From NCBI RefSeq assembly GCF_002234675.1, contig NC_019866.2, positions 3,950,642 to 4,014,641 on the forward strand: a stretch of 64,000 nucleotides of DNA, read 5' to 3'. Each line of letters opens with the position of its first letter. Within the stretch, counting starts at the first letter, position 1. Below are positions 1 to 64,000 of this stretch, piece by piece. Made by a program: the position numbers and the translations under genes. Below the pieces are notes generated by a model. That model had not been told where the DNA came from and searched no databases. It worked only from the letters and a program-made list of their open reading frames with translations. Origin of the DNA: Oryzias latipes. Lineage: Eukaryota > Chordata > Actinopteri > Beloniformes > Adrianichthyidae.

Positions 1-199
1 CATCAAATAAAGGCCAACAGCTCATCATGAGGAAAACACAGAAATGAATGACGCAGCACAAAACTAAAATAAAACACGCGGCACTTAATTAGTACCAATA
101 CGTAACAAATGATTACTTATATAGTTTATCCAGATCAAAATTCAGGAAATCAAAGGCTAAACTTTTTTAGCAAAACCCTGACAGATCCTCCGGCTTTAC

Positions 200-274
200 C
201 TTCTTCGTGAGCCCGTCGTCTTCCAGTTCAAACTCTTCGTTCCCGTCCTGAAATGTCACTTTTCTCTTCGACAT
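200..274 (-). CDS. cd2bp2: CD2BP2 (U5 snRNP 52K-like GYF protein), first coding exon only
   Basis: Read on the minus strand, an ATG at 274-272 opens 25 codons starting MSKRKVTFQDGNEEFE and ending at a consensus donor (AAG|GTAAAG, intron from 199). The KRKVTFQ start followed by an acidic run is the hallmark N-terminus of CD2BP2, a GYF-domain protein that binds proline-rich ligands and is part of the U5 snRNP (U5-52K). The exon ends in phase 0. The remaining exons, including the GYF domain, should lie to the left, outside the window. CD2BP2 also neighbours TBC1D10B and MYLPF on human 16p11.2, which agrees with the genes found to the right here. The match rests on a short stretch recalled from the family, so the call is good but not proven. 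Confidence 0.75.
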
Positions 275-640
275 GGTGCTGGAGAAGACAACAGAGCACC
301 ACTTTTATCCACGCAACTACACACCCACAAGTGACTGTAATAACACGCACGTTATTAGCTTTGCAGCTAAGTGTTAGCAAACAACAACACGGAGAGCATG
401 CAGAACAAGTAAACGCCTCGCCACCAACTGCGACTCGATATACGAAAGGCATTCAACATTATGTTGGTCAACATAATGTATAAACAAATAATAAGTATAA
501 ATGACACAATAGAACAGATAGGGAGAGCGTGGTAAAAAACCTGCATAAATTGTCAACGTTCGCTTTCGCTTCTTGTTTGACGGAAATCTAGATTTTATTG
601 TTATTCAACAATGGCGGAATGACGCAACACCGCCACCATG
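275..640 (-). promoter_or_regulatory. cd2bp2: Probable cd2bp2 leader and promoter region
   Basis: This stretch lies directly upstream of the cd2bp2 ATG. It holds a perfect inverted repeat (arms 456-466 and 469-479) and, at 611-627, a YY1-like ATGGCGG core followed by a CRE/AP-1-like TGACGCAA. Such motifs are common in TATA-less housekeeping promoters. No TATA box was seen. The transcription start cannot be fixed from sequence. Confidence 0.35.
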
Positions 641-1499
641 TGGTGTGGAGGGTAACAGCTGTTATTTTCAAAGATAAAAGCGTTGAGGCTGGCTCAAAAA
701 TTACATTTTGTTTAGGATTCATTCATCTTTTGTTATCCGTTTTTTTTAGCAAACTGTCTTTATTTACCACACCCTTTTTGAAAAACTGCAGTTGTGAATA
801 GTTAAAGCAGGAATAATTTTCTGTAAAACTGTTAATAAATCTAGAAATGAGAATTCAGAGAAACAATATTCGATTTCAGTTTTGCTCTTTCAGACGTCAT
901 TTTGAAAACTACACTTTGAATAGAGCTATGTTTCATTTTTGTAGATTTAATGCTTCTCCCTAAAAGCCATTAATGCTATTGAATTTATAACTAAGTCTTT
1001 TTATTTTATCATTTTTTAAAATAGCTCTTTTTTTATTTGTGATAGCACACAAACAAAATAATTATTATTAGATCTGCATTTTCAATCGTTTGCATTTTTA
1101 ATCTTTTATTGTATTAGTTTTTAAAAGCACATAAGGAAAATGCACGGGATTTATGCACAATAGGAACCTTATTAGGAAAGCTGCTCAATTTAAAAAAAGA
1201 TTTTGTTATTTTCCATGGCAACAAACACAAATCCTTACCAGGAGTTGAAATTATTCTATAAATATAGAATCAGAAGCTGATCTAATTATAGCTTTAAAAA
1301 AAGTGGAAAAAAAACCTAGATCAATAAAAGTGGTGCTGTTTTTGACAGGGAACTGAATCTTTTCAGTTATTTTCCATCTGCCCACAGCAGAGTCAGTCGC
1401 CTTAAAAGCAATCATAAGGAAATCACATCATAAAAGAAATAAAAGGAGAAATGATGGAGCCAAGGCAGTCAACTCCACCACAGCCACTAGAATCTCACT
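641..1499. other. AT-rich intergenic spacer, nothing recognised
   Basis: AT-rich sequence with many short A and T runs between cd2bp2 and the pheta-like gene. No convincing exon, RNA gene or repeat end was seen on either strand. Confidence 0.5.
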
Positions 1500-1824
1500 T
1501 CTTGACAGTGAAGCAGGTCGCGACTGCTCAGTTCCCAGGAGCTCCGGGCAGACTCAACAGAGAATATAACGTGTCAGGGTATTATTACCAGGAAGTGGGT
1601 TGAGTTATTTATATTTAAACGCTCGTCCTTCGGTGCCCATGAGGGAACCAGCTTTAGTAACTTAATGCTAAATATGAAAACATTGTCTGGGCTGGTCGAA
1701 TCAACCTGACAGCAAACAACCGCCTTCATATTTAACAACAACAAAAATTAAAACATAATGTGTCGATCTGAATAATGAAAGGACTGCGTGGGAGGCCAAA
1801 GTGACCCTTACTGCTTGACAAAAG
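1500..1824 (+). promoter_or_regulatory. Possible promoter and 5' untranslated exon of the pheta-like gene
   Basis: The first coding exon of the pheta-like gene begins with a splice acceptor (ag at 2626-2627) eight bases before its ATG, so a noncoding leader exon must lie upstream. The strongest plus-strand donor in the preceding 1 kb is at 1821-1830 (aaag|gtaagt, intron from 1825), which would end such an exon at 1824 and give an intron of 803 bases. The left limit of this entry is a guess. No TATA box was identified. Confidence 0.3.
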
Positions 1825-2635
1825 GTAAGTCTGAGTCAGCGCTGTCAAATCTGCAGTGATGTGAGCAGCCAAGAAAAATATTGTGGTTTTGGAAATGTGC
1901 TGACATTTTTATTGTTTATTATGAGGTACTTACCAGGTTTAAAATAAATGTCGTTATGTTGGATGCATGGGGGTTGATGGTATTGCATGTTTCACAAGTT
2001 TTATTTATTCATTTATTCATATGATGATCTTTGTTCACTTCTAGTAGTTAAGGTTTAAAGATACTTTTATTCTGAAAATTCTGTTGCATTACTTTATTAA
2101 AACAAAAAGGTGTATTATAAATAAATAAAAAGATTGATTAACATTCTGTTTTTACTGAAGAATAGAAATATCAGACCAAAACAGTTAGATTAGAGGAGCA
2201 ACATCTTCAAAAACAAAAAAATAAAAGCTCCAAGCCCTTTTTTGTTTAGATAAAAAGGGTTTAGCCTCCTTTAAAAAAACAATATATGTAAAGGTTTGTT
2301 TGCTAAAAGAAAGGTCATTTACATATCAAGGTGGTTATTACTTCAAATTTCAAAATAAACAATGGTTAAAAGTTGTGTTTGTCTTTGTAAAACTTGAAAA
2401 ACTGGTGTTTTTCTTCCTGCAAACTACAGGAAGTTTTAGGTGCAAAAGGGAGGAAGACCGAAACTAAAGCTTGCTCTGTTTTAGTGGGTTAAACCAAAAA
2501 GTGATGTGAACATGAAACCAGTAACTGCACACAAGTTGGCTATGGCTAAACAGTAAAAAGGGCTTTATTTGGCTTTTGCAGCAATATTTTCCACCTTGAA
2601 CATATTCCACTAGTTTCTCATTTTTAGGAGTTGGG

Positions 2636-4082
2636 ATGAAAGTCCACGAGAAGATTCTGACCCATTACTTGTCATGCACTTCTCCAGTTGATAAGGAAGG
2701 CTACCTCTACAAAAAGGTCTGACAAAACTCCAAACATAAAGATGTATTTTACAAACATGAACAGAGATGAAATCACAGGAGTTGTTGTTACGCTTTTCTT
2801 CCCGACAGAAAGTGAGAACCGCCACCTTCCAGAGACGATGGTTTGTTTTGAAGGCGAACTTGCTCTTCTACCAGGAGCGCCCCGCCGACCGCCACCTGCT
2901 GGGGGTCATCGTGCTGGAGGGCTGTGCCGTCCGGTGTTTGGAGGCCGAAGAACCGTTTGCCTTCTCCTTGGTGTTTGGGCCTGGACTTAAAACGTACACG
3001 TTTGCAGCGGAGAGTCGTCAAACTCAGGAGAGCTGGGTGGAAGCGTTGATGTCGGCAAGTCACTGTTACCTCTCCTTGCTGGTGAGGGACCTGGAGAGGC
3101 TGTATGAAGGTACATGAGAAAGTTCTTTTTGTTTTTTAACATTCCTTGACTTTTGCATGCAAATCTTTTTCAAAATACATGGTCCACAATGATCTGCAAT
3201 CCCAAGTTGATCTCATTTCAAATTATATCTCCTCCAAACAATATCATAAAGGCAGCGGTGGGCCGTCAGGGCCTTCAAGGCCTTCTCTGAAGGCCTAAAA
3301 AATGTCTGAATCATGAGTTAATTATACTTGGTCCATGCATACCACATACATATTTCAAATTTATGTGGTATCCATGGACAAAATATAATTCACACATGAT
3401 TCAGATACTTTTTAGGCCTTCACATAAATATTCCAAATTTATGTGGTTCTTTTCAATGTTTTTTTTTTAGTGGCTGTAGTTCCATAACGAGGTTTTATTT
3501 ACCGTGGCTACAGGAATTTTCAATATGCAATGCAAAGCATCATAAAATGGTTAATGAGGGGTTGAGTGATTCATGCATAGCACTACTGAAGGCCTGGGTG
3601 TGTGATGCACGGTCCGCCACTGATAAAAAAGAAATCTTTTCTGTGAAGAGAAGTTCAAATTCCTTCTGTACTCTGCAGAAGCTAAACAAGGTTCCAGAGC
3701 TTCTCGCTCGTCTGGCAGTGCTCTCAGTCTGGCCATGAACAGGATCTCATCGGGAGCTCTGGGCCCACCGGTGGACGTCAGTGTCAGGGAGCGGAGAAGC
3801 TTCAGTGCCAGCACCGTTCTACAAGCGCCTCCATCATCAACTAAAGCCGTCACCAAAAAATCCCCCAAAGTGTGGTCCAGGAGGAACGCCTACGTCACCC
3901 CGCTCAACGGGCCGCCTCCTCCCTACGGAGAATGGCCTCTGGTCGGGTCGGACGCAATGGAGGACTTCAGCCAACTTCACGATTATTACGGCCAGGAAGT
4001 GGGAAGAGTGAGAGAAGAGTGGCTGAGAGGCAAACGTGTGGAGGAGGATACGAGTGAGGAGGCCCTCATCGACCTGCAGTAA
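2636..4082 (+). CDS. Sesquipedalian/PHETA (FAM109)-like endosomal PH adaptor, complete
   Basis: Three coding exons: 2636-2716, 2809-3109 and 3679-4082, all with GT-AG borders, giving 786 bases and 261 residues (human PHETA1/2 are 249-259). Residues 1-27 include the family start MKVHEKILTHY and KEGYLYKK, the first PH-domain strand. A PH domain spans about 17-115 (FQRRWFVLKANLLFY, then the closing helix ESWVEALMSASHCYLSLLVR). A basic, proline-rich linker follows, and near the C-terminus is an F&H motif, F224-S-Q-L-H-D-Y-Y-G232. In PHETA proteins this motif binds the ASH-RhoGAP part of OCRL and INPP5B, recruiting these inositol 5-phosphatases to endosomes for receptor recycling and Golgi return. 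I infer the same role. Intron 2 carries a small DNA transposon. The first intron is only 92 bases. Whether this is pheta1, pheta2 or a fish-specific paralogue needs a tree, so no symbol is given. Confidence 0.85.
3253..3622. mobile_element. Nonautonomous DNA transposon (MITE) in pheta-like intron 2
   Basis: About 370 bases bounded by imperfect terminal inverted repeats: the left end (3253-3266, cagcggtgggccgt) matches the reverse complement of the right end (3609-3622) at 11 of 14 positions. Inside, about 3282-3342 and 3360-3425 form a long imperfect hairpin reading agtataatt.../...ataattcac with shared aggcctaaaaa and ctgaatcatga-type blocks. It has no coding capacity. The CAGYGGYGG ends resemble ISL2EU-type elements, but the superfamily is not certain and no clear target duplication was found. 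Confidence 0.55.
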
Positions 4083-4630
4083 AGAAGAAAAAAAAAAAAA
4101 AAGGATTTGAGATTCTTTAGGAGGAACTGGAACCGAGCTGGAGGAACTGAACTTTAAGGCCCAAACACCTGTTGATGTTCAAAGCAGTTGAGTGTTTGCT
4201 GTCTTAGAGAAATTCCTATTGAAGGTCATATAAGGTGATTTAGAAATTACCTGATATAAAAACACATATTCGATCAATTTCTGCTTTTCCTGAAACTGTG
4301 CTTCTATAATTATCAATGTTTTAATTCACTGCAAAAAACAAAATATCTGCAGCGTAAATAAATACTCTCAGGGTGGGAAGTTTAGTTCTTTGAATTTGTC
4401 ATAAAAATGTTCTGAATCCTTATGTTTATAATACTAAGATACAAAATGCTTAATACAAAGCAGATTTTCAGACAAAATTTAGTTGAAGTAAATATAATTT
4501 TTTGTTCTTTTTTTAGGAAAATGACAGCTTCCTCTCGCTGCACTTTCACCTGAAAATGGAGAAAACGCCCTTGATAAGGACTTAAAACTTATTTCTTTCC
4601 GTTATGATTAATTCTGTGGTTGTTGCAATC

Positions 4631-4636
4631 AATAAA
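4631..4636 (+). terminator. Poly(A) signal, pheta-like gene
   Basis: AATAAA about 550 bases after the stop codon, followed within 30 bases by a T-rich element. A weaker candidate lies near 4357. Either could end the transcript. Confidence 0.5.
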
Positions 4637-4689
4637 ACTATTTATATCATTCTTTTTTTAACTTGTCCTGTCCTGTTCCCAATATAATA

Positions 4690-5530
4690 AACAACAAGTT
4701 TGCGGAAGTTCACGCTCATTACTGTCAGGTGTTAGTCTAAAAGGGGCGGGGCCTGTCCACACACACTAAGTTGCTTCAAACATACCTGATGGCTCCAGAA
4801 ATGTTCGCGTACAAACATGTCAACATGTCCACAACCACTACAGTTCCCCCGAACCATCACATTTAAAGCATTTCATTCAGTCATGCAAACTCTTTGTGCA
4901 AAGGCGAGCTAACACCTGTGCTCAGGTGTGTGTTTATGTTCTGCTGAGGTGGATGATGGAATAAAAAAGAAGGGGGGTGCCCTGTCATATCCACATCATT
5001 CTGTTGATATCATTACATAAGCAAAAATGCATCTCAATTTATCCAATTTCATACTATTTATACTATTTCATCTGTTTTCTTTTCAGACAGTTCATTGAGA
5101 GATTTCTAATTTATCCAAAGAACTTTTTCATTTTTATTCATTAAAATAGTTGTAACAGTAGAGGGCGCTGCAGACACAGTATTGATGTTGCTAGCTGAGT
5201 TTATGGAATTATTATTAAAAGTATGGGGCGCAAAGGCACATTTAAAATTTAAAATATATATATTTTTAAATCCTGCTCATTTATTTATTTTTTCATTTGA
5301 AAAAAAAAATTAATCACAAAACGGAATGAATTATTGGTGCAGTGTTTTCATATAACACATGATCTATTTTTGAATGTTTGTTATCTAAAATTTTTAACGA
5401 TAAAACTTTTGCAACATTTCCAAATATTCAGAGATGAGATAAAACCGTTTAAATAAATAAAAAAATCCTTCTATTCTTTCTATCTCCTTCTTTTTATTTT
5501 ATCCTCATCATACAATAATTAACCTCTTTC
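4690..5530. other. Intergenic spacer, nothing recognised
   Basis: AT-rich DNA with short A/T runs between the pheta-like gene and the LINE fragment. No exon or RNA gene could be supported on either strand. Confidence 0.45.
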
Positions 5531-6855
5531 TTGCTAGCAATTACATTTATACTGCTTAATATGGTAAAAATTCATGCAGTTTCTATTGACGATGTGGACT
5601 TTACTAACACAATGGTGATTCGTGCAAGTGAGATTCATGGTGCAATTTTAAAGATAAAAGAAGGCAAAGCATGTGGTCTAGATGACATCACAGTCGAGCA
5701 TTTCAAATATTCAAGTTTTAAATTACTGCCCCTGTTGGCCATGTGTTTCACTGGCTTTTTAACCCATGGAGTCCTACCTGATTCAGTTCTCTCGGTTGTA
5801 TTGGTTCCTGTCATTACAGACAAGACTGCCAGTTTAAATAGCATGTTGAATTACCAACCGACTGCCCTTGCCAGCAACATCTCAAAAATTTTACAATATG
5901 TTGTATTGACTAGACTCGAAGTGCATCTTTTAACAAGTGAGAATCAATTTGGTTTTTAAAAAAGCCTCGGCACTGATATGTGTATCTACGCATTACAGGA
6001 AATAGTCGGGAAATACCAGGAATCTGAATACATCCATATTTTTGTGTTTTATTGATGCCACTAAGGCCTTTGACAGGGTGAACCACCACAAACAAACTAT
6101 TTCAGAAGCGATTTAATCGAGGTGTGCCGAAATATCTGGTACGATTCCTGGCTTTCTGGTACACTAATCAAACAATGGTTGTCAAATGGGGCAATGTTTT
6201 ATCTGAGCCTTTTGATGTATGCAATGGCGTTCAACAGGGAGGGATCCTCTCTCCATTTTTATACAATGTGTATATTGATGATCTATCTGCTAAGTTGAAT
6301 CTGTGCAAAACTGGGTGTGTTGTTGGATGTCAAACTTTTAATCATCTTATGTACACTGGGAAAGTGCTGGGACACGAACACTTCTAAAAGTTTTCTCTGA
6401 CTTTGATATTAACTACAATCCTTCTGTAGTGTATTGGAGTTGTTATACACTTTGTGTCCACAGGTGTCGCTGTGAGATTTGAGTTGTACTGTTGTGGTGC
6501 AGTGAAAGACAGCTACATAAACAGACGGTAGACTGAAAACTTGACTCCGTACACGTCGTATATTACACTTTCTAAAAGCAAAATAATGATTGTAAGGACC
6601 AAATACGACATAAATGTAAACTTTCCTGTTTTTAAGCTTTGTGGAAACTCTCTGGAACAAACCTCAACTATCAAATATATTGGACACTGATTGGAGTGAT
6701 GACTGATCCGCTACACTTCCGCCTTGAGGAAACACTGGATACAGCGATTATACTCTTTTAAATTTTTATTTTATTATATTATGTATGTTGTATTTTTATC
6801 TTCTTCTATGGACCGCACCCGAGTCTGAAATAAAGTGAATTATTATTTTTTTCCT
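5531..6855 (+). mobile_element. Decayed non-LTR retrotransposon (LINE) reverse-transcriptase fragment
   Basis: The conceptual product from 5531 contains RT blocks in order: GKACGLDDITVEHFK (RT fingers), a core ending LTSENQFGF, then in other frames FDRVN-like DRVNHH and GVQQGGILSPFLYNVYIDDL (RT motif B). Frames change after about 5958 and between about 6100 and 6390, with stops, so it is a dead copy. No endonuclease is left, and the catalytic FADD block is lost. The end near 6800-6855 (tctgaaataaagtgaattatt) looks like the 3' tail common to several fish LINEs. It probably belongs to the jockey/CR1 group; the exact family is not determined. Confidence 0.7.
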
Positions 6856-6874
6856 TGTAATGTTTACCAAACTA

Positions 6875-6932
6875 GCCCCGCCCCCATAAGAAACGAAAGG
6901 CTTCATGGGAAATGTAGTGAAATGGCGCCAAA
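6875..6932. promoter_or_regulatory. Promoter-like motif cluster without an assigned gene
   Basis: A GC box (6875-6885), a ZNF143/STAF-type site on the minus strand (6904-6919, reading CACTACATTTCCCATG) and an E2F-like ggcgccaaa (6924-6932) lie within 60 bases in otherwise AT-rich DNA. Such clusters mark housekeeping promoters, but no coding exon could be tied to it on either side. Confidence 0.3.
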
Positions 6933-7303
6933 GCTTTAGTTGGCGTAAAATACATTAAAAGAAGAACATTTTAGCCTGCCAAACTGGCTGTAAATAATGT
7001 ATTTTTCTCCACTAAATTAAATTTTAACTAGTATTTGATGTGTTGGCGCCTGTTAATTCACATTCACGTTTTTTAATACTATCATTGTCATAGACATTCC
7101 AAAATAACAAATAAAAGTAAGCAAAAAAAAGTAGCCCAATCCATTTTTTAATGACTCTACTATGGTACTACTCTTTAAAAATGACTCAAGAAAAGATCTA
7201 ACTGAATAAGTTACCAGCTCTGCTTAGTCATTGATTTCCAACAATCAGATAAAAACAACAAACAAAACAAAGGAACTTAAAGCCTGGGAGAAATGACACT
7301 CAC

Positions 7304-7421
7304 CAGAATGGAACATAAATTCTAAGGCCTCACAGGCTGCATCCTTTCCTGAAACCTCCGCATAGGTCAAGCAGGGGAGCTTCTTCACATTCCCCGCCAT
7401 ACATTCATACATACCAATCAT
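7304..7421 (-). CDS. Candidate orphan coding exon, product not recognised
   Basis: On the minus strand an acceptor (ccttttag, ending at 7422) is followed by 118 bases open in one frame and closed by a consensus donor (CTG|GTGAGTG, intron from 7303). The reading is MIGMYECMAGNVKKLPCL, then TYAEVSGKDAACEALEFMFHS plus one base. The composition is protein-like rather than low complexity and both splice sites are good. I do not recognise the protein and could not find companion exons to the left, where the rest would lie, or to the right. It may be an exon of a gene with long introns, a remnant of a lost gene, or chance. Confidence 0.3.
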
Positions 7422-10158
7422 CTAAAAGGTGATTGATGGCTTCAGAGGAGTGTGGGGAGACGAGTCATTTTACAGCTACCTGCAGACCTCACACATCTGT
7501 ATAGCAGCACGAAAATTCAGGTTTTCAAACAGAAAATCTCACAGAAACAGAGTGAAAAAACTTTATTTATGAATATTTAAAACTGAATTTTTTTAATTTA
7601 AAATGTGCTGTTGGATGAATGCAGACATGCGCCTCTAAGATTCACTTATTCAATGTTTCAGTAGTTATGTCCTACTAGATATTAAAGCAGCAAACATTAA
7701 GACGAATTCAATTAATTAGGTAATTAAGAAAGGTTCCAGTCTCATGTATTTTAGAATTGTTAGCATTTCCATTTAGATCTGGACTATCTGAAGGATTATG
7801 GGTAATCAAACATGGCAGACAGATATGGTTCCCTGTTGACCTCCAATAAAAAAAAAAAAAGGAATGCGGCTTCAAATTTCAACACAAACAGGGAGAAGCA
7901 TTGAAGCAGTATTGAAGCATTACTGCATTAAAATGAATAAGTGAGAGAAATTAATTAAATTTAAAAGCATAGCCACTCCTATAAAAAAAACACAAAATGT
8001 TCATTAGGGCATCTGACACATTAAATAACGCATCTTGCTCAAAATAAATACATTTTAAAACTTGCTCGTAAATCACAAGCAAAGCCAGCTGTCATGACAA
8101 AAATAGGAAACATGCAAATCAAAAACATTTCATGGGCCTGAAAAGCTTGGTTTTTCTTAAATGTTTTGCAGTATTGTTGTGGAAAAGGCCTTTACATCAC
8201 TGCAGCACAGAGAAACAACAAATAAAACAAATACTAAGATTACAGAAAATCTATAAATCACACACTAGATTTGGTTAATTCAGGGTTTAAATTGAAATCC
8301 CTCTGAATTTAGTCATCAGCAATCAAAAAAACCTGATCTGTCACTGCTTATATGCAAATCCCAAGGATTTAAAAGCTGTAAACCATGTGGATTTTGCACT
8401 AAAAAGGTCAAAGGTCAGCAGGAACTGGGATTGTTAGTGTCTGGCTCTGCGTGTCCAGAACAAACATTTCTCTAATCCCTGTTATTGTCAGGTGACAAAT
8501 CAACCCAGAACAGACTCATCCCTGACTGCCAGCAGCACCCCAAAACATTCCCAACCACACGGCGGAAATGGATTCAGCTAATAAACACGTCAGCGAAGCA
8601 AACCCAGGTTGTCTTTGGGGCGAATTCGGATTTAAAACCTTAAAATAAACAAATGAGACGAAGCATTGGGGCCAGCTCAATGGCAGACCGTCAAGTTTAT
8701 TCAGCTATTTCAGTCGCTCTCAGCTGCCCCAGTTATGTTCCCCGGGAATGTCTGCAGCTTTCAAAGCAGCCAAGTCATTCCCATATATTTAATAGAGGCG
8801 GGGCGGGGCGGGGGGTAAGAAGGGGTTGGGGTGGGGGCTTAACAGGTGGGAAAGTTTTCATAACTGGCAAAATGCCAAATACACCTTTGTGGGGCGGAGC
8901 AAGACTGGAATCCAAGGTCTGTCACTCCTGGAAAATAGAATGAGATCAGGAAGTAAACAATAGTTTATAACTTTCTTAGAATAAATAGGATTTCTAATGA
9001 AAACATCAACGTAATGTTACTGCATATCAAAGAAAAAGTCCATATGTTATCAAGATTGTTCACTTCTTAAGCTAATGTCTTTCTGAATGATTTAGCCTCC
9101 AACTTCTAAGTTTTGATTTTATTTTAATATTAAATAAAGCTAATATAGTAAATTTAGTGACTTAGACTTAAATAGTAACTTATTTACTATTTAAGATATT
9201 TAAATAGCAGATAAAATGTTTATATTTCTAATGGTGATGCAGGATTTAGTACTGAATCATTAACTTTGATTTGAATTTTTTTAACCTCCCATTAAAGAAC
9301 AAACAAGATTTTTTTTAAGTATTTCTTAGATTAAACTATAAATGCAAAAACCTTTTAAAGAACCATTGACTCAAAAACAGAGAAAAAAAAAACTTCTATT
9401 TGAAAGTATTTCAGCTCAAATGTACATACTGATCCAAAAAGAAGATGTCAAATATTTTACATAAAAGTTTCAAGAAACATTTTCTTTTACATTTATAAAC
9501 ATGCAATAATATAGAAAAAATATTTTGTTTCCTCCCAAACATTACAATTTTGTAAAATAATCAAATAGATTATTTCTTTGGGCATTTATTGAACAGAATA
9601 TAATCTTTTCTTTTTTTTTTTTACATCAATGCATGTCTGTAGCACTTAAAAAACCAATCCCCTTTTTATTTTTGGGGGGTAAAATCCCCAATGTTCCCCA
9701 TGCATTCGTCTGCAGCAGTGCTGCTTTAAAAAGACAGCAGTGCTGTGAACATACAGGGCAAAAGCTGCATTAGGAGTGGATATAAAATATAACGTTGCAT
9801 CGGGCATCACAAACCAAAAATAAAGTCCGCCACCAGCGGCTTTCTGCAAAGCAGATGGAGGTGGTCAGGAGGAGGGACAGTGTCCAGTGGTCCAAGTAAG
9901 CATCTATGTCCTGAATGTCCTTATTTGTCCACGTGGGACTGCAAACATGGTGCAGAGTCCCTCAGCTATCAGGTTTACTTAATTCCAAGACTCCTGAGTC
10001 TATTTCTGATCTCCCGTAAGGTGATATGCTAACCCGCCATTCTGTCTCCTTCGCTTTCACCATCAGTTCATGGTTGACCATCCTCTCCCTCTCCTATTTT
10101 TTTTAATCCCCATCCAAATTTAAAGCGCCGGCTAAAGATAGCCCAGCCTGCGGAGCAG
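7422..10158. other. Intergenic region upstream of mylpf
   Basis: Mostly AT-rich, with no supported exon. Notable sub-features are a perfect direct repeat of AGGTCA spaced by one base (8405-8417), a G-rich run around 8796-8845 that could fold as a G-quadruplex, and a CACGTG E-box near 9930. The last few hundred bases probably act as the muscle promoter of mylpf: a T-rich block near 10095 (ctattttttttaa) resembles a MEF2 site. Confidence 0.4.
8405..8417 (+). promoter_or_regulatory. Perfect DR1 nuclear-receptor half-site repeat
   Basis: AGGTCA-A-AGGTCA, the textbook direct repeat with one-base spacing bound by PPAR/RXR, HNF4 or COUP-TF dimers. It lies 1.8 kb upstream of mylpf. Function is inference only. 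Confidence 0.3.
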
Positions 10159-10166
10159 TATATAAG
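10159..10166 (+). promoter_or_regulatory. mylpf: TATA box of mylpf
   Basis: TATATAAG sits 90 bases before the mylpf ATG, in a GC-richer context, as expected for a strong muscle-specific promoter. The start site is predicted near 10190, giving a leader of about 60 bases. Confidence 0.75.
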
Positions 10167-10248
10167 CCCCCGGGAATATACGTAAAATGCGGCTTCACAC
10201 TGTCTTCTCTTTCTTGATCACCCAAAGCTCCTCTCACAGCTTCTGAAG

Positions 10249-12300
10249 ATGGTGAGTACCAGAGCTCCTGCATCTCCACACTGCCGATATGGGATCATGT
10301 ACGGGAACCGGTGGGATTTTATCTCATCATCTGTTTCAACTTGGAATATAGAGACCAGCAGGATCTGGAAACTTTTTTTAATCCATTTGGGGGAAAGTCA
10401 ACCATTGGTGAAGAATTCTAAAGCTATACATTTGAAGGAGATCCTCGCCCTTTGCAAAAACTAATCCATTCAAGTTTACTACAAGTATACTTGAAGTTAA
10501 CTTATTATTTATATTGTAATATTCTGAAGAAGTATTCAGTTAGTATACTTCCTCAAATAAACTTTTTTCTAAAGACTATCATCAATAGTGAAAGAAGATG
10601 CTCTGCTTTGTTAGACTTTTTCTGTGTTATGGGGGGGTTAATATCCGATTTACATCCCAAAATGTATTTTGAATGTTCCTCCTCCAGGCACCAAAGAAGG
10701 CCAAGAGGAGGCAGGCAGCAGGAGACGGCGGCTCCTCCAACGTGTTTTCCATGTTTGAGCAGAGCCAGATCCAGGAGTACAAAGAGGTGAGGCTGCTCAC
10801 CTGAGAACGTGCAGGGAAAATCAGACTGGAGGCTTCGGCTGCAGTTGCTGTTTTGCCTGGCTCACATTTTCCCTTGACAACATGCTAAGTATGGGAATGT
10901 CATTAGACGGGGGTGTTGAAATGTTGATGGCATCTGAAGCTCACCTTTGGCCCGCCGCTCAGCTGTCATTAAGACGTCTCCGCCGAGCTCCTCCTCCTCC
11001 TGGAGGCCCTAAAGGAATCGCCGGGCGGCTGGATGTTAAGGAGGGTTGAAGGAGTGAAGAAATGCAGAAAAAAAAGGTGAAAGTGAAGCAGAATAGATGG
11101 GATTTCACGACGTCTGCGTCAGATAGAAAGAAAGTGATACGTGCTTCCACTTAGGGAAGGATATGATACGATGCTTAGGATGGTCTTAGCACATTGCAAA
11201 GGTGTGCAAATACCCGTTGGAGGGATGTATTTATGGCACAAGCCAGAGTCCAAGAGAGGCTAAGAAGTAAGAAGCGTTCAAGTCCAGGAGGTTATCTAAA
11301 GTTTCATCACTGCATCCCAGTGAAAATTAGACAGCTGCTCCATGAAGACATGTTCCCAAATTAACTTGTAAGAACAGACTGCTGAAGCACCCCCCACCAC
11401 CACCGCAGACTCCTCCTGCTCCACCCAAGGCCACGCGGGGTGCAGCCCTTTTCCCGCACAGTATCTTCTAACACCATTTGCGCTTTCCAGATGCCTCTGT
11501 AATTGTCCATCAGAGTTTCCTTCCATCACAAAGCCCTGCCCTCTGCTTCACAGGCCTTCACAATCATTGACCAGAACAGAGACGGCATCATCAGCAAAGA
11601 TGACCTCAGAGACGTGCTGGCATCAATGGGTGGGTGTTTTCCCGGAGCAAAATCTGCTCCTCCACGAAGCTCGTAGTTTGACGCTGACGTTTGCTCTGAT
11701 CAGGCCAACTGAACGTGAAGAATGAGGAGCTGGAGGCCATGATCAAGGAAGCCAGCGGCCCCATCAACTTCACCGTCTTCCTCACCATGTTCGGAGAGAA
11801 GCTGAAGGGTGGGCATCCGCTAAGAAACCAGGAAATCTGTGTTTTTTTTTTCTCCAGATGAAGGTTCAGCTTCTCTTCCTCTCTTTTCATGCTAGGTGCC
11901 GACCCAGAGGATGTTATTCTCTCTGCCTTCAAAGTCCTGGACCCCGAGGGAACCGGATCCATTAAGAAGGAATTGTGAGTCCATGTTTTTTTCCCTCCTG
12001 TATGTCCAGACGCAACGGAGAGTCCTTTAACATCTGGAATTTGTTGCTTCTCCAGCCTGGAGGAGCTCCTGACCACTCAGTGCGACAGGTTCTCCGCGGA
12101 GGAGGTAAAGATCTGTCCAGATTTCTTTTTTAGTTTAACATCTTCATGGAAATGGAGCTTCTTAAGAACATTTCTGTTTGTCATTTCCCCCTCCTCAGAT
12201 CAAGAACATGTGGGCCGCCTTCCCCCCAGATGTGGCCGGCAACGTCGACTACAAGAACATCTGCTACGTCATCACACACGGAGAGGAGAAGGAGGAGTAA
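10249..12300 (+). CDS. mylpf: Fast skeletal muscle myosin regulatory light chain, complete
   Basis: Seven coding exons: 10249-10251 (the ATG alone), 10688-10786, 11554-11629, 11704-11808, 11896-11974, 12056-12104 and 12199-12300; 513 bases, 170 residues, the usual length. The product ([20 protein letters not shown]..., ending HGEEKEE) binds the myosin heavy-chain neck and tunes force in fast-twitch fibres. Residues K4-R9 plus S17/S18 are the myosin light-chain kinase target. The first EF hand keeps its metal-binding loop D40[11 protein letters not shown]51; the later EF hands are degenerate, as in the family. A start codon standing alone in exon 1 is typical of myosin regulatory light chain genes. 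A TATA box lies 90 bases upstream and AATAAA 165 bases after the stop. Fish often have two copies (mylpfa, mylpfb); which one this is was not determined. Confidence 0.95.
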
Positions 12301-12464
12301 AGAGAAACCTAGAAGACAAGAAAGACAGCTATCCCTCTGCTTTCTGCCTTCCCCTACCTCCTCTGTCCTCCTTTTCCTCCCCGCTCACCCAAAGCCGTCA
12401 CACTTGCACATGGGATGGTTGAGGCCTGGAGAAGATCTGCTTATGGGGAATAGGGATGATTTTC

Positions 12465-12470
12465 AATAAA
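12465..12470 (+). terminator. mylpf: Poly(A) signal of mylpf
   Basis: AATAAA in tttcaataaaacg, 165 bases after the stop codon. A short 3' untranslated region is usual for this abundant muscle transcript. Confidence 0.75.
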
Positions 12471-12479
12471 ACGATTCTG

Positions 12480-13100
12480 TAAAGTCATTTCCAACTGCAC
12501 GCTTTGCTCAAACCCTTTCCTTCCTTCCTTTTCATTCGTTTCGCTCCGTCACATCATCCTCTAGCGGACACAAACCACCTGCTGCACACCGCAGCGTGGT
12601 TTCAAGGACCTCATTCCAAATTTTGAAGATGTCCTCCAAGATAGAGAACAATGAGAGGAGGAAGCGTTTCCTCAGAGCAGAAGGAAAACATCCTTAAAAC
12701 CATCTTTACTTTAAAACCTAAAAGCAAAATAGGCTGAAAGGAGAGGAAAGGAGAAAAGACAAAAGAAAACATTTCAATCTTTGATTTTTTTCTCCTCCTC
12801 TCCATCCAGCCTCCAGTCCACCCCCCTTTTTTCCATAAGCCGTCTCAAATCCGGCATTTTGCATTTCCTCTGTAACCAATAAAAGGGACAAAATGTGAAT
12901 AAAACCACTTTCCTTTTTGTACAGTGGTGTGTTTGTTCAGTGAATTCATGCAGGGCTCAGCAGGAAAAGCCGGCAGGTTTACGGTGACATCTGCTGGTGG
13001 TCGAGTCTTGCAGGAGCCAACAGCTTCTGCCAAGGCCGTAAAACAATCGCAAAAGATCCCGAAATCACACCAAAACACAGTACTGTCTTAATATATTATG
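12480..13100. other. Short spacer between convergent mylpf and tbc1d10b
   Basis: About 0.6 kb separating two genes that converge here. It holds pyrimidine-rich tcctt repeats (near 12520) and no recognisable exon. Confidence 0.5.
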
Positions 13101-13101
13101 G

Positions 13102-15203
13102 TTTATTACTCATCACAAATGTCATTATTGTCATTAATTATAAATACAACAGTTGTTGATCTGAAGGAATGAACTCATTTAGCTATGATTTAACTTCACT
13201 TTCACCAGAGTGGCATGTAAACTTAAAGACACGAAGGACAGAGACGGAGTGGCGGAGAGGACAGTGGACACTTTGGAAAGGGGTGGCCTCCACAAAGAAC
13301 TGAGCGAGAACCCCAGCCGTCGCGGGGAAAACCAGGCAGGACTTTCAGAGTCCTCAGGGCTGAACGTGTGCTTAGAACCCCCACAGAAGCACAGGATTCC
13401 CTTCTCCGAGTTACCGCTCTGCTGTCTCCACAGGCAGGGACAGAGGAAGGATTGCATAGATGTGTTTCCTTCACCAAAACGGATTCATGCCTCTGACAGC
13501 ATTTACATAAAGCGTATGGACACATCCGTATATCCAAATGACACCACTGAAAGAGCAGAAACGAGTGGGGAAGACAGAGAGGACAGATGTTAGGTCGGCT
13601 ACAATTGTGTAAAAGACTTACTAATTATCATCTATGAAAAAGTACAGTTAAAGCATCAGTGCTTTTCTTTTTTTTTTACACTAACGGAGCATACTGATGG
13701 GGTTCAGTGCCTTTCAATGTATGCATAAATAAGTTACAGTACAGAACACTGTGTGTAAAAACGTCAGGAAGGTCGACGGAGAAGCCGATGAATCCCCTCC
13801 TACGGTACAGAGATGTCCGTCTGAAGAACGTCTGTTCTCCAGGACGCCAGATTTTCCTCACTAATACTGCACTTTCGTAACTGCGAGCCTGTCAACTTGA
13901 CCCCCCCCAAAAAAACAATGGCAGCGACTACAAAGACGAAACGACCAAACATGCGAGTGTGATGAAGAGGCAGAGAACACGGCTAAAGAAAAAAGGAAAA
14001 AAAAAAGATCTTCGCACAGCAAAACTCTGACGTTCGCCATCGTTCCAGTCTATCAGGTGTCTCCTCATTCTTTAGAAAAATAGTGGGATTGAAAATAATA
14101 ATTCATAATATACTATATTTCCTTAAATTAACCACTTTGTACATAAATACACCATATAGCCCACGGGTCAGAGACCAGAGATTGCTGCTACATTGGCACT
14201 GACCCGGCATCTCCAGTCAAGTAGCTTCCTATGGAGATTTTGAAGTGTTCAGACCAGCTTTCAGGTCTCCACACCCAGGGAGCACTTAAGTTTGGCGACC
14301 CAAAGCCCAAGTGCAAAAATACATCCTTCCTTCCTTCCTTCCCCTCCAGGTGCATCAGATCACATTCTAATAAACGGATGTTCTTAACGCTTTTCAAAGA
14401 CAGTCCTTTTTTTGAACGCTTACTTCTGTAGGACATTTGGTCTTTATGACGTTTGCACGGCTCACACGCGCAATAATGCTTCAGCCTAAGACACAGACAA
14501 AAAAAAAAAAAAAACAGAAAATAAAAAAATGTACACGCTCCCCTTTTCGGACTGATTCAGTCCCGTTTGTCCGTGAAAACCCAGAAAGACTGAAATGTGG
14601 TTTGACCTGAGGAGAAACTCAAGTATAAAAAGCAGGCAGGGGAGGAACGCACACAGCAAACACATGCCAATAATCTACTAAGGCACACACTCACAACATT
14701 TAACTAGACAATAAATACACTCTAAACAACACGGCTAACAGTTCCGCCTCCACATCCTGCGTTTTGAGATGAAAATGATGTCGTTCCTTCTCGGCCTGAT
14801 TGGATCAGATGAGGCTCGGTGGGACAGATGGGGGAGTGGGCGACACTTTGAAACTGTTAACTGTAACACTAGTTTTATTAGTTTTACTCATTTCTGCGTT
14901 TTTACTTTGATTAAAGTATTGATTAAGCAATGACTAGTTAAAAACAGACACAAACCGGACTGAAAAAAGTCTGTACTCCAGGTGTCCCTTCTCCCGGTTC
15001 AGTAAAACGAAGTGAAAAGTGTGGGAGGAGCTAAAACGCCATTGTGGTTCTTCAACCACATGGAATGAAAGGATGGATTGGACAGGAGGTCGGCGGATCT
15101 TGTGGAGTCATTACATGAAGGGCTTTTTGTGTCTGACCTCTTTATGTTCTTATTTTTGTTTTGTTCAGTCTCCCTTTTCGTTATCCTGCAGCGGTCGGGG
15201 GAA
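13102..15203 (-). other. tbc1d10b: Probable tbc1d10b 3' untranslated region
   Basis: No coding exon was found between the tbc1d10b stop codon and a minus-strand AATAAA at 13107-13102. A 3' UTR of about 2.1 kb is plausible. Open frames on either strand here have no family resemblance. The limit is inferred from the signal alone. Confidence 0.45.
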
Positions 15204-18200
15204 TTAGGCCGAGTCTTTCGCCGCTGTGGCTCCATTTTTGTTATCCGCCTCTCCTCCCCCTTTCTCTTTCTTCTTCACCACTTTCTTCTTCTCTCTTTCT
15301 TGCTTCTCCTTCTCTTTCTTGAGCCTTTCTTTCTCAGCTTTCTCCTTGTCCTTCTTCTCTTTCATCTTTTTCTTCTCGTCTTCCTTTTCCTTCTTCTTGT
15401 CTTCTTTGCTTTTCTTCTTCTTCTTCCCCTCCTCCTCTGCAGCGGGGGCAGCAGCCGGGGCATCAGCCGGAGGCGCGGCGTCTTTCGGTGGAGCGGGGCA
15501 CGGCTGCAGAGGAGCGTTGTTCGCAGTAGGAGACGGGATGGTGGGGGTGATCTGCTCCGAAACGACCACGGGAGACGGGGACAGAGTGTTGGGCGGGGCT
15601 GTGCTTTGTGTCGGGGTTCCCTCAGCTGGTGGAGATGAGACAGCTGGAACTGCGGGGCTCTGAACTTGGGCTGACGGGGGCTTCTGAGCGGCCCCTGGAG
15701 GGATGGGCGGTTTGTGGCTCGTACCTCGGGCTGAAGTCACCGCAGGTGGAGCTTGGTGTGGCGAGACTTCAAATCCGGACGGCCCTGAAAAGGAACCTTT
15801 TTTCGTCTGGGATAGGAAAGAGGCTTTCGATCTTCTGAAGCCAGGGAGGGACAGAAGGCTGGAGGAAGCCCTGAGGGGTCCTGGAGGTGGGATTGGGCTT
15901 CCGAGAAAAGAGAAGCTGCCTCCTGACGTGATGGCGGCAGCGCGCCGCTTGTGCTCATAGATGGCCCTTGTACCGTGATGGCGGCGGCCCGGTTGGTGCG
16001 TCAGCTCCCCCCTGGATTCCCTCCATTTCCTCACCTGGACGCTGCACTCCCTCTCGATGAGGGTTTCCGTCACTGGAAGAGCAATGACCTGCAAATGGAC
16101 GCGTCAGACAAGGTCAAGAAGGCAGACAGAGGAAGTGGAGCGTAAGATCGGGCGCTACGTGACTCACAGCTCTTGTGACAGAAGCATCATTCTTTCAAAT
16201 CCAGACTCACCTCCTGAACCAACAAGTCCTCCCGGATAGTGTCGGGCGAGATGTTTCGGAGGCGCTCCATGGTCTCGTACATGCCCTGCAGCTCCCGCAG
16301 TTTATCCACAGATCCGAGCATCTGTTTCAGCAGCACCAAACCAACGCGGAAGACTATCTTCACTCCTGCAGTCACACAAACACAACGTTTGATTTTCTGC
16401 GCAAAGAAAGACACCAGAGTTTCAGCCGTGAAGACTCATACCTTCACAAAAAAACATGTCCCACACACGCAGGACGCTGGACCAAGGCAGCGTGCGAGAA
16501 AAGATGCACATGAACCACTCGGTCATGTAGAGAATTGGGTCTATCTTGAACTTCTTCAGATGGCGGTATGCCATTGGACACGTGCGCCGCAACAGAGAGA
16601 AGAAGATCTCGCCATCCAGCTGGATTGCTTCCTGGGTACGAGGAGCGACAAACGATTGAAGATTGTGATCTGACAGAGTGACAGAGGGAGAGAGAATTTT
16701 CTACTCACCAGGCCGGCGCTGTAATAACCAGGAAGATACTTCTCACAGATCTGGACAAGGCACCAAAACGCTTGCTGCAAAACACAACAAAATTATAACA
16801 AATTAGCGAGAAATAAAAACCTCAATTAATGGCTTTTATCATCTGTGTATTTCATTTAATAAAAACCCACCTCCATCACTTTGTAAGCCATTTTCAAAAT
16901 GTTCCCAGTGGTCTTTCAATCAGGATTATGCCGTTTTTAGCCCAAAAAGATTATAGTTTTCTAGGATGTAGTTTCTGCAGAGCGGCGGGAGTTCTGTTGG
17001 CGTGGAGCAAAGCCACTCCCCTTCCCCTCTCCGCTGCTGAGAGCTCTCTGTTTACACGCACTCCCGCTAGCTTCCAACCTCTCACAACTCCATCTAACAT
17101 TATCGGTGCAACAAAAATGCCGAGCAATATTGGAGCCATTTAGCTGTACAGTTTTAAGCTTTATACTTTTTTCCCCCCTTTTTTTAAATTACTTGAAACA
17201 ATCCTTTATATTTTAGTTGTAAAATTCACAACGTTGTCTTAAATCACTTTGCAAACATCATGAAATATTTTAGGTTCTAATGATCAGATTCAGAAAACTG
17301 CTTTCGTCTTTTTTGGCACAAACACACCTGCTGCTGTCTCAACGTCCTCACAGTTGGCTTCTAAGCACTGAACCTCTGAACCGCAGCACACAGGTACCGA
17401 CTTCACTACACACTGTTGATGTGGCGTCAGGCGGTCAAAGGAGGTTTAACAAGTTTGAGAAGCTGCGATGTCACATCAACCTCAACGGTAAAGTTCAGGC
17501 CGCGCGTGAAACTCGAGGGCTCTCGTGTCAGAGCCGTCAAGGAACATCCAGCTTTCTTCAAACAGCGAGGAACCCAAAGGAAGTCTCCGTGATGCTTCTT
17601 CAAACCAACAGCTTCCATCAGAATAAAGGTAAGTTCACACTGAGCGCGTCAGGGGCATCCAGTTTCAATGTGAAGGCGATGTACAGAGGCCATCATTTTC
17701 AGCATCGGGTACGGCACGGCGGTCTGACTGCGGAGCATTTTTGGGCGTCCCAGAGTTTAAAAACTCTGAACTTTGGTGAAGAATTCACGTCGGGTCAACC
17801 AATCAGGAACTCGGCTTTGGCTTGTGGCCTGTTGGTGATGTGGTTAGCGGTTGGAGTTCAAAACCAACATGGAGGAGAATCTGGTCGATCTACTCCTGAA
17901 CTTTGTGATCTTTTTTCTTATATGTATTGACATAATAACAATGTTATTATGTTTCCCTGCTCGGACTATTGCGGGACAGCAATAGAGCCGCTGAAAGCGC
18001 CCTCGTTCAGACGCAGCTCCTGGCGTAGACGGTGAGGCACAGTGATTACTGACGCTTTTGTAGAGCTCTTTAAAATAAACAAAGCTGATCTCTCAACACC
18101 ATCCACGTCTGCAATGCATTGTCAATGCTTCCATAGACCGATGGGGCTAAAAGCGTTTGATAGTAGCTCCTCCCACATGCGTCTGGATTATCACGTTCAG

Positions 18201-21200
18201 GAGCACATTTTGGGGATTGGATGTGCGTCACGAGAGGTAGGGGACGCGAATTCGCCGTGGGCGTATGAACATACGTGCACATGTATAGGTAGACTCCTGA
18301 ACACCTTTATCTTTGCGCCCTTTGGACCAGCAGGAGTTTTTACTGAGTCACAAAACATAGAAAACCAACCACACTTTGAGAGATGGACTGAGAAAGTGTA
18401 GGAATCTTTTATTCACTTTCAGTTGATTTTTGTACTGAAATATTCAGAAATGACACATTTGAAAGCCAGTTATCCCGGCATAGAGAAGGTTAATGTACGT
18501 GTGGGGGGCTCTCACCTCTGCAGGCATATGCATGAGCAGCACAGCAGCCACTGGAGCCTGGGCCTGGCAGTAACCCTCGTCAGGCCGGTAGACGGTGTAA
18601 GCCTTCAGGATGCGATACAGGTCCTGCTGACTGCAGGACCAAAAATAACAAAGGAGAATTTCATATCGTCATATTATAGTTAAGTCTGATATAGTTCAGA
18701 GTGAAAATATTGCTGAAAAATTGACAATATTCATACAAACAAAGAGCCATTGTTTCCCACAGACTACCGATTTTATGAATGTATAAATAAATATAAACAA
18801 GTTGATATTTTTACCCATGGCCACCGCGGGCAGCAAACATTTCGTGAAAGGGGAACTGCCGGTGAAGATCCTTCTCAATAATGTCGAGCCATTTAGCTTC
18901 CCCCTGCTCCCTCTCCAGCTCCTAAAGACAGAAATTCACATTTTTACACTCTCTGGGGTCGTTTTTAAACATTTTGTGCGTTGGTTAGCGCGGAGGAAAA
19001 CACTCTAAAACTCGTTTTCTAAATCATACCTGAGAAGAAATAAAAGCAGAAGTGAAACTCTCCCTAAAACTAGAGTGCCAGGTTTCAGGCCCGGTCGGGG
19101 CCAAACCCTGCTACACTTTGAACAAAGGGGGGGGGGCCCTGGACCGACTGGATTAGTGGTCATGATAAGAGGCTCACAGCCAACTCGGCCCGCACCGCTG
19201 GAGCTAAATTTACCTCACTCACTCACTCACTAAATTCCTTAAAAGCTGTTTTTTGCTTCAAGTCTGTTGCCAAATATATTTCTGGTCATGCACTGTCCCT
19301 GCTTCTGAAAAAAAAAGCAGAAGCTTCTGTAAGAGCGGAAAATCAATGAACATGTTTAAAACAAAAGGAAATACACACACGGAAGATTTATTGTTTAAAG
19401 GAAATGAGAAAACTGGGTTTTTTTTACCTCATCATGATTGCTATCAACATTTACATCCTTTTCTTTTTAGATTTCAACACAAAACCTGATGCATGAAAAC
19501 CTAGAGAGAGAACCTAAAGACAATAAAGGTCTGACATGGTTGTTTTAAAAGATGAGAGGTCCGTTTTTGACCTCCTTTAGACTAGAATGTACAGCAAAAG
19601 AGCTTAAACTCTTCATATGTACGGCCAGCTTGACATAAACAAAATAAAAAATTGGGGCGTTTTTCCTCTTCATTACACAGAACGTAAAATTGCACAAAGG
19701 GAAGAGATTGCGTCCACTTCTTAAGGTTTTACCTCAAATTTGCCTGGGTTAGCATGCAGGAGCTCCTCACTGTTGGACAGCAGCTGCCAGGCTTTAGCCC
19801 GGAGAGAAGAGGGAACCCCCTTCCTGCAGCGCAGCTTCACCTGTAACACAGAAATGGATGCTGGAGCACATCGACAGGTCGAGCTACTCCTCAAAAGTGG
19901 CTTTGCATACCTTCTGGAAGCGATGTTTGACCCACTTATCCCAGTGGGCAAACATTTCGAGCCATTTCAGTTCTCTCTGCCGGGCAACTTCCACTCGAAG
20001 GTCCTTTTCGCTGCACAAGAACAGAGGAAGGAACCACTTTTCTACTTACTAATGACAAATATGTTCACAAAACAATGTGCTGAAGGGCTCCGTGTCAGAG
20101 CATCTCCAGCTGTAACCAGAGTCTCCTGCCATTGACGATGTTAGATCCATAACAGTTTAATTATGTATCAGCAGAAGTGCATTAGCCTGTCAGAGAAACA
20201 GCAGAGAATCTGACAAAAAGTGAGAGGCAGCTGGGTGGGGTGATGCCACAGACACTGTCCTCACACACTGAGTCATTAAAATGCTCTCAGCATGATCTGC
20301 GTCGGACCAGAGAGAGATAAAAGACAAGCAACAAAGATATAGAGGAAAGCTAATCTGGCTCATGTCGAACTAAATGGATAATCAAAAGAGGAGAACTGAG
20401 CAGAATGTAGCTTCTTTCATAAATTATTTGCTTTAGTGCTTGAACCAAACAGTCTCTTTGTTCCTTTTAAGAATTTCAACCCAAACTATATTAATTGAGT
20501 GCTTGCTGTTCAATGTAACATTACTTTATGACTTACTTTGTGTCGCTGTACTGATTGCCGCCCAGGAAGCCATATTTATCAGTGCGTTTGACAGTGAGGC
20601 CATTGATCTCGGAGTCGGAGCCCACGGAGCTCCCGTCCTCTCCCAGTCCAGATAGGGACTCCAATGTTCCCGACATCAGGCTGGCGGATTCCAGGTAACT
20701 CAGGGTGTCGGGGGCCGGCCGCGGTTTGGCGTATGGGAGGACGGGCTCTTGGATCATTGGGACCGTGGGGCTAGAGTGTCCAGCTCGGGTTGGAGTGTGG
20801 AAAAGCTCTGGCTTGTTGGGTTCACCAGATAAGCGAGGCTTTGGGGACAAAGGAGGAGGCTTACTTAGAGGCTTTTGTTCTTGTTCAACTGTCTGAGGAG
20901 TCTCCACCTCAGCCGCTGGTGCAGCTGAAGAAGCAGTTGTGGGAGTGAAATCGGGCACCTTCTCAGATTGGCCGTCCTCATGGCTTACCTGCACATTAGG
21001 GTACAGAGTAACATCTAGATCAGGTGGACAGGACGCTTGCAGCTCTGTGCTTGGATCTGAAGGCCCACTTGCACATTGTGGAGCTTCCACTGCATTCAGG
21101 AGTTCTGCAGCAGCCGGGACACTGTTGGATTTTTCATTTGACTCTTGATTTCCTGACGGTGGAGGGGGAGTTTCTCCTGCAAGTGTGGGGGGACTTGCGG

Positions 21201-21426
21201 ACAAATGTGGAGTCAACGGTGAAGCGTTTGAGGATGCTGCAGAAGCGTTTCCACTCAGAGCTTTGTCACTGTAAAGGGAAGACTTGGGTAGAGGCATTTC
21301 CTGAATAGATTCTGGTGGAGTGTTGCTAGCAGGAGGGAGCACAGATGAAGACGGAGTTATGGGTGGGGCTGCACAGGGATCACCCAACGCAGGCGGAGAT
21401 GGGGATAACGTGGAGAGCTCAGCCAT
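15204..21426 (-). CDS. tbc1d10b: TBC1 domain family member 10B, Rab GTPase-activating protein, complete
   Basis: Nine coding exons on the minus strand, in transcript order: 20537-21426, 19911-20010, 19733-19840, 18815-18921, 18516-18630, 16709-16774, 16442-16631, 16211-16365, 15204-16088. All borders are GT-AG and phases agree; 2,616 bases, 871 residues (human about 808). Exon 1 encodes a long Pro/Ser-rich N-terminus ending in the family block [13 protein letters not shown]. The TBC domain (about 337-550) accelerates GTP hydrolysis by Rabs and keeps both catalytic fingers: Arg387 in IEKDLHR and Gln424 in GYCQ. The family is known to act on Rab35, Rab27 and Rab3 members in membrane traffic and microvilli. 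The last exon encodes [10 protein letters not shown]-like linkers, then about 80 residues rich in Lys and Glu, predicted coiled coil, as in the human protein. Coding exon 1 and the leader exist again near 53-55 kb. Confidence 0.92.
16886..17140 (-). repeat. Dispersed repeat family, copy 1 (tbc1d10b intron 5)
   Basis: On the minus strand this reads cagagagctctcagca, a purine-rich ggagaggggaagggg, then ctgcagaaactacatcctag and a tail with gaaagaccactgggaac. The same blocks in the same order occur on the plus strand at about 35766-36075 and 38986-39445, both in hsd3b7 introns. It has no coding capacity and looks like a nonautonomous element shared by unrelated introns; family not identified. Limits are approximate. 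Confidence 0.6.
17280..18400. other. Rest of tbc1d10b intron 5, possibly repeat-derived
   Basis: About 1.1 kb of less AT-rich intronic DNA with cgtcaggggcatccag, several CpGs, and many open frames of no family resemblance. It reads like old transposon sequence, but I found no clear terminal repeats. No exon is missing here, since exons 5 and 6 join in phase. Confidence 0.3.
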
Positions 21427-21445
21427 GGTTCCCCACTGATCTCTC

Positions 21446-22620
21446 CTTGAGAAATACAGAGAACATATTTAATTAGCTATAACAATTCAAACAGATCATA
21501 TCAATTTAACTATGACTGTAAAACAAAAATTATCTAAAAAAAAATGCTTAAACTTTTCAAATTAAGAGCCAGTCATTTGCATTGTAAATCAAATTTTTTG
21601 ACAAATGTCCCAATGGGTAATAAAGCATTTACCAAACAGCTGCATACAAATGTATGTTTTATAAAAACAACAATAAATTAATAAAAGCTCAAAAAAATCC
21701 TTCAGCAAACATTTATAATGTACATTTTTTAAAGAACTACCTGACAAAAGTGATGCGTTGGGGTTTACAGAATACTTAAGGGTCATAACTGAATCAATGA
21801 AGCTGCGTGTTTCATTAAAAAAATACATTTTCGTGTATAAATATATTTTATTTAAGGTCTGCTTTTATTTTGACACAAGGGCAGAACCGCTTTGCTAATG
21901 CAGGTTCACGCGCGTGTAGGCTAATCGATCCGCGCGCAGGTGTAGCAGCGAATAACTCTTTGTTGTCATTCAGCGAAGCAGCCCCGGCGACACAACTTCC
22001 CGAATCAGCAGCAAAAGGTTTAGTCACTGTTCACAGCGTCGAGGCCCCGGCCGAGCGGCGTCCACGGCCTCACCCTGCCCACTGCATCACCCAACAAGTT
22101 CATCATCTCCGATGGTGAACTCACCCTCGACCTGCGTGTCACTGCGATCCGTCCTCCTGGGTAGCCAGCCAGGGGGTTCCTGTACATACACCCACCCCCG
22201 CCACAGCTCCGGCTCCACAGCGTCTTCCGTTTACCGAGGGTCCCAAGCCGCCCGACCGGATAGAAACACAGAAAAATGTTCGCTGTTGGAGGAGCAAATA
22301 TTCCGCATTAGCAAGCTAAGTTGCAAACTAGCTAATTTTTAGCCCCTTCAACTATTAGCATTAGCGTCGTTGCTGTTAGCCGAGCTTATCTGAAGGTTTC
22401 GATCTCCACATTAGACATGCGCACTATCAGCCTCATCAAACGGCACTAAAAACTTTTTTTTAAATGTTCAATACTTCTAAAAGAACGCCACGCGTTCAAA
22501 TTATTCAAGCTTAGCGGTTGCAGTGCACACTGCCCGAACACCCAGCATTTCCTACTGACAGCTACGTGCGCGCGGCCGCTGGTGTCGTGAACGTGCACGT
22601 ACAGGAGCCTCCCTTCTACG
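21446..22620 (-). promoter_or_regulatory. tbc1d10b: tbc1d10b leader intron, noncoding exon 1 and CpG-rich promoter
   Basis: The ATG exon starts at an acceptor (CTCAAG|GAGAG, exon from 21445), only 19 bases before the ATG, so the leader is spliced. A minus-strand donor at 22125/22124 (CGAGG|GTGAGT) ends a noncoding exon that probably begins between about 22200 and 22340. The DNA from 21880 to 22620 is CpG-rich, including gcgcgcggccgc near 22570, and no TATA box was seen, as expected for a housekeeping-type promoter. The same structure is repeated in copy B. Confidence 0.55.
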
Positions 22621-24464
22621 GGGCATCACCACTGTCTGGTCATCTTTAGATGATGTGAACGTTTACCACGTTTTTCAAACTAATATTCGGTCTGGCTCTG
22701 TTTTTATATCTCACTTGGTGTTTTTAAAATTTATTTTTGATGCACCAAAAAGTTGGAAGTTATTTATTGGTAATAAAAACTAGTGTAATGCATTATTAAA
22801 ACGTTTATGAGGAATATTTTACTCTTTGCATGCTCAGATATCTTTGTATTACAACCTACTTAACATCCCAATTTTATATTTATAAAGAGATGAGACCATG
22901 AAGCATTTTAAGACAAAGATTGTATTTTTTTTATTTATACATGTTTGCCAACAAGCCAAAACCAATTAATCGGCAAATTCAGACTAAAATCTCTAAAGAT
23001 AACATAATGTTCAGAAAAAATATACCAAATAAAAAAATAAGACTGTAAATATAATAGAAAAAGATACAATAAAATAAAACTGTTTTTTCTGCTTATGTTT
23101 AGTTACTTTTAGCCTTTCTTATACATAAATGTAAATTACAGAGCTAAATTTTCTGTCAGGCTTCATACATCCATACTTTTTATTAAATGTTTGTGTTTCC
23201 TTTATGTTTTGCTCTGTGCTTTTCACAGATCTGTCCGTTCGTCCTGTTATTGTAGGTTATAGGTGCAGTGATTTAAACCTGCTTTTATGACAGTATTTTT
23301 CTGAGGCACACAGAGCTCAGCTTCTCTGTTGGGTCTCAATTTTCCCTTTTTCCAAAGTTAAAAAAACAACATCATTTTCCTTTTTATAAATTGCCTAAAA
23401 CACAGGGTGGCTCCCTCAATTATTCTTTAAGTAAATACCCAAAACAAACACTGTTATTATTAGTAGTTAATACGACCCCACACCACCCCCTCATCCTTAA
23501 AAATACTTTGTGGCACAGTTGTTTCTTCCTTCTAATCCTTCTGCTGGCATTGTGCAGAAAGTAACTTTGAATCAAACATTACAGGAATAATTAAGAACGC
23601 AGTGCAATTTTGAGGGAAGTAAATATGGGGATATTCTTTGAACAATAGATATAAATAATCTGTAATGTGATACAGTTTAAAAGTAACTTGCAATAAAACT
23701 GATCTGACGCAGAATCTAGTAAATCAGGAGGTACTTCAGAATTCAATTCAGTATGACAGCATTTACCACTTTTTGCACCTTGTAATACCTTCAGAAAAGC
23801 TTCATCATAGGCCAGCTGACCAACGTTTGCAACCTGGTGGTTGTTGTAAATCAGTTCTGCTTGTCAGGAGTCAGATTTGGATTTTAGTCATTTTAAAATC
23901 GAATCAGTTTAAAAGATAACATGCTTCCATCACATTTTCTCAATGTGGCAAAAATAAATATCTCAGAAAAACTTTAAACACATCTAGATAATTTTTCTAT
24001 TTTACAACTTAGACTGAATTCAATTATCTTAGGGAAAATGTTCAACGATGTTGTGTTTGTTTGGCTAGATTTATTGTTGCAGTTATACAAAACCACAATA
24101 ACTATGATCTAAATGTAAAAAAATGTTTGAAATATTTCTAATTACAACTTTGTAACTGTTGCTCTTCATTGTGTAATGATCTAGTTTTGATTTCGGTGCT
24201 TTTTCTGAGGAGATCTTTAACCACTGAAACCTTGGAATGTTATAAGTCAAGTTGGCCACAAGAGGGCGGCAGAGCACTGATCAGGGCTGGTTGTTTCCAC
24301 TTCTTGTAGAGCAGAAGCTGTTTTTAGATGTTTATTCTGTATTGACAGAAGGTGCACGTTTAGTTTCATGTTTTTCTTAATTGACGAAAATGTCTAAGGG
24401 GATAAACTCTAAAGCTGGATTTGCCATGAAGCTGATTCCTGAATCAGGAAGTTTTTTAATGACT
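22621..24464. other. AT-rich intergenic spacer, nothing recognised
   Basis: Upstream flank of tbc1d10b, AT-rich, with no supported exon. It is also present in copy B (about 55279-59420, there interrupted by a LINE), so its conservation between copies reflects duplication, not constraint. Confidence 0.5.
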
Positions 24465-24469
24465 CACCT

Positions 24470-25011
24470 TGTCATGGCTACAGAACACTTTTCGAACCCA
24501 GATGCTGAAACCCAGAAGGAACACAGCGGGAGGCAAGCGTGGCAGGTAAGAGGTTTAATACGTGGAGCAGGAAACAGAGCGTGAGCAGGACTGGATGTCG
24601 GTTCCAAACTAGAGGCAGAAGTTAGCGGCGTCACTGGTGGATTTCTCCGTAGGCAGATGTTGGTGGAGGATGGGATACTTGAAGAGGCAGAGGCTCGTGG
24701 TGGGTCCGCAGGAGAGGACAGATTGGCGAGACCGGCTGGAAACTGATTCTGGCGACCACTCGTGGTACTGGATTCCTGGAGGTGAGTAGAGAGAGACAGT
24801 TTTTAATCATAGACTTGATGTAACGAAACAGACAATAGCTTGACTTGAGGACCAACTATGCACCATCAGGGGCAACGGACTGGCGAAGACTGATGATCCT
24901 GTGGCTCCTTATGAAGGCGGATGAGATGATGAGGTAAGTGGTCGCAGGTGGGGAGAATCAGCAGCCAAGCGGAGAGGAGAGGGGGAGGAGTCTGACAGAG
25001 GCACCATATCA
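24470..25011 (-). repeat. 3' LTR of the chromovirus element
   Basis: Starts TGTCATGG and ends ATATCA on the plus strand, 542 bases, matching 29590-30109 closely. The adjacent G-run read on the minus strand is the polypurine tract. Confidence 0.88.
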
Positions 25012-28000
25012 GTACCCCCCCCTCAACGACCGCCTCCAGGCGGTCAAGGGCGGCGATCAGGGTGGCACGGAAGAAATCCTCAAGGATTGAGGGGTCCAAA
25101 ATAAACGAGCGGGAAATCCAGGAGCGCTCCTCCGGACCGTAGCCCACCCAGTCGACCAGGAACTGGAATCCATGACCCCTTCGACGGACATCCAAAATCC
25201 GGCTGACGTCATAGGCCGGAGCGCCGTCGATGACCCGGGCGGGCGGTGGGGAAGTGGACGGCGGGCACAGAGGACTGTCCTGGACTGGCTTGATCTGAGA
25301 GATGTGGAACGACGGGTGGACCTTCAGGGCTTTGGGTAAACGAAGACGGACACAGGTAGGTTTGATGAGTTTGTCAATGACGTAAGGACCGATGAATCGT
25401 GGAGCCAGTTTCTTGGAGGATGCCTGAATGGGTATATTGCGAGTGGAGAGCCAAACCCGCTGACCAGGTTGATAGTCGGGTCCCACCACCCTGCGACGGT
25501 TGGCGATCCGGCAGTTGCTCTCCTTGGTGCGGAGGAGAGCGGCCTTCGTCTGAGTCCAGACGCGTTGACAACGCTGGATGTGATGGTGGACGGAAGGCAC
25601 TGCCAGATCCAACTCCTGGGATGGAAACAGAGGTGGTGAGTACCCTAGGGCGGCCTCAAAAGGAGAGATCCCGGTGGCAGATGAAGGATGAGTGTTATGG
25701 GCATACTCTATCCATACCAGGAAGGTGGACCAGTCCTTTTCATTCTGTGCCGCCAGACAGCGGAGAGCTGCCTCCAGCTCCTGGTTCGCTCTCTCCGCTT
25801 GGCCATTTGACTGGGGATGATAGCCGGACGAGAGACTGACCGTGGCCCCCAAGGCCGAGCAGAAGGCCTTCCACACTTGTGACGTGAATTGGGGGCCACG
25901 GTCGGAGACAATGTCCATAGGGATGCCATGGTGGCGAAAAACGTGGTTGACCATTAGGTCAGCAGTTTCAGTGGCCGTAGGGAGTTGAGGAAGGGGAATG
26001 AAGTGAGCCATTTTCGAAAAACGATCAACAACAGTGAGGATAGTTGTGTTACCGTGTGACGGGGGAAGACCGGTGACGAAATCCATGGCAAGATGGGACC
26101 AGGGTCGATTGGGAATGGGGAGTGGATGAAGCAGACCTGCCGGAGCAGAGGATGAAGATTTTGATCGGGCGCACGTGGAGCAGGCTGCTACATACTCCCG
26201 CACGTCCTTTTCCATGGCAGGCCAATGGAACCTTTTGCGAACAAGGTTAAGAGTCCGGTGAATTCCCCCATGGCAAGCCAAGCGGGATGTATGCCCCCAT
26301 GTGATGACCTCGGACCGGAGATCAGCAGGAACGAACAAGGTACCCCTGGGGACAGGAGGGTGGTCATTATTGTCTCTCAGGGCTTGGAGTACCTTGTTTT
26401 CGACGTCCCACGTGAGGGCTCCGATGACGCAGGTGGAGGGAAGGATAGTGGCTGGGGCGCGTTCTGAAGGGCTGTACTTTCGGGACAGGGCTTGACATTT
26501 CGGGATCTGGGTCTGAAGGTGATTACAAAATTGAAGCGGTCAAAAAAGAGACACCAACGAGCTTGCCTGAAGTTGATCCGTTTGGCTGAGCGGAGATAAG
26601 CCAGGTTCTTGTGATCGGTCCATACGATGAATGGCTGTTCTGCTCCCTCCAACCAGTGACGCCATTCCTCCAATGCCAGCTTGATGGCAAGTAGTTCCCG
26701 GTTGCCGACATCGTAGTTCTGTTCTGCCAGTGATAATTTGCGAGAAAAAAAGGCACAAGGTTTCATTTTGCCTGTTGAGTCTTCCTTTTGGGAGAGGACG
26801 GCCCCCACACCGGTATCAGAAGCGTCGACCTCGACGATGAATTGGCGAGATGGGTCAGGTTGGATGAGGATGGGTGCGGATACGAACAGTTCCTTCAATT
26901 TGTCAAAGGCTTGTTGGGCTTCAGTGGACCAGACAAAGGGGTGAGAAGTAGAAGTAAGGCGCGTGAGGGGAGAAGCTATGCTGCTGTAAATACGGATAAA
27001 GCGCCTGTAAAAATTGGTGAAGCCTAGAAACTGTTGGAGTTTTTTCCGAGTGTCTGGAGGAGCCCAGTTGGTGACGGCTTCTAACTTAGCAGGATCAGGT
27101 CAGATGCAACCGGCCTCAATGATATAGCCGAGAAACTGAACGGTTGAGACATGAAACTCGCATTTCTCAAATTTTACATAAAGCTGGTTTTCCAATAATC
27201 TCTCCAGCACGAGACGTACGTGATGTTCATGTTGGGCCTGATCATGAGAATAGATGAGAATGTCATCTAGGTATACGAAGACGAACCGGTTAAGGAAATC
27301 ACGGAGTATGTCGTTAACCAACCTCTGGAAGACTGCAGGGGCGTTGGTGAGGCCAAAAGGCATGACCAAATATTCATAGTGGCCTAAGGGGGTTTTGAAT
27401 GCAGTCTTCCATTCGTCGCCTTCTTTGATGCGAACCAAATGGTACGCATTGCGGAGGTCTAATTTAGTGAAGATACGAGCTTGTTGAACGGAGTCAAAAA
27501 CGGATGTGATTAGTGGCAGGGAGTATTTATCTTTGACTGTGATCTGATTAAGTTCGCGGTAATCGATGCAAGGCCTGAGTGTCTTATCTTTTTTCTCCAC
27601 GAAGAAAAATCCAGCCCCCACAGGGGAGGAGGAGGGACATATGTGCCCTAGCGAAAGCGCTTCCTGGATGTACTGTTCCATGGCGTTTCTTTCGGGGCCC
27701 GACAGGTTTAATAGCTGCCCCTTAGGTAGAGGAGCACCAGGAAGGAGGGTAATAGCGCAATCGTAAGGTCTGTGCGGGGGAAGGGCGCTAGCCTTAGTTT
27801 TACTGAAAACCGCTTTTAAGTCGTGATAACACGACGGAATGGAAGCAAGATCTACTGAGACGGGACTCTCGGTATCAATGGAGCACACACGGGGAACCGC
27901 GGACAGTAAACAGTTAGCGAGGCAGTACGAACTCCATTGAGTGACAGATCCTTGAGCCCAGTTAAATTGGGAATTGTGCAATTTAAGCCAGGAGAACCCT

Positions 28001-29589
28001 AGCACTATGGGAGTATGAGCGGACTGGGTGATGTAAAACTGAACTGATTCCCTATGATTACCTGACGTGACGAGTAGAATGGGCTTGGTACGGTGGGTGA
28101 TACGAGACAGGTGTTGTCCCCCGAGGCCAGAGGCTTCAATGGGGGTTTCTAGGGGCTCTGTGGGGATAGACAAGTGGTTAACTACATGAAAGTCAATAAG
28201 GCTCTGTTCCGCCCCAGAATCTACGAGGGCCCTAAGATCATGAACTTGGAGATCGAGGCATAACTTGACAGGTAAATACAAAAATTCTTTACCAGAATCT
28301 GTGGCAGATAACTCCCCTCGCGGCCTGTCGTCTAGCGAGGGGCTTGGGAGTTTAAACGTACTGGGCACCCTGAGACTAAATGGCCTTTAGCCCCGCAGTA
28401 GAAACAGGCACCAGCTTCGCGTCTTTTGCGCCGCTCCTCTTCTGACAGCCTTGAGTGACCGATCTGCATGGGTTCATCCATAGTCTTGGAGGGGACAGGA
28501 CACTCAGCATACGGGTCTGGATCGATCGGTGGAGCGTGGACTGACTTAGTCTGGAGACGTGGAGGCGGATGACTTCGTTCTTTTTGGCGTTCCCGTATCC
28601 TAACGTCCGACCTGAGAGCGGCGGAAACTAACTCCTCAAAGGATCGTGCTTCCGGTTGAGAACAAAGGTGGTCTTTAATTTGTTCATTAAAGGACTGGTA
28701 GAAAACACCTTTGAGGGCCAGATCGGGCCAGCCAGCTTCAACCGCTAGAATGCGGAAATCGATAACGTGATCGCTAACAGGACGGCTCCGCTGTTTGAGT
28801 GCAAGCAGCCGCCGGGTCGCCTCTTCCTGTTTACGAGGTTGGTCGATTATCAGGCGGAATTCGCCGAGGAAACGCTCATAAGACAGGTGAGAGATGGGAT
28901 TGGCAGAGAGAAAGGCTTGGGCCCACTGGAGAGCTTTACTTCGTAGAGAATTGATGATGAGTGTGATCTTCTTGTGATCGGTCCATACGATGAATGGCTG
29001 TTCTGCTCCCTCCAACCAGTGACGCCATTCCTCCAATGCCAGCTTGATGGCAAGTAGTTCCCGGTTGCCGACATCGTAGTTCTGTTCTGCCGGTGATAAT
29101 TTGCGAGAAAAAAAGGCACAAGGTTTCATTTTGCCTGTTGAGTCTTCCTTTTGGGAGAGGACGGCCCCCACACCGGTATCAGAAGCGTCGACCTCGACGA
29201 TGAATTGGCGAGATGGGTCAGGTTGGATGAGGATGGGTGCGGATACGAACAGTTCTTTCAATTTGTCAAAGGCTTGTTGGGCTTCAGTGGACCAGACAAA
29301 GGGGTGAGAAGTAGAAGTAAGGCGCGTGAGGGGAGAAGCTATGCTGCTGTAATTACGGATAAAGCGCCTGTAAAAATTGGCGAAGCCTAGAAACTGTTGG
29401 AGTTTTTTCCGAGTGTCTGGAGGAGCCCAGTTGGTGACGGCTTCTAACTTAGCAGGATCAGGTCGGTTGCAACCGGCCTCAATGATATAGCCGAGAAACT
29501 GAACGGTTGAGACATGAAACTCGCATTTCTCAAATTTTACATAAAGCTGGTTTTCCAATAATCTTTCCAGCACAGAGGCCAGTCCGTTC

Positions 29590-30109
29590 TGTCATGGCTA
29601 CAGAACACTTTTCGAACCCAGAAGCTGAAACCCAGAAGGAACACAGCGGGAGGCAAGCGTGGCAGGTAAGAGGTTTAATACGTGGAGCAGGAAACAGAGC
29701 GTGAGCAGGACTGGATGTCGGTTCCAAACTAGAGGCAGAAGTTAGCGGCGTCACTGGTGGATTTCTCCGTAGGCAGATGTTGGTGAAGGATGGGATACTT
29801 GGTCCGCAGGAGAGGACAGATTGGCGAGACCGGCTGGAAACTGATTCTGGCGACCACTCGTGGTACTGGATTCCTGGAGGTGAGTAGAGAGAGACAGTTT
29901 TTAGTCATAGACTTGACGTAACGAAACAGACAATAGCTTGACTTGAGGACCAACTATGCACCATCAGGGGCAACGGACTGGCGAAGACTGATGATCCTGT
30001 GGCTCCTTATGAAGGCGGATGAGATGATGAGGTAAGTGGTCGCAGGTGGGGAGAATCAGCAGCCAAACGGAGAGGAGAGGGGGAGGAGTCTGACAGAGGC
30101 ACCATATCA
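29590..30109 (-). repeat. 5' LTR of the chromovirus element
   Basis: 520 bases, same ends as its partner at 24470-25011. It differs by a handful of substitutions and one short length difference, consistent with a young insertion. It is flanked on the outside by the cacct target duplication. Confidence 0.88.
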
Positions 30110-30114
30110 CACCT

Positions 30115-30876
30115 GGAGTTTGCTTAAAAAAAGTGAGTCTGCATGAGTAACATCCCTTATGCTTACAAGAAATAAAGTAAGCATAATTCAATGCTAAAAG
30201 TTAAATATATGGTGGAAACTTTTTTTTATTGTTCTGAAACTGTTACCTGCATTATAAAATCTATATTTTTTTCACCAATGTAAAAATAAATGTTGTGTCC
30301 ATTCACATTATTGCCTTATAAAAACAGAAATAATCAATCAAACAATATACATTGAATAAGTGTTTTCCTAAATTGTAAATTACAACTTTTTTTTAATGTA
30401 ATATTTTAGAATAATTAGTAAATCTGATTTTACACTTGCGCTATTCTATGGGGTCAAGATGACCATTGACGTGTTAATACTACCATGACAAAGGAGGATA
30501 AAGGTGGAGAGGATTTCATGTAATCCATGGAAATCAGTGAAGATCACAAATCATTGAAGAAAAAAGGTTCAGAGCATTGTCTTGTGGGGTCTAGATGACC
30601 CAACTCCCAACGTTAAAGTGCCTAGGATAGCACAAGGGTTATAACAGTCTTATGAGTTGCTTCAGTCAATCACTGGATGGCGCCGTCTCTTAATGAAATG
30701 CTCTGAATGAAGTCACTTTTACATTTACTGTCATCCAAAAAAATCTATATTAATAATAAATATATAAACTTTTTCTCCTGCTTTATGGATTCAAACTTAC
30801 TTTAATTAAACATTTTTCATACCTTGATTCAAACCTGCTATCCGACTCTCTCACTACAACCAATGTTCAAACTTTT
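30115..30876. other. AT-rich spacer
   Basis: No gene seen. The first 240 bases continue the duplicated block and are found again at about 59426-59665, directly joined there to the empty target site. Confidence 0.5.
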
Positions 30877-32770
30877 ACTTCTTCTTCTTCTTTCTCTTTC
30901 GGCTTTTCCCATCAGGGGTCGCCACAGCGAATCATCCTTTTCCACCTCACTCTATCATGGACATCTTCTACCCTAACATTAGCCAACTTCATGTCCTCTG
31001 TTAAGACATCCATGTATCTCCTCTTTGGCCGTTCTCTTGCCCTCCTGCCAGGCAGCTCCATCTCCAACATCCTTCTACCAATATATCCACTATCCCTCCT
31101 CTGAACATGTCCAAACCATCTCAGTCTGGCTTCTCTGACTTTGTCGCTAACACAGGCAACATGAGCCGTCCCTCTGATTTACTCGTTCCTTATCCTGTCT
31201 AACCTGGTCACTCCTAAGGAGAACCTCAACATCTTCATCTCCGCTACCTCCATCTCAGCCTCTTGTCTCTGTCTCACTGCTACCGTCTCTAACCCATAGA
31301 GCAGAGCTGGTCTCACCACTGTCTTGTACACCTTTCCTTTGAGTCTTGCTGGTACTCTTCTGTCACACAACACTCCTGACACTTTCCTCCACCCGCTCCA
31401 ACCTGCCTGCACTCGCCTCTTCACCTCTTTTCCAAACCCCCCATCACACTGAACTGTTGACCCCAAGTACTTAAACTCCTGCACCTTCTTCACCTCAGCC
31501 CCCTGTAACCTAACGCTTCTACCTTGATCCCTCTCGTTCAGACACATGTATTCTGTCTTACTACGACTGACCTTCATGCCTCTTCTTTCCAGAGCAAACC
31601 TCCACCTCTCTAGCTGTTCCTCCACCTGCTCTCTACTCTCACTGCAAATTACAATGTCATCAGCAAACATCATTGTCCAGGGAGATTCCTGTCTTACCCC
31701 GTCTGTCAGCCTGTCCATCAGCATAGCAAACAAAAAAGGACTCAAAGCTGATCCTTGGTGTAGTCCCACCTCCACCTTGAACTCCTCTGTCTGACCTACA
31801 GCACATCTCACCACCGTCATACTTCTCTCATACATGTTCTGAACTACTCTGACATACTTCTCTGCCACTCCAGACGACCTCATACAGTACCACAGCTCCT
31901 CCCTCGGCACCCTGTCATACGCCTTCTCTAAATCTACGAACACACAATGCAGCTCCTTCTGACCATCTCTGTACTTTTCCATCAACATTCTCAAAGCAAA
32001 AATGGCATCAGTGGTGCTCTTACGGGGCATGAAACCATACTGCTGCTCACAGATCTCCACCTTCTTCCTAAGCCTGGCTTCCACTACTCTTTCCCACAGC
32101 TTCATTGTGTGGCTCATCAACTTTATTCCTCTATAGTTGCTGCAGTTCTGCGTGTCACCCTTGTTCTTAAAGATCGGAACCAGAACGCTTCTCCTCCATT
32201 CCTCAGGCATCTTCTCACTCTCTAAAATCCTATTGAACAAACTCGTTAGAAATTCCACTGCTGTCTCTCCTAGGCACTTCCATACCTCCACAGGTACGTC
32301 ATCAGGACCAACGGCCTTTCCGCTCTTCATCATTTTCAGAGCCTTCCTAACCTCATCCTTTCCAATCTCTGCTACTTCCTGCTCCACAACAACCACATCT
32401 TCCTCCCTTCTTTTCCTGTCATTTTCCACGTTCATCAGCTCCTCAAAATACTCCTTCCATCTTTTCTGTACACTCTCCTGGGTTGTTAGCACCTTTCCAT
32501 CTCTGTCCTTAATCACCCTTACCTGTTGCACATCCTTCCCATCTCTGTCTCTCTGTCTGGCTAGCCTGTACAAGTCCTTTTCTCCTTTCTTTGTGTCTAA
32601 CCTGTCATATAGCTCATCGTAAGCTTTCTGTTTGGCCTTTGCCACCTCTCTCTTCACTCTACGCTGCGCTTCCTTGTACTCCTGTCTACCTTCCTCAGTC
32701 CTTTCTACATCCCACTTCCTTTTAGCCAACCTCTTCCTCTGGACGCATTCTAACATATTTTCCACAATTT
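30877..32770 (-). mobile_element. RTE-clade LINE, 5'-truncated
   Basis: A 528-residue open frame (32765-31179) holds most of a reverse transcriptase: GKAVGPDDVPVEVWK, YGFMPRKSTTDAIFA, VDLEKAYDRVPRE, GLHQGSALSPFLFA, the catalytic FADDIVICSES and the thumb. The endonuclease domain is missing, so the copy is 5'-truncated, the usual fate of LINE insertions. The frame closes with TAA after RLDRIRNE, where related elements have TAC for the Tyr of RNEYIRG. In the same frame the normal C-terminus continues (LRWFGHVQRRDSGYIGRRML, ending RCGDP at the canonical stop), so one nonsense change separates it from a full-length RT tail. The 3' end is a short AAG microsatellite. It is relatively young by its open frame. 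Confidence 0.88.
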
Positions 32771-32789
32771 GCTTTTTTTTGGGGGGGGT

Positions 32790-33793
32790 TCTGTGACTTT
32801 ACAATGACCCACCCAATGACTCACATGTTTGGCTCTCCTTTGGCGAGTGCTGCTTGTCAGACTTCAGAACCGCAAACATACATGTTCATTTTCATTTCTG
32901 AAAATATCCGAAGCACTAAAAACCATCAATGCTCAATGTAGATTTTAATATGACAAATGTACCAGCATTGTGCTTTAGGAGCTTTTATTTTTTCTTGACC
33001 TGACTTAGAAGCAGGTCCAAGTGGTTGCTATGGAAACACCAAACCTCAACGGGACTCCCAAACAAACCCGACACGTTGCACTGCTCAGCAGAAGGAAACA
33101 CCCTCTAAGATCATCTTCTCAACCAGACGAATCGTGACTGCAAGTTTCCACAAGTCGTGTAAACAAAAGGAAACCCCCAAAGAATGTGGACTTACCACGG
33201 AGGATATAAACAAGTTCTGGGACTCTGTTCCCGTCTCTTTGTGATGAAGGTTTCCAATGTGGTCATGGTGAACGACTGACTGTAAATGAAACCACTTACA
33301 GTCAGTCGTTCACCTGAAAGGGAACAAATTATTTTCATGGTGAAGATTTTAGAACAGGAAGCATAATTTAAGTTTTCACACAATTCACATCAATTCAACA
33401 CAGTTTGTCCATCTTCATCTCATTCTTTATGCACAATTCTTTAAAATTATCAACGTCTTCCTGCTCATCTGCTTCCTGGAAACATTTATTTGTTGCAGGG
33501 ATTTTTTGGATCAGTTTCCTGCTGTCTCTTTGCTGCAGGTATAACCTTTCTTGTTCCTCTTCCCCCCCCCCTCCCCCGTGTTTGTCTTTTTACTGTCAGA
33601 GCTCAACAGCTGATAGGAATCTGGTTCTGCTGGAAGTTTATCACTAATCCTTAGTTACATGCGGGTTTTCCTCTCTTTGTATGGGGATCCCTCCATCTGC
33701 CGAGCCACTTTATTATACAATGAAGGCAATTTAGCTTCATTGAAGTAGAATGAATGGATCAAACTGATCAAGAAAGAACTGAAATATAACAAT
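32790..33793. other. Intergenic spacer between RTE LINE and hsd3b7
   Basis: No exon recognised. It contains the perfect hairpin at 33267-33314 and a C-rich run near 33567-33580. Confidence 0.5.
33267..33314. repeat. Perfect 19-bp inverted repeat with 10-base loop
   Basis: The left arm 33267-33285 (ggtgaacgactgactgtaa) is exactly the reverse complement of 33296-33314, separated by atgaaaccac. Pairing stops abruptly at both outer ends. It could be the scar of a template-switch event or a short RNA hairpin; it is shorter than a usual pre-miRNA. Confidence 0.8.
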
Positions 33794-34123
33794 CTTTATT
33801 ACTAAAGTTCAATCTTATTGCTTTTTTCTTTTCCCTTGGGAGTTGGCACTTTCTGCACAGAATTCAACATAAATACAACTAATTACCATAATAAATGCAA
33901 GTAAAATGTTTACAATTGTCATCAATTATATACATAGCTTAAGCGTGCTGATGTGAAATTAAAGTACTGACACTTTAGTTTATGTACAATTGTTAATACA
34001 AAGATAAGGTATAAACGTTTGCCAATACTATATTGTTATTAGCAGCATTTACGATTTGGTTTCAATGACATCATCCATAATCTGAGTGTTTGATTGCACA
34101 TTGACACAAACGTCTGGCATCCG
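33794..34123 (-). other. hsd3b7: hsd3b7 3' untranslated region with poly(A) signal
   Basis: From the hsd3b7 stop codon leftwards, the first good minus-strand AATAAA is at 33800-33795, which would give a 3' UTR of about 340 bases. The end is inferred from this signal. Confidence 0.5.
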
Positions 34124-37100
34124 CTAGGAATGTTTGACGCTCTTGGAAGGAAAAGTGCTGAGCCATTTCTGCGTCCGAGCCAGACACTGATCCCAGTCGT
34201 AGAGGGGCTTGTACTGGAAAAACCTCTCCGCCTTGTCCGTTTGAACCGTGAAGGTGGTGCTGGCCACGGCCAGGGTGTAGCTGTTCAGTAAAGGGGTGAA
34301 GTTGTACAACGGACTCAGAACCCAGCGGAGGAAATCGTTGAACATGGCCAGGAACCACAGCACGACCGCCGGCAAGCGGCTCTTCTTGAAGCTGAAGGCG
34401 GAGAGCAGCATCATGTTGAAATCCTCGTAGCTCTTGTACGGAGAGTCGTCGTAGCAGAAGAACGCCTCCCCGCCCACCTTATGGGGGCGCTCCATCAGCG
34501 CTCGAGCTGCGAGGACGTGCATCCACGCCACATTTCCTGCAAGCAGACAAACCAGAGAGCGTATTTACAAACCTCCTTCCTGGACTTCTGCAGCAAACCT
34601 TAACATTTTTTTTAAAACATCCCACGTTAGAGTTTCTGAGTGATTACAGTCAAAGCGACATTTCCCGCACATCCTGGTACGTCATTGTCCAGAGGATGTT
34701 TTGAAAAGAAGCATGATGCAAAAGGAAATGCAGAAATTAAGAGTGTAGCAACCCAAATGTCCATCTATGTGAAAGTTTCTAAGGAAACGACGATTCCCAC
34801 TGAAGAGCATGAACTGCGAAACAGTTACAAAGGTCTCCAACCATCCGAAGTACCAGTTTTCTGGCTTCTTCCTGAGTTCCTTCTTAGCTGAAGCATTAGT
34901 CAGCCGGCGGTAACACGGCTGGTATTTCCCCCGCCCCAATCTGTTGAGGTTAAAGGCTTTCTTGGTTTTGAAATGACCCACGTGCCAACTGCCTGTTGTG
35001 TGACTGTCACCGTCACCGCAGTTTCAGGTTTGTAGTCAGCGGAACGTGGCTTCTCTGAAAAGTGTGGGTTTGGACTGGAAACGCCGTGCAGTGCATCATG
35101 TATGGGCATCGCTACTTCCTGTCAAATGCAGTAGTGTTCTGAGCATGTCAGGCAGAGTTCAGCCTTCACGGTGGAACACGGATTCCTGCACACACGTTTC
35201 CTCACACGGTCCAAGTTTTTGGATCAGGAAGCTAAAATGTGAGATCCATCGTCCAGGCTGTTGGAAGCGGGGATGTTACCTGCATAGACCCGCCCGTGCT
35301 CGATGTGATTGGGAATGCCTCCGATCACCAGGCCTCCTCTTTGAACAGCATGGGCGTGGAAGTCCCGAATCAGCTCGTCACCCTCGCCGTAGATCCCCGT
35401 CGGCCTCAGAGAGCACGTGTACAGACTCTTCTCACCCTTCACCTAAACAAATAAAAGATAAAAAAAAACACCAAAGAATGTCAAGAATTTCACTGAAATG
35501 TACAGAGGAAAATGTGCCAAAGGTGGAATCTGTTGTTTTTGTAAAATAGGACAGGCGCCGCCGCCCAGAGGAGCCAGTCAGGAAGGAATGCATTGCTGCC
35601 GTCTAACCGCACACCAGAACATCCTCCTTATTGCTCCAACAAAGAATGGTTTTTTGGGGGGGGGAAATCCAAACCACATTCTCCTTCATTTGGATCCAAA
35701 GATTTAAAAACCAACTTTTAGACCGTTGCTCCTTCTTGTGCTCACTTCTGCTGAAGTTTTAAAAACTCACTCTGATGAAAAATCACATTTTTGGGGGCAT
35801 TTCTTTTAACAATGAAGGACATATGTACAGAAAATTAAGATTAAATGAGCTTTTTTGGGTTTGTCTTTATGTAAATGAAGCAGGAACGGATGAAAGCATG
35901 CCGTCGGAAAAACAAACAGTAGAAAATACGCTGGGCGGCCTAAAAGCTCCCTGCTCTGCTTGCAGAAGAGCATGTAAACAGAGAGCTCTCAGCAAAGGGG
36001 AGGGGAAGGGAAGGGGGGCGTGGTTCTGCTCTGCAGAAACTATGTCCTAGAAAACGACATAATTGCTAAAAATGGCTCATTCATAATTAAAAGACAACTG
36101 GATAAGAAATAGACCAAAAGATGATTTAACACATAAACATATCAAATAAGTGAAGGTTTCTTCCATACCTTTATGCCATTTGCTTCCAGAACTATTTTCT
36201 CTGCCTTTGCTTTGCTCTTTGGGTATGCCATGGTGTGCTTCACGGGGTAGGGTGTGTCTTCATTGCCTCTGCAGAAAAAGAAAACAAAAAAACACATGAA
36301 ATATTTAAAAAAAAAAGAAAGAAAGAAGAAATTGCCTTTTCCATAGTAAGTTGAACGTGTTATGAACTGCAGTTTAGAGATAAGGCTTTCAAAACAGCTA
36401 TGTCATTTTAAGAAAAGATTAAAAAATAGATTTTTCAACATGAAAACAATTATTCTTGCATGCAAAATCTAAACGCAAACTACACACAAAGATACACAAA
36501 GGCTGCATTCACACTGCAGGTCTTGATGCCCAAATCCGATTTTCTGACTATATCCGATTTTGTTTGACGACCCAAAAGACGGCAAACGTTTACCCCCCCC
36601 CCTTTTTGTTGTGTTTCTTTTGTGTGACTGCGGTTGTCATGGAGGCAACGCAGCGGCTGAAGGAGGCGTTGCCTTGGGCGCTCCTGGATGAGGCAGGAAA
36701 GGGGATGCGCAGGCGAGGAAAAAGGGGGGCTGCTCGGCCGGCGTATGCGCTCTCTCTGAGTTCTGAATGAGGAAGTGTTTGCAGACGTTGTGCTGCACCA
36801 ACAGTTTGATCCAAGCAAAGAAATAAACGGCTTCTAGCCTGTTCCAGAGCAACGATGTCCCGTTTCATTAGTTACCGTTTGCGTCCCGACCGGGACTGGA
36901 TCGGAAATAACAGCGGTTTCCGACTACGGTCTGAAGCCTGAGGCTGAAAGGCAACACGCTGATGGGGCTGCAGCTGTCCTCGAACAGCAAAATCAGCGCA
37001 CAAAAGCACCTTAATAAGTCATGTGATCTCAGTTGGTGGTGTCCTGAGTTGACGTCACTGACGTACCACTCGCATTTACCGGGGAATATCCGATTTGTCT

Positions 37101-40100
37101 GCTTACATGGCAAACGCATATCCACCTATCCGATTCGGATCCGATTCATTTCCACATATGAGTGAGGCCTGATTCCGATCAGAGAAAATCGGAATCCATG
37201 CGGTTTTTCCCTGCTTACGCGTTCACCGGTCACATCCGATCTGTGCCACATAAGAGGGAAAAAAACATAAATAAAATATTGGAATTGGATCACTTGAACC
37301 ATGCACTGTAAATGCGGCACACATGGGGCCAAAGTCTGGATAAGCCTCTGCAGTTCCTGGGGAAAGATTCTTCCTGTCCTGCTGCATAACTCTGCTTCAT
37401 GTCAAACAGCGCGGGTCAGCCGTATGAAATGACTCAACATCAATAAAATCAACAAAACAGATCATTTTTGTAATGCCTCTGGAGTTAGGTAAACACATTT
37501 ATTACGACCACATTTTATCTGCACAAACATGAAAGGAAAACCTGCAGCAAAAAAGCTTGAAATCCTTTTTCCATTTTTTACACCACAAGGCTGCCAAGTA
37601 TTCAGGCTTTTCCATTGAAATGTTCCGATTCATCTCAAAGGAGTAAAAACACCCCTATTCCAAACACAAAGATCCAAAACCAGAGACAGAAAGGATAAAT
37701 CCAGATGTCCCATCAAAGTCTGAACAGAGGCCAGGAACTGGTCATGAGAAAGGAATTCTCCTCGCACTTTATCTAACATTAATGTAAAAAAAAAAAAAAA
37801 ACGTATGTGGGCACCGTTTGAACTTCAGCACATGAACCTCTGAACGAGTCAATGACCTGAAGCCGCCGCATCATCAGTGTGACCTGAACCTGTGAAGCTT
37901 CTACGGCGTTCACAGCTCAGCTGAGTGTGAATGTGCACAAAAAAAGGAGAAATCCTAAAGTCACTTCCTACAACACAAAGTGAAGTTCTTGTGTTTACTG
38001 ACAACAGTTAAACACTAAAATCGCTCTGTGTCATGCAGAACAATCCGGCTTTGAAATAGTAACAAACACGCAGCAACACGCAAGACGAGACTAGGAGGAC
38101 TTGTTTAATATAGAAGCTATGGAAAATTCATGACAGCAGCCGTGTCAAATCACATTAATCAAAGAAGGAACGTTACAGCAGCGGGCGGACAGGAAAGGTT
38201 TTAAATTTATGATGCATCCGAGACAAGAACAGACGAGGAATGCCGTCCGGAAACAAAAGGAACAAAGGAAATTCCAATGAAGGACCAAATCAATAATACA
38301 TGCAGCTGTGGGACAAACGAAGAAAGAAAGAAAACCTCTCAAATGTACCTTTTGAAATGGTCTCCATTTGCATTTGGCCCGATCACCTCCATGCTGCTGG
38401 TGTAGAGCAGGTACTGAGTGCCACACGCCACACACGCCTTGACCACGTTCTCCGTTCCTGACAACACAAGAAGATGGCTTCAAGCAAAGCTGCTGGGAAG
38501 ACTTCAGCCACGCAACAGGAGTTTATCCCAAAGCACACGATAGTGTAAAATTGTCACCCATGATTATAACCCCATGCATTGTAATTATAGACACTTGACG
38601 CTTTAATTAGGTGCGGAAGCAATAAACCACTATATAATTAACTTCAAAGCAAAAATGGATCCATCTTTCAATTTAGGGTACCAGTGTAAAGTCTGGCCTC
38701 CATTACCAACAGGAAATAGTCAACAACTGGAAAGAATTTTGTTCAGTTAAGGAGGAAGATCTGAGAACTTTATCAGAAACGAACGGCTTTCTCAGGTGTT
38801 TCTGATGAAATTCAAGGCTGAAGATGCAAAACTTGTTGCCGCAGGGTGTTAAAGATAAAGAAACCCTCTCTAAAGGAAGGAGGAGGAAGAATCTAACTGG
38901 AACAGACATTTTTTGGCCAAGTATACTTTTTTTTTTTATTTAAAATAAATCCCTAGATAACCTCAGTTCTGCAGAAAACAGCTTAAAGACCCACTCCCAT
39001 GAAAATGGTGTTTTTAAACATGCTTTTGTGGCATTTTGATGGATGATGGAGGACAAATATAAAGAAAATAAGGCTCAAAATCGCATTTCAGAGTATTTCT
39101 TCATTCAAATTGTTAAAAAAAAAACAGGAGCAGACGACAGAATATTATTATATAAAGAGTTAATTTGTGATGCTCCGCTCCATTCTGACGCAGACAAATA
39201 GATCCATGTGCGTCTTTGTTGCACCAGTAAAAGTAGACTGGTGGTGTGAGGGGCTGTAAGCTGGTGGGAAAGCGTGTCAACAGAGAGCTCTGAGCAACAG
39301 GGAAGGGGAAAGGGAACAGGGTTGCTCTGTGCCAACAGTCCCGCCCACAATTTGCAGGTGAATTTCTGATGAATTTCTGCTGCTGAGCAGAAACAATGAC
39401 CCAGAAAATGACATGTTTTTTTATTTTATTACCTGGAATGCTTCGGGGATAAATCAAAAGATGATCTGGTGGAACTTTTCGTTAAAAGTAAAAAAAAGAA
39501 AGAACAGCTTGAACTTTTTTGTCAATCTGAATAATTTACCTGTTTATCAAAGGCCGGATCCGAGTTATTCTGCTATTCAGTCTGAGTAGCAGAAGGTCCG
39601 CATTACTCTGTTTTTATTTGGAAATGGGTGAAAAGGCAGCTTACATAAGGTCAGAGGTTTTTTTTATGAAAACTTTAGAGAACACCACGTGTCCATCATT
39701 GTTGCCCCAAGAACAAATGCATAAATTAATTGAATTAAATTATTACCTAATATACCCCCAAGCTGGTTTCCAAAGAAAAAAAACGTGGCCAACTTGAATG
39801 AATCCAGTTAGTGAACTGACAGAACCAAAGAGGGGTTTTTGAGAGCAAACAACTGGGCTCCAGTGTTTTTCTTGGACATGCACCGTCTGCTTGGTCAAAG
39901 TACTGACTAGGTGTTTGTTTGGGTTTGATTATTGACGTGCGGCTGCAGACAACACAGCTGCCTGCATGGTGGGATTTGTGGACAGAGTCATGAATGTGCA
40001 GCAGCGACGGCAGCAGATTCCTCTGGTGGCGTCAGCTTTTAAACCCTCAGCTGTTCCACTAAGCTATAGGACAGTGTTACGTTAAGAGCATCTGTTTCTA

Positions 40101-43100
40101 TTAAAATGACTGAACACAGGAGTGAGAAACTAAAAAAAAAACTAAAAAAAATAGTGATGCCTTCAGGTATTGTCACAGTCAGTCGTTTTATTGTTTATTA
40201 AAATCAATTGGCAGCAGTGAACTGTAGAGAAAAAAAGCATGAAGCTAATTCCAGTGGTGCTTTTTTATAACAATTCAGAGATTAAATCAGGTTTAATGTG
40301 AAAATAGATCTAAATATTAGTAGCACAAAGCCTTAAGTGATGGGTTTTCAAGAGGAAAATGGAAAAGAAAAAGCCTATATGGTGTGAGGCTGAATAAAGT
40401 TTTAAAAAATAAACCCAGAAACTATTCCTAAAGTTTTATTTTCACTTTTACAATAAAAAGACGTTTCCGATAAGTTCCTTTTTTGTTTTCCCATAAAAGT
40501 TTACGCCCACGCGGATTTCCTATCCACCCCGTTTCCTCTCTGAAGGGCTCACCTGTCACGTTGACAGAGTAGATGACGCTTTCCGGGACTTTATACCACA
40601 CATCCACCAAGCTGGCGGTGTGGATGACCACGTCCACGCCCCTGGTGGCGTCCAGCACGCAGCTGTAGTCTGTGATATCGCCCAGGATGACAGACACCTT
40701 CGTCTTCTCTGGGGAGGGAGAAACAGGAAGGCGTTCATTCAAAACCGTGTGTTACCGCATGTGATGCAAAAGTGGAAACGATGGTTTTACACGGAGAGGA
40801 AAAAAGGCTCATCCAACTTCCTGTGGACGGATGGTCATTGATGGTGGATCCATTTATGGGTAAAAGAGAGAAACTTGACAAATGAGGGCGATTACAGCTC
40901 TGATTTTTGGCAATACACCAAAAAACTTGTGAGGCAATAACACTAATCAGCCCCACACTGTGACCCTTTTTTCTCAGGAAAAATGGCAACAAGTATTTAA
41001 ACTACTGTCTGTTTTAATATCCACTGAAATAATTCTGTTAGAAAAATGCAAAAACCGAGTAAACTACATCCAAAAACCTTATAATATTAAGGATAATACT
41101 TAGGATTATATGTTCAAAATGGTTTGTGTCTTTTTTTTACTGCTGCAGAAATGTTTTTTCTATTGCATAAAGAGAAGCGGTTTCTATTAACATATATTTT
41201 ATTTGTAACCCCTAGCCATCAGACTAAGTGGGAACACCTGGCCCCGCCTTTATTTTGAAAGGGTAATTGTGTATATAGCTCCAGGTCAGTGGGTGCACTT
41301 CCTGCATGCTTCTTCCTACTTCCTGCTCTGAGCTCTCAGCTGTTGCTGCTGCTGTGGCCACACCAGGACCCCTAAAACACCTTCTTGAGACATATTTGGA
41401 AACCTCAAAATTTCCATTTCATTAAACCCAAAGAGACCTGCTCATCGGTCAGGTTTTTGTTATGTATGCTTTGATCTACAACTTGATGGCGAGCTACCCA
41501 AATCTGAGATCCTGATACTTCCACCCTCAATAACAACTCCTCAGCTGCAGCAAACCTCAACTACATCCCAACCAATAGACTTTTGGAAACCACTCAATAG
41601 GACTCAGACCCATATCCCGGTTCCTTTTGTTGTTGTTTTTTTTGTATTGTTTAAATGTCTATTTTTTGTTAATACAATAGATTGCATTTTACTTTCATCG
41701 CTGTCTTGTTTTCATTTACACACCTTGGGCTCCCTGAGACGAACTCTGATTAATGCGCCTAGTCACATAATCTGAGAAGCGTTACACGTGGCGAGCTAGC
41801 TAGGAGTCCTGGTGTGTAAATGTTTTTCCTTTTAGTTTGTGTTAATTGAAAAAAAAAAACAAAAAAAAAAACAATGGAGTTTGTGACACGATCTGGACTT
41901 AATGTTAATAAGTCTGTTTTGATTACAGGGGTAACAAACACTAAGGCCGATAATGACGTTATTGACTGTTTGCGTAGTTACGGGAACCTAAGCTGTGTGT
42001 TGTACGTAAACGACCCCACGAGTGCACTACACAAAAACCTGATCGTTGAGTTTGCAGACGAAAATTCATACGCTGCTTTAGAGCCACTGTTGCCGCGCAC
42101 TCATACATCGGCGAATGATGAGCTTGAGTTCCGCTTGACACCTCTAGCCTCCGAGTGTGTTGCCGCAGCAGACAGTAACAGCAGCCCCCCTGACTATCTG
42201 GCCGAATTGAAGAGGATTGCAGATCGGAGTGGCTGTGATTTCGACAATGTCCTGAAGTCGGTGATGACTCAGATCGGCCACCACTTGGATTCAGCAGCAG
42301 CAAAGAATATAATTCTTAAGCATGAAGATGACTATGAGGATGATGACGATGAGGACAGTGACGACAATGAAGAGGAAGCAAGAGGAGTTGACACTGGCTC
42401 AGAACAACCACAACCTGCACCACCTTTCCAGCAGGAGGCGCTACCCCGTCAGCCTAGAGCAAGGCAAAGAACGTCGCTGTCTCCTGACCAACTAAATCCA
42501 CCCGAGGTCCAGAAGGTGGTTGTGGAACATGTGGTTCGGAACACTGACCTACTTTCATCTTTTCCACGTCTGCGACCCTTTTCGGGGAAAACACCCAAGC
42601 AAAGCAACGAAGCAGATTATGATTCCTGGCGTGGACAGATAGTTCTCCTACTGACTGATCCCAGCCTGTCTGCCCTGCAAGTCACCCGGAGGATCATGGA
42701 GAGCCTTCTTTCACCTGCAGCTGACCTGGTGAAGGGGCTAAAGCCAGACACGTTGCCAGCAGTGTTCCTCAATACCCTTGATGCAGCTTTTGGAACTGTT
42801 CAAGATGGAGAAGAACTGTTTGCCCAGTTCCTGAATACCCTCCAAATCCCTGGGGAACGACCATCTGCATACCTCCAGAGGCTGCAGCTAGCACTCAGTT
42901 CTGTTGTCAAGCAAGGGGGCGTTTCACCATCTGAAGTTGACAGACATCTTTTGAAACAGTTCTGCCGTGGGTGTTGGGACAATTCCTTGATTATGAAGCT
43001 GCAACTGGAACAACAAAAAACAAATCCACCCTCGTTTTCTGACCTGTTGCTTCAGCTCAGGACAGAAGAGGACAGACAGCTTGCCAAGGAGTCATTGATG

Positions 43101-46100
43101 AAGCAACACATTGGTGCAGCTAAACAGAAAGCAACCATTCAATCCCACAGTGCCTGTTCATGTGGCCACAGTCCACCATCAAACAGAGAGCTGAAGGAGA
43201 TGAAAGAACAACTCCAAAGACTCCAAAAGCAGATGTCACAGCTTCTGACCCGAAACCTGGCAGCAGAGTCCAAATCCACCACACATCTCAAACCAAGTCC
43301 TCCTCGAAGGTCATCCACCAAGCCCAAGCCTTGGTATTGCTTCAACTGTGGAGAAGACGGTCATGTTTCTTCCACCTGCACAAACAGGGCCGATCCAATT
43401 CTGGTGCAACAGAAGAAAACACTGCTACGTCAAAAACAAGCAGCATGGGAAACAAAGCATCAGTTAAACTGAAGCCAGCTTCTGTGGTGGGACACTCAGC
43501 AGCTGTTTTCCCAAAGAGTCCCAAAGAACCCCTGCAACTGCCAAGAGGCCTAATCGGAACAAAGACATCTGGAAAAGTTAAAATAAACAATCAATCATAC
43601 AACTGTCTTCTTGATTCTGGTTCTCAAGTAACAACGATACCACATTCCTTCCATAAAGCCAACCTCTCAGATCATACCATCAAACCAATCACAGATTTAC
43701 TGGAAATCGAAGGTGCAAACGGGCAAGCCGTACCTTACCTAGGGTTCATTGAATTGAACTTGACCTTTCCAGCTGACCTCCTTGGTCAACCCATAAATGT
43801 TGATACTCTGGCACTCGTTGTACCAGATCAAAACCAGTCAAACCCTCAGATCCTCATAGGCACCAATACCTTAGATGTTGCCTATCACAAACATTACAAG
43901 ACCAAGAAAAGATTTCAGCCTGCTGTTTCTGGTTATTCAGCTTTGTACAAGATCCTCCAACATCGCTCAAATTGCAACTCAAAGAGCCAAGTCACCCCTG
44001 TCACCCTGCGATCCAACCAGCCGTAAACTTTACTGGCTGGACAAACCACTGTCATAGAGGGGAGCCTGGTCGCAAGGCTACAGGGTGAAAAGACTGTAAT
44101 CATCGAGCATCCACAGTCCGGCTCTCTGCCTGGTGGTCTACTCGTGAAAAGCTGTCTTGTCAACCTGCCACAAAAACGGCCATGTCACCTGCCAGTTGTG
44201 GTGTGCAATGAGTCTGACCACCAAATCCAGATTCCTGCAGGAGCCCTAGTTGCGGAAGTCAGTTCGTTTCAGACTATAATTGCAAAAAAACAAAGCATCA
44301 AAGAACTGGATACAGCACAACATCCCCACCTGCAATATGATTTTGGAAAGTCACCCATATCTGCTGAATGGAGACAAAGGATAACCCAGAAGCTAAACAA
44401 CATCCCTGAGGTTTTCGCCACACATGACCTGGGACTTTGGCAGAACCGGCAAAGTTAAGCATGAAATTAAGCTTGCAGACCCTACTCCATTCAAGCAAAG
44501 GTCCAGACCCATTCATCCTCAAGATATCGATGCCGTTAGAAAACACCTTCAAGATCTCCTTGACTCCGGAATCATCCGTGAGTCTGAATCACCATTTGCA
44601 TCCCCCATTGTTGTTGTTCGCAAAAAGGATGGGGGAGTGCGACTTTGCATCGATTACAGAAAGTTGAACCTCCAGACAATAAAAGATGCTTATGCCCTGC
44701 CCAAACTTGAAGATGCCTTCTCTGCCTTATCTGGATCAAAGTGGTTCTCTGTCCTGGACCTGAAATCTGGCTACTACCAGATAGAAATGGAGGAAAAGGA
44801 CAAAGCAAAAACAGCGTTTGTGTGCCCTCTTGGTTTTTGGGAGTTTAACAGAATGCCACAAGGTGTGACAAATGCACCAAGCACTTTCCAGAGGCTCATG
44901 GAGAAGTGTATGGGAGATTTAAATTTGAAAGAAGTATTGGTCTTCATTGATGACATCATTGTGTTCGCACCCACCTTGGAGGAACATGAAGCACGACTCA
45001 TGAGAGTTTTGAATAAACTGAAGGAGTTTGGCCTCAAACTCTCATTGGAGAAATGTGTGTTCTTCCAGACCGAAGTAAAATATCTCGGACATGTGGTGTC
45101 ACAGGAGGGAGTTAAAACCGATCCTGACAAGATCTCCACACTCCTCACTTGGCCTGTCCCCAAGACCCTCAAAGAACTCAGATCCTTCCTTGGCTTTGTT
45201 GGATATTACAGACGGTTTGTTCAGGGATTCTCCACAATCACGAAGCCATTGCACGATCTTACCGCCGGGTATCCACCAACTCAAAAGAACATGAAACCAC
45301 TGGTCAAACCAGGGGCCTATCTGGATCCTAAAGAGCCGTTTAGAGAACGGTGGACACCAATTTGCCAACAAGCCTTCAACAAGATAATAGAAAAACTCAC
45401 TACCGCCCCTGTCCTGGCATTTGCAGATCCCCAAAAGCCATACACACTCCATACTGATGCCAGCTCAACTGGTTTGGATGCAGTGTTATACCAGAAACAC
45501 GACGGAAATGACAGAGTTGTTGCCTACGCCAGCCGAGGACTCTCCAGAAGCGAAGCAAGGTATCCTGCCCACAAGCTGGAATTCCTGGCTCTCAAATGGG
45601 CAGTGACTGAGAAGTTTTACGACTATCTGTATGGTGCACAGTTCACTGTGGTCACAGACAGCAATCCCCTGACGTACATCCTGTCATCAGCCAAACTTGA
45701 TGCTACCAGTTACCGATGGCTTTCTGCCTTGTCCACCTTTGACTTCAAGATTGTCTATCGGGCTGGCAAGCAAAATTTAGATGCTGATGGCCTGTCACGT
45801 CGACCGCACGAGCTGTCCAATGATGCTGTCTCTATCAAAGAACAAGAGCGAATCCAAAGATTTGCACAGCAACACCTAAAAACAGTCACCACACTTGACC
45901 AGTCAACTACAAGAGCAATCTGTGATCGTCACCTGGTGTACAGCTCGTTCCCTGATCCTGCTCATGCCCTTGTTCTCTCAATATCTTCAAGTGTTGACAG
46001 CCTGCCTGACGGTTTCAAAGATGACACCCAGTTCACCTCTTCTGCTGTCCCTCGACTCTTACTAGCTGATCTCGCAGCCAAGCAGCGAGCCGACCCAGTC

Positions 46101-49001
46101 ATTGGACATGTGATTACTCAGCTTGAGCGGGGAGAAACACCACCCCCAGCTGTGAGGGAACAACTACCTGACCTGCCCTTCCTCCTCCGAGAAGTCAATA
46201 AATTGGAGCTCCATAACAACCTTCTGGTGAGGCGACGGCAGGTTGGAGAGGACGTCACCTATCAGTTGGTACTGCCAGAAGAGTACAAACCTGTGGTCAT
46301 GTATCAGCTACACAACCAAATGGGCCACTTAGGCATTGAGAGAACTTTAGATCTCATCCGTTCCCGGTTCTACTGGCCGAAGATGACCATCGACATAGTG
46401 AACAAAATAAAGGGCTGTGAGAGGTGCATTAAACGTAAAACTCCACCAGAACGAGCTGCACCACTAGTCAACATCAAGACATCCCATCCTTTGGAACTTG
46501 TTTGCATGGACTTTCTATCTGTTGAACCAGATGGAAAAACAAAAGACATTCTAGTGATGACTGATCACTTCACCAAATATGCTGTAGCTGTGCCAACACC
46601 AAACCAGAAAGCCAGAACTGTCGCCAAATGCCTATGGGAAAACTTCTTCGTCCACTATGGGATCCCTGCAAAATTGCATAGTGACCAAGGCACAGACTTT
46701 GAATCCAAAACCATCCGTAAGCTCTGTGGTCTGGCTGGGATACAGAAAATAAGGACAACACCCTATCATCCAAGAGGAAATCCTGTGGAACGGTTCAACC
46801 GTACCCTATTGGACATGCTGGGTACGCTCTCCGAACAGGAAAAGAAACACTGGAAAGATCATGTAAAACCCCTCGTTCACGCCTACAACTGCACAAAGAA
46901 TGATGTAACCGGATTCTCGCCCTATGAGTTAATGTTTGGCCGCCAACCCCGCCTACCGATAGATCTTGCTTTTGGGCTTCCCTTGAAAGAGGACCGATCA
47001 CCCTCTTACAGGGAGTATGTTCAGAAGTTGACCTCCCACTTAGAGGAGAATAGACGGGCAGCCATTATTAATGCAGCAAAAGCCATGAAGAAAAACAAAG
47101 AGAGGTTTGATCGTCATGTTATAGCTGCAGATCTGGATGTTGGGGAGAGGGTCCTGGTCAGGAATGTGCGACAACGGGGAAAGCACAAGCTGGCGGACAA
47201 ATGGGAAAAATCAGTGTATATTGTTGTGAGTAAGGCCGGCCATTTACCAGTATACACCGTTCGACCAGAGCACTGTGATAAGCCGTTGAGGACATTACAT
47301 AGAGACCTTCTCTTACCTTGTGCTTTCTCATCAATACCTCCAGGGGAACCAGTTTCCAGAAAGAAACCAATGAAGGAAGACAGTTCTCCTGTGTCGCCTA
47401 CACCACCTACTACAACAGATTCTTCAGTGGATGAAGACGAACAGGTGTATATTCTGTCACCTACTGAACCAGTCAGTTTCACCTCTACCTTTTTCTTGCC
47501 GGCAGTACAGCAACCAGATTCTACCACCCAATGTGAAACCCCTCTCCTAGCTCGACCGTCTGTCACTAGCACTGCTGATGTTGATGACGGTGAAAGGGGA
47601 GAGGCTCAGGAGGATACTATCCTCCACCAGGAACTGGTGGGTGCTGTTGAATCTAGTCCTGCATCTGTGACATTGGATGCCAGCAGAGGTCCTGAAGCTG
47701 TGTCAGCCGCAACACAAAAAACTCCTGGACCATTGCAAGCTGAAGCGGGACCAGCCTCTTCAGTCGAATCTGTCCCAGTGCCTGCGGATCCTACACAATT
47801 AAGGGAGGAGCCAACCTCGCCTGTGACATCTGAGTCGCACAGTCCGGAGGAGCCGCAGTTGCGAAGGGGACAGCGTGTCAGAACACAACCAGTCCGCCTT
47901 CAGTATCCGAAACCTGGTAGACCCCTTTTGCAAAGTATCCAGACCGTGCTCCATGGATTAAGCTCTGCCTTCTTCTTCGCCCTCAAGGATGATGAAGAAC
48001 CTGAAGCGTCATCCTGTTGCACTGATCTACCAGAGCAGTTTCCACATGAACGAGGACGTTCATGGGATAAGGGGGGGGAAGTGTAACCCCTAGCCATCAG
48101 ACTAAGTCGGAACACCTGGCCCCGCCTTTATTTTGAAAGGGTAATTGTGTATATAAGCTCCAGGTCAGTGGGTGCACTTACTGCATGCTTCTTCCTACTT
48201 CCTGCTCTGAGCTCTCAGCTGTTGCTGCGGCCACACCAGGACCCCTAAAACACCTTCTTGAGACATATTTGGAAACCTCAAAATTTCCATTTCATTAAAC
48301 CCAAAGAGACCTGCTCATCGGTCAGGTTCTTGTTATGTATGCTTTGATCTACAACTTGATGGCGAGCTGAGATCTGAGATCCTGATACTTCCACCCTCAA
48401 TAACTCCTCAGCTGCAGCAAACCTCAATTACATCCCAACCAATAGACTTTTGGAAACCACTCAATAGGACTCAGACCCATATCCCGGTTCCTTTTGTTGT
48501 TGTTTTTTTTGTATTGTTTAAATGTCTATTTTTTGTTAATACAATAGATTGCATTTTACTTTCATCGCTGTCTTGTTTTCATTTACACACCTTGGGCTCC
48601 CTGAGACGAACTCTGATTAATGCGCCTAGTCACATAATCTGAGAAGCATTACATATTACATCTATTTTTATTTACATTTTACTAAATTTATTTTATGAAC
48701 ATGAAATAAAAATAAAGTTTTCTGCTATGTTTTTATTTAAACATCATCGCAGTTAACGTTAAGTTGTTGCTTTTTTTTCTTCTTCTTTTTTTAAAAGTCT
48801 ATTTAAAAACAATAAGCTGTTAAGCAGATATCTCATCTTACCGGTACCGGCTCCGTTCAAAGTGGCGTCGCTCCGCTTGTCAAACACACGGATCTCCGTG
48901 ATCCGGTCCTCCTTCTCCAGCAAAAGCCTCAGCAGGTGTTTGCCCAGGAACCCGCAGCCCCCGGTGATCAGGTAGACGAGGTCTCGCCGGTCCTCAGACA
49001 T
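34124..49001 (-). CDS. hsd3b7: 3-beta-hydroxy-delta5-C27-steroid oxidoreductase, complete
   Basis: Six coding exons on the minus strand, in transcript order: 48842-49001, 40553-40708, 38349-38457, 36169-36268, 35280-35442, 34124-34536. Borders are GT-AG and phases agree; 1,101 bases, 366 residues (human 369). The enzyme oxidises and isomerises 7-alpha-hydroxylated C27 sterols in the ER, an early step in bile-acid synthesis from cholesterol. Visible signatures: NAD-binding G14-G-C-G17-F-L-G20 near the start; YTSSMEV with the catalytic Ser (about 127); Y157-P-K-S-K161, the SDR catalytic pair; [12 protein letters not shown]; and a hydrophobic membrane stretch [14 protein letters not shown] near the C-terminus. 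The block [20 protein letters not shown] is closer to HSD3B7 than to the gonadal HSD3B enzymes. Intron 1 (8.1 kb) contains an antisense Gypsy element. Setd1a lies just upstream on the same strand, as in human. Confidence 0.93.
35766..36075 (+). repeat. Dispersed repeat family, copy 2 (hsd3b7 intron 4)
   Basis: Shares cagagagctctcagcaaagg, a GGGGAAGGG-type purine block and ctctgcagaaactatgtcctag with the copies at 16886-17140 (opposite strand) and 38986-39445. It starts near a gatgaaaaatcacatttttg block that copy 3 also has in modified form. Limits are approximate. Confidence 0.6.
36502..37318. mobile_element. Probable nonautonomous DNA transposon in hsd3b7 intron 3
   Basis: The left end gctgcattcacactgca (36502-36518) matches the reverse complement of tgcactgtaaatgcggc (37302-37318) at 14 of 17 positions, giving terminal inverted repeats about 817 bases apart. 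The interior is rich in the word ATCCGAT on both strands, forming sub-terminal repeats. It has no transposase. The superfamily is unclear; hAT or Harbinger-like are candidates. No target duplication was confirmed. Confidence 0.5.
38986..39445 (+). repeat. Dispersed repeat family, copy 3 (hsd3b7 intron 2)
   Basis: The longest of the three copies: cccactcccatgaaaatgg start, cagagagctctgagcaacag core, a purine-rich ggaaggggaaaggg block and cagaaacaatgacccagaa, then a tail with caaaagatgatctggtgg. Matches copies at 16886-17140 and 35766-36075 block by block with many differences, so the family is old. Confidence 0.6.
41204..41786 (+). repeat. 5' LTR of the PNMA-like-Gag Gypsy element
   Basis: 583 bases, begins TGTAACCCC and ends GTTACA, with a TATATAG promoter-like motif and the duplicate at 48082-48653. 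Confidence 0.9.
48082..48653 (+). repeat. 3' LTR of the PNMA-like-Gag Gypsy element
   Basis: 572 bases, preceded by the polypurine tract aaggggggggaag (48069-48081) and followed by the tatt target duplication. Present again, base for base in length, at 62766-63337. Confidence 0.9.
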
Positions 49002-49090
49002 GCTGCCGCGCTCACACGAGACGAATAAACTGAACAACCAGCAGGTACGGCAGCGCGGAGGGCTCAAACACAGAAACGCTTAACACGCCT

Positions 49091-49097
49091 TTTTATA
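49091..49097 (-). promoter_or_regulatory. hsd3b7: TATA box of hsd3b7
   Basis: TATAAAA on the minus strand, 90 bases upstream of the hsd3b7 ATG. It predicts a start near 49065 and a leader of about 65 bases, so the ATG is in the first exon. A CpG-bearing stretch surrounds it. Confidence 0.65.
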
Positions 49098-49099
49098 CC

Positions 49100-51252
49100 G
49101 TTTGAACCGTCATATTGGACAGACGCGATGACACAAGCCCCGCCCCCCCAAAACATCTAGCAAGAAAAATATATATTTGCTACTTTATATAAATAAATAA
49201 ATAAACAAAATGTGCTACTTTATGAACTATGGAAGTAGATTGTACTTAGATGGTTGAATTCATAACTAAAACTCAGTAAGTTTGTTCACTCTAAGCATTC
49301 ACCAGTTTGTGTTTTTTTTAATTTTTTACTTGAGCTGAATGCAATATTAACACAAATTATTAATTTATTATTTCCTGTTTTTCCATTGGCTTTATGAACG
49401 GTCCTCCAATGAATTACAGACGTATTCTCCTGAAGATTCTCCAGAAGATGCTCATTAAACTAGAACTTTACACATGGATGATGCATAAAAAAGGTGAGTG
49501 ATGAATCTTTGTTGACAAGCAGGTAGAGTTGCTTCAATAATTAAGCGGGTTTGGTTGAAATCCTGAAGGAGAAAACAAGAATAAAAAATGTTTTCCCTGT
49601 AAATAAATTAAATACACCCTTGAAGCCAAAGCTTTCCTTGTCTGTTGGTCAAAAGTATTTATCCATTTAAAACACGGGGATCCCGTTCACTGCGGTGCAA
49701 CGCAAACCTGCTGAAGTTGATGGATTTAGCAGGCGACTCTTTATTTCCACAGACTGCCTTCAATTGGAGGAATCTTTATGGAGCAGCTGCACTCCCAGAA
49801 TAATGCATTTTCTAAAAGCCTAAAAATGTGAGGGGAGGAACAAAAACAATACTAAAACTTTGAAAACGTCTGACTTTATCAAGCAAATATGATTATTTAA
49901 AACATCTGCAGCACAAAAAAGTTTAACACTGACCACTTTTTTTTTTTAGACTAAGTGTTAATCTTCACAAGGAAATAAAAAGACCTAACATTTGCAAGTG
50001 GAAATAAACTGTAAAGAAATGAGGAAAAAAAACCAAAGAAACTGCAAATATACACATCTCACACTGTTTGTGTGTGTGTGTGTGTTTTTTTTGTCTAGCA
50101 AGATTTATGTGCTTTTAATCGAGTGGCTGGAAAACCAAAGAGAATGAAGAGAAAGGGGATGAAAAACAGTTTGCCATCCGGATGAAGGCAGAGAAAAGGA
50201 CAAAGGGAATGCTAACACTGGGGCTCGCCATGAAAGCAGCAGGTGGAACCTCACGCTTCTGCAGCCGCCATCGATGTTTGCTGAACGCATTCAACAGAAC
50301 TACATGTTAAAGGTGTATTAAAAAACACTCCCAACACCGAAGAACGGATGAAACGACAAAGAACAAATAAATTAAAAGGTTAAAAGCAAATGCATGTGGA
50401 GGACGCGCCAGTTAAAAAGAAAAACAACCTCTTCGTAACGATTCAGCCGCTGTGTAGGAACTAAACACGCCATTAGCTAAACAGGAAGTTGCAGCGAGTC
50501 TGGACAGAAACAACCAGCAGGGAAAGTAAAGGACAGTTTGGAATCACAGAACCACAGCGGGTAGAAATGCTGAAGCTCAACTCACTGTCAGATACTTTGT
50601 TAATTCAACCAAGCTTATAATTCTAATTATAACAGCAAGAGTAATATTCTACTGACGCACGGAAAGGAAATTAAAAGACGACCTTCACACTTGGAAATCC
50701 TGCAACGGTGAAAAACCAAATAGAGTGAAGTAAATTTTAAAAGTGCGCCCTCAACAGGAGCTTTTAAAAACCCTGAAGTTAGTCTGGTGTTTCTGTGCGT
50801 TTATGGAAGGGGGGGGTCTGAACGGGAACGGGACGTTTGCGTTCTCTGCAGGATCGTGGGGCACAGAAAAATCAAAAGATCTGTGGGGTGAGCCGAAACG
50901 GTCGCCGTGGCAACAGGGAAACAACCTCTCTCTGTGGGTGTAGGAAACCAAATCCGCCTGGAAAATGTGTTCAAGTCCGACAATACTGCGACAGACGGGG
51001 TCAAGACGCCACCGTCGGCGGGTGCGCGCCCCCATCACAGACTGCGGGACAGCCCCGTCCATGAAGCTGTGCATACAAAGTGCAAATGCCTGCGTCACGG
51101 TTTCCTACTCAACTGAAGTCATCCGGAGAGCTAACCGGTCTCCAACGTTGGCTTCGTTTCTACTTTGCTAGCACTCATCAGGAAGGAGAACCAAAAGGGT
51201 GAAAGGGTCCGGCAGGACGTTGGCAAGAAACGGAAAGGGGGAAGTGCTTTCG
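49100..51252 (-). other. Interval between hsd3b7 promoter and setd1a stop; probable setd1a 3' UTR in its right part
   Basis: No coding exon was found. The right part, adjoining the setd1a stop at 51253, is less AT-rich and probably belongs to the setd1a 3' untranslated region; the poly(A) site could not be fixed. A TG microsatellite lies at 50069-50084. Positions up to about 49316 are found again at the window end. Confidence 0.45.
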
Positions 51253-53043
<1,791 letters not shown>

Positions 53044-53206
53044 ATGGATAATCAAAAGAGGAGAACTGAGCAGAATGTAGCTTCTTTCATAAATTATTTG
53101 CTTTAGTGCTTGAACCAAACAGTCTCTTTGTTCCTTTTAAGAATTTCAACCCAAACTATATTAATTGAGTGCTTGCTGTTCAATATAAAATTACTTTATG
53201 ACTTAC

Positions 53207-54085
53207 TTTGTGTCGCTGTACTGATTCCCGCCCAGGAAGCCATATTTATCAGTGCGTTTGACAGTGAGGCCATTGATCTCGGAGTCGGAGCCCACGGAGC
53301 TCCCGTCCTCTCCCAGTCCAGATAGGGACTCCAATGTTCCCGACATCAGGCTGGCGGATTCCAGGTAACTCAGGGTGTCGGGGGCCGGCGTATGGGAGGA
53401 CGGGCTCTTGGATCATTGGGACCGTGGGGCTAGAGTGTCCAGCTCGGGTTGGAGTGTGGAAAAGCTCTGGCTTGTTGGGTTCACCAGATAAGCGAGGCTT
53501 TGGGGACAAAGGAGGAGGCTTACTTAGAGGCTTTTGTTCTTGTTCAACTGTCTGAGGAGTCTCCACCTCAGCCGCTGTTGCAGCTGAAGAAGCAGTTGTG
53601 GGAGTGAAATCGGGCACCTTCTCAGATTGGCCGTCCTCATGGCTTACCTGCACATTAGGGTACAGAGTAACATCTAGATCAGGTGGACAGGACGCTTGCA
53701 GCTCTGTGCTTGGATCTGAAGGCCCACTTGCACATTGTGGAGCTTCCACTGCATTCGGGAGTTCTGCAGCAGCCGGGACACTGTTGGATTTCTCATTTGA
53801 CTCTTGATTTCCTGACGGTGGAGGGGGAGTTTCTCCTGCAAGTGTGGGGGGACTTGCGGACAAATGTGGAGTCAACGGTGAAGCGTTTGAGGATGCTGCA
53901 GAAGCGTTTCCACTCAGAGCTTTGTCATTGTAAAGGGAAGACTTGGGAAGAGGCATTTCCTGAATAGATTCTGGTGGAGTGTTGCTAGCAGGAGGGAGCG
54001 CAGATGAAGACGGAGTTATGGGTGGGGCTGCACAGGGATCACCCAACGCAGGCGGAGATGGGGATAACGTGGAGAGCTCAGCCAT
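53207..54085 (-). pseudogene. tbc1d10b: Second copy of tbc1d10b coding exon 1, frameshifted
   Basis: Matches 20537-21426 closely, with the same ATG (54085) and the same donor (exon end 53207), but 11 bases (ccgcggtttgg of copy A, near 20720-20730) are missing, so the length is 879 instead of 890. The frame shifts after about residue 235 and the conserved TDKYGFLGG block falls out of frame. There are no further tbc1d10b exons in this copy: setd1a intron sequence begins just beyond the donor. It is therefore either a partial duplicate that cannot make the protein, or one haplotype's true exon placed wrongly, with the deletion real or an assembly error. Confidence 0.8.
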
Positions 54086-54103
54086 GGTTCCCCACTGATC
54101 TCT

Positions 54104-55290
54104 CCTTGAGAAATACAGAGAACATATTTAATTAGCTATAACAATTCAAAGAGATCATATCAATTTAACTATGACTGTAAAACAAAAATTATCTAAAAAA
54201 AATGCTTAAACTTTTCAAATTAAGAGCCAGTCATTTGCATTGTAAATCAAATTTTTTGACAAATGTCACAATGGGTAATAAAGCATTTACCAAACAGCTG
54301 CATACAAATGTATTTTTTATAAAAACAACAATAAATTAATAAAAGCTCAAAAAAATCCTTCAGCAAACATTTGTAATGTACATTTTTATAGAACTACCTG
54401 ACAAAAGTGATGCGTTGGGGTTTACAGAATACTTAAGGGTCATAACTGAATCAATGAAGCTGCGTGTTTCATTAAAAAAATACATTTTCGTGTATAAATA
54501 TATTTTATTTAAGGTCTGCTTTTATTTTGACACAAGGGCAGAACCGCTTTGCTAATGCAGGTTCACGCGCGTGAAGGCTAATCGATCCGCGCGCGGGTGT
54601 AGGCTAGCAGCGAATAACTCTTTGTTGTCATTCAGCGAAGCAGCCCCGGCGACACAACTTCCCGAATCAGCAGCAAAGGGTTTAGTCACTGTTCACAGCG
54701 TCGAGGCCCCGGCCGAGCGGCGTCCACGGCCTCACCCTGCCCACTGCATCACCCAACAAGTTCATCATCTCCGATGGTGAACTCACCCTCGACCTGCGTG
54801 TCACTGCGATCCGTCCTCCTGGGTAGCCAGGGGTTTCCTGTACATAATACACCCACCCCCGCCACAGCTCCGGCTCCACAGCGTCTTCCGTTTACCGAGG
54901 GTCCCAAGCCGCCCGACCGGATAGAAACACAGAAAAATGTTCGCTGTTGAGGAGCAAATATTCCGCATTAGCAAGCTAAGTTGCAAACTAGCTAATTTTT
55001 AGCCCCTTAACTATTAGCATTAGCGTCGTTGCTGTGTTAGCCGAGCTTATCTGAAGGTTTCGATCTCCACATTAGACATGCGCACTATCAGCCTCATCAA
55101 ACGGCACTAAAAAACTTTATTTTAAAAATGTTAAATATTTCTAAAAGAATGCTACGCGTTCAAATTATTCAAGCTTAGCGGCTGCAGTGCACACTGCCCG
55201 AACACCCAGCATTTCCTACTGACAGCTACGTGCGCGCGGCCGCTGGTGTCGTGAACGTGCACGTACAGGAGCCTCCCTTCTACGGGGCAT
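54104..55290 (-). promoter_or_regulatory. tbc1d10b: Second copy of tbc1d10b leader intron, noncoding exon and promoter
   Basis: Equivalent of 21446-22620: the same acceptor beside the ATG exon, a leader donor at 54787/54786 (GAGG|GTGAGT), and the CpG-rich block ending in gcgcgcggccgc near 55235. Small indels distinguish it from copy A. If real, it could drive a transcript that runs from tbc1d10b exon 1 into setd1a sequence. Confidence 0.5.
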
Positions 55291-57522
55291 CACCACTGTC
55301 TGGTCATCTTTAGATGATGTGAACGTTTACCACGTTTTTCAAACTAATATTCGGTCTGGCTCTGTTTTTATATCTCACTTGGTGTTTTTAAAATTTATTT
55401 TTGATGCACCAAAAAGTTGGAAGTTATTTATTGCTAATAAAAACTAGTGTAATGCATTATTAAAACGTTTATGAGGAATATTTTACTCTTTGCATGCTCA
55501 GATATCTTTGTATTACAACCTACTTTACATCCCAATTTTATATTTATATTTAGAGATGAGACCATGAAGCATTTTAAGACAAAGATTGTATTTTTTTTAT
55601 TTATACATGTTTGCCAACAAGCCAAAACCAATTAATCGGCAAATTCACAGACTAAAATCTCTAAAGATAACATAATGTTCAGAAAAAATATACCAAATAA
55701 AAAAATAAGACTGTAAATATAATACAAAAGATACAATAAAATAAAACTGTTTTTTTTCTGCTTACGCTTCGTGACTTTTAGCCTTTTTTATACATAAATG
55801 TAAATTACTGAGCTAAATTTTCTGTCAGGCTTCATACATCCATACTTTTTATTAAATGTTTGTGTTTCCTTTATGTTTTGCTCTGTGCTTTTCACAGATC
55901 TGTCCGTTCGTCCTGTTATTGTAGGCTATAGGTGCAGTGATTTAAACCTGCTTTTATGACAGTATTTTTCTGAGGCACACAGAGCTCAGCTTCTCTGTTG
56001 GGTCTCAATTTTCCCTTTTTCCAAAGTTAAAAAAACAACATTATTTTCCTTTCTATAAATTGCCTAAAACACAGGGTGGCTCCCTCAATTATTCTTTAAG
56101 TAAATACCAAAAACAAACACTATTATTATTAGTAGTTAATACGACCCCACACCGCCCCCTCATCCTTAAAAATACTTTGTGGCACAGTTGTTTCTTCCTT
56201 CTAATCTTTCTGCTGGCATTGTGCATAAAGTAACTTTGAATCAAACATTACAGGAATAATGAAGAACGCAGTGCAATTTTGAGGGAAGTAAATATGGGGA
56301 TATTCTTTGAACAACAGATATAAATAATCTGTAATGTGATACAGTTTAAAAGTAACTTGCAATAAAACTGATCTGACGCAGAATCTAGTAAATCAGGAAG
56401 TGCTTCAGAATTCAATTCAGTATGACAGCATTTACCACTTTTTGCACCTTGTAATACCTTCAGAAAAGCTTCATCATAGGCCAGCTGACCAACGTTTGCA
56501 ACCTGGTGGTTGTTGTAAATCAGTTCTGCTTGTCAGGAGTCAGATTTGGATTTTAGTCATTTTAAAATCGAATCAGTTTAAAAGATAACATGCTTCCATC
56601 ACATTTTCTCAATGTGGCAAACATAAATATCTCAGAAAAACTTAAAAAATGATTTTCAATACACCAAGAGATGTTATTATTTTACAACTTAGACTGAATT
56701 CAATTATCTTATGGAAAATGTTCAATGATGTTGTGTTTGTTTGGCTAGATTTATTGTTGCAGTTATACAAAACCACAATAACTATGATCTAAATGTAAAA
56801 AAATGTTTGAAATATTTCTAATTACAACTTTGTAACTCAAACTCAAACTTTATTTATTTATATAGCGCCTTTCATTTTGGTTAAAAACACAAAGCGCTTA
56901 ACATAAAAACAGATAAAACAGTCATAAAAAATGAAAGTTGTTCAAAACAGAAAACAAAGGACAATCCCACAAAGAAGGTACCCCTCCCTCACCACCCCCC
57001 GCCCCTATCCCCACCCACCCAGTTACCCCAGTAGAACAGTGAACAGAAACAAATAACTGCAGTTGAAGAAGGTCTGGCTTGGTACTGCTGTGAGGAAACG
57101 ATATCATGGGGATCCATTCATTCCAAGGCCCAGCCGGACCACAGGGGCCATTACCGCAGCGCCCGCCCAACACAGGGCAGCCCAGGGCCCCATCCATGGC
57201 TATTAGACCACAGAGTGGGACCCCAGCCCGCCCAACCAGAACGGGCACCACAGCAACGGCACGCCCTACAGGTCAAGCTGGTGGTGCCCAAGAACGATGG
57301 ATCCCCCAGAGGAAACACTGGAGTAAAAAAAACATCAGAATAAAAAATAAAAATGATCATAAAATAACAACAATAAAAATAGAAAAAGATAAAAAATAAA
57401 ATAAGATATAAGAATGTTAGTAATTAAAAAATAAAAGCGTCAGTGATTAAAACATAACCTAAGTATCATTGGTAAAATAACAATAAAAAGAATTGCATAT
57501 TATAAACAAAGATAATAATAGT

Positions 57523-58340
57523 TGAAGGAAAGAGAATCGTCCGTTTTCGGGTTCTTTCCATCCATGCGTGTTCGATAGTCGAGAGTGGTAAAAACAAACA
57601 AGGATTCAACCGGTTTAAAAATACACGGAGTTTATTTCCCTGACAATAGTTCTAAAGCACAGATTAAAACATTAATGCAGATATATCTGGATTCTCAAGT
57701 AAAGATCTACTGACGCACAAGTTACATGCGAATTACTCGTAGATTTTCCTAAGAACAATGGAAAACTTTGAAAACAGTCTTTTTAAGATGTGTTTGAATC
57801 TCCGCCTTCCGGAAAGATCATGGTCGCTGGTCCTCCGCCCCTGGTCGCTCTGATTCATCAGCTGATAGCCCGCCTGCTTCCTCTGGCCAATAGCTGACGA
57901 TTGCCAGCTTCGGATCCGCTCCGCCTCTCGGGGGCCCATTTCACCGGCGCACACAGTCCGATGATCAAGAGAGTCCCCATCTGGTCAGAGTAAATCATTC
58001 CTGGACAACTCAAGGTTCCTTTTACCGGTATCCAGAGCAAAGGTCAGCTTCAACCTCCACATGAGAACACGAATCTTCACACTTTCCCAGGGGAAGAATC
58101 TTCAACCCAGATGGTACAGATATCGCCCATGGCATATTTATGGCACCTAAGAAAAACACCTAAGTTTGCACAAAGAACATCCTATGTCTTCACAGGATGC
58201 TGCAACCATAAAGCAAAAAGGAATGTCACACGACCATAAATCTGGATAGTTCAAAATAAGTTCACTTCACACTAAGGATAAAGCTGTAACATAATAAAGA
58301 ATAAGATATTAAAACATACATTTTCTACATAGTCCTTACA
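57523..58340 (-). mobile_element. Possible solo LTR nested in the L2 LINE
   Basis: An 818-base block that does not resemble L2 3' sequence, begins TG and ends CA (minus strand TGTAAGGAC to CTTTCCTTCA) and carries an AATAAA signal towards its 3' end. These are LTR features, and the size fits a retroviral or Gypsy-type solo LTR. No clear target duplication was found and the ends are inferred, so the call is tentative. Family unknown. Confidence 0.4.
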
Positions 58341-58342
58341 AG

Positions 58343-58430
58343 AAAATAAATAAATAGATAAATAAATAAATAAACAAATAAATATGTAAATAAATACCTC
58401 AATTAATAAATAGATGAATAATAAAAGACA
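58343..58430. repeat. AAAT-type simple repeat
   Basis: Irregular run of aaat units beside the L2 reading frame, probably expanded from the element's A-rich 3' region. Confidence 0.7.
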
Positions 58431-59665
58431 TAAGGAATGATCAAAGTCATATAAAAGCCAGACTAAAAAGGTGGGTCTTGAGCCTCTTCTTAAAAACCTC
58501 TACAGTCTCTGCGGCCCTGAGGTTCTCCGGCAGGCCGTTCCACAGGCGAGGACCGTGATGGCAGAATGAAGCCTCACCATGTGTCTTGGTCCTTACCCTA
58601 GGGACAACTAAGAGGCCAGTGCCAGAGGACCTCAGGGTCCGCGAGGGTTCGTATTTTAAAATAATATCATTTAAATAAGAGGGCCCAAGACCATAAAAAC
58701 ATTTATAAACCATTAAAAGAACTTTAAAATCAATCCTGAAACGCACAGGGAGCCAATGCAGCGATTTTAAAACCGGTGTAATGTGTTCCCGCCCTCTGGT
58801 TCTCGTCAGAACTCGTGCCGCTGAGTTCTGTAGAAGTTTTAGATTTGAGATCGACTTTTTGGGTAAACCAGAGAGCAGGGCATTACAGTAATCTAAACGA
58901 CTAAAAATAAAAGCATGCATTAGCATCTCTGTGCTGGCAAGAGAGAGGAACGGGCGGACTCTGGCAATGTTTTTGAGATGATAAAATCCTATTTTCACAA
59001 TGTTTCTGATGTGAGGGATAAAATTCAGCTCAGAGTCAAAAAGAACGCCCAGGTTTCTCACACACTGAGAAGACTTAAATTCCTAAGTTTGGGTAAAATC
59101 ATCTCTCTCTTGCTCTGTTGCTCTTCATTGTGTAATGATCTAGTTTTGATTTCGGTGCTTTTTCTGAGGAGATCTTTAACCACTGAAACCTTGGAATGTT
59201 ATAAGTCAAGTTGGCCACAAGAGGGCGGCAGAGCACCGATCAGGGCTGGTTGTTTCCACTTCTTGTAGAGCAGAAGCTGTTTTTAGATGTTTATTCTGTA
59301 TTGACAGAAGGTGCACGTTTAGTTTCATGTTTTTCTTAATTGACAAAAATGTCTAAGGGGATAACTCTAAAGCTGGATTTGCCATGAAGCTGATTCCTGA
59401 ATCAGGAAGTTTTTTAATGACTCACCTGGAGTTTGCTTAAAAAAAGTGAGTCTGCATGAGTAACATCCCTTATGCTTACAAGAAATAAAGTAAGCATAAT
59501 TCAATGCTAAAAGTTAAATATATGGTGGAAACTTTTTTTTATTGTTCTGAAACTGTTACCTGCATTATAAAATCTATATTTTTTCACCAATGTAAAAATA
59601 AATGCTGTCTCCATTCACATTATTGCCTTATAAAAACAGAAATAATCAAACAAACAATATACATT

Positions 59666-60665
59666 NNNNNNNNNNNNNNNNNNNNNNNNNNNNNNNNNNN
59701 NNNNNNNNNNNNNNNNNNNNNNNNNNNNNNNNNNNNNNNNNNNNNNNNNNNNNNNNNNNNNNNNNNNNNNNNNNNNNNNNNNNNNNNNNNNNNNNNNNNN
59801 NNNNNNNNNNNNNNNNNNNNNNNNNNNNNNNNNNNNNNNNNNNNNNNNNNNNNNNNNNNNNNNNNNNNNNNNNNNNNNNNNNNNNNNNNNNNNNNNNNNN
59901 NNNNNNNNNNNNNNNNNNNNNNNNNNNNNNNNNNNNNNNNNNNNNNNNNNNNNNNNNNNNNNNNNNNNNNNNNNNNNNNNNNNNNNNNNNNNNNNNNNNN
60001 NNNNNNNNNNNNNNNNNNNNNNNNNNNNNNNNNNNNNNNNNNNNNNNNNNNNNNNNNNNNNNNNNNNNNNNNNNNNNNNNNNNNNNNNNNNNNNNNNNNN
60101 NNNNNNNNNNNNNNNNNNNNNNNNNNNNNNNNNNNNNNNNNNNNNNNNNNNNNNNNNNNNNNNNNNNNNNNNNNNNNNNNNNNNNNNNNNNNNNNNNNNN
60201 NNNNNNNNNNNNNNNNNNNNNNNNNNNNNNNNNNNNNNNNNNNNNNNNNNNNNNNNNNNNNNNNNNNNNNNNNNNNNNNNNNNNNNNNNNNNNNNNNNNN
60301 NNNNNNNNNNNNNNNNNNNNNNNNNNNNNNNNNNNNNNNNNNNNNNNNNNNNNNNNNNNNNNNNNNNNNNNNNNNNNNNNNNNNNNNNNNNNNNNNNNNN
60401 NNNNNNNNNNNNNNNNNNNNNNNNNNNNNNNNNNNNNNNNNNNNNNNNNNNNNNNNNNNNNNNNNNNNNNNNNNNNNNNNNNNNNNNNNNNNNNNNNNNN
60501 NNNNNNNNNNNNNNNNNNNNNNNNNNNNNNNNNNNNNNNNNNNNNNNNNNNNNNNNNNNNNNNNNNNNNNNNNNNNNNNNNNNNNNNNNNNNNNNNNNNN
60601 NNNNNNNNNNNNNNNNNNNNNNNNNNNNNNNNNNNNNNNNNNNNNNNNNNNNNNNNNNNNNNNNN
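59666..60665. other. Assembly gap, 1,000 N
   Basis: Exactly 1,000 N, a conventional size for a gap of unknown length. By comparison with copy A, the true missing sequence would be about 15.6 kb, holding hsd3b7 coding exons 2-6, the RTE LINE and the left part of the second Gypsy element. Confidence 0.95.
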
Positions 60666-63337
60666 CAATATCTTCAAGTGTTGACAGCCTGCCTGACGGT
60701 TTCAAAGATGACACCCAGTTCACCTCTTCTGCTGTCCCTCGACTCTTACTAGCTGATCTCGCAGCCAAGCAGCGAGCCGACCCAGTCATTGGACATGTGA
60801 TTACTCAGCTTGAGCGGGGAGAAACACCACCCCCAGCTGTGAGGGAACAACTACCTGACCTGCCCTTCCTCCTCCGAGAAGTCAATAAATTGGAGCTCCA
60901 TAACAACCTTCTGGTGAGGCGACGGCAGGTTGGAGAGGACGTCACCTATCAGTTGGTACTGCCAGAAGAGTACAAACCTGTGGTCATGTATCAGCTACAC
61001 AACCAAATGGGCCACTTAGGCATTGAGAGAACTTTAGATCTCATCCGTTCCCGGTTCTACTGGCCGAAGATGACCATCGACATAGTGAACAAAATAAAGG
61101 GCTGTGAGAGGTGCATTAAACGTAAAACTCCACCAGAACGAGCTGCACCACTAGTCAACATCAAGACATCCCATCCTTTGGAACTTGTTTGCATGGACTT
61201 TCTATCTGTTGAACCAGATGGAAAAACAAAAGACATTCTAGTGATGACTGATCACTTCACCAAATATGCTGTAGCTGTGCCAACACCAAACCAGAAAGCC
61301 AGAACTGTCGCCAAATGCCTATGGGAAAACTTCTTCGTCCACTATGGGATCCCTGCAAAATTGCATAGTGACCAAGGCACAGACTTTGAATCCAAAACCA
61401 TCCGTAAGCTCTGTGGTCTGGCTGGGATACAGAAAATAAGGACAACACCCTATCATCCAAGAGGAAATCCTGTGGAACGGTTCAACCGTACCCTATTGGA
61501 CATGCTGGGTACGCTCTCCGAACAGGAAAAGAAACACTGGAAAGATCATGTAAAACCCCTCGTTCACGCCTACAACTGCACAAAGAATGATGTAACCGGA
61601 TTCTCGCCCTATGAGTTAATGTTTGGCCGCCAACCCGCCTACCGATAGATCTTGCTTTTGGGCTTCCCTTGAAAGAGGACCGATCACCCTCTTACAGGGA
61701 GTATGTTCAGAAGTTGACCTCCCACTTAGAGGAGAATAGACGGGCAGCCATTATTAATGCAGCAAAAGCCATGAAGAAAAACAAAGAGAGGTTTGATCGT
61801 CATGTTATAGCTGCAGATCTGGATGTTGGGGAGAGGGTCCTGGTCAGGAATGTGCGACAACGGGGAAAGCACAAGCTGGCGGACAAATGGGAAAAATCAG
61901 TGTATATTGTTGTGAGTAAGGCCGGCCATTTACCAGTATACACCGTTCGACCAGAGCACTGTGATAAGCCGTTGAGGACATTACATAGAGACCTTCTCTT
62001 ACCTTGTGCTTTCTCATCAATACCTCCAGGGGAACCAGTTTCCAGAAAGAAACCAATGAAGGAAGACAGTTCTCCTGTGTCGCCTACACCACCTACTACA
62101 ACAGATTCTTCAGTGGATGAAGACGAACAGGTGTATATTCTGTCACCTACTGAACCAGTCAGTTTCACCTCTACCTTTTCTTGCCGGCAGTACAGCAACC
62201 AGATTCTACCACCCAATGTGAAACCCCTCTCCTAGCTCGACCGTCTGTCACTAGCACTGCTGATGTTGATGACGGTGAAAGGGGAGAGGCTCAGGAGGAT
62301 ACTATCCTCCACCAGGAACTGGTGGGTGCTGTTGAATCTAGTCCTGCATCTGTGACATTGGATGCCAGCAGAGTCCTGAAGCTGTGTCAGCCGCAACACA
62401 AAAAACTCCTGGACCATTGCAAGCTGAAGCGGGACCAGCCTCTTCAGTCGAATCTGTCCCAGTGCCTGCGGATCCTACACAATTAAGGGAGGAGCCAACC
62501 TCGCCTGTGACATCTGAGTCGCACAGTCCGGAGGAGCCGCAGTTGCGAAGGGGACAGCGTGTCAGAACACAACCAGTCCGCCTTCAGTATCCGAAACCTG
62601 GTAGACCCCTTTTGCAAAGTATCCAGACCGTGCTCCATGGATTAAGCTCTGCCTTCTTCTTCGCCCTCAAGGATGATGAAGAACCTGAAGCGTCATCCTG
62701 TTGCACTGATCTACCAGAGCAGTTTCCACATGAACGAGGACGTTCATGGGATAAGGGGGGGGAAGTGTAACCCCTAGCCATCAGACTAAGTCGGAACACC
62801 TGGCCCCGCCTTTATTTTGAAAGGGTAATTGTGTATATAAGCTCCAGGTCAGTGGGTGCACTTACTGCATGCTTCTTCCTACTTCCTGCTCTGAGCTCTC
62901 AGCTGTTGCTGCGGCCACACCAGGACCCCTAAAACACCTTCTTGAGACATATTTGGAAACCTCAAAATTTCCATTTCATTAAACCCAAAGAGACCTGCTC
63001 ATCGGTCAGGTTCTTGTTATGTATGCTTTGATCTACAACTTGATGGCGAGCTGAGATCTGAGATCCTGATACTTCCACCCTCAATAACTCCTCAGCTGCA
63101 GCAAACCTCAATTACATCCCAACCAATAGACTTTTGGAAACCACTCAATAGGACTCAGACCCATATCCCGGTTCCTTTTGTTGTTGTTTTTTTTGTATTG
63201 TTTAAATGTCTATTTTTTGTTAATACAATAGATTGCATTTTACTTTCATCGCTGTCTTGTTTTCATTTACACACCTTGGGCTCCCTGAGACGAACTCTGA
63301 TTAATGCGCCTAGTCACATAATCTGAGAAGCATTACA
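60666..63337 (+). mobile_element. 3' part of the PNMA-like-Gag Gypsy element, second copy, broken
   Basis: Equivalent to 45979-48653: integrase region, C-terminal tail, purine tract and a 572-base 3' LTR (62766-63337), followed by the same flank, so it is the same insertion in the duplicated segment and not a new one. The left part is hidden by the N run. It carries a few more breaks than the first copy, mainly one-base length differences in short runs of one base, which could be real decay or consensus error. Confidence 0.88.
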
Positions 63338-63525
63338 TATTACATCTATTTTTATTTACATTTTACTAAATTTATTTTATGAACATGAAATAAAAATAAA
63401 GTTTTCTGCTATGTTTTTATTTAAACATCATCGCAGTTAACGTTAAGTTGTTGCTTTTTTTTCTTCTTCTTTTTTTAAAAGTCTATTTAAAAACAATAAG
63501 CTGTTAAGCAGATATCTCATCTTAC

Positions 63526-63685
63526 CGGTACCGGCTCCGTTCAAAGTGGCGTCGCTCCGCTTGTCAAACACACGGATCTCCGTGATCCGGTCCTCCTTCT
63601 CCAGCAAAAGCCTCAGCAGGTGTTTGCCCAGGAACCCGCAGCCCCCGGTGATCAGGTAGACGAGGTCTCGCCGGTCCTCAGACAT
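63526..63685 (-). CDS. hsd3b7: Second copy of hsd3b7 coding exon 1
   Basis: Identical in reading to 48842-49001: 160 bases from ATG (63685) encoding [20 protein letters not shown] and ending at the same donor (ACCG|GTAAGA). The NAD-binding glycines are intact. The remaining exons would lie in the N run, so whether this copy is complete cannot be told. Nothing in the exon suggests decay, which favours a haplotype or very recent duplicate. Confidence 0.85.
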
Positions 63686-63774
63686 GCTGCCGCGCTCACA
63701 CGAGACGAATAAACTGAACAACCAGCAGGTACGGCAGCGCGGAGGGCTCAAACACAGAAACGCTTAACACGCCT

Positions 63775-63781
63775 TTTTATA
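63775..63781 (-). promoter_or_regulatory. hsd3b7: TATA box of the second hsd3b7 copy
   Basis: Same TATAAAA, same 90-base distance from the ATG as in the first copy. Confidence 0.55.
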
Positions 63782-64000
63782 CCGTTTGAACCGTCATATT
63801 GGACAGACGCGATGACACAAGCCCCGCCCCCCCAAAACATCTAGCAAGAAAAATATATATTTGCTACTTTATATAAATAAATAAATAAACAAAATGTGCT
63901 ACTTTATGAACTATGGAAGTAGATTGTACTTAGATGGTTGAATTCATAACTAAAACTCAGTAAGTTTGTTCACTCTAAGCATTCACCAGTTTGTGTTTTT

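Follow-up and report, generated by a model that had tools for sequence, protein, structure and literature searches.

A probable tandem duplication (about 32.5 kb) in chromosome 8 of medaka, overlain by a false duplication at a contig overlap

A true direct tandem duplication, some 32.5 kb long, with a separate false duplication of 13.7 kb lying on top of it, is the likely explanation of a seam between two genes on chromosome 8 of medaka (Oryzias latipes). The seam lies between positions 53043 and 53044 of the 64-kb stretch of DNA that was analysed (the window), where a transposon piece and filler bases are joined to intron 1 of tbc1d10b. The genome search placed the window at C8:3950642-4014641, and the source assembly is taken to be that of the Hd-rR reference strain. 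An exact Tol2 end is present in it 14 times, against none for the reversed control sequence, and PMC5705604 gives 15 full-length Tol2 copies for Hd-rR. The duplication at the seam is probably real, and most likely it is a tandem duplication.

Base-by-base comparison fixed the seam exactly. From 53044 on, the sequence matches that from 20374 onward over 3.8 kb, at 97.2% identity counting gaps, with 57 mismatches by BLAST and 64 by MAFFT. Left of the seam lies the setd1a intron that precedes the last three exons, at the end of this minus-strand gene; to the right follow part of tbc1d10b intron 1 and then the minus-strand tbc1d10b exon 1. A first-pass annotation of the window had started the match to 20374 at this same base, had tied the left side to the setd1a SET exons and had reported no N run at the join. 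All three observations were borne out: the match starts exactly there, three exons with a PF00856 match lie within 51253-51870, and the sole N run among the 304 kb examined is that at 59666-60665. The seam sits inside contig sequence and is carried by both contigs flanking that N run (contigs A and B), and the genome search found it a second time, with the equivalent of base 53044 at C8:4018365.

Two copies of the segment lie adjacent to one another on the same strand. Copy 1 (20374-52879, plus strand) holds tbc1d10b exon 1, hsd3b7 and the last three setd1a exons, and aligns in nine blocks to 67724-89519, which is copy 2 once the contig overlap is set aside and which belongs to contig B, outside the window. 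In contig A, copy 2 begins at the seam and runs to the N gap (53044-59665, plus strand), and this part aligns to 20374-24157, 24156-24469 and 30110-30353. The copies differ at 242 of 17,229 aligned bases (1.40%), with a transition/transversion ratio of 1.44. Divergence is 0.6-1.9% in seven of the blocks, and 5.3% (225 bases) and 3.6% (753 bases) in the other two; the two more diverged blocks, at 40977-41201 and 48673-49432, respectively, flank a gypsy insertion. The outer flanks of the segment were each found once, and homology ends at the seam coordinates. To the left of 20374 the sequence has no match but itself, and two other matches begin exactly at 20374 (three of three candidates scored). 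Among the best 40 of 1,097 candidates, the setd1a N-SET region has one full match in the genome, and its 42 other matches are partial and all within its last 440 bases; 38 of these are longer, at no more than 80% identity, and the short ones reach 92%. No third continuation of either side of the seam was found in the best 40 of 1,342 candidates. The genome searches covered 25 sequences, a set outside which any unanchored contigs would lie.

Each copy carries insertions of its own. Copy 1 alone has an LTR element at 24470-30109, with CACCT on both sides and a single CACCT at the empty site of copy 2, a further insertion at about 30875-32750, and a Gypsy-type LTR element in hsd3b7 intron 1 (41204-48653, plus strand) with RVT_1, RNase H, rve and PNMA matches, which is absent from copy 2. 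Copy 2 alone has a LINE-like insertion at 56838-59114 (minus strand), identified by eye, the longest frame of which gave no Pfam match, as well as other insertions. Within the LTR element at 24470-30109 there is a 605-bp direct repeat (26606-27210/28969-29573, 98.8%) separate from the terminal repeats, and the insertion at about 30875-32750 has an inverted relative, 98.2% identical, at window positions -22443 to -20568. The gag-like frame of the Gypsy-type element (41850-43469) has a match to Pfam PNMA (E 7.8e-24); the more familiar members of that family are domesticated genes of vertebrates.

The coding part of tbc1d10b exon 1 is open and intact in copy 1 (20537-21426, minus strand). Its counterpart in copy 2 (53207-54085, minus strand) has an 11-bp frameshifting deletion, besides four nonsynonymous and three synonymous changes in 879 bp; no more tbc1d10b exons lie beyond it, and intron 1 halts at the seam. 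The gene is putatively tbc1d10b, on our own reading and a RabGAP-TBC match at 16425-16700, a name under which the paralogues of tbc1d10b are not separated. In copy 1, hsd3b7 has six coding exons (34124-49001, minus strand; PF01073) with an open frame of 366 amino acids. Both copies of this gene are open, with six nonsynonymous and two synonymous changes between them, so that the proteins differ at 6 of 366 residues; the Pfam score of copy 1 (302.8 bits) is slightly under that of copy 2 (305.4 bits), and an NCBIfam search and a solved-structure search with hsd3b7 gained nothing further. The last three setd1a exons (51253-51426, 51515-51652 and 51751-51870, minus strand) encode the SET domain, and the best PDB matches are Set1-type H3K4 methyltransferases. 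The gene is putatively setd1a and not a sister Set1 gene. The piece at 51253-51870 is without the N-SET and RRM exons, into both of which copy 2 continues.

Selection tests across hsd3b7, the SET exons and tbc1d10b exon 1 are mixed and small. Over their 432 bp, the truncated SET exons show no nonsynonymous and one synonymous change between the copies, where 5.2 were expected (P 0.035), a low divergence that would fit constraint; most of the divergence could predate the duplication. The frameshift in the truncated tbc1d10b exon 1 would fit redundancy, and it supports the duplication in that such a piece is predicted to be dispensable. The single synonymous change of the SET exons counts against the duplication, since it resembles a constrained allele. 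Taken over the locus, tbc1d10b with its TBC exons occurs once, setd1a with N-SET and RRM occurs once, and there are two open hsd3b7 genes and two truncated pieces. An ordinary segmental tandem duplication has closed geometry, truncated genes at its edges and a doubled gene in its interior. The medaka locus appears to be of this kind, with closed geometry, the remaining exons of the edge genes present once each and hsd3b7 doubled.

The seam itself contains a hybrid transposon. Reading along the plus strand, the element of the setd1a intron (to 52879) is followed by five bases, what looks like a piece of another copy of the family (52885-53040), three bases and then tbc1d10b intron 1. The setd1a intron of copy 2 holds a longer element, of roughly 1 kb, from a dispersed family. 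The left piece of the hybrid (52671-52879) differs from 89311-89519 at 2 of 209 positions and is the same insertion as that in the setd1a intron of copy 2; near-identity on the right side of the duplicated unit ends at 52879, within the element, and the left breakpoint is inside the transposon. The five filler bases at the first switch (52880-52884) agree with neither element side, and the filler TGG at the second (53041-53043) agrees with neither source. In copy 2 the two pieces are separated by 476 bp of element body, missing at the seam before 52885.

The right piece is apparently another copy of the family. It differs from the copy 2 element at 10 of 156 positions, from two copies on chromosome 1 at 9 of 156 each, and from two further family copies at 16 of 154 and 17 of 156; the left and right pieces thus stand at 2/209 and 10/156 differences from the copy 2 element (Fisher P 0.0055). 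Besides the two seam copies, its genome matches are 85-92% identical among the best 40 of 1,089 candidates, where the top score outside the seam belongs to copy 2's own element (222 bits), followed by the two chromosome 1 copies (219 bits), so that the foreign origin of the piece depends on the mismatch counts. No such element was seen in copy 1 at 20374, and the 156-bp piece suggests that a transposon stood in the donor's tbc1d10b intron 1 at the right breakpoint. That the seam is a true transposon end, as matches of the right piece ending at query positions 239-242 might indicate, was considered and rejected: the element of its relatives extends about 160 bp further, and the matches stop there because the query leaves the element. 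The first-pass annotation had proposed, as one of two readings, a tandem duplication with microhomology, about ATGGATA at most being shared at the join. The duplication is the favoured part of that reading; the microhomology did not hold up, as ATGGATA is simply the start of the copied intron, the five element copies compared on the left side all read AAATAAAATAAA at the join and TGG is unmatched. In its place stand a hybrid transposon and two short unmatched inserts.

Based on these observations, an unequal, transposon-associated exchange may have linked the setd1a-intron element on one chromosome with intron 1 of tbc1d10b from a diverged haplotype, and the hybrid element left behind would carry two short fillers. 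Clean homologous recombination is a poorer fit to such a hybrid than template switching or imperfect end-joining. The donor chromosome would have borne, next to position 20374, a truncated member of the family that copy 1 is without, and the right piece would derive from the tbc1d10b intron 1 of that other haplotype. The product would consist, on the left, of tbc1d10b with its downstream exons and, on the right, of setd1a with its upstream exons, with two hsd3b7 genes, an isolated exon 1 of tbc1d10b and a setd1a 3' piece severed from the exons upstream of it; the seam would then exist in the fish and not in the assembly only. The fuller account, in which the exchange took place between deeply diverged haplotypes and the 32.5-kb duplication became fixed in Hd-rR with two hsd3b7 genes, one of them free to change, is tentative and in our view rather doubtful. 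The haplotypes would have to diverge about as much as other strains do from HdrR by short reads.

The breakpoint shares some features with transposon-mediated rearrangements in humans. A survey of these, as far as its text was available (PMC9675761), includes duplications, and a hybrid transposon at the breakpoint with small inserts is common to both. However, the medaka hybrid rebuilds no full element (476 bp are absent), and on its right it abuts non-element sequence. The homologous class of the survey has a full element rebuilt with microhomology, and at the seam there are five filler bases in place of it; the incomplete hybrid and its end in non-element DNA therefore put the medaka case nearer the non-homologous class described there, in which the two breakpoints lie in transposons and come with little microhomology and small insertions. 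The unit of about 32.5 kb also exceeds the maximum stated in that part of the survey (25,425 bp). No description of the duplication was found in the portions of the main-text literature on medaka setd1a, tbc1d10b and hsd3b7 that were covered.

The false duplication is a different matter. The tail of contig A (45979-59665, plus strand) is repeated as the head of contig B (60666-74348), with no substitutions and 12 indel columns in 13,691, across a spacer of 1000 Ns at 59666-60665; the part of contig B within the window (60666-64000, plus strand) is the same DNA as 45979-49316. Each of the differences is a change in homopolymer length: nine are steps of one base, and one is a step of three bases within a run of G. 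If these columns diverged by 1.40%, as the two copies do, they should hold about 192 substitutions, and none was observed. The pair reads as one 13.7-kb stretch assembled twice, an unmerged contig overlap and thus a false duplication. Given how FALCON builds contig ends, the overlap may represent one error-corrected read with the seam near its middle. Seven of the 12 columns could be arbitrated by a third copy or an open frame, and these gave six contig B errors left of the seam and one contig A error to the right. This is the error pattern expected if few reads cross the seam, a point against the duplication, although ordinary contig ends could also give it. The long G run at 51933-51947 is 15, 12 and 13 bases long in the three copies assembled and is likely a sequencing-error spot.

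According to the relevant text of PMC5705604, the Hd-rR assembly was made of FALCON contigs with 1-kbp gaps put between neighbouring contigs; contigs subsumed by longer ones were discarded, and merging of overlapping ends goes unmentioned in that text. A near-identical repeat flanking an assembly gap is what marks homotype false duplications, and the pair 45979-59665/60666-74348, lying across a gap with no substitutions, fits this under-collapsed kind as set out in the available part of PMC9516828. With a 13.7-kb repeat alongside the seam, read depth over 53.0-64.0 kb would be misleading as a test of copy number. The drop in divergence at the N gap, from 1.7% to 0%, had suggested that 53044-59665 is a piece of haplotype sequence inserted ahead of a redundant contig. 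This idea was rejected, for the seam recurs inside contig B and copy 2 continues there at 1.40%.

Among the alternatives, the one that survives best, which we nevertheless consider unlikely, is a heterotype false duplication, in which copies 1 and 2 are alleles and the assembler attached the start of one behind the end of its counterpart. Segment-wide divergence with transposons present or absent on both sides, the occurrence of the edge genes with all their domains once each, outer flanks found once and the low divergence of the SET exons are all in its favour. So is an earlier count: Table 1 of PMC7064643, within what was seen of that paper, gives a single medaka hsd3b7, which also counts against the duplication. 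Further, inbred medaka are sometimes incompletely homozygous (PMC8862526, PMC3962483, in the parts available). The MIKK panel retains residual heterozygosity, and the homozygosity of the classical strains iCab and HO5 is about that of the panel (PMC8862526), and a few blocks of wild-like heterozygosity occur in inbred lines (PMC3962483). However, HdrR has passed through 80 brother-sister generations, and the available text of PMC3962483 puts heterozygosity at about 3e-5 in most inbred strains measured, which is not a value for HdrR itself, and at 1.5e-3 in a wild catch. Alleles are therefore unlikely in a strain inbred to F80, and it is difficult to see allelic variation in a divergence of 1.40%, which exceeds the heterozygosity of the wild catch about ninefold. 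Nucleotide diversity in southern Japanese stocks is given as 0.0036 in the consulted part of PMC6325896. The evidence from inbreeding is strong but not absolute. Gaps between the two members of a pair are a listed hallmark of false duplications in the same part of PMC9516828, and the 32.5-kb pair is unlike the heterotype kind in having no gap or N at the seam and coming from an inbred genome. A hybrid element with filler is also unexpected from an overlap join, and one of the two tbc1d10b exon 1 copies is frameshifted. The second reading offered by the first-pass annotation, an assembly misjoin of two haplotypes, is likewise disfavoured at the seam itself, where the strain is inbred, there is no gap and no second continuation turned up among the candidates scored; a real assembly fault does adjoin it, in the form of the contig overlap.

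It is quite improbable that a chimeric read linked two real, non-adjacent paralogous loci. A single read could account for the 13.7-kb overlap, the seam lying close to the centre of it, and to that extent this counts against the tandem duplication; however, none of the candidates scored from the 25 sequences showed the continuation of each side elsewhere that this explanation predicts, and the extra element piece at the join would be unexplained. Strain contamination or an introgressed block as the source of one copy is the least credible of all: 1.40% resembles the 1.3-1.37% by which four other strains diverge from HdrR (PMC3962483, as available), but the assembly-based divergence of Hd-rR from HNI is 2.455% (PMC5705604, same part), and contamination by itself yields no seam.

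If the tandem duplication is real, the gene counts of the reference would change, with hsd3b7 becoming two genes and setd1a and tbc1d10b each gaining a truncated neighbour. The 13.7 kb of spurious extra copy in the assembly is not to be counted. Around 4.0 Mb on chromosome 8 of medaka, this bears on read depth, on variant calling and on counts of gene copies, and the locus offers a worked case of a likely real duplication told apart from the contig-overlap artefact that overlies it. Two other features were seen in the surroundings. A cluster of direct repeats (0.4-3.1 kb, 88-94% identity) lies 78-100 kb upstream, at C8:3850644-3872793 (window positions -99997 to -77848), and extends to the edge of the sequence examined. 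Within the window, 2761-3114 is a plus-strand PH-domain exon (PF00169) of a neighbouring gene that looks sesquipedalian-like by eye.
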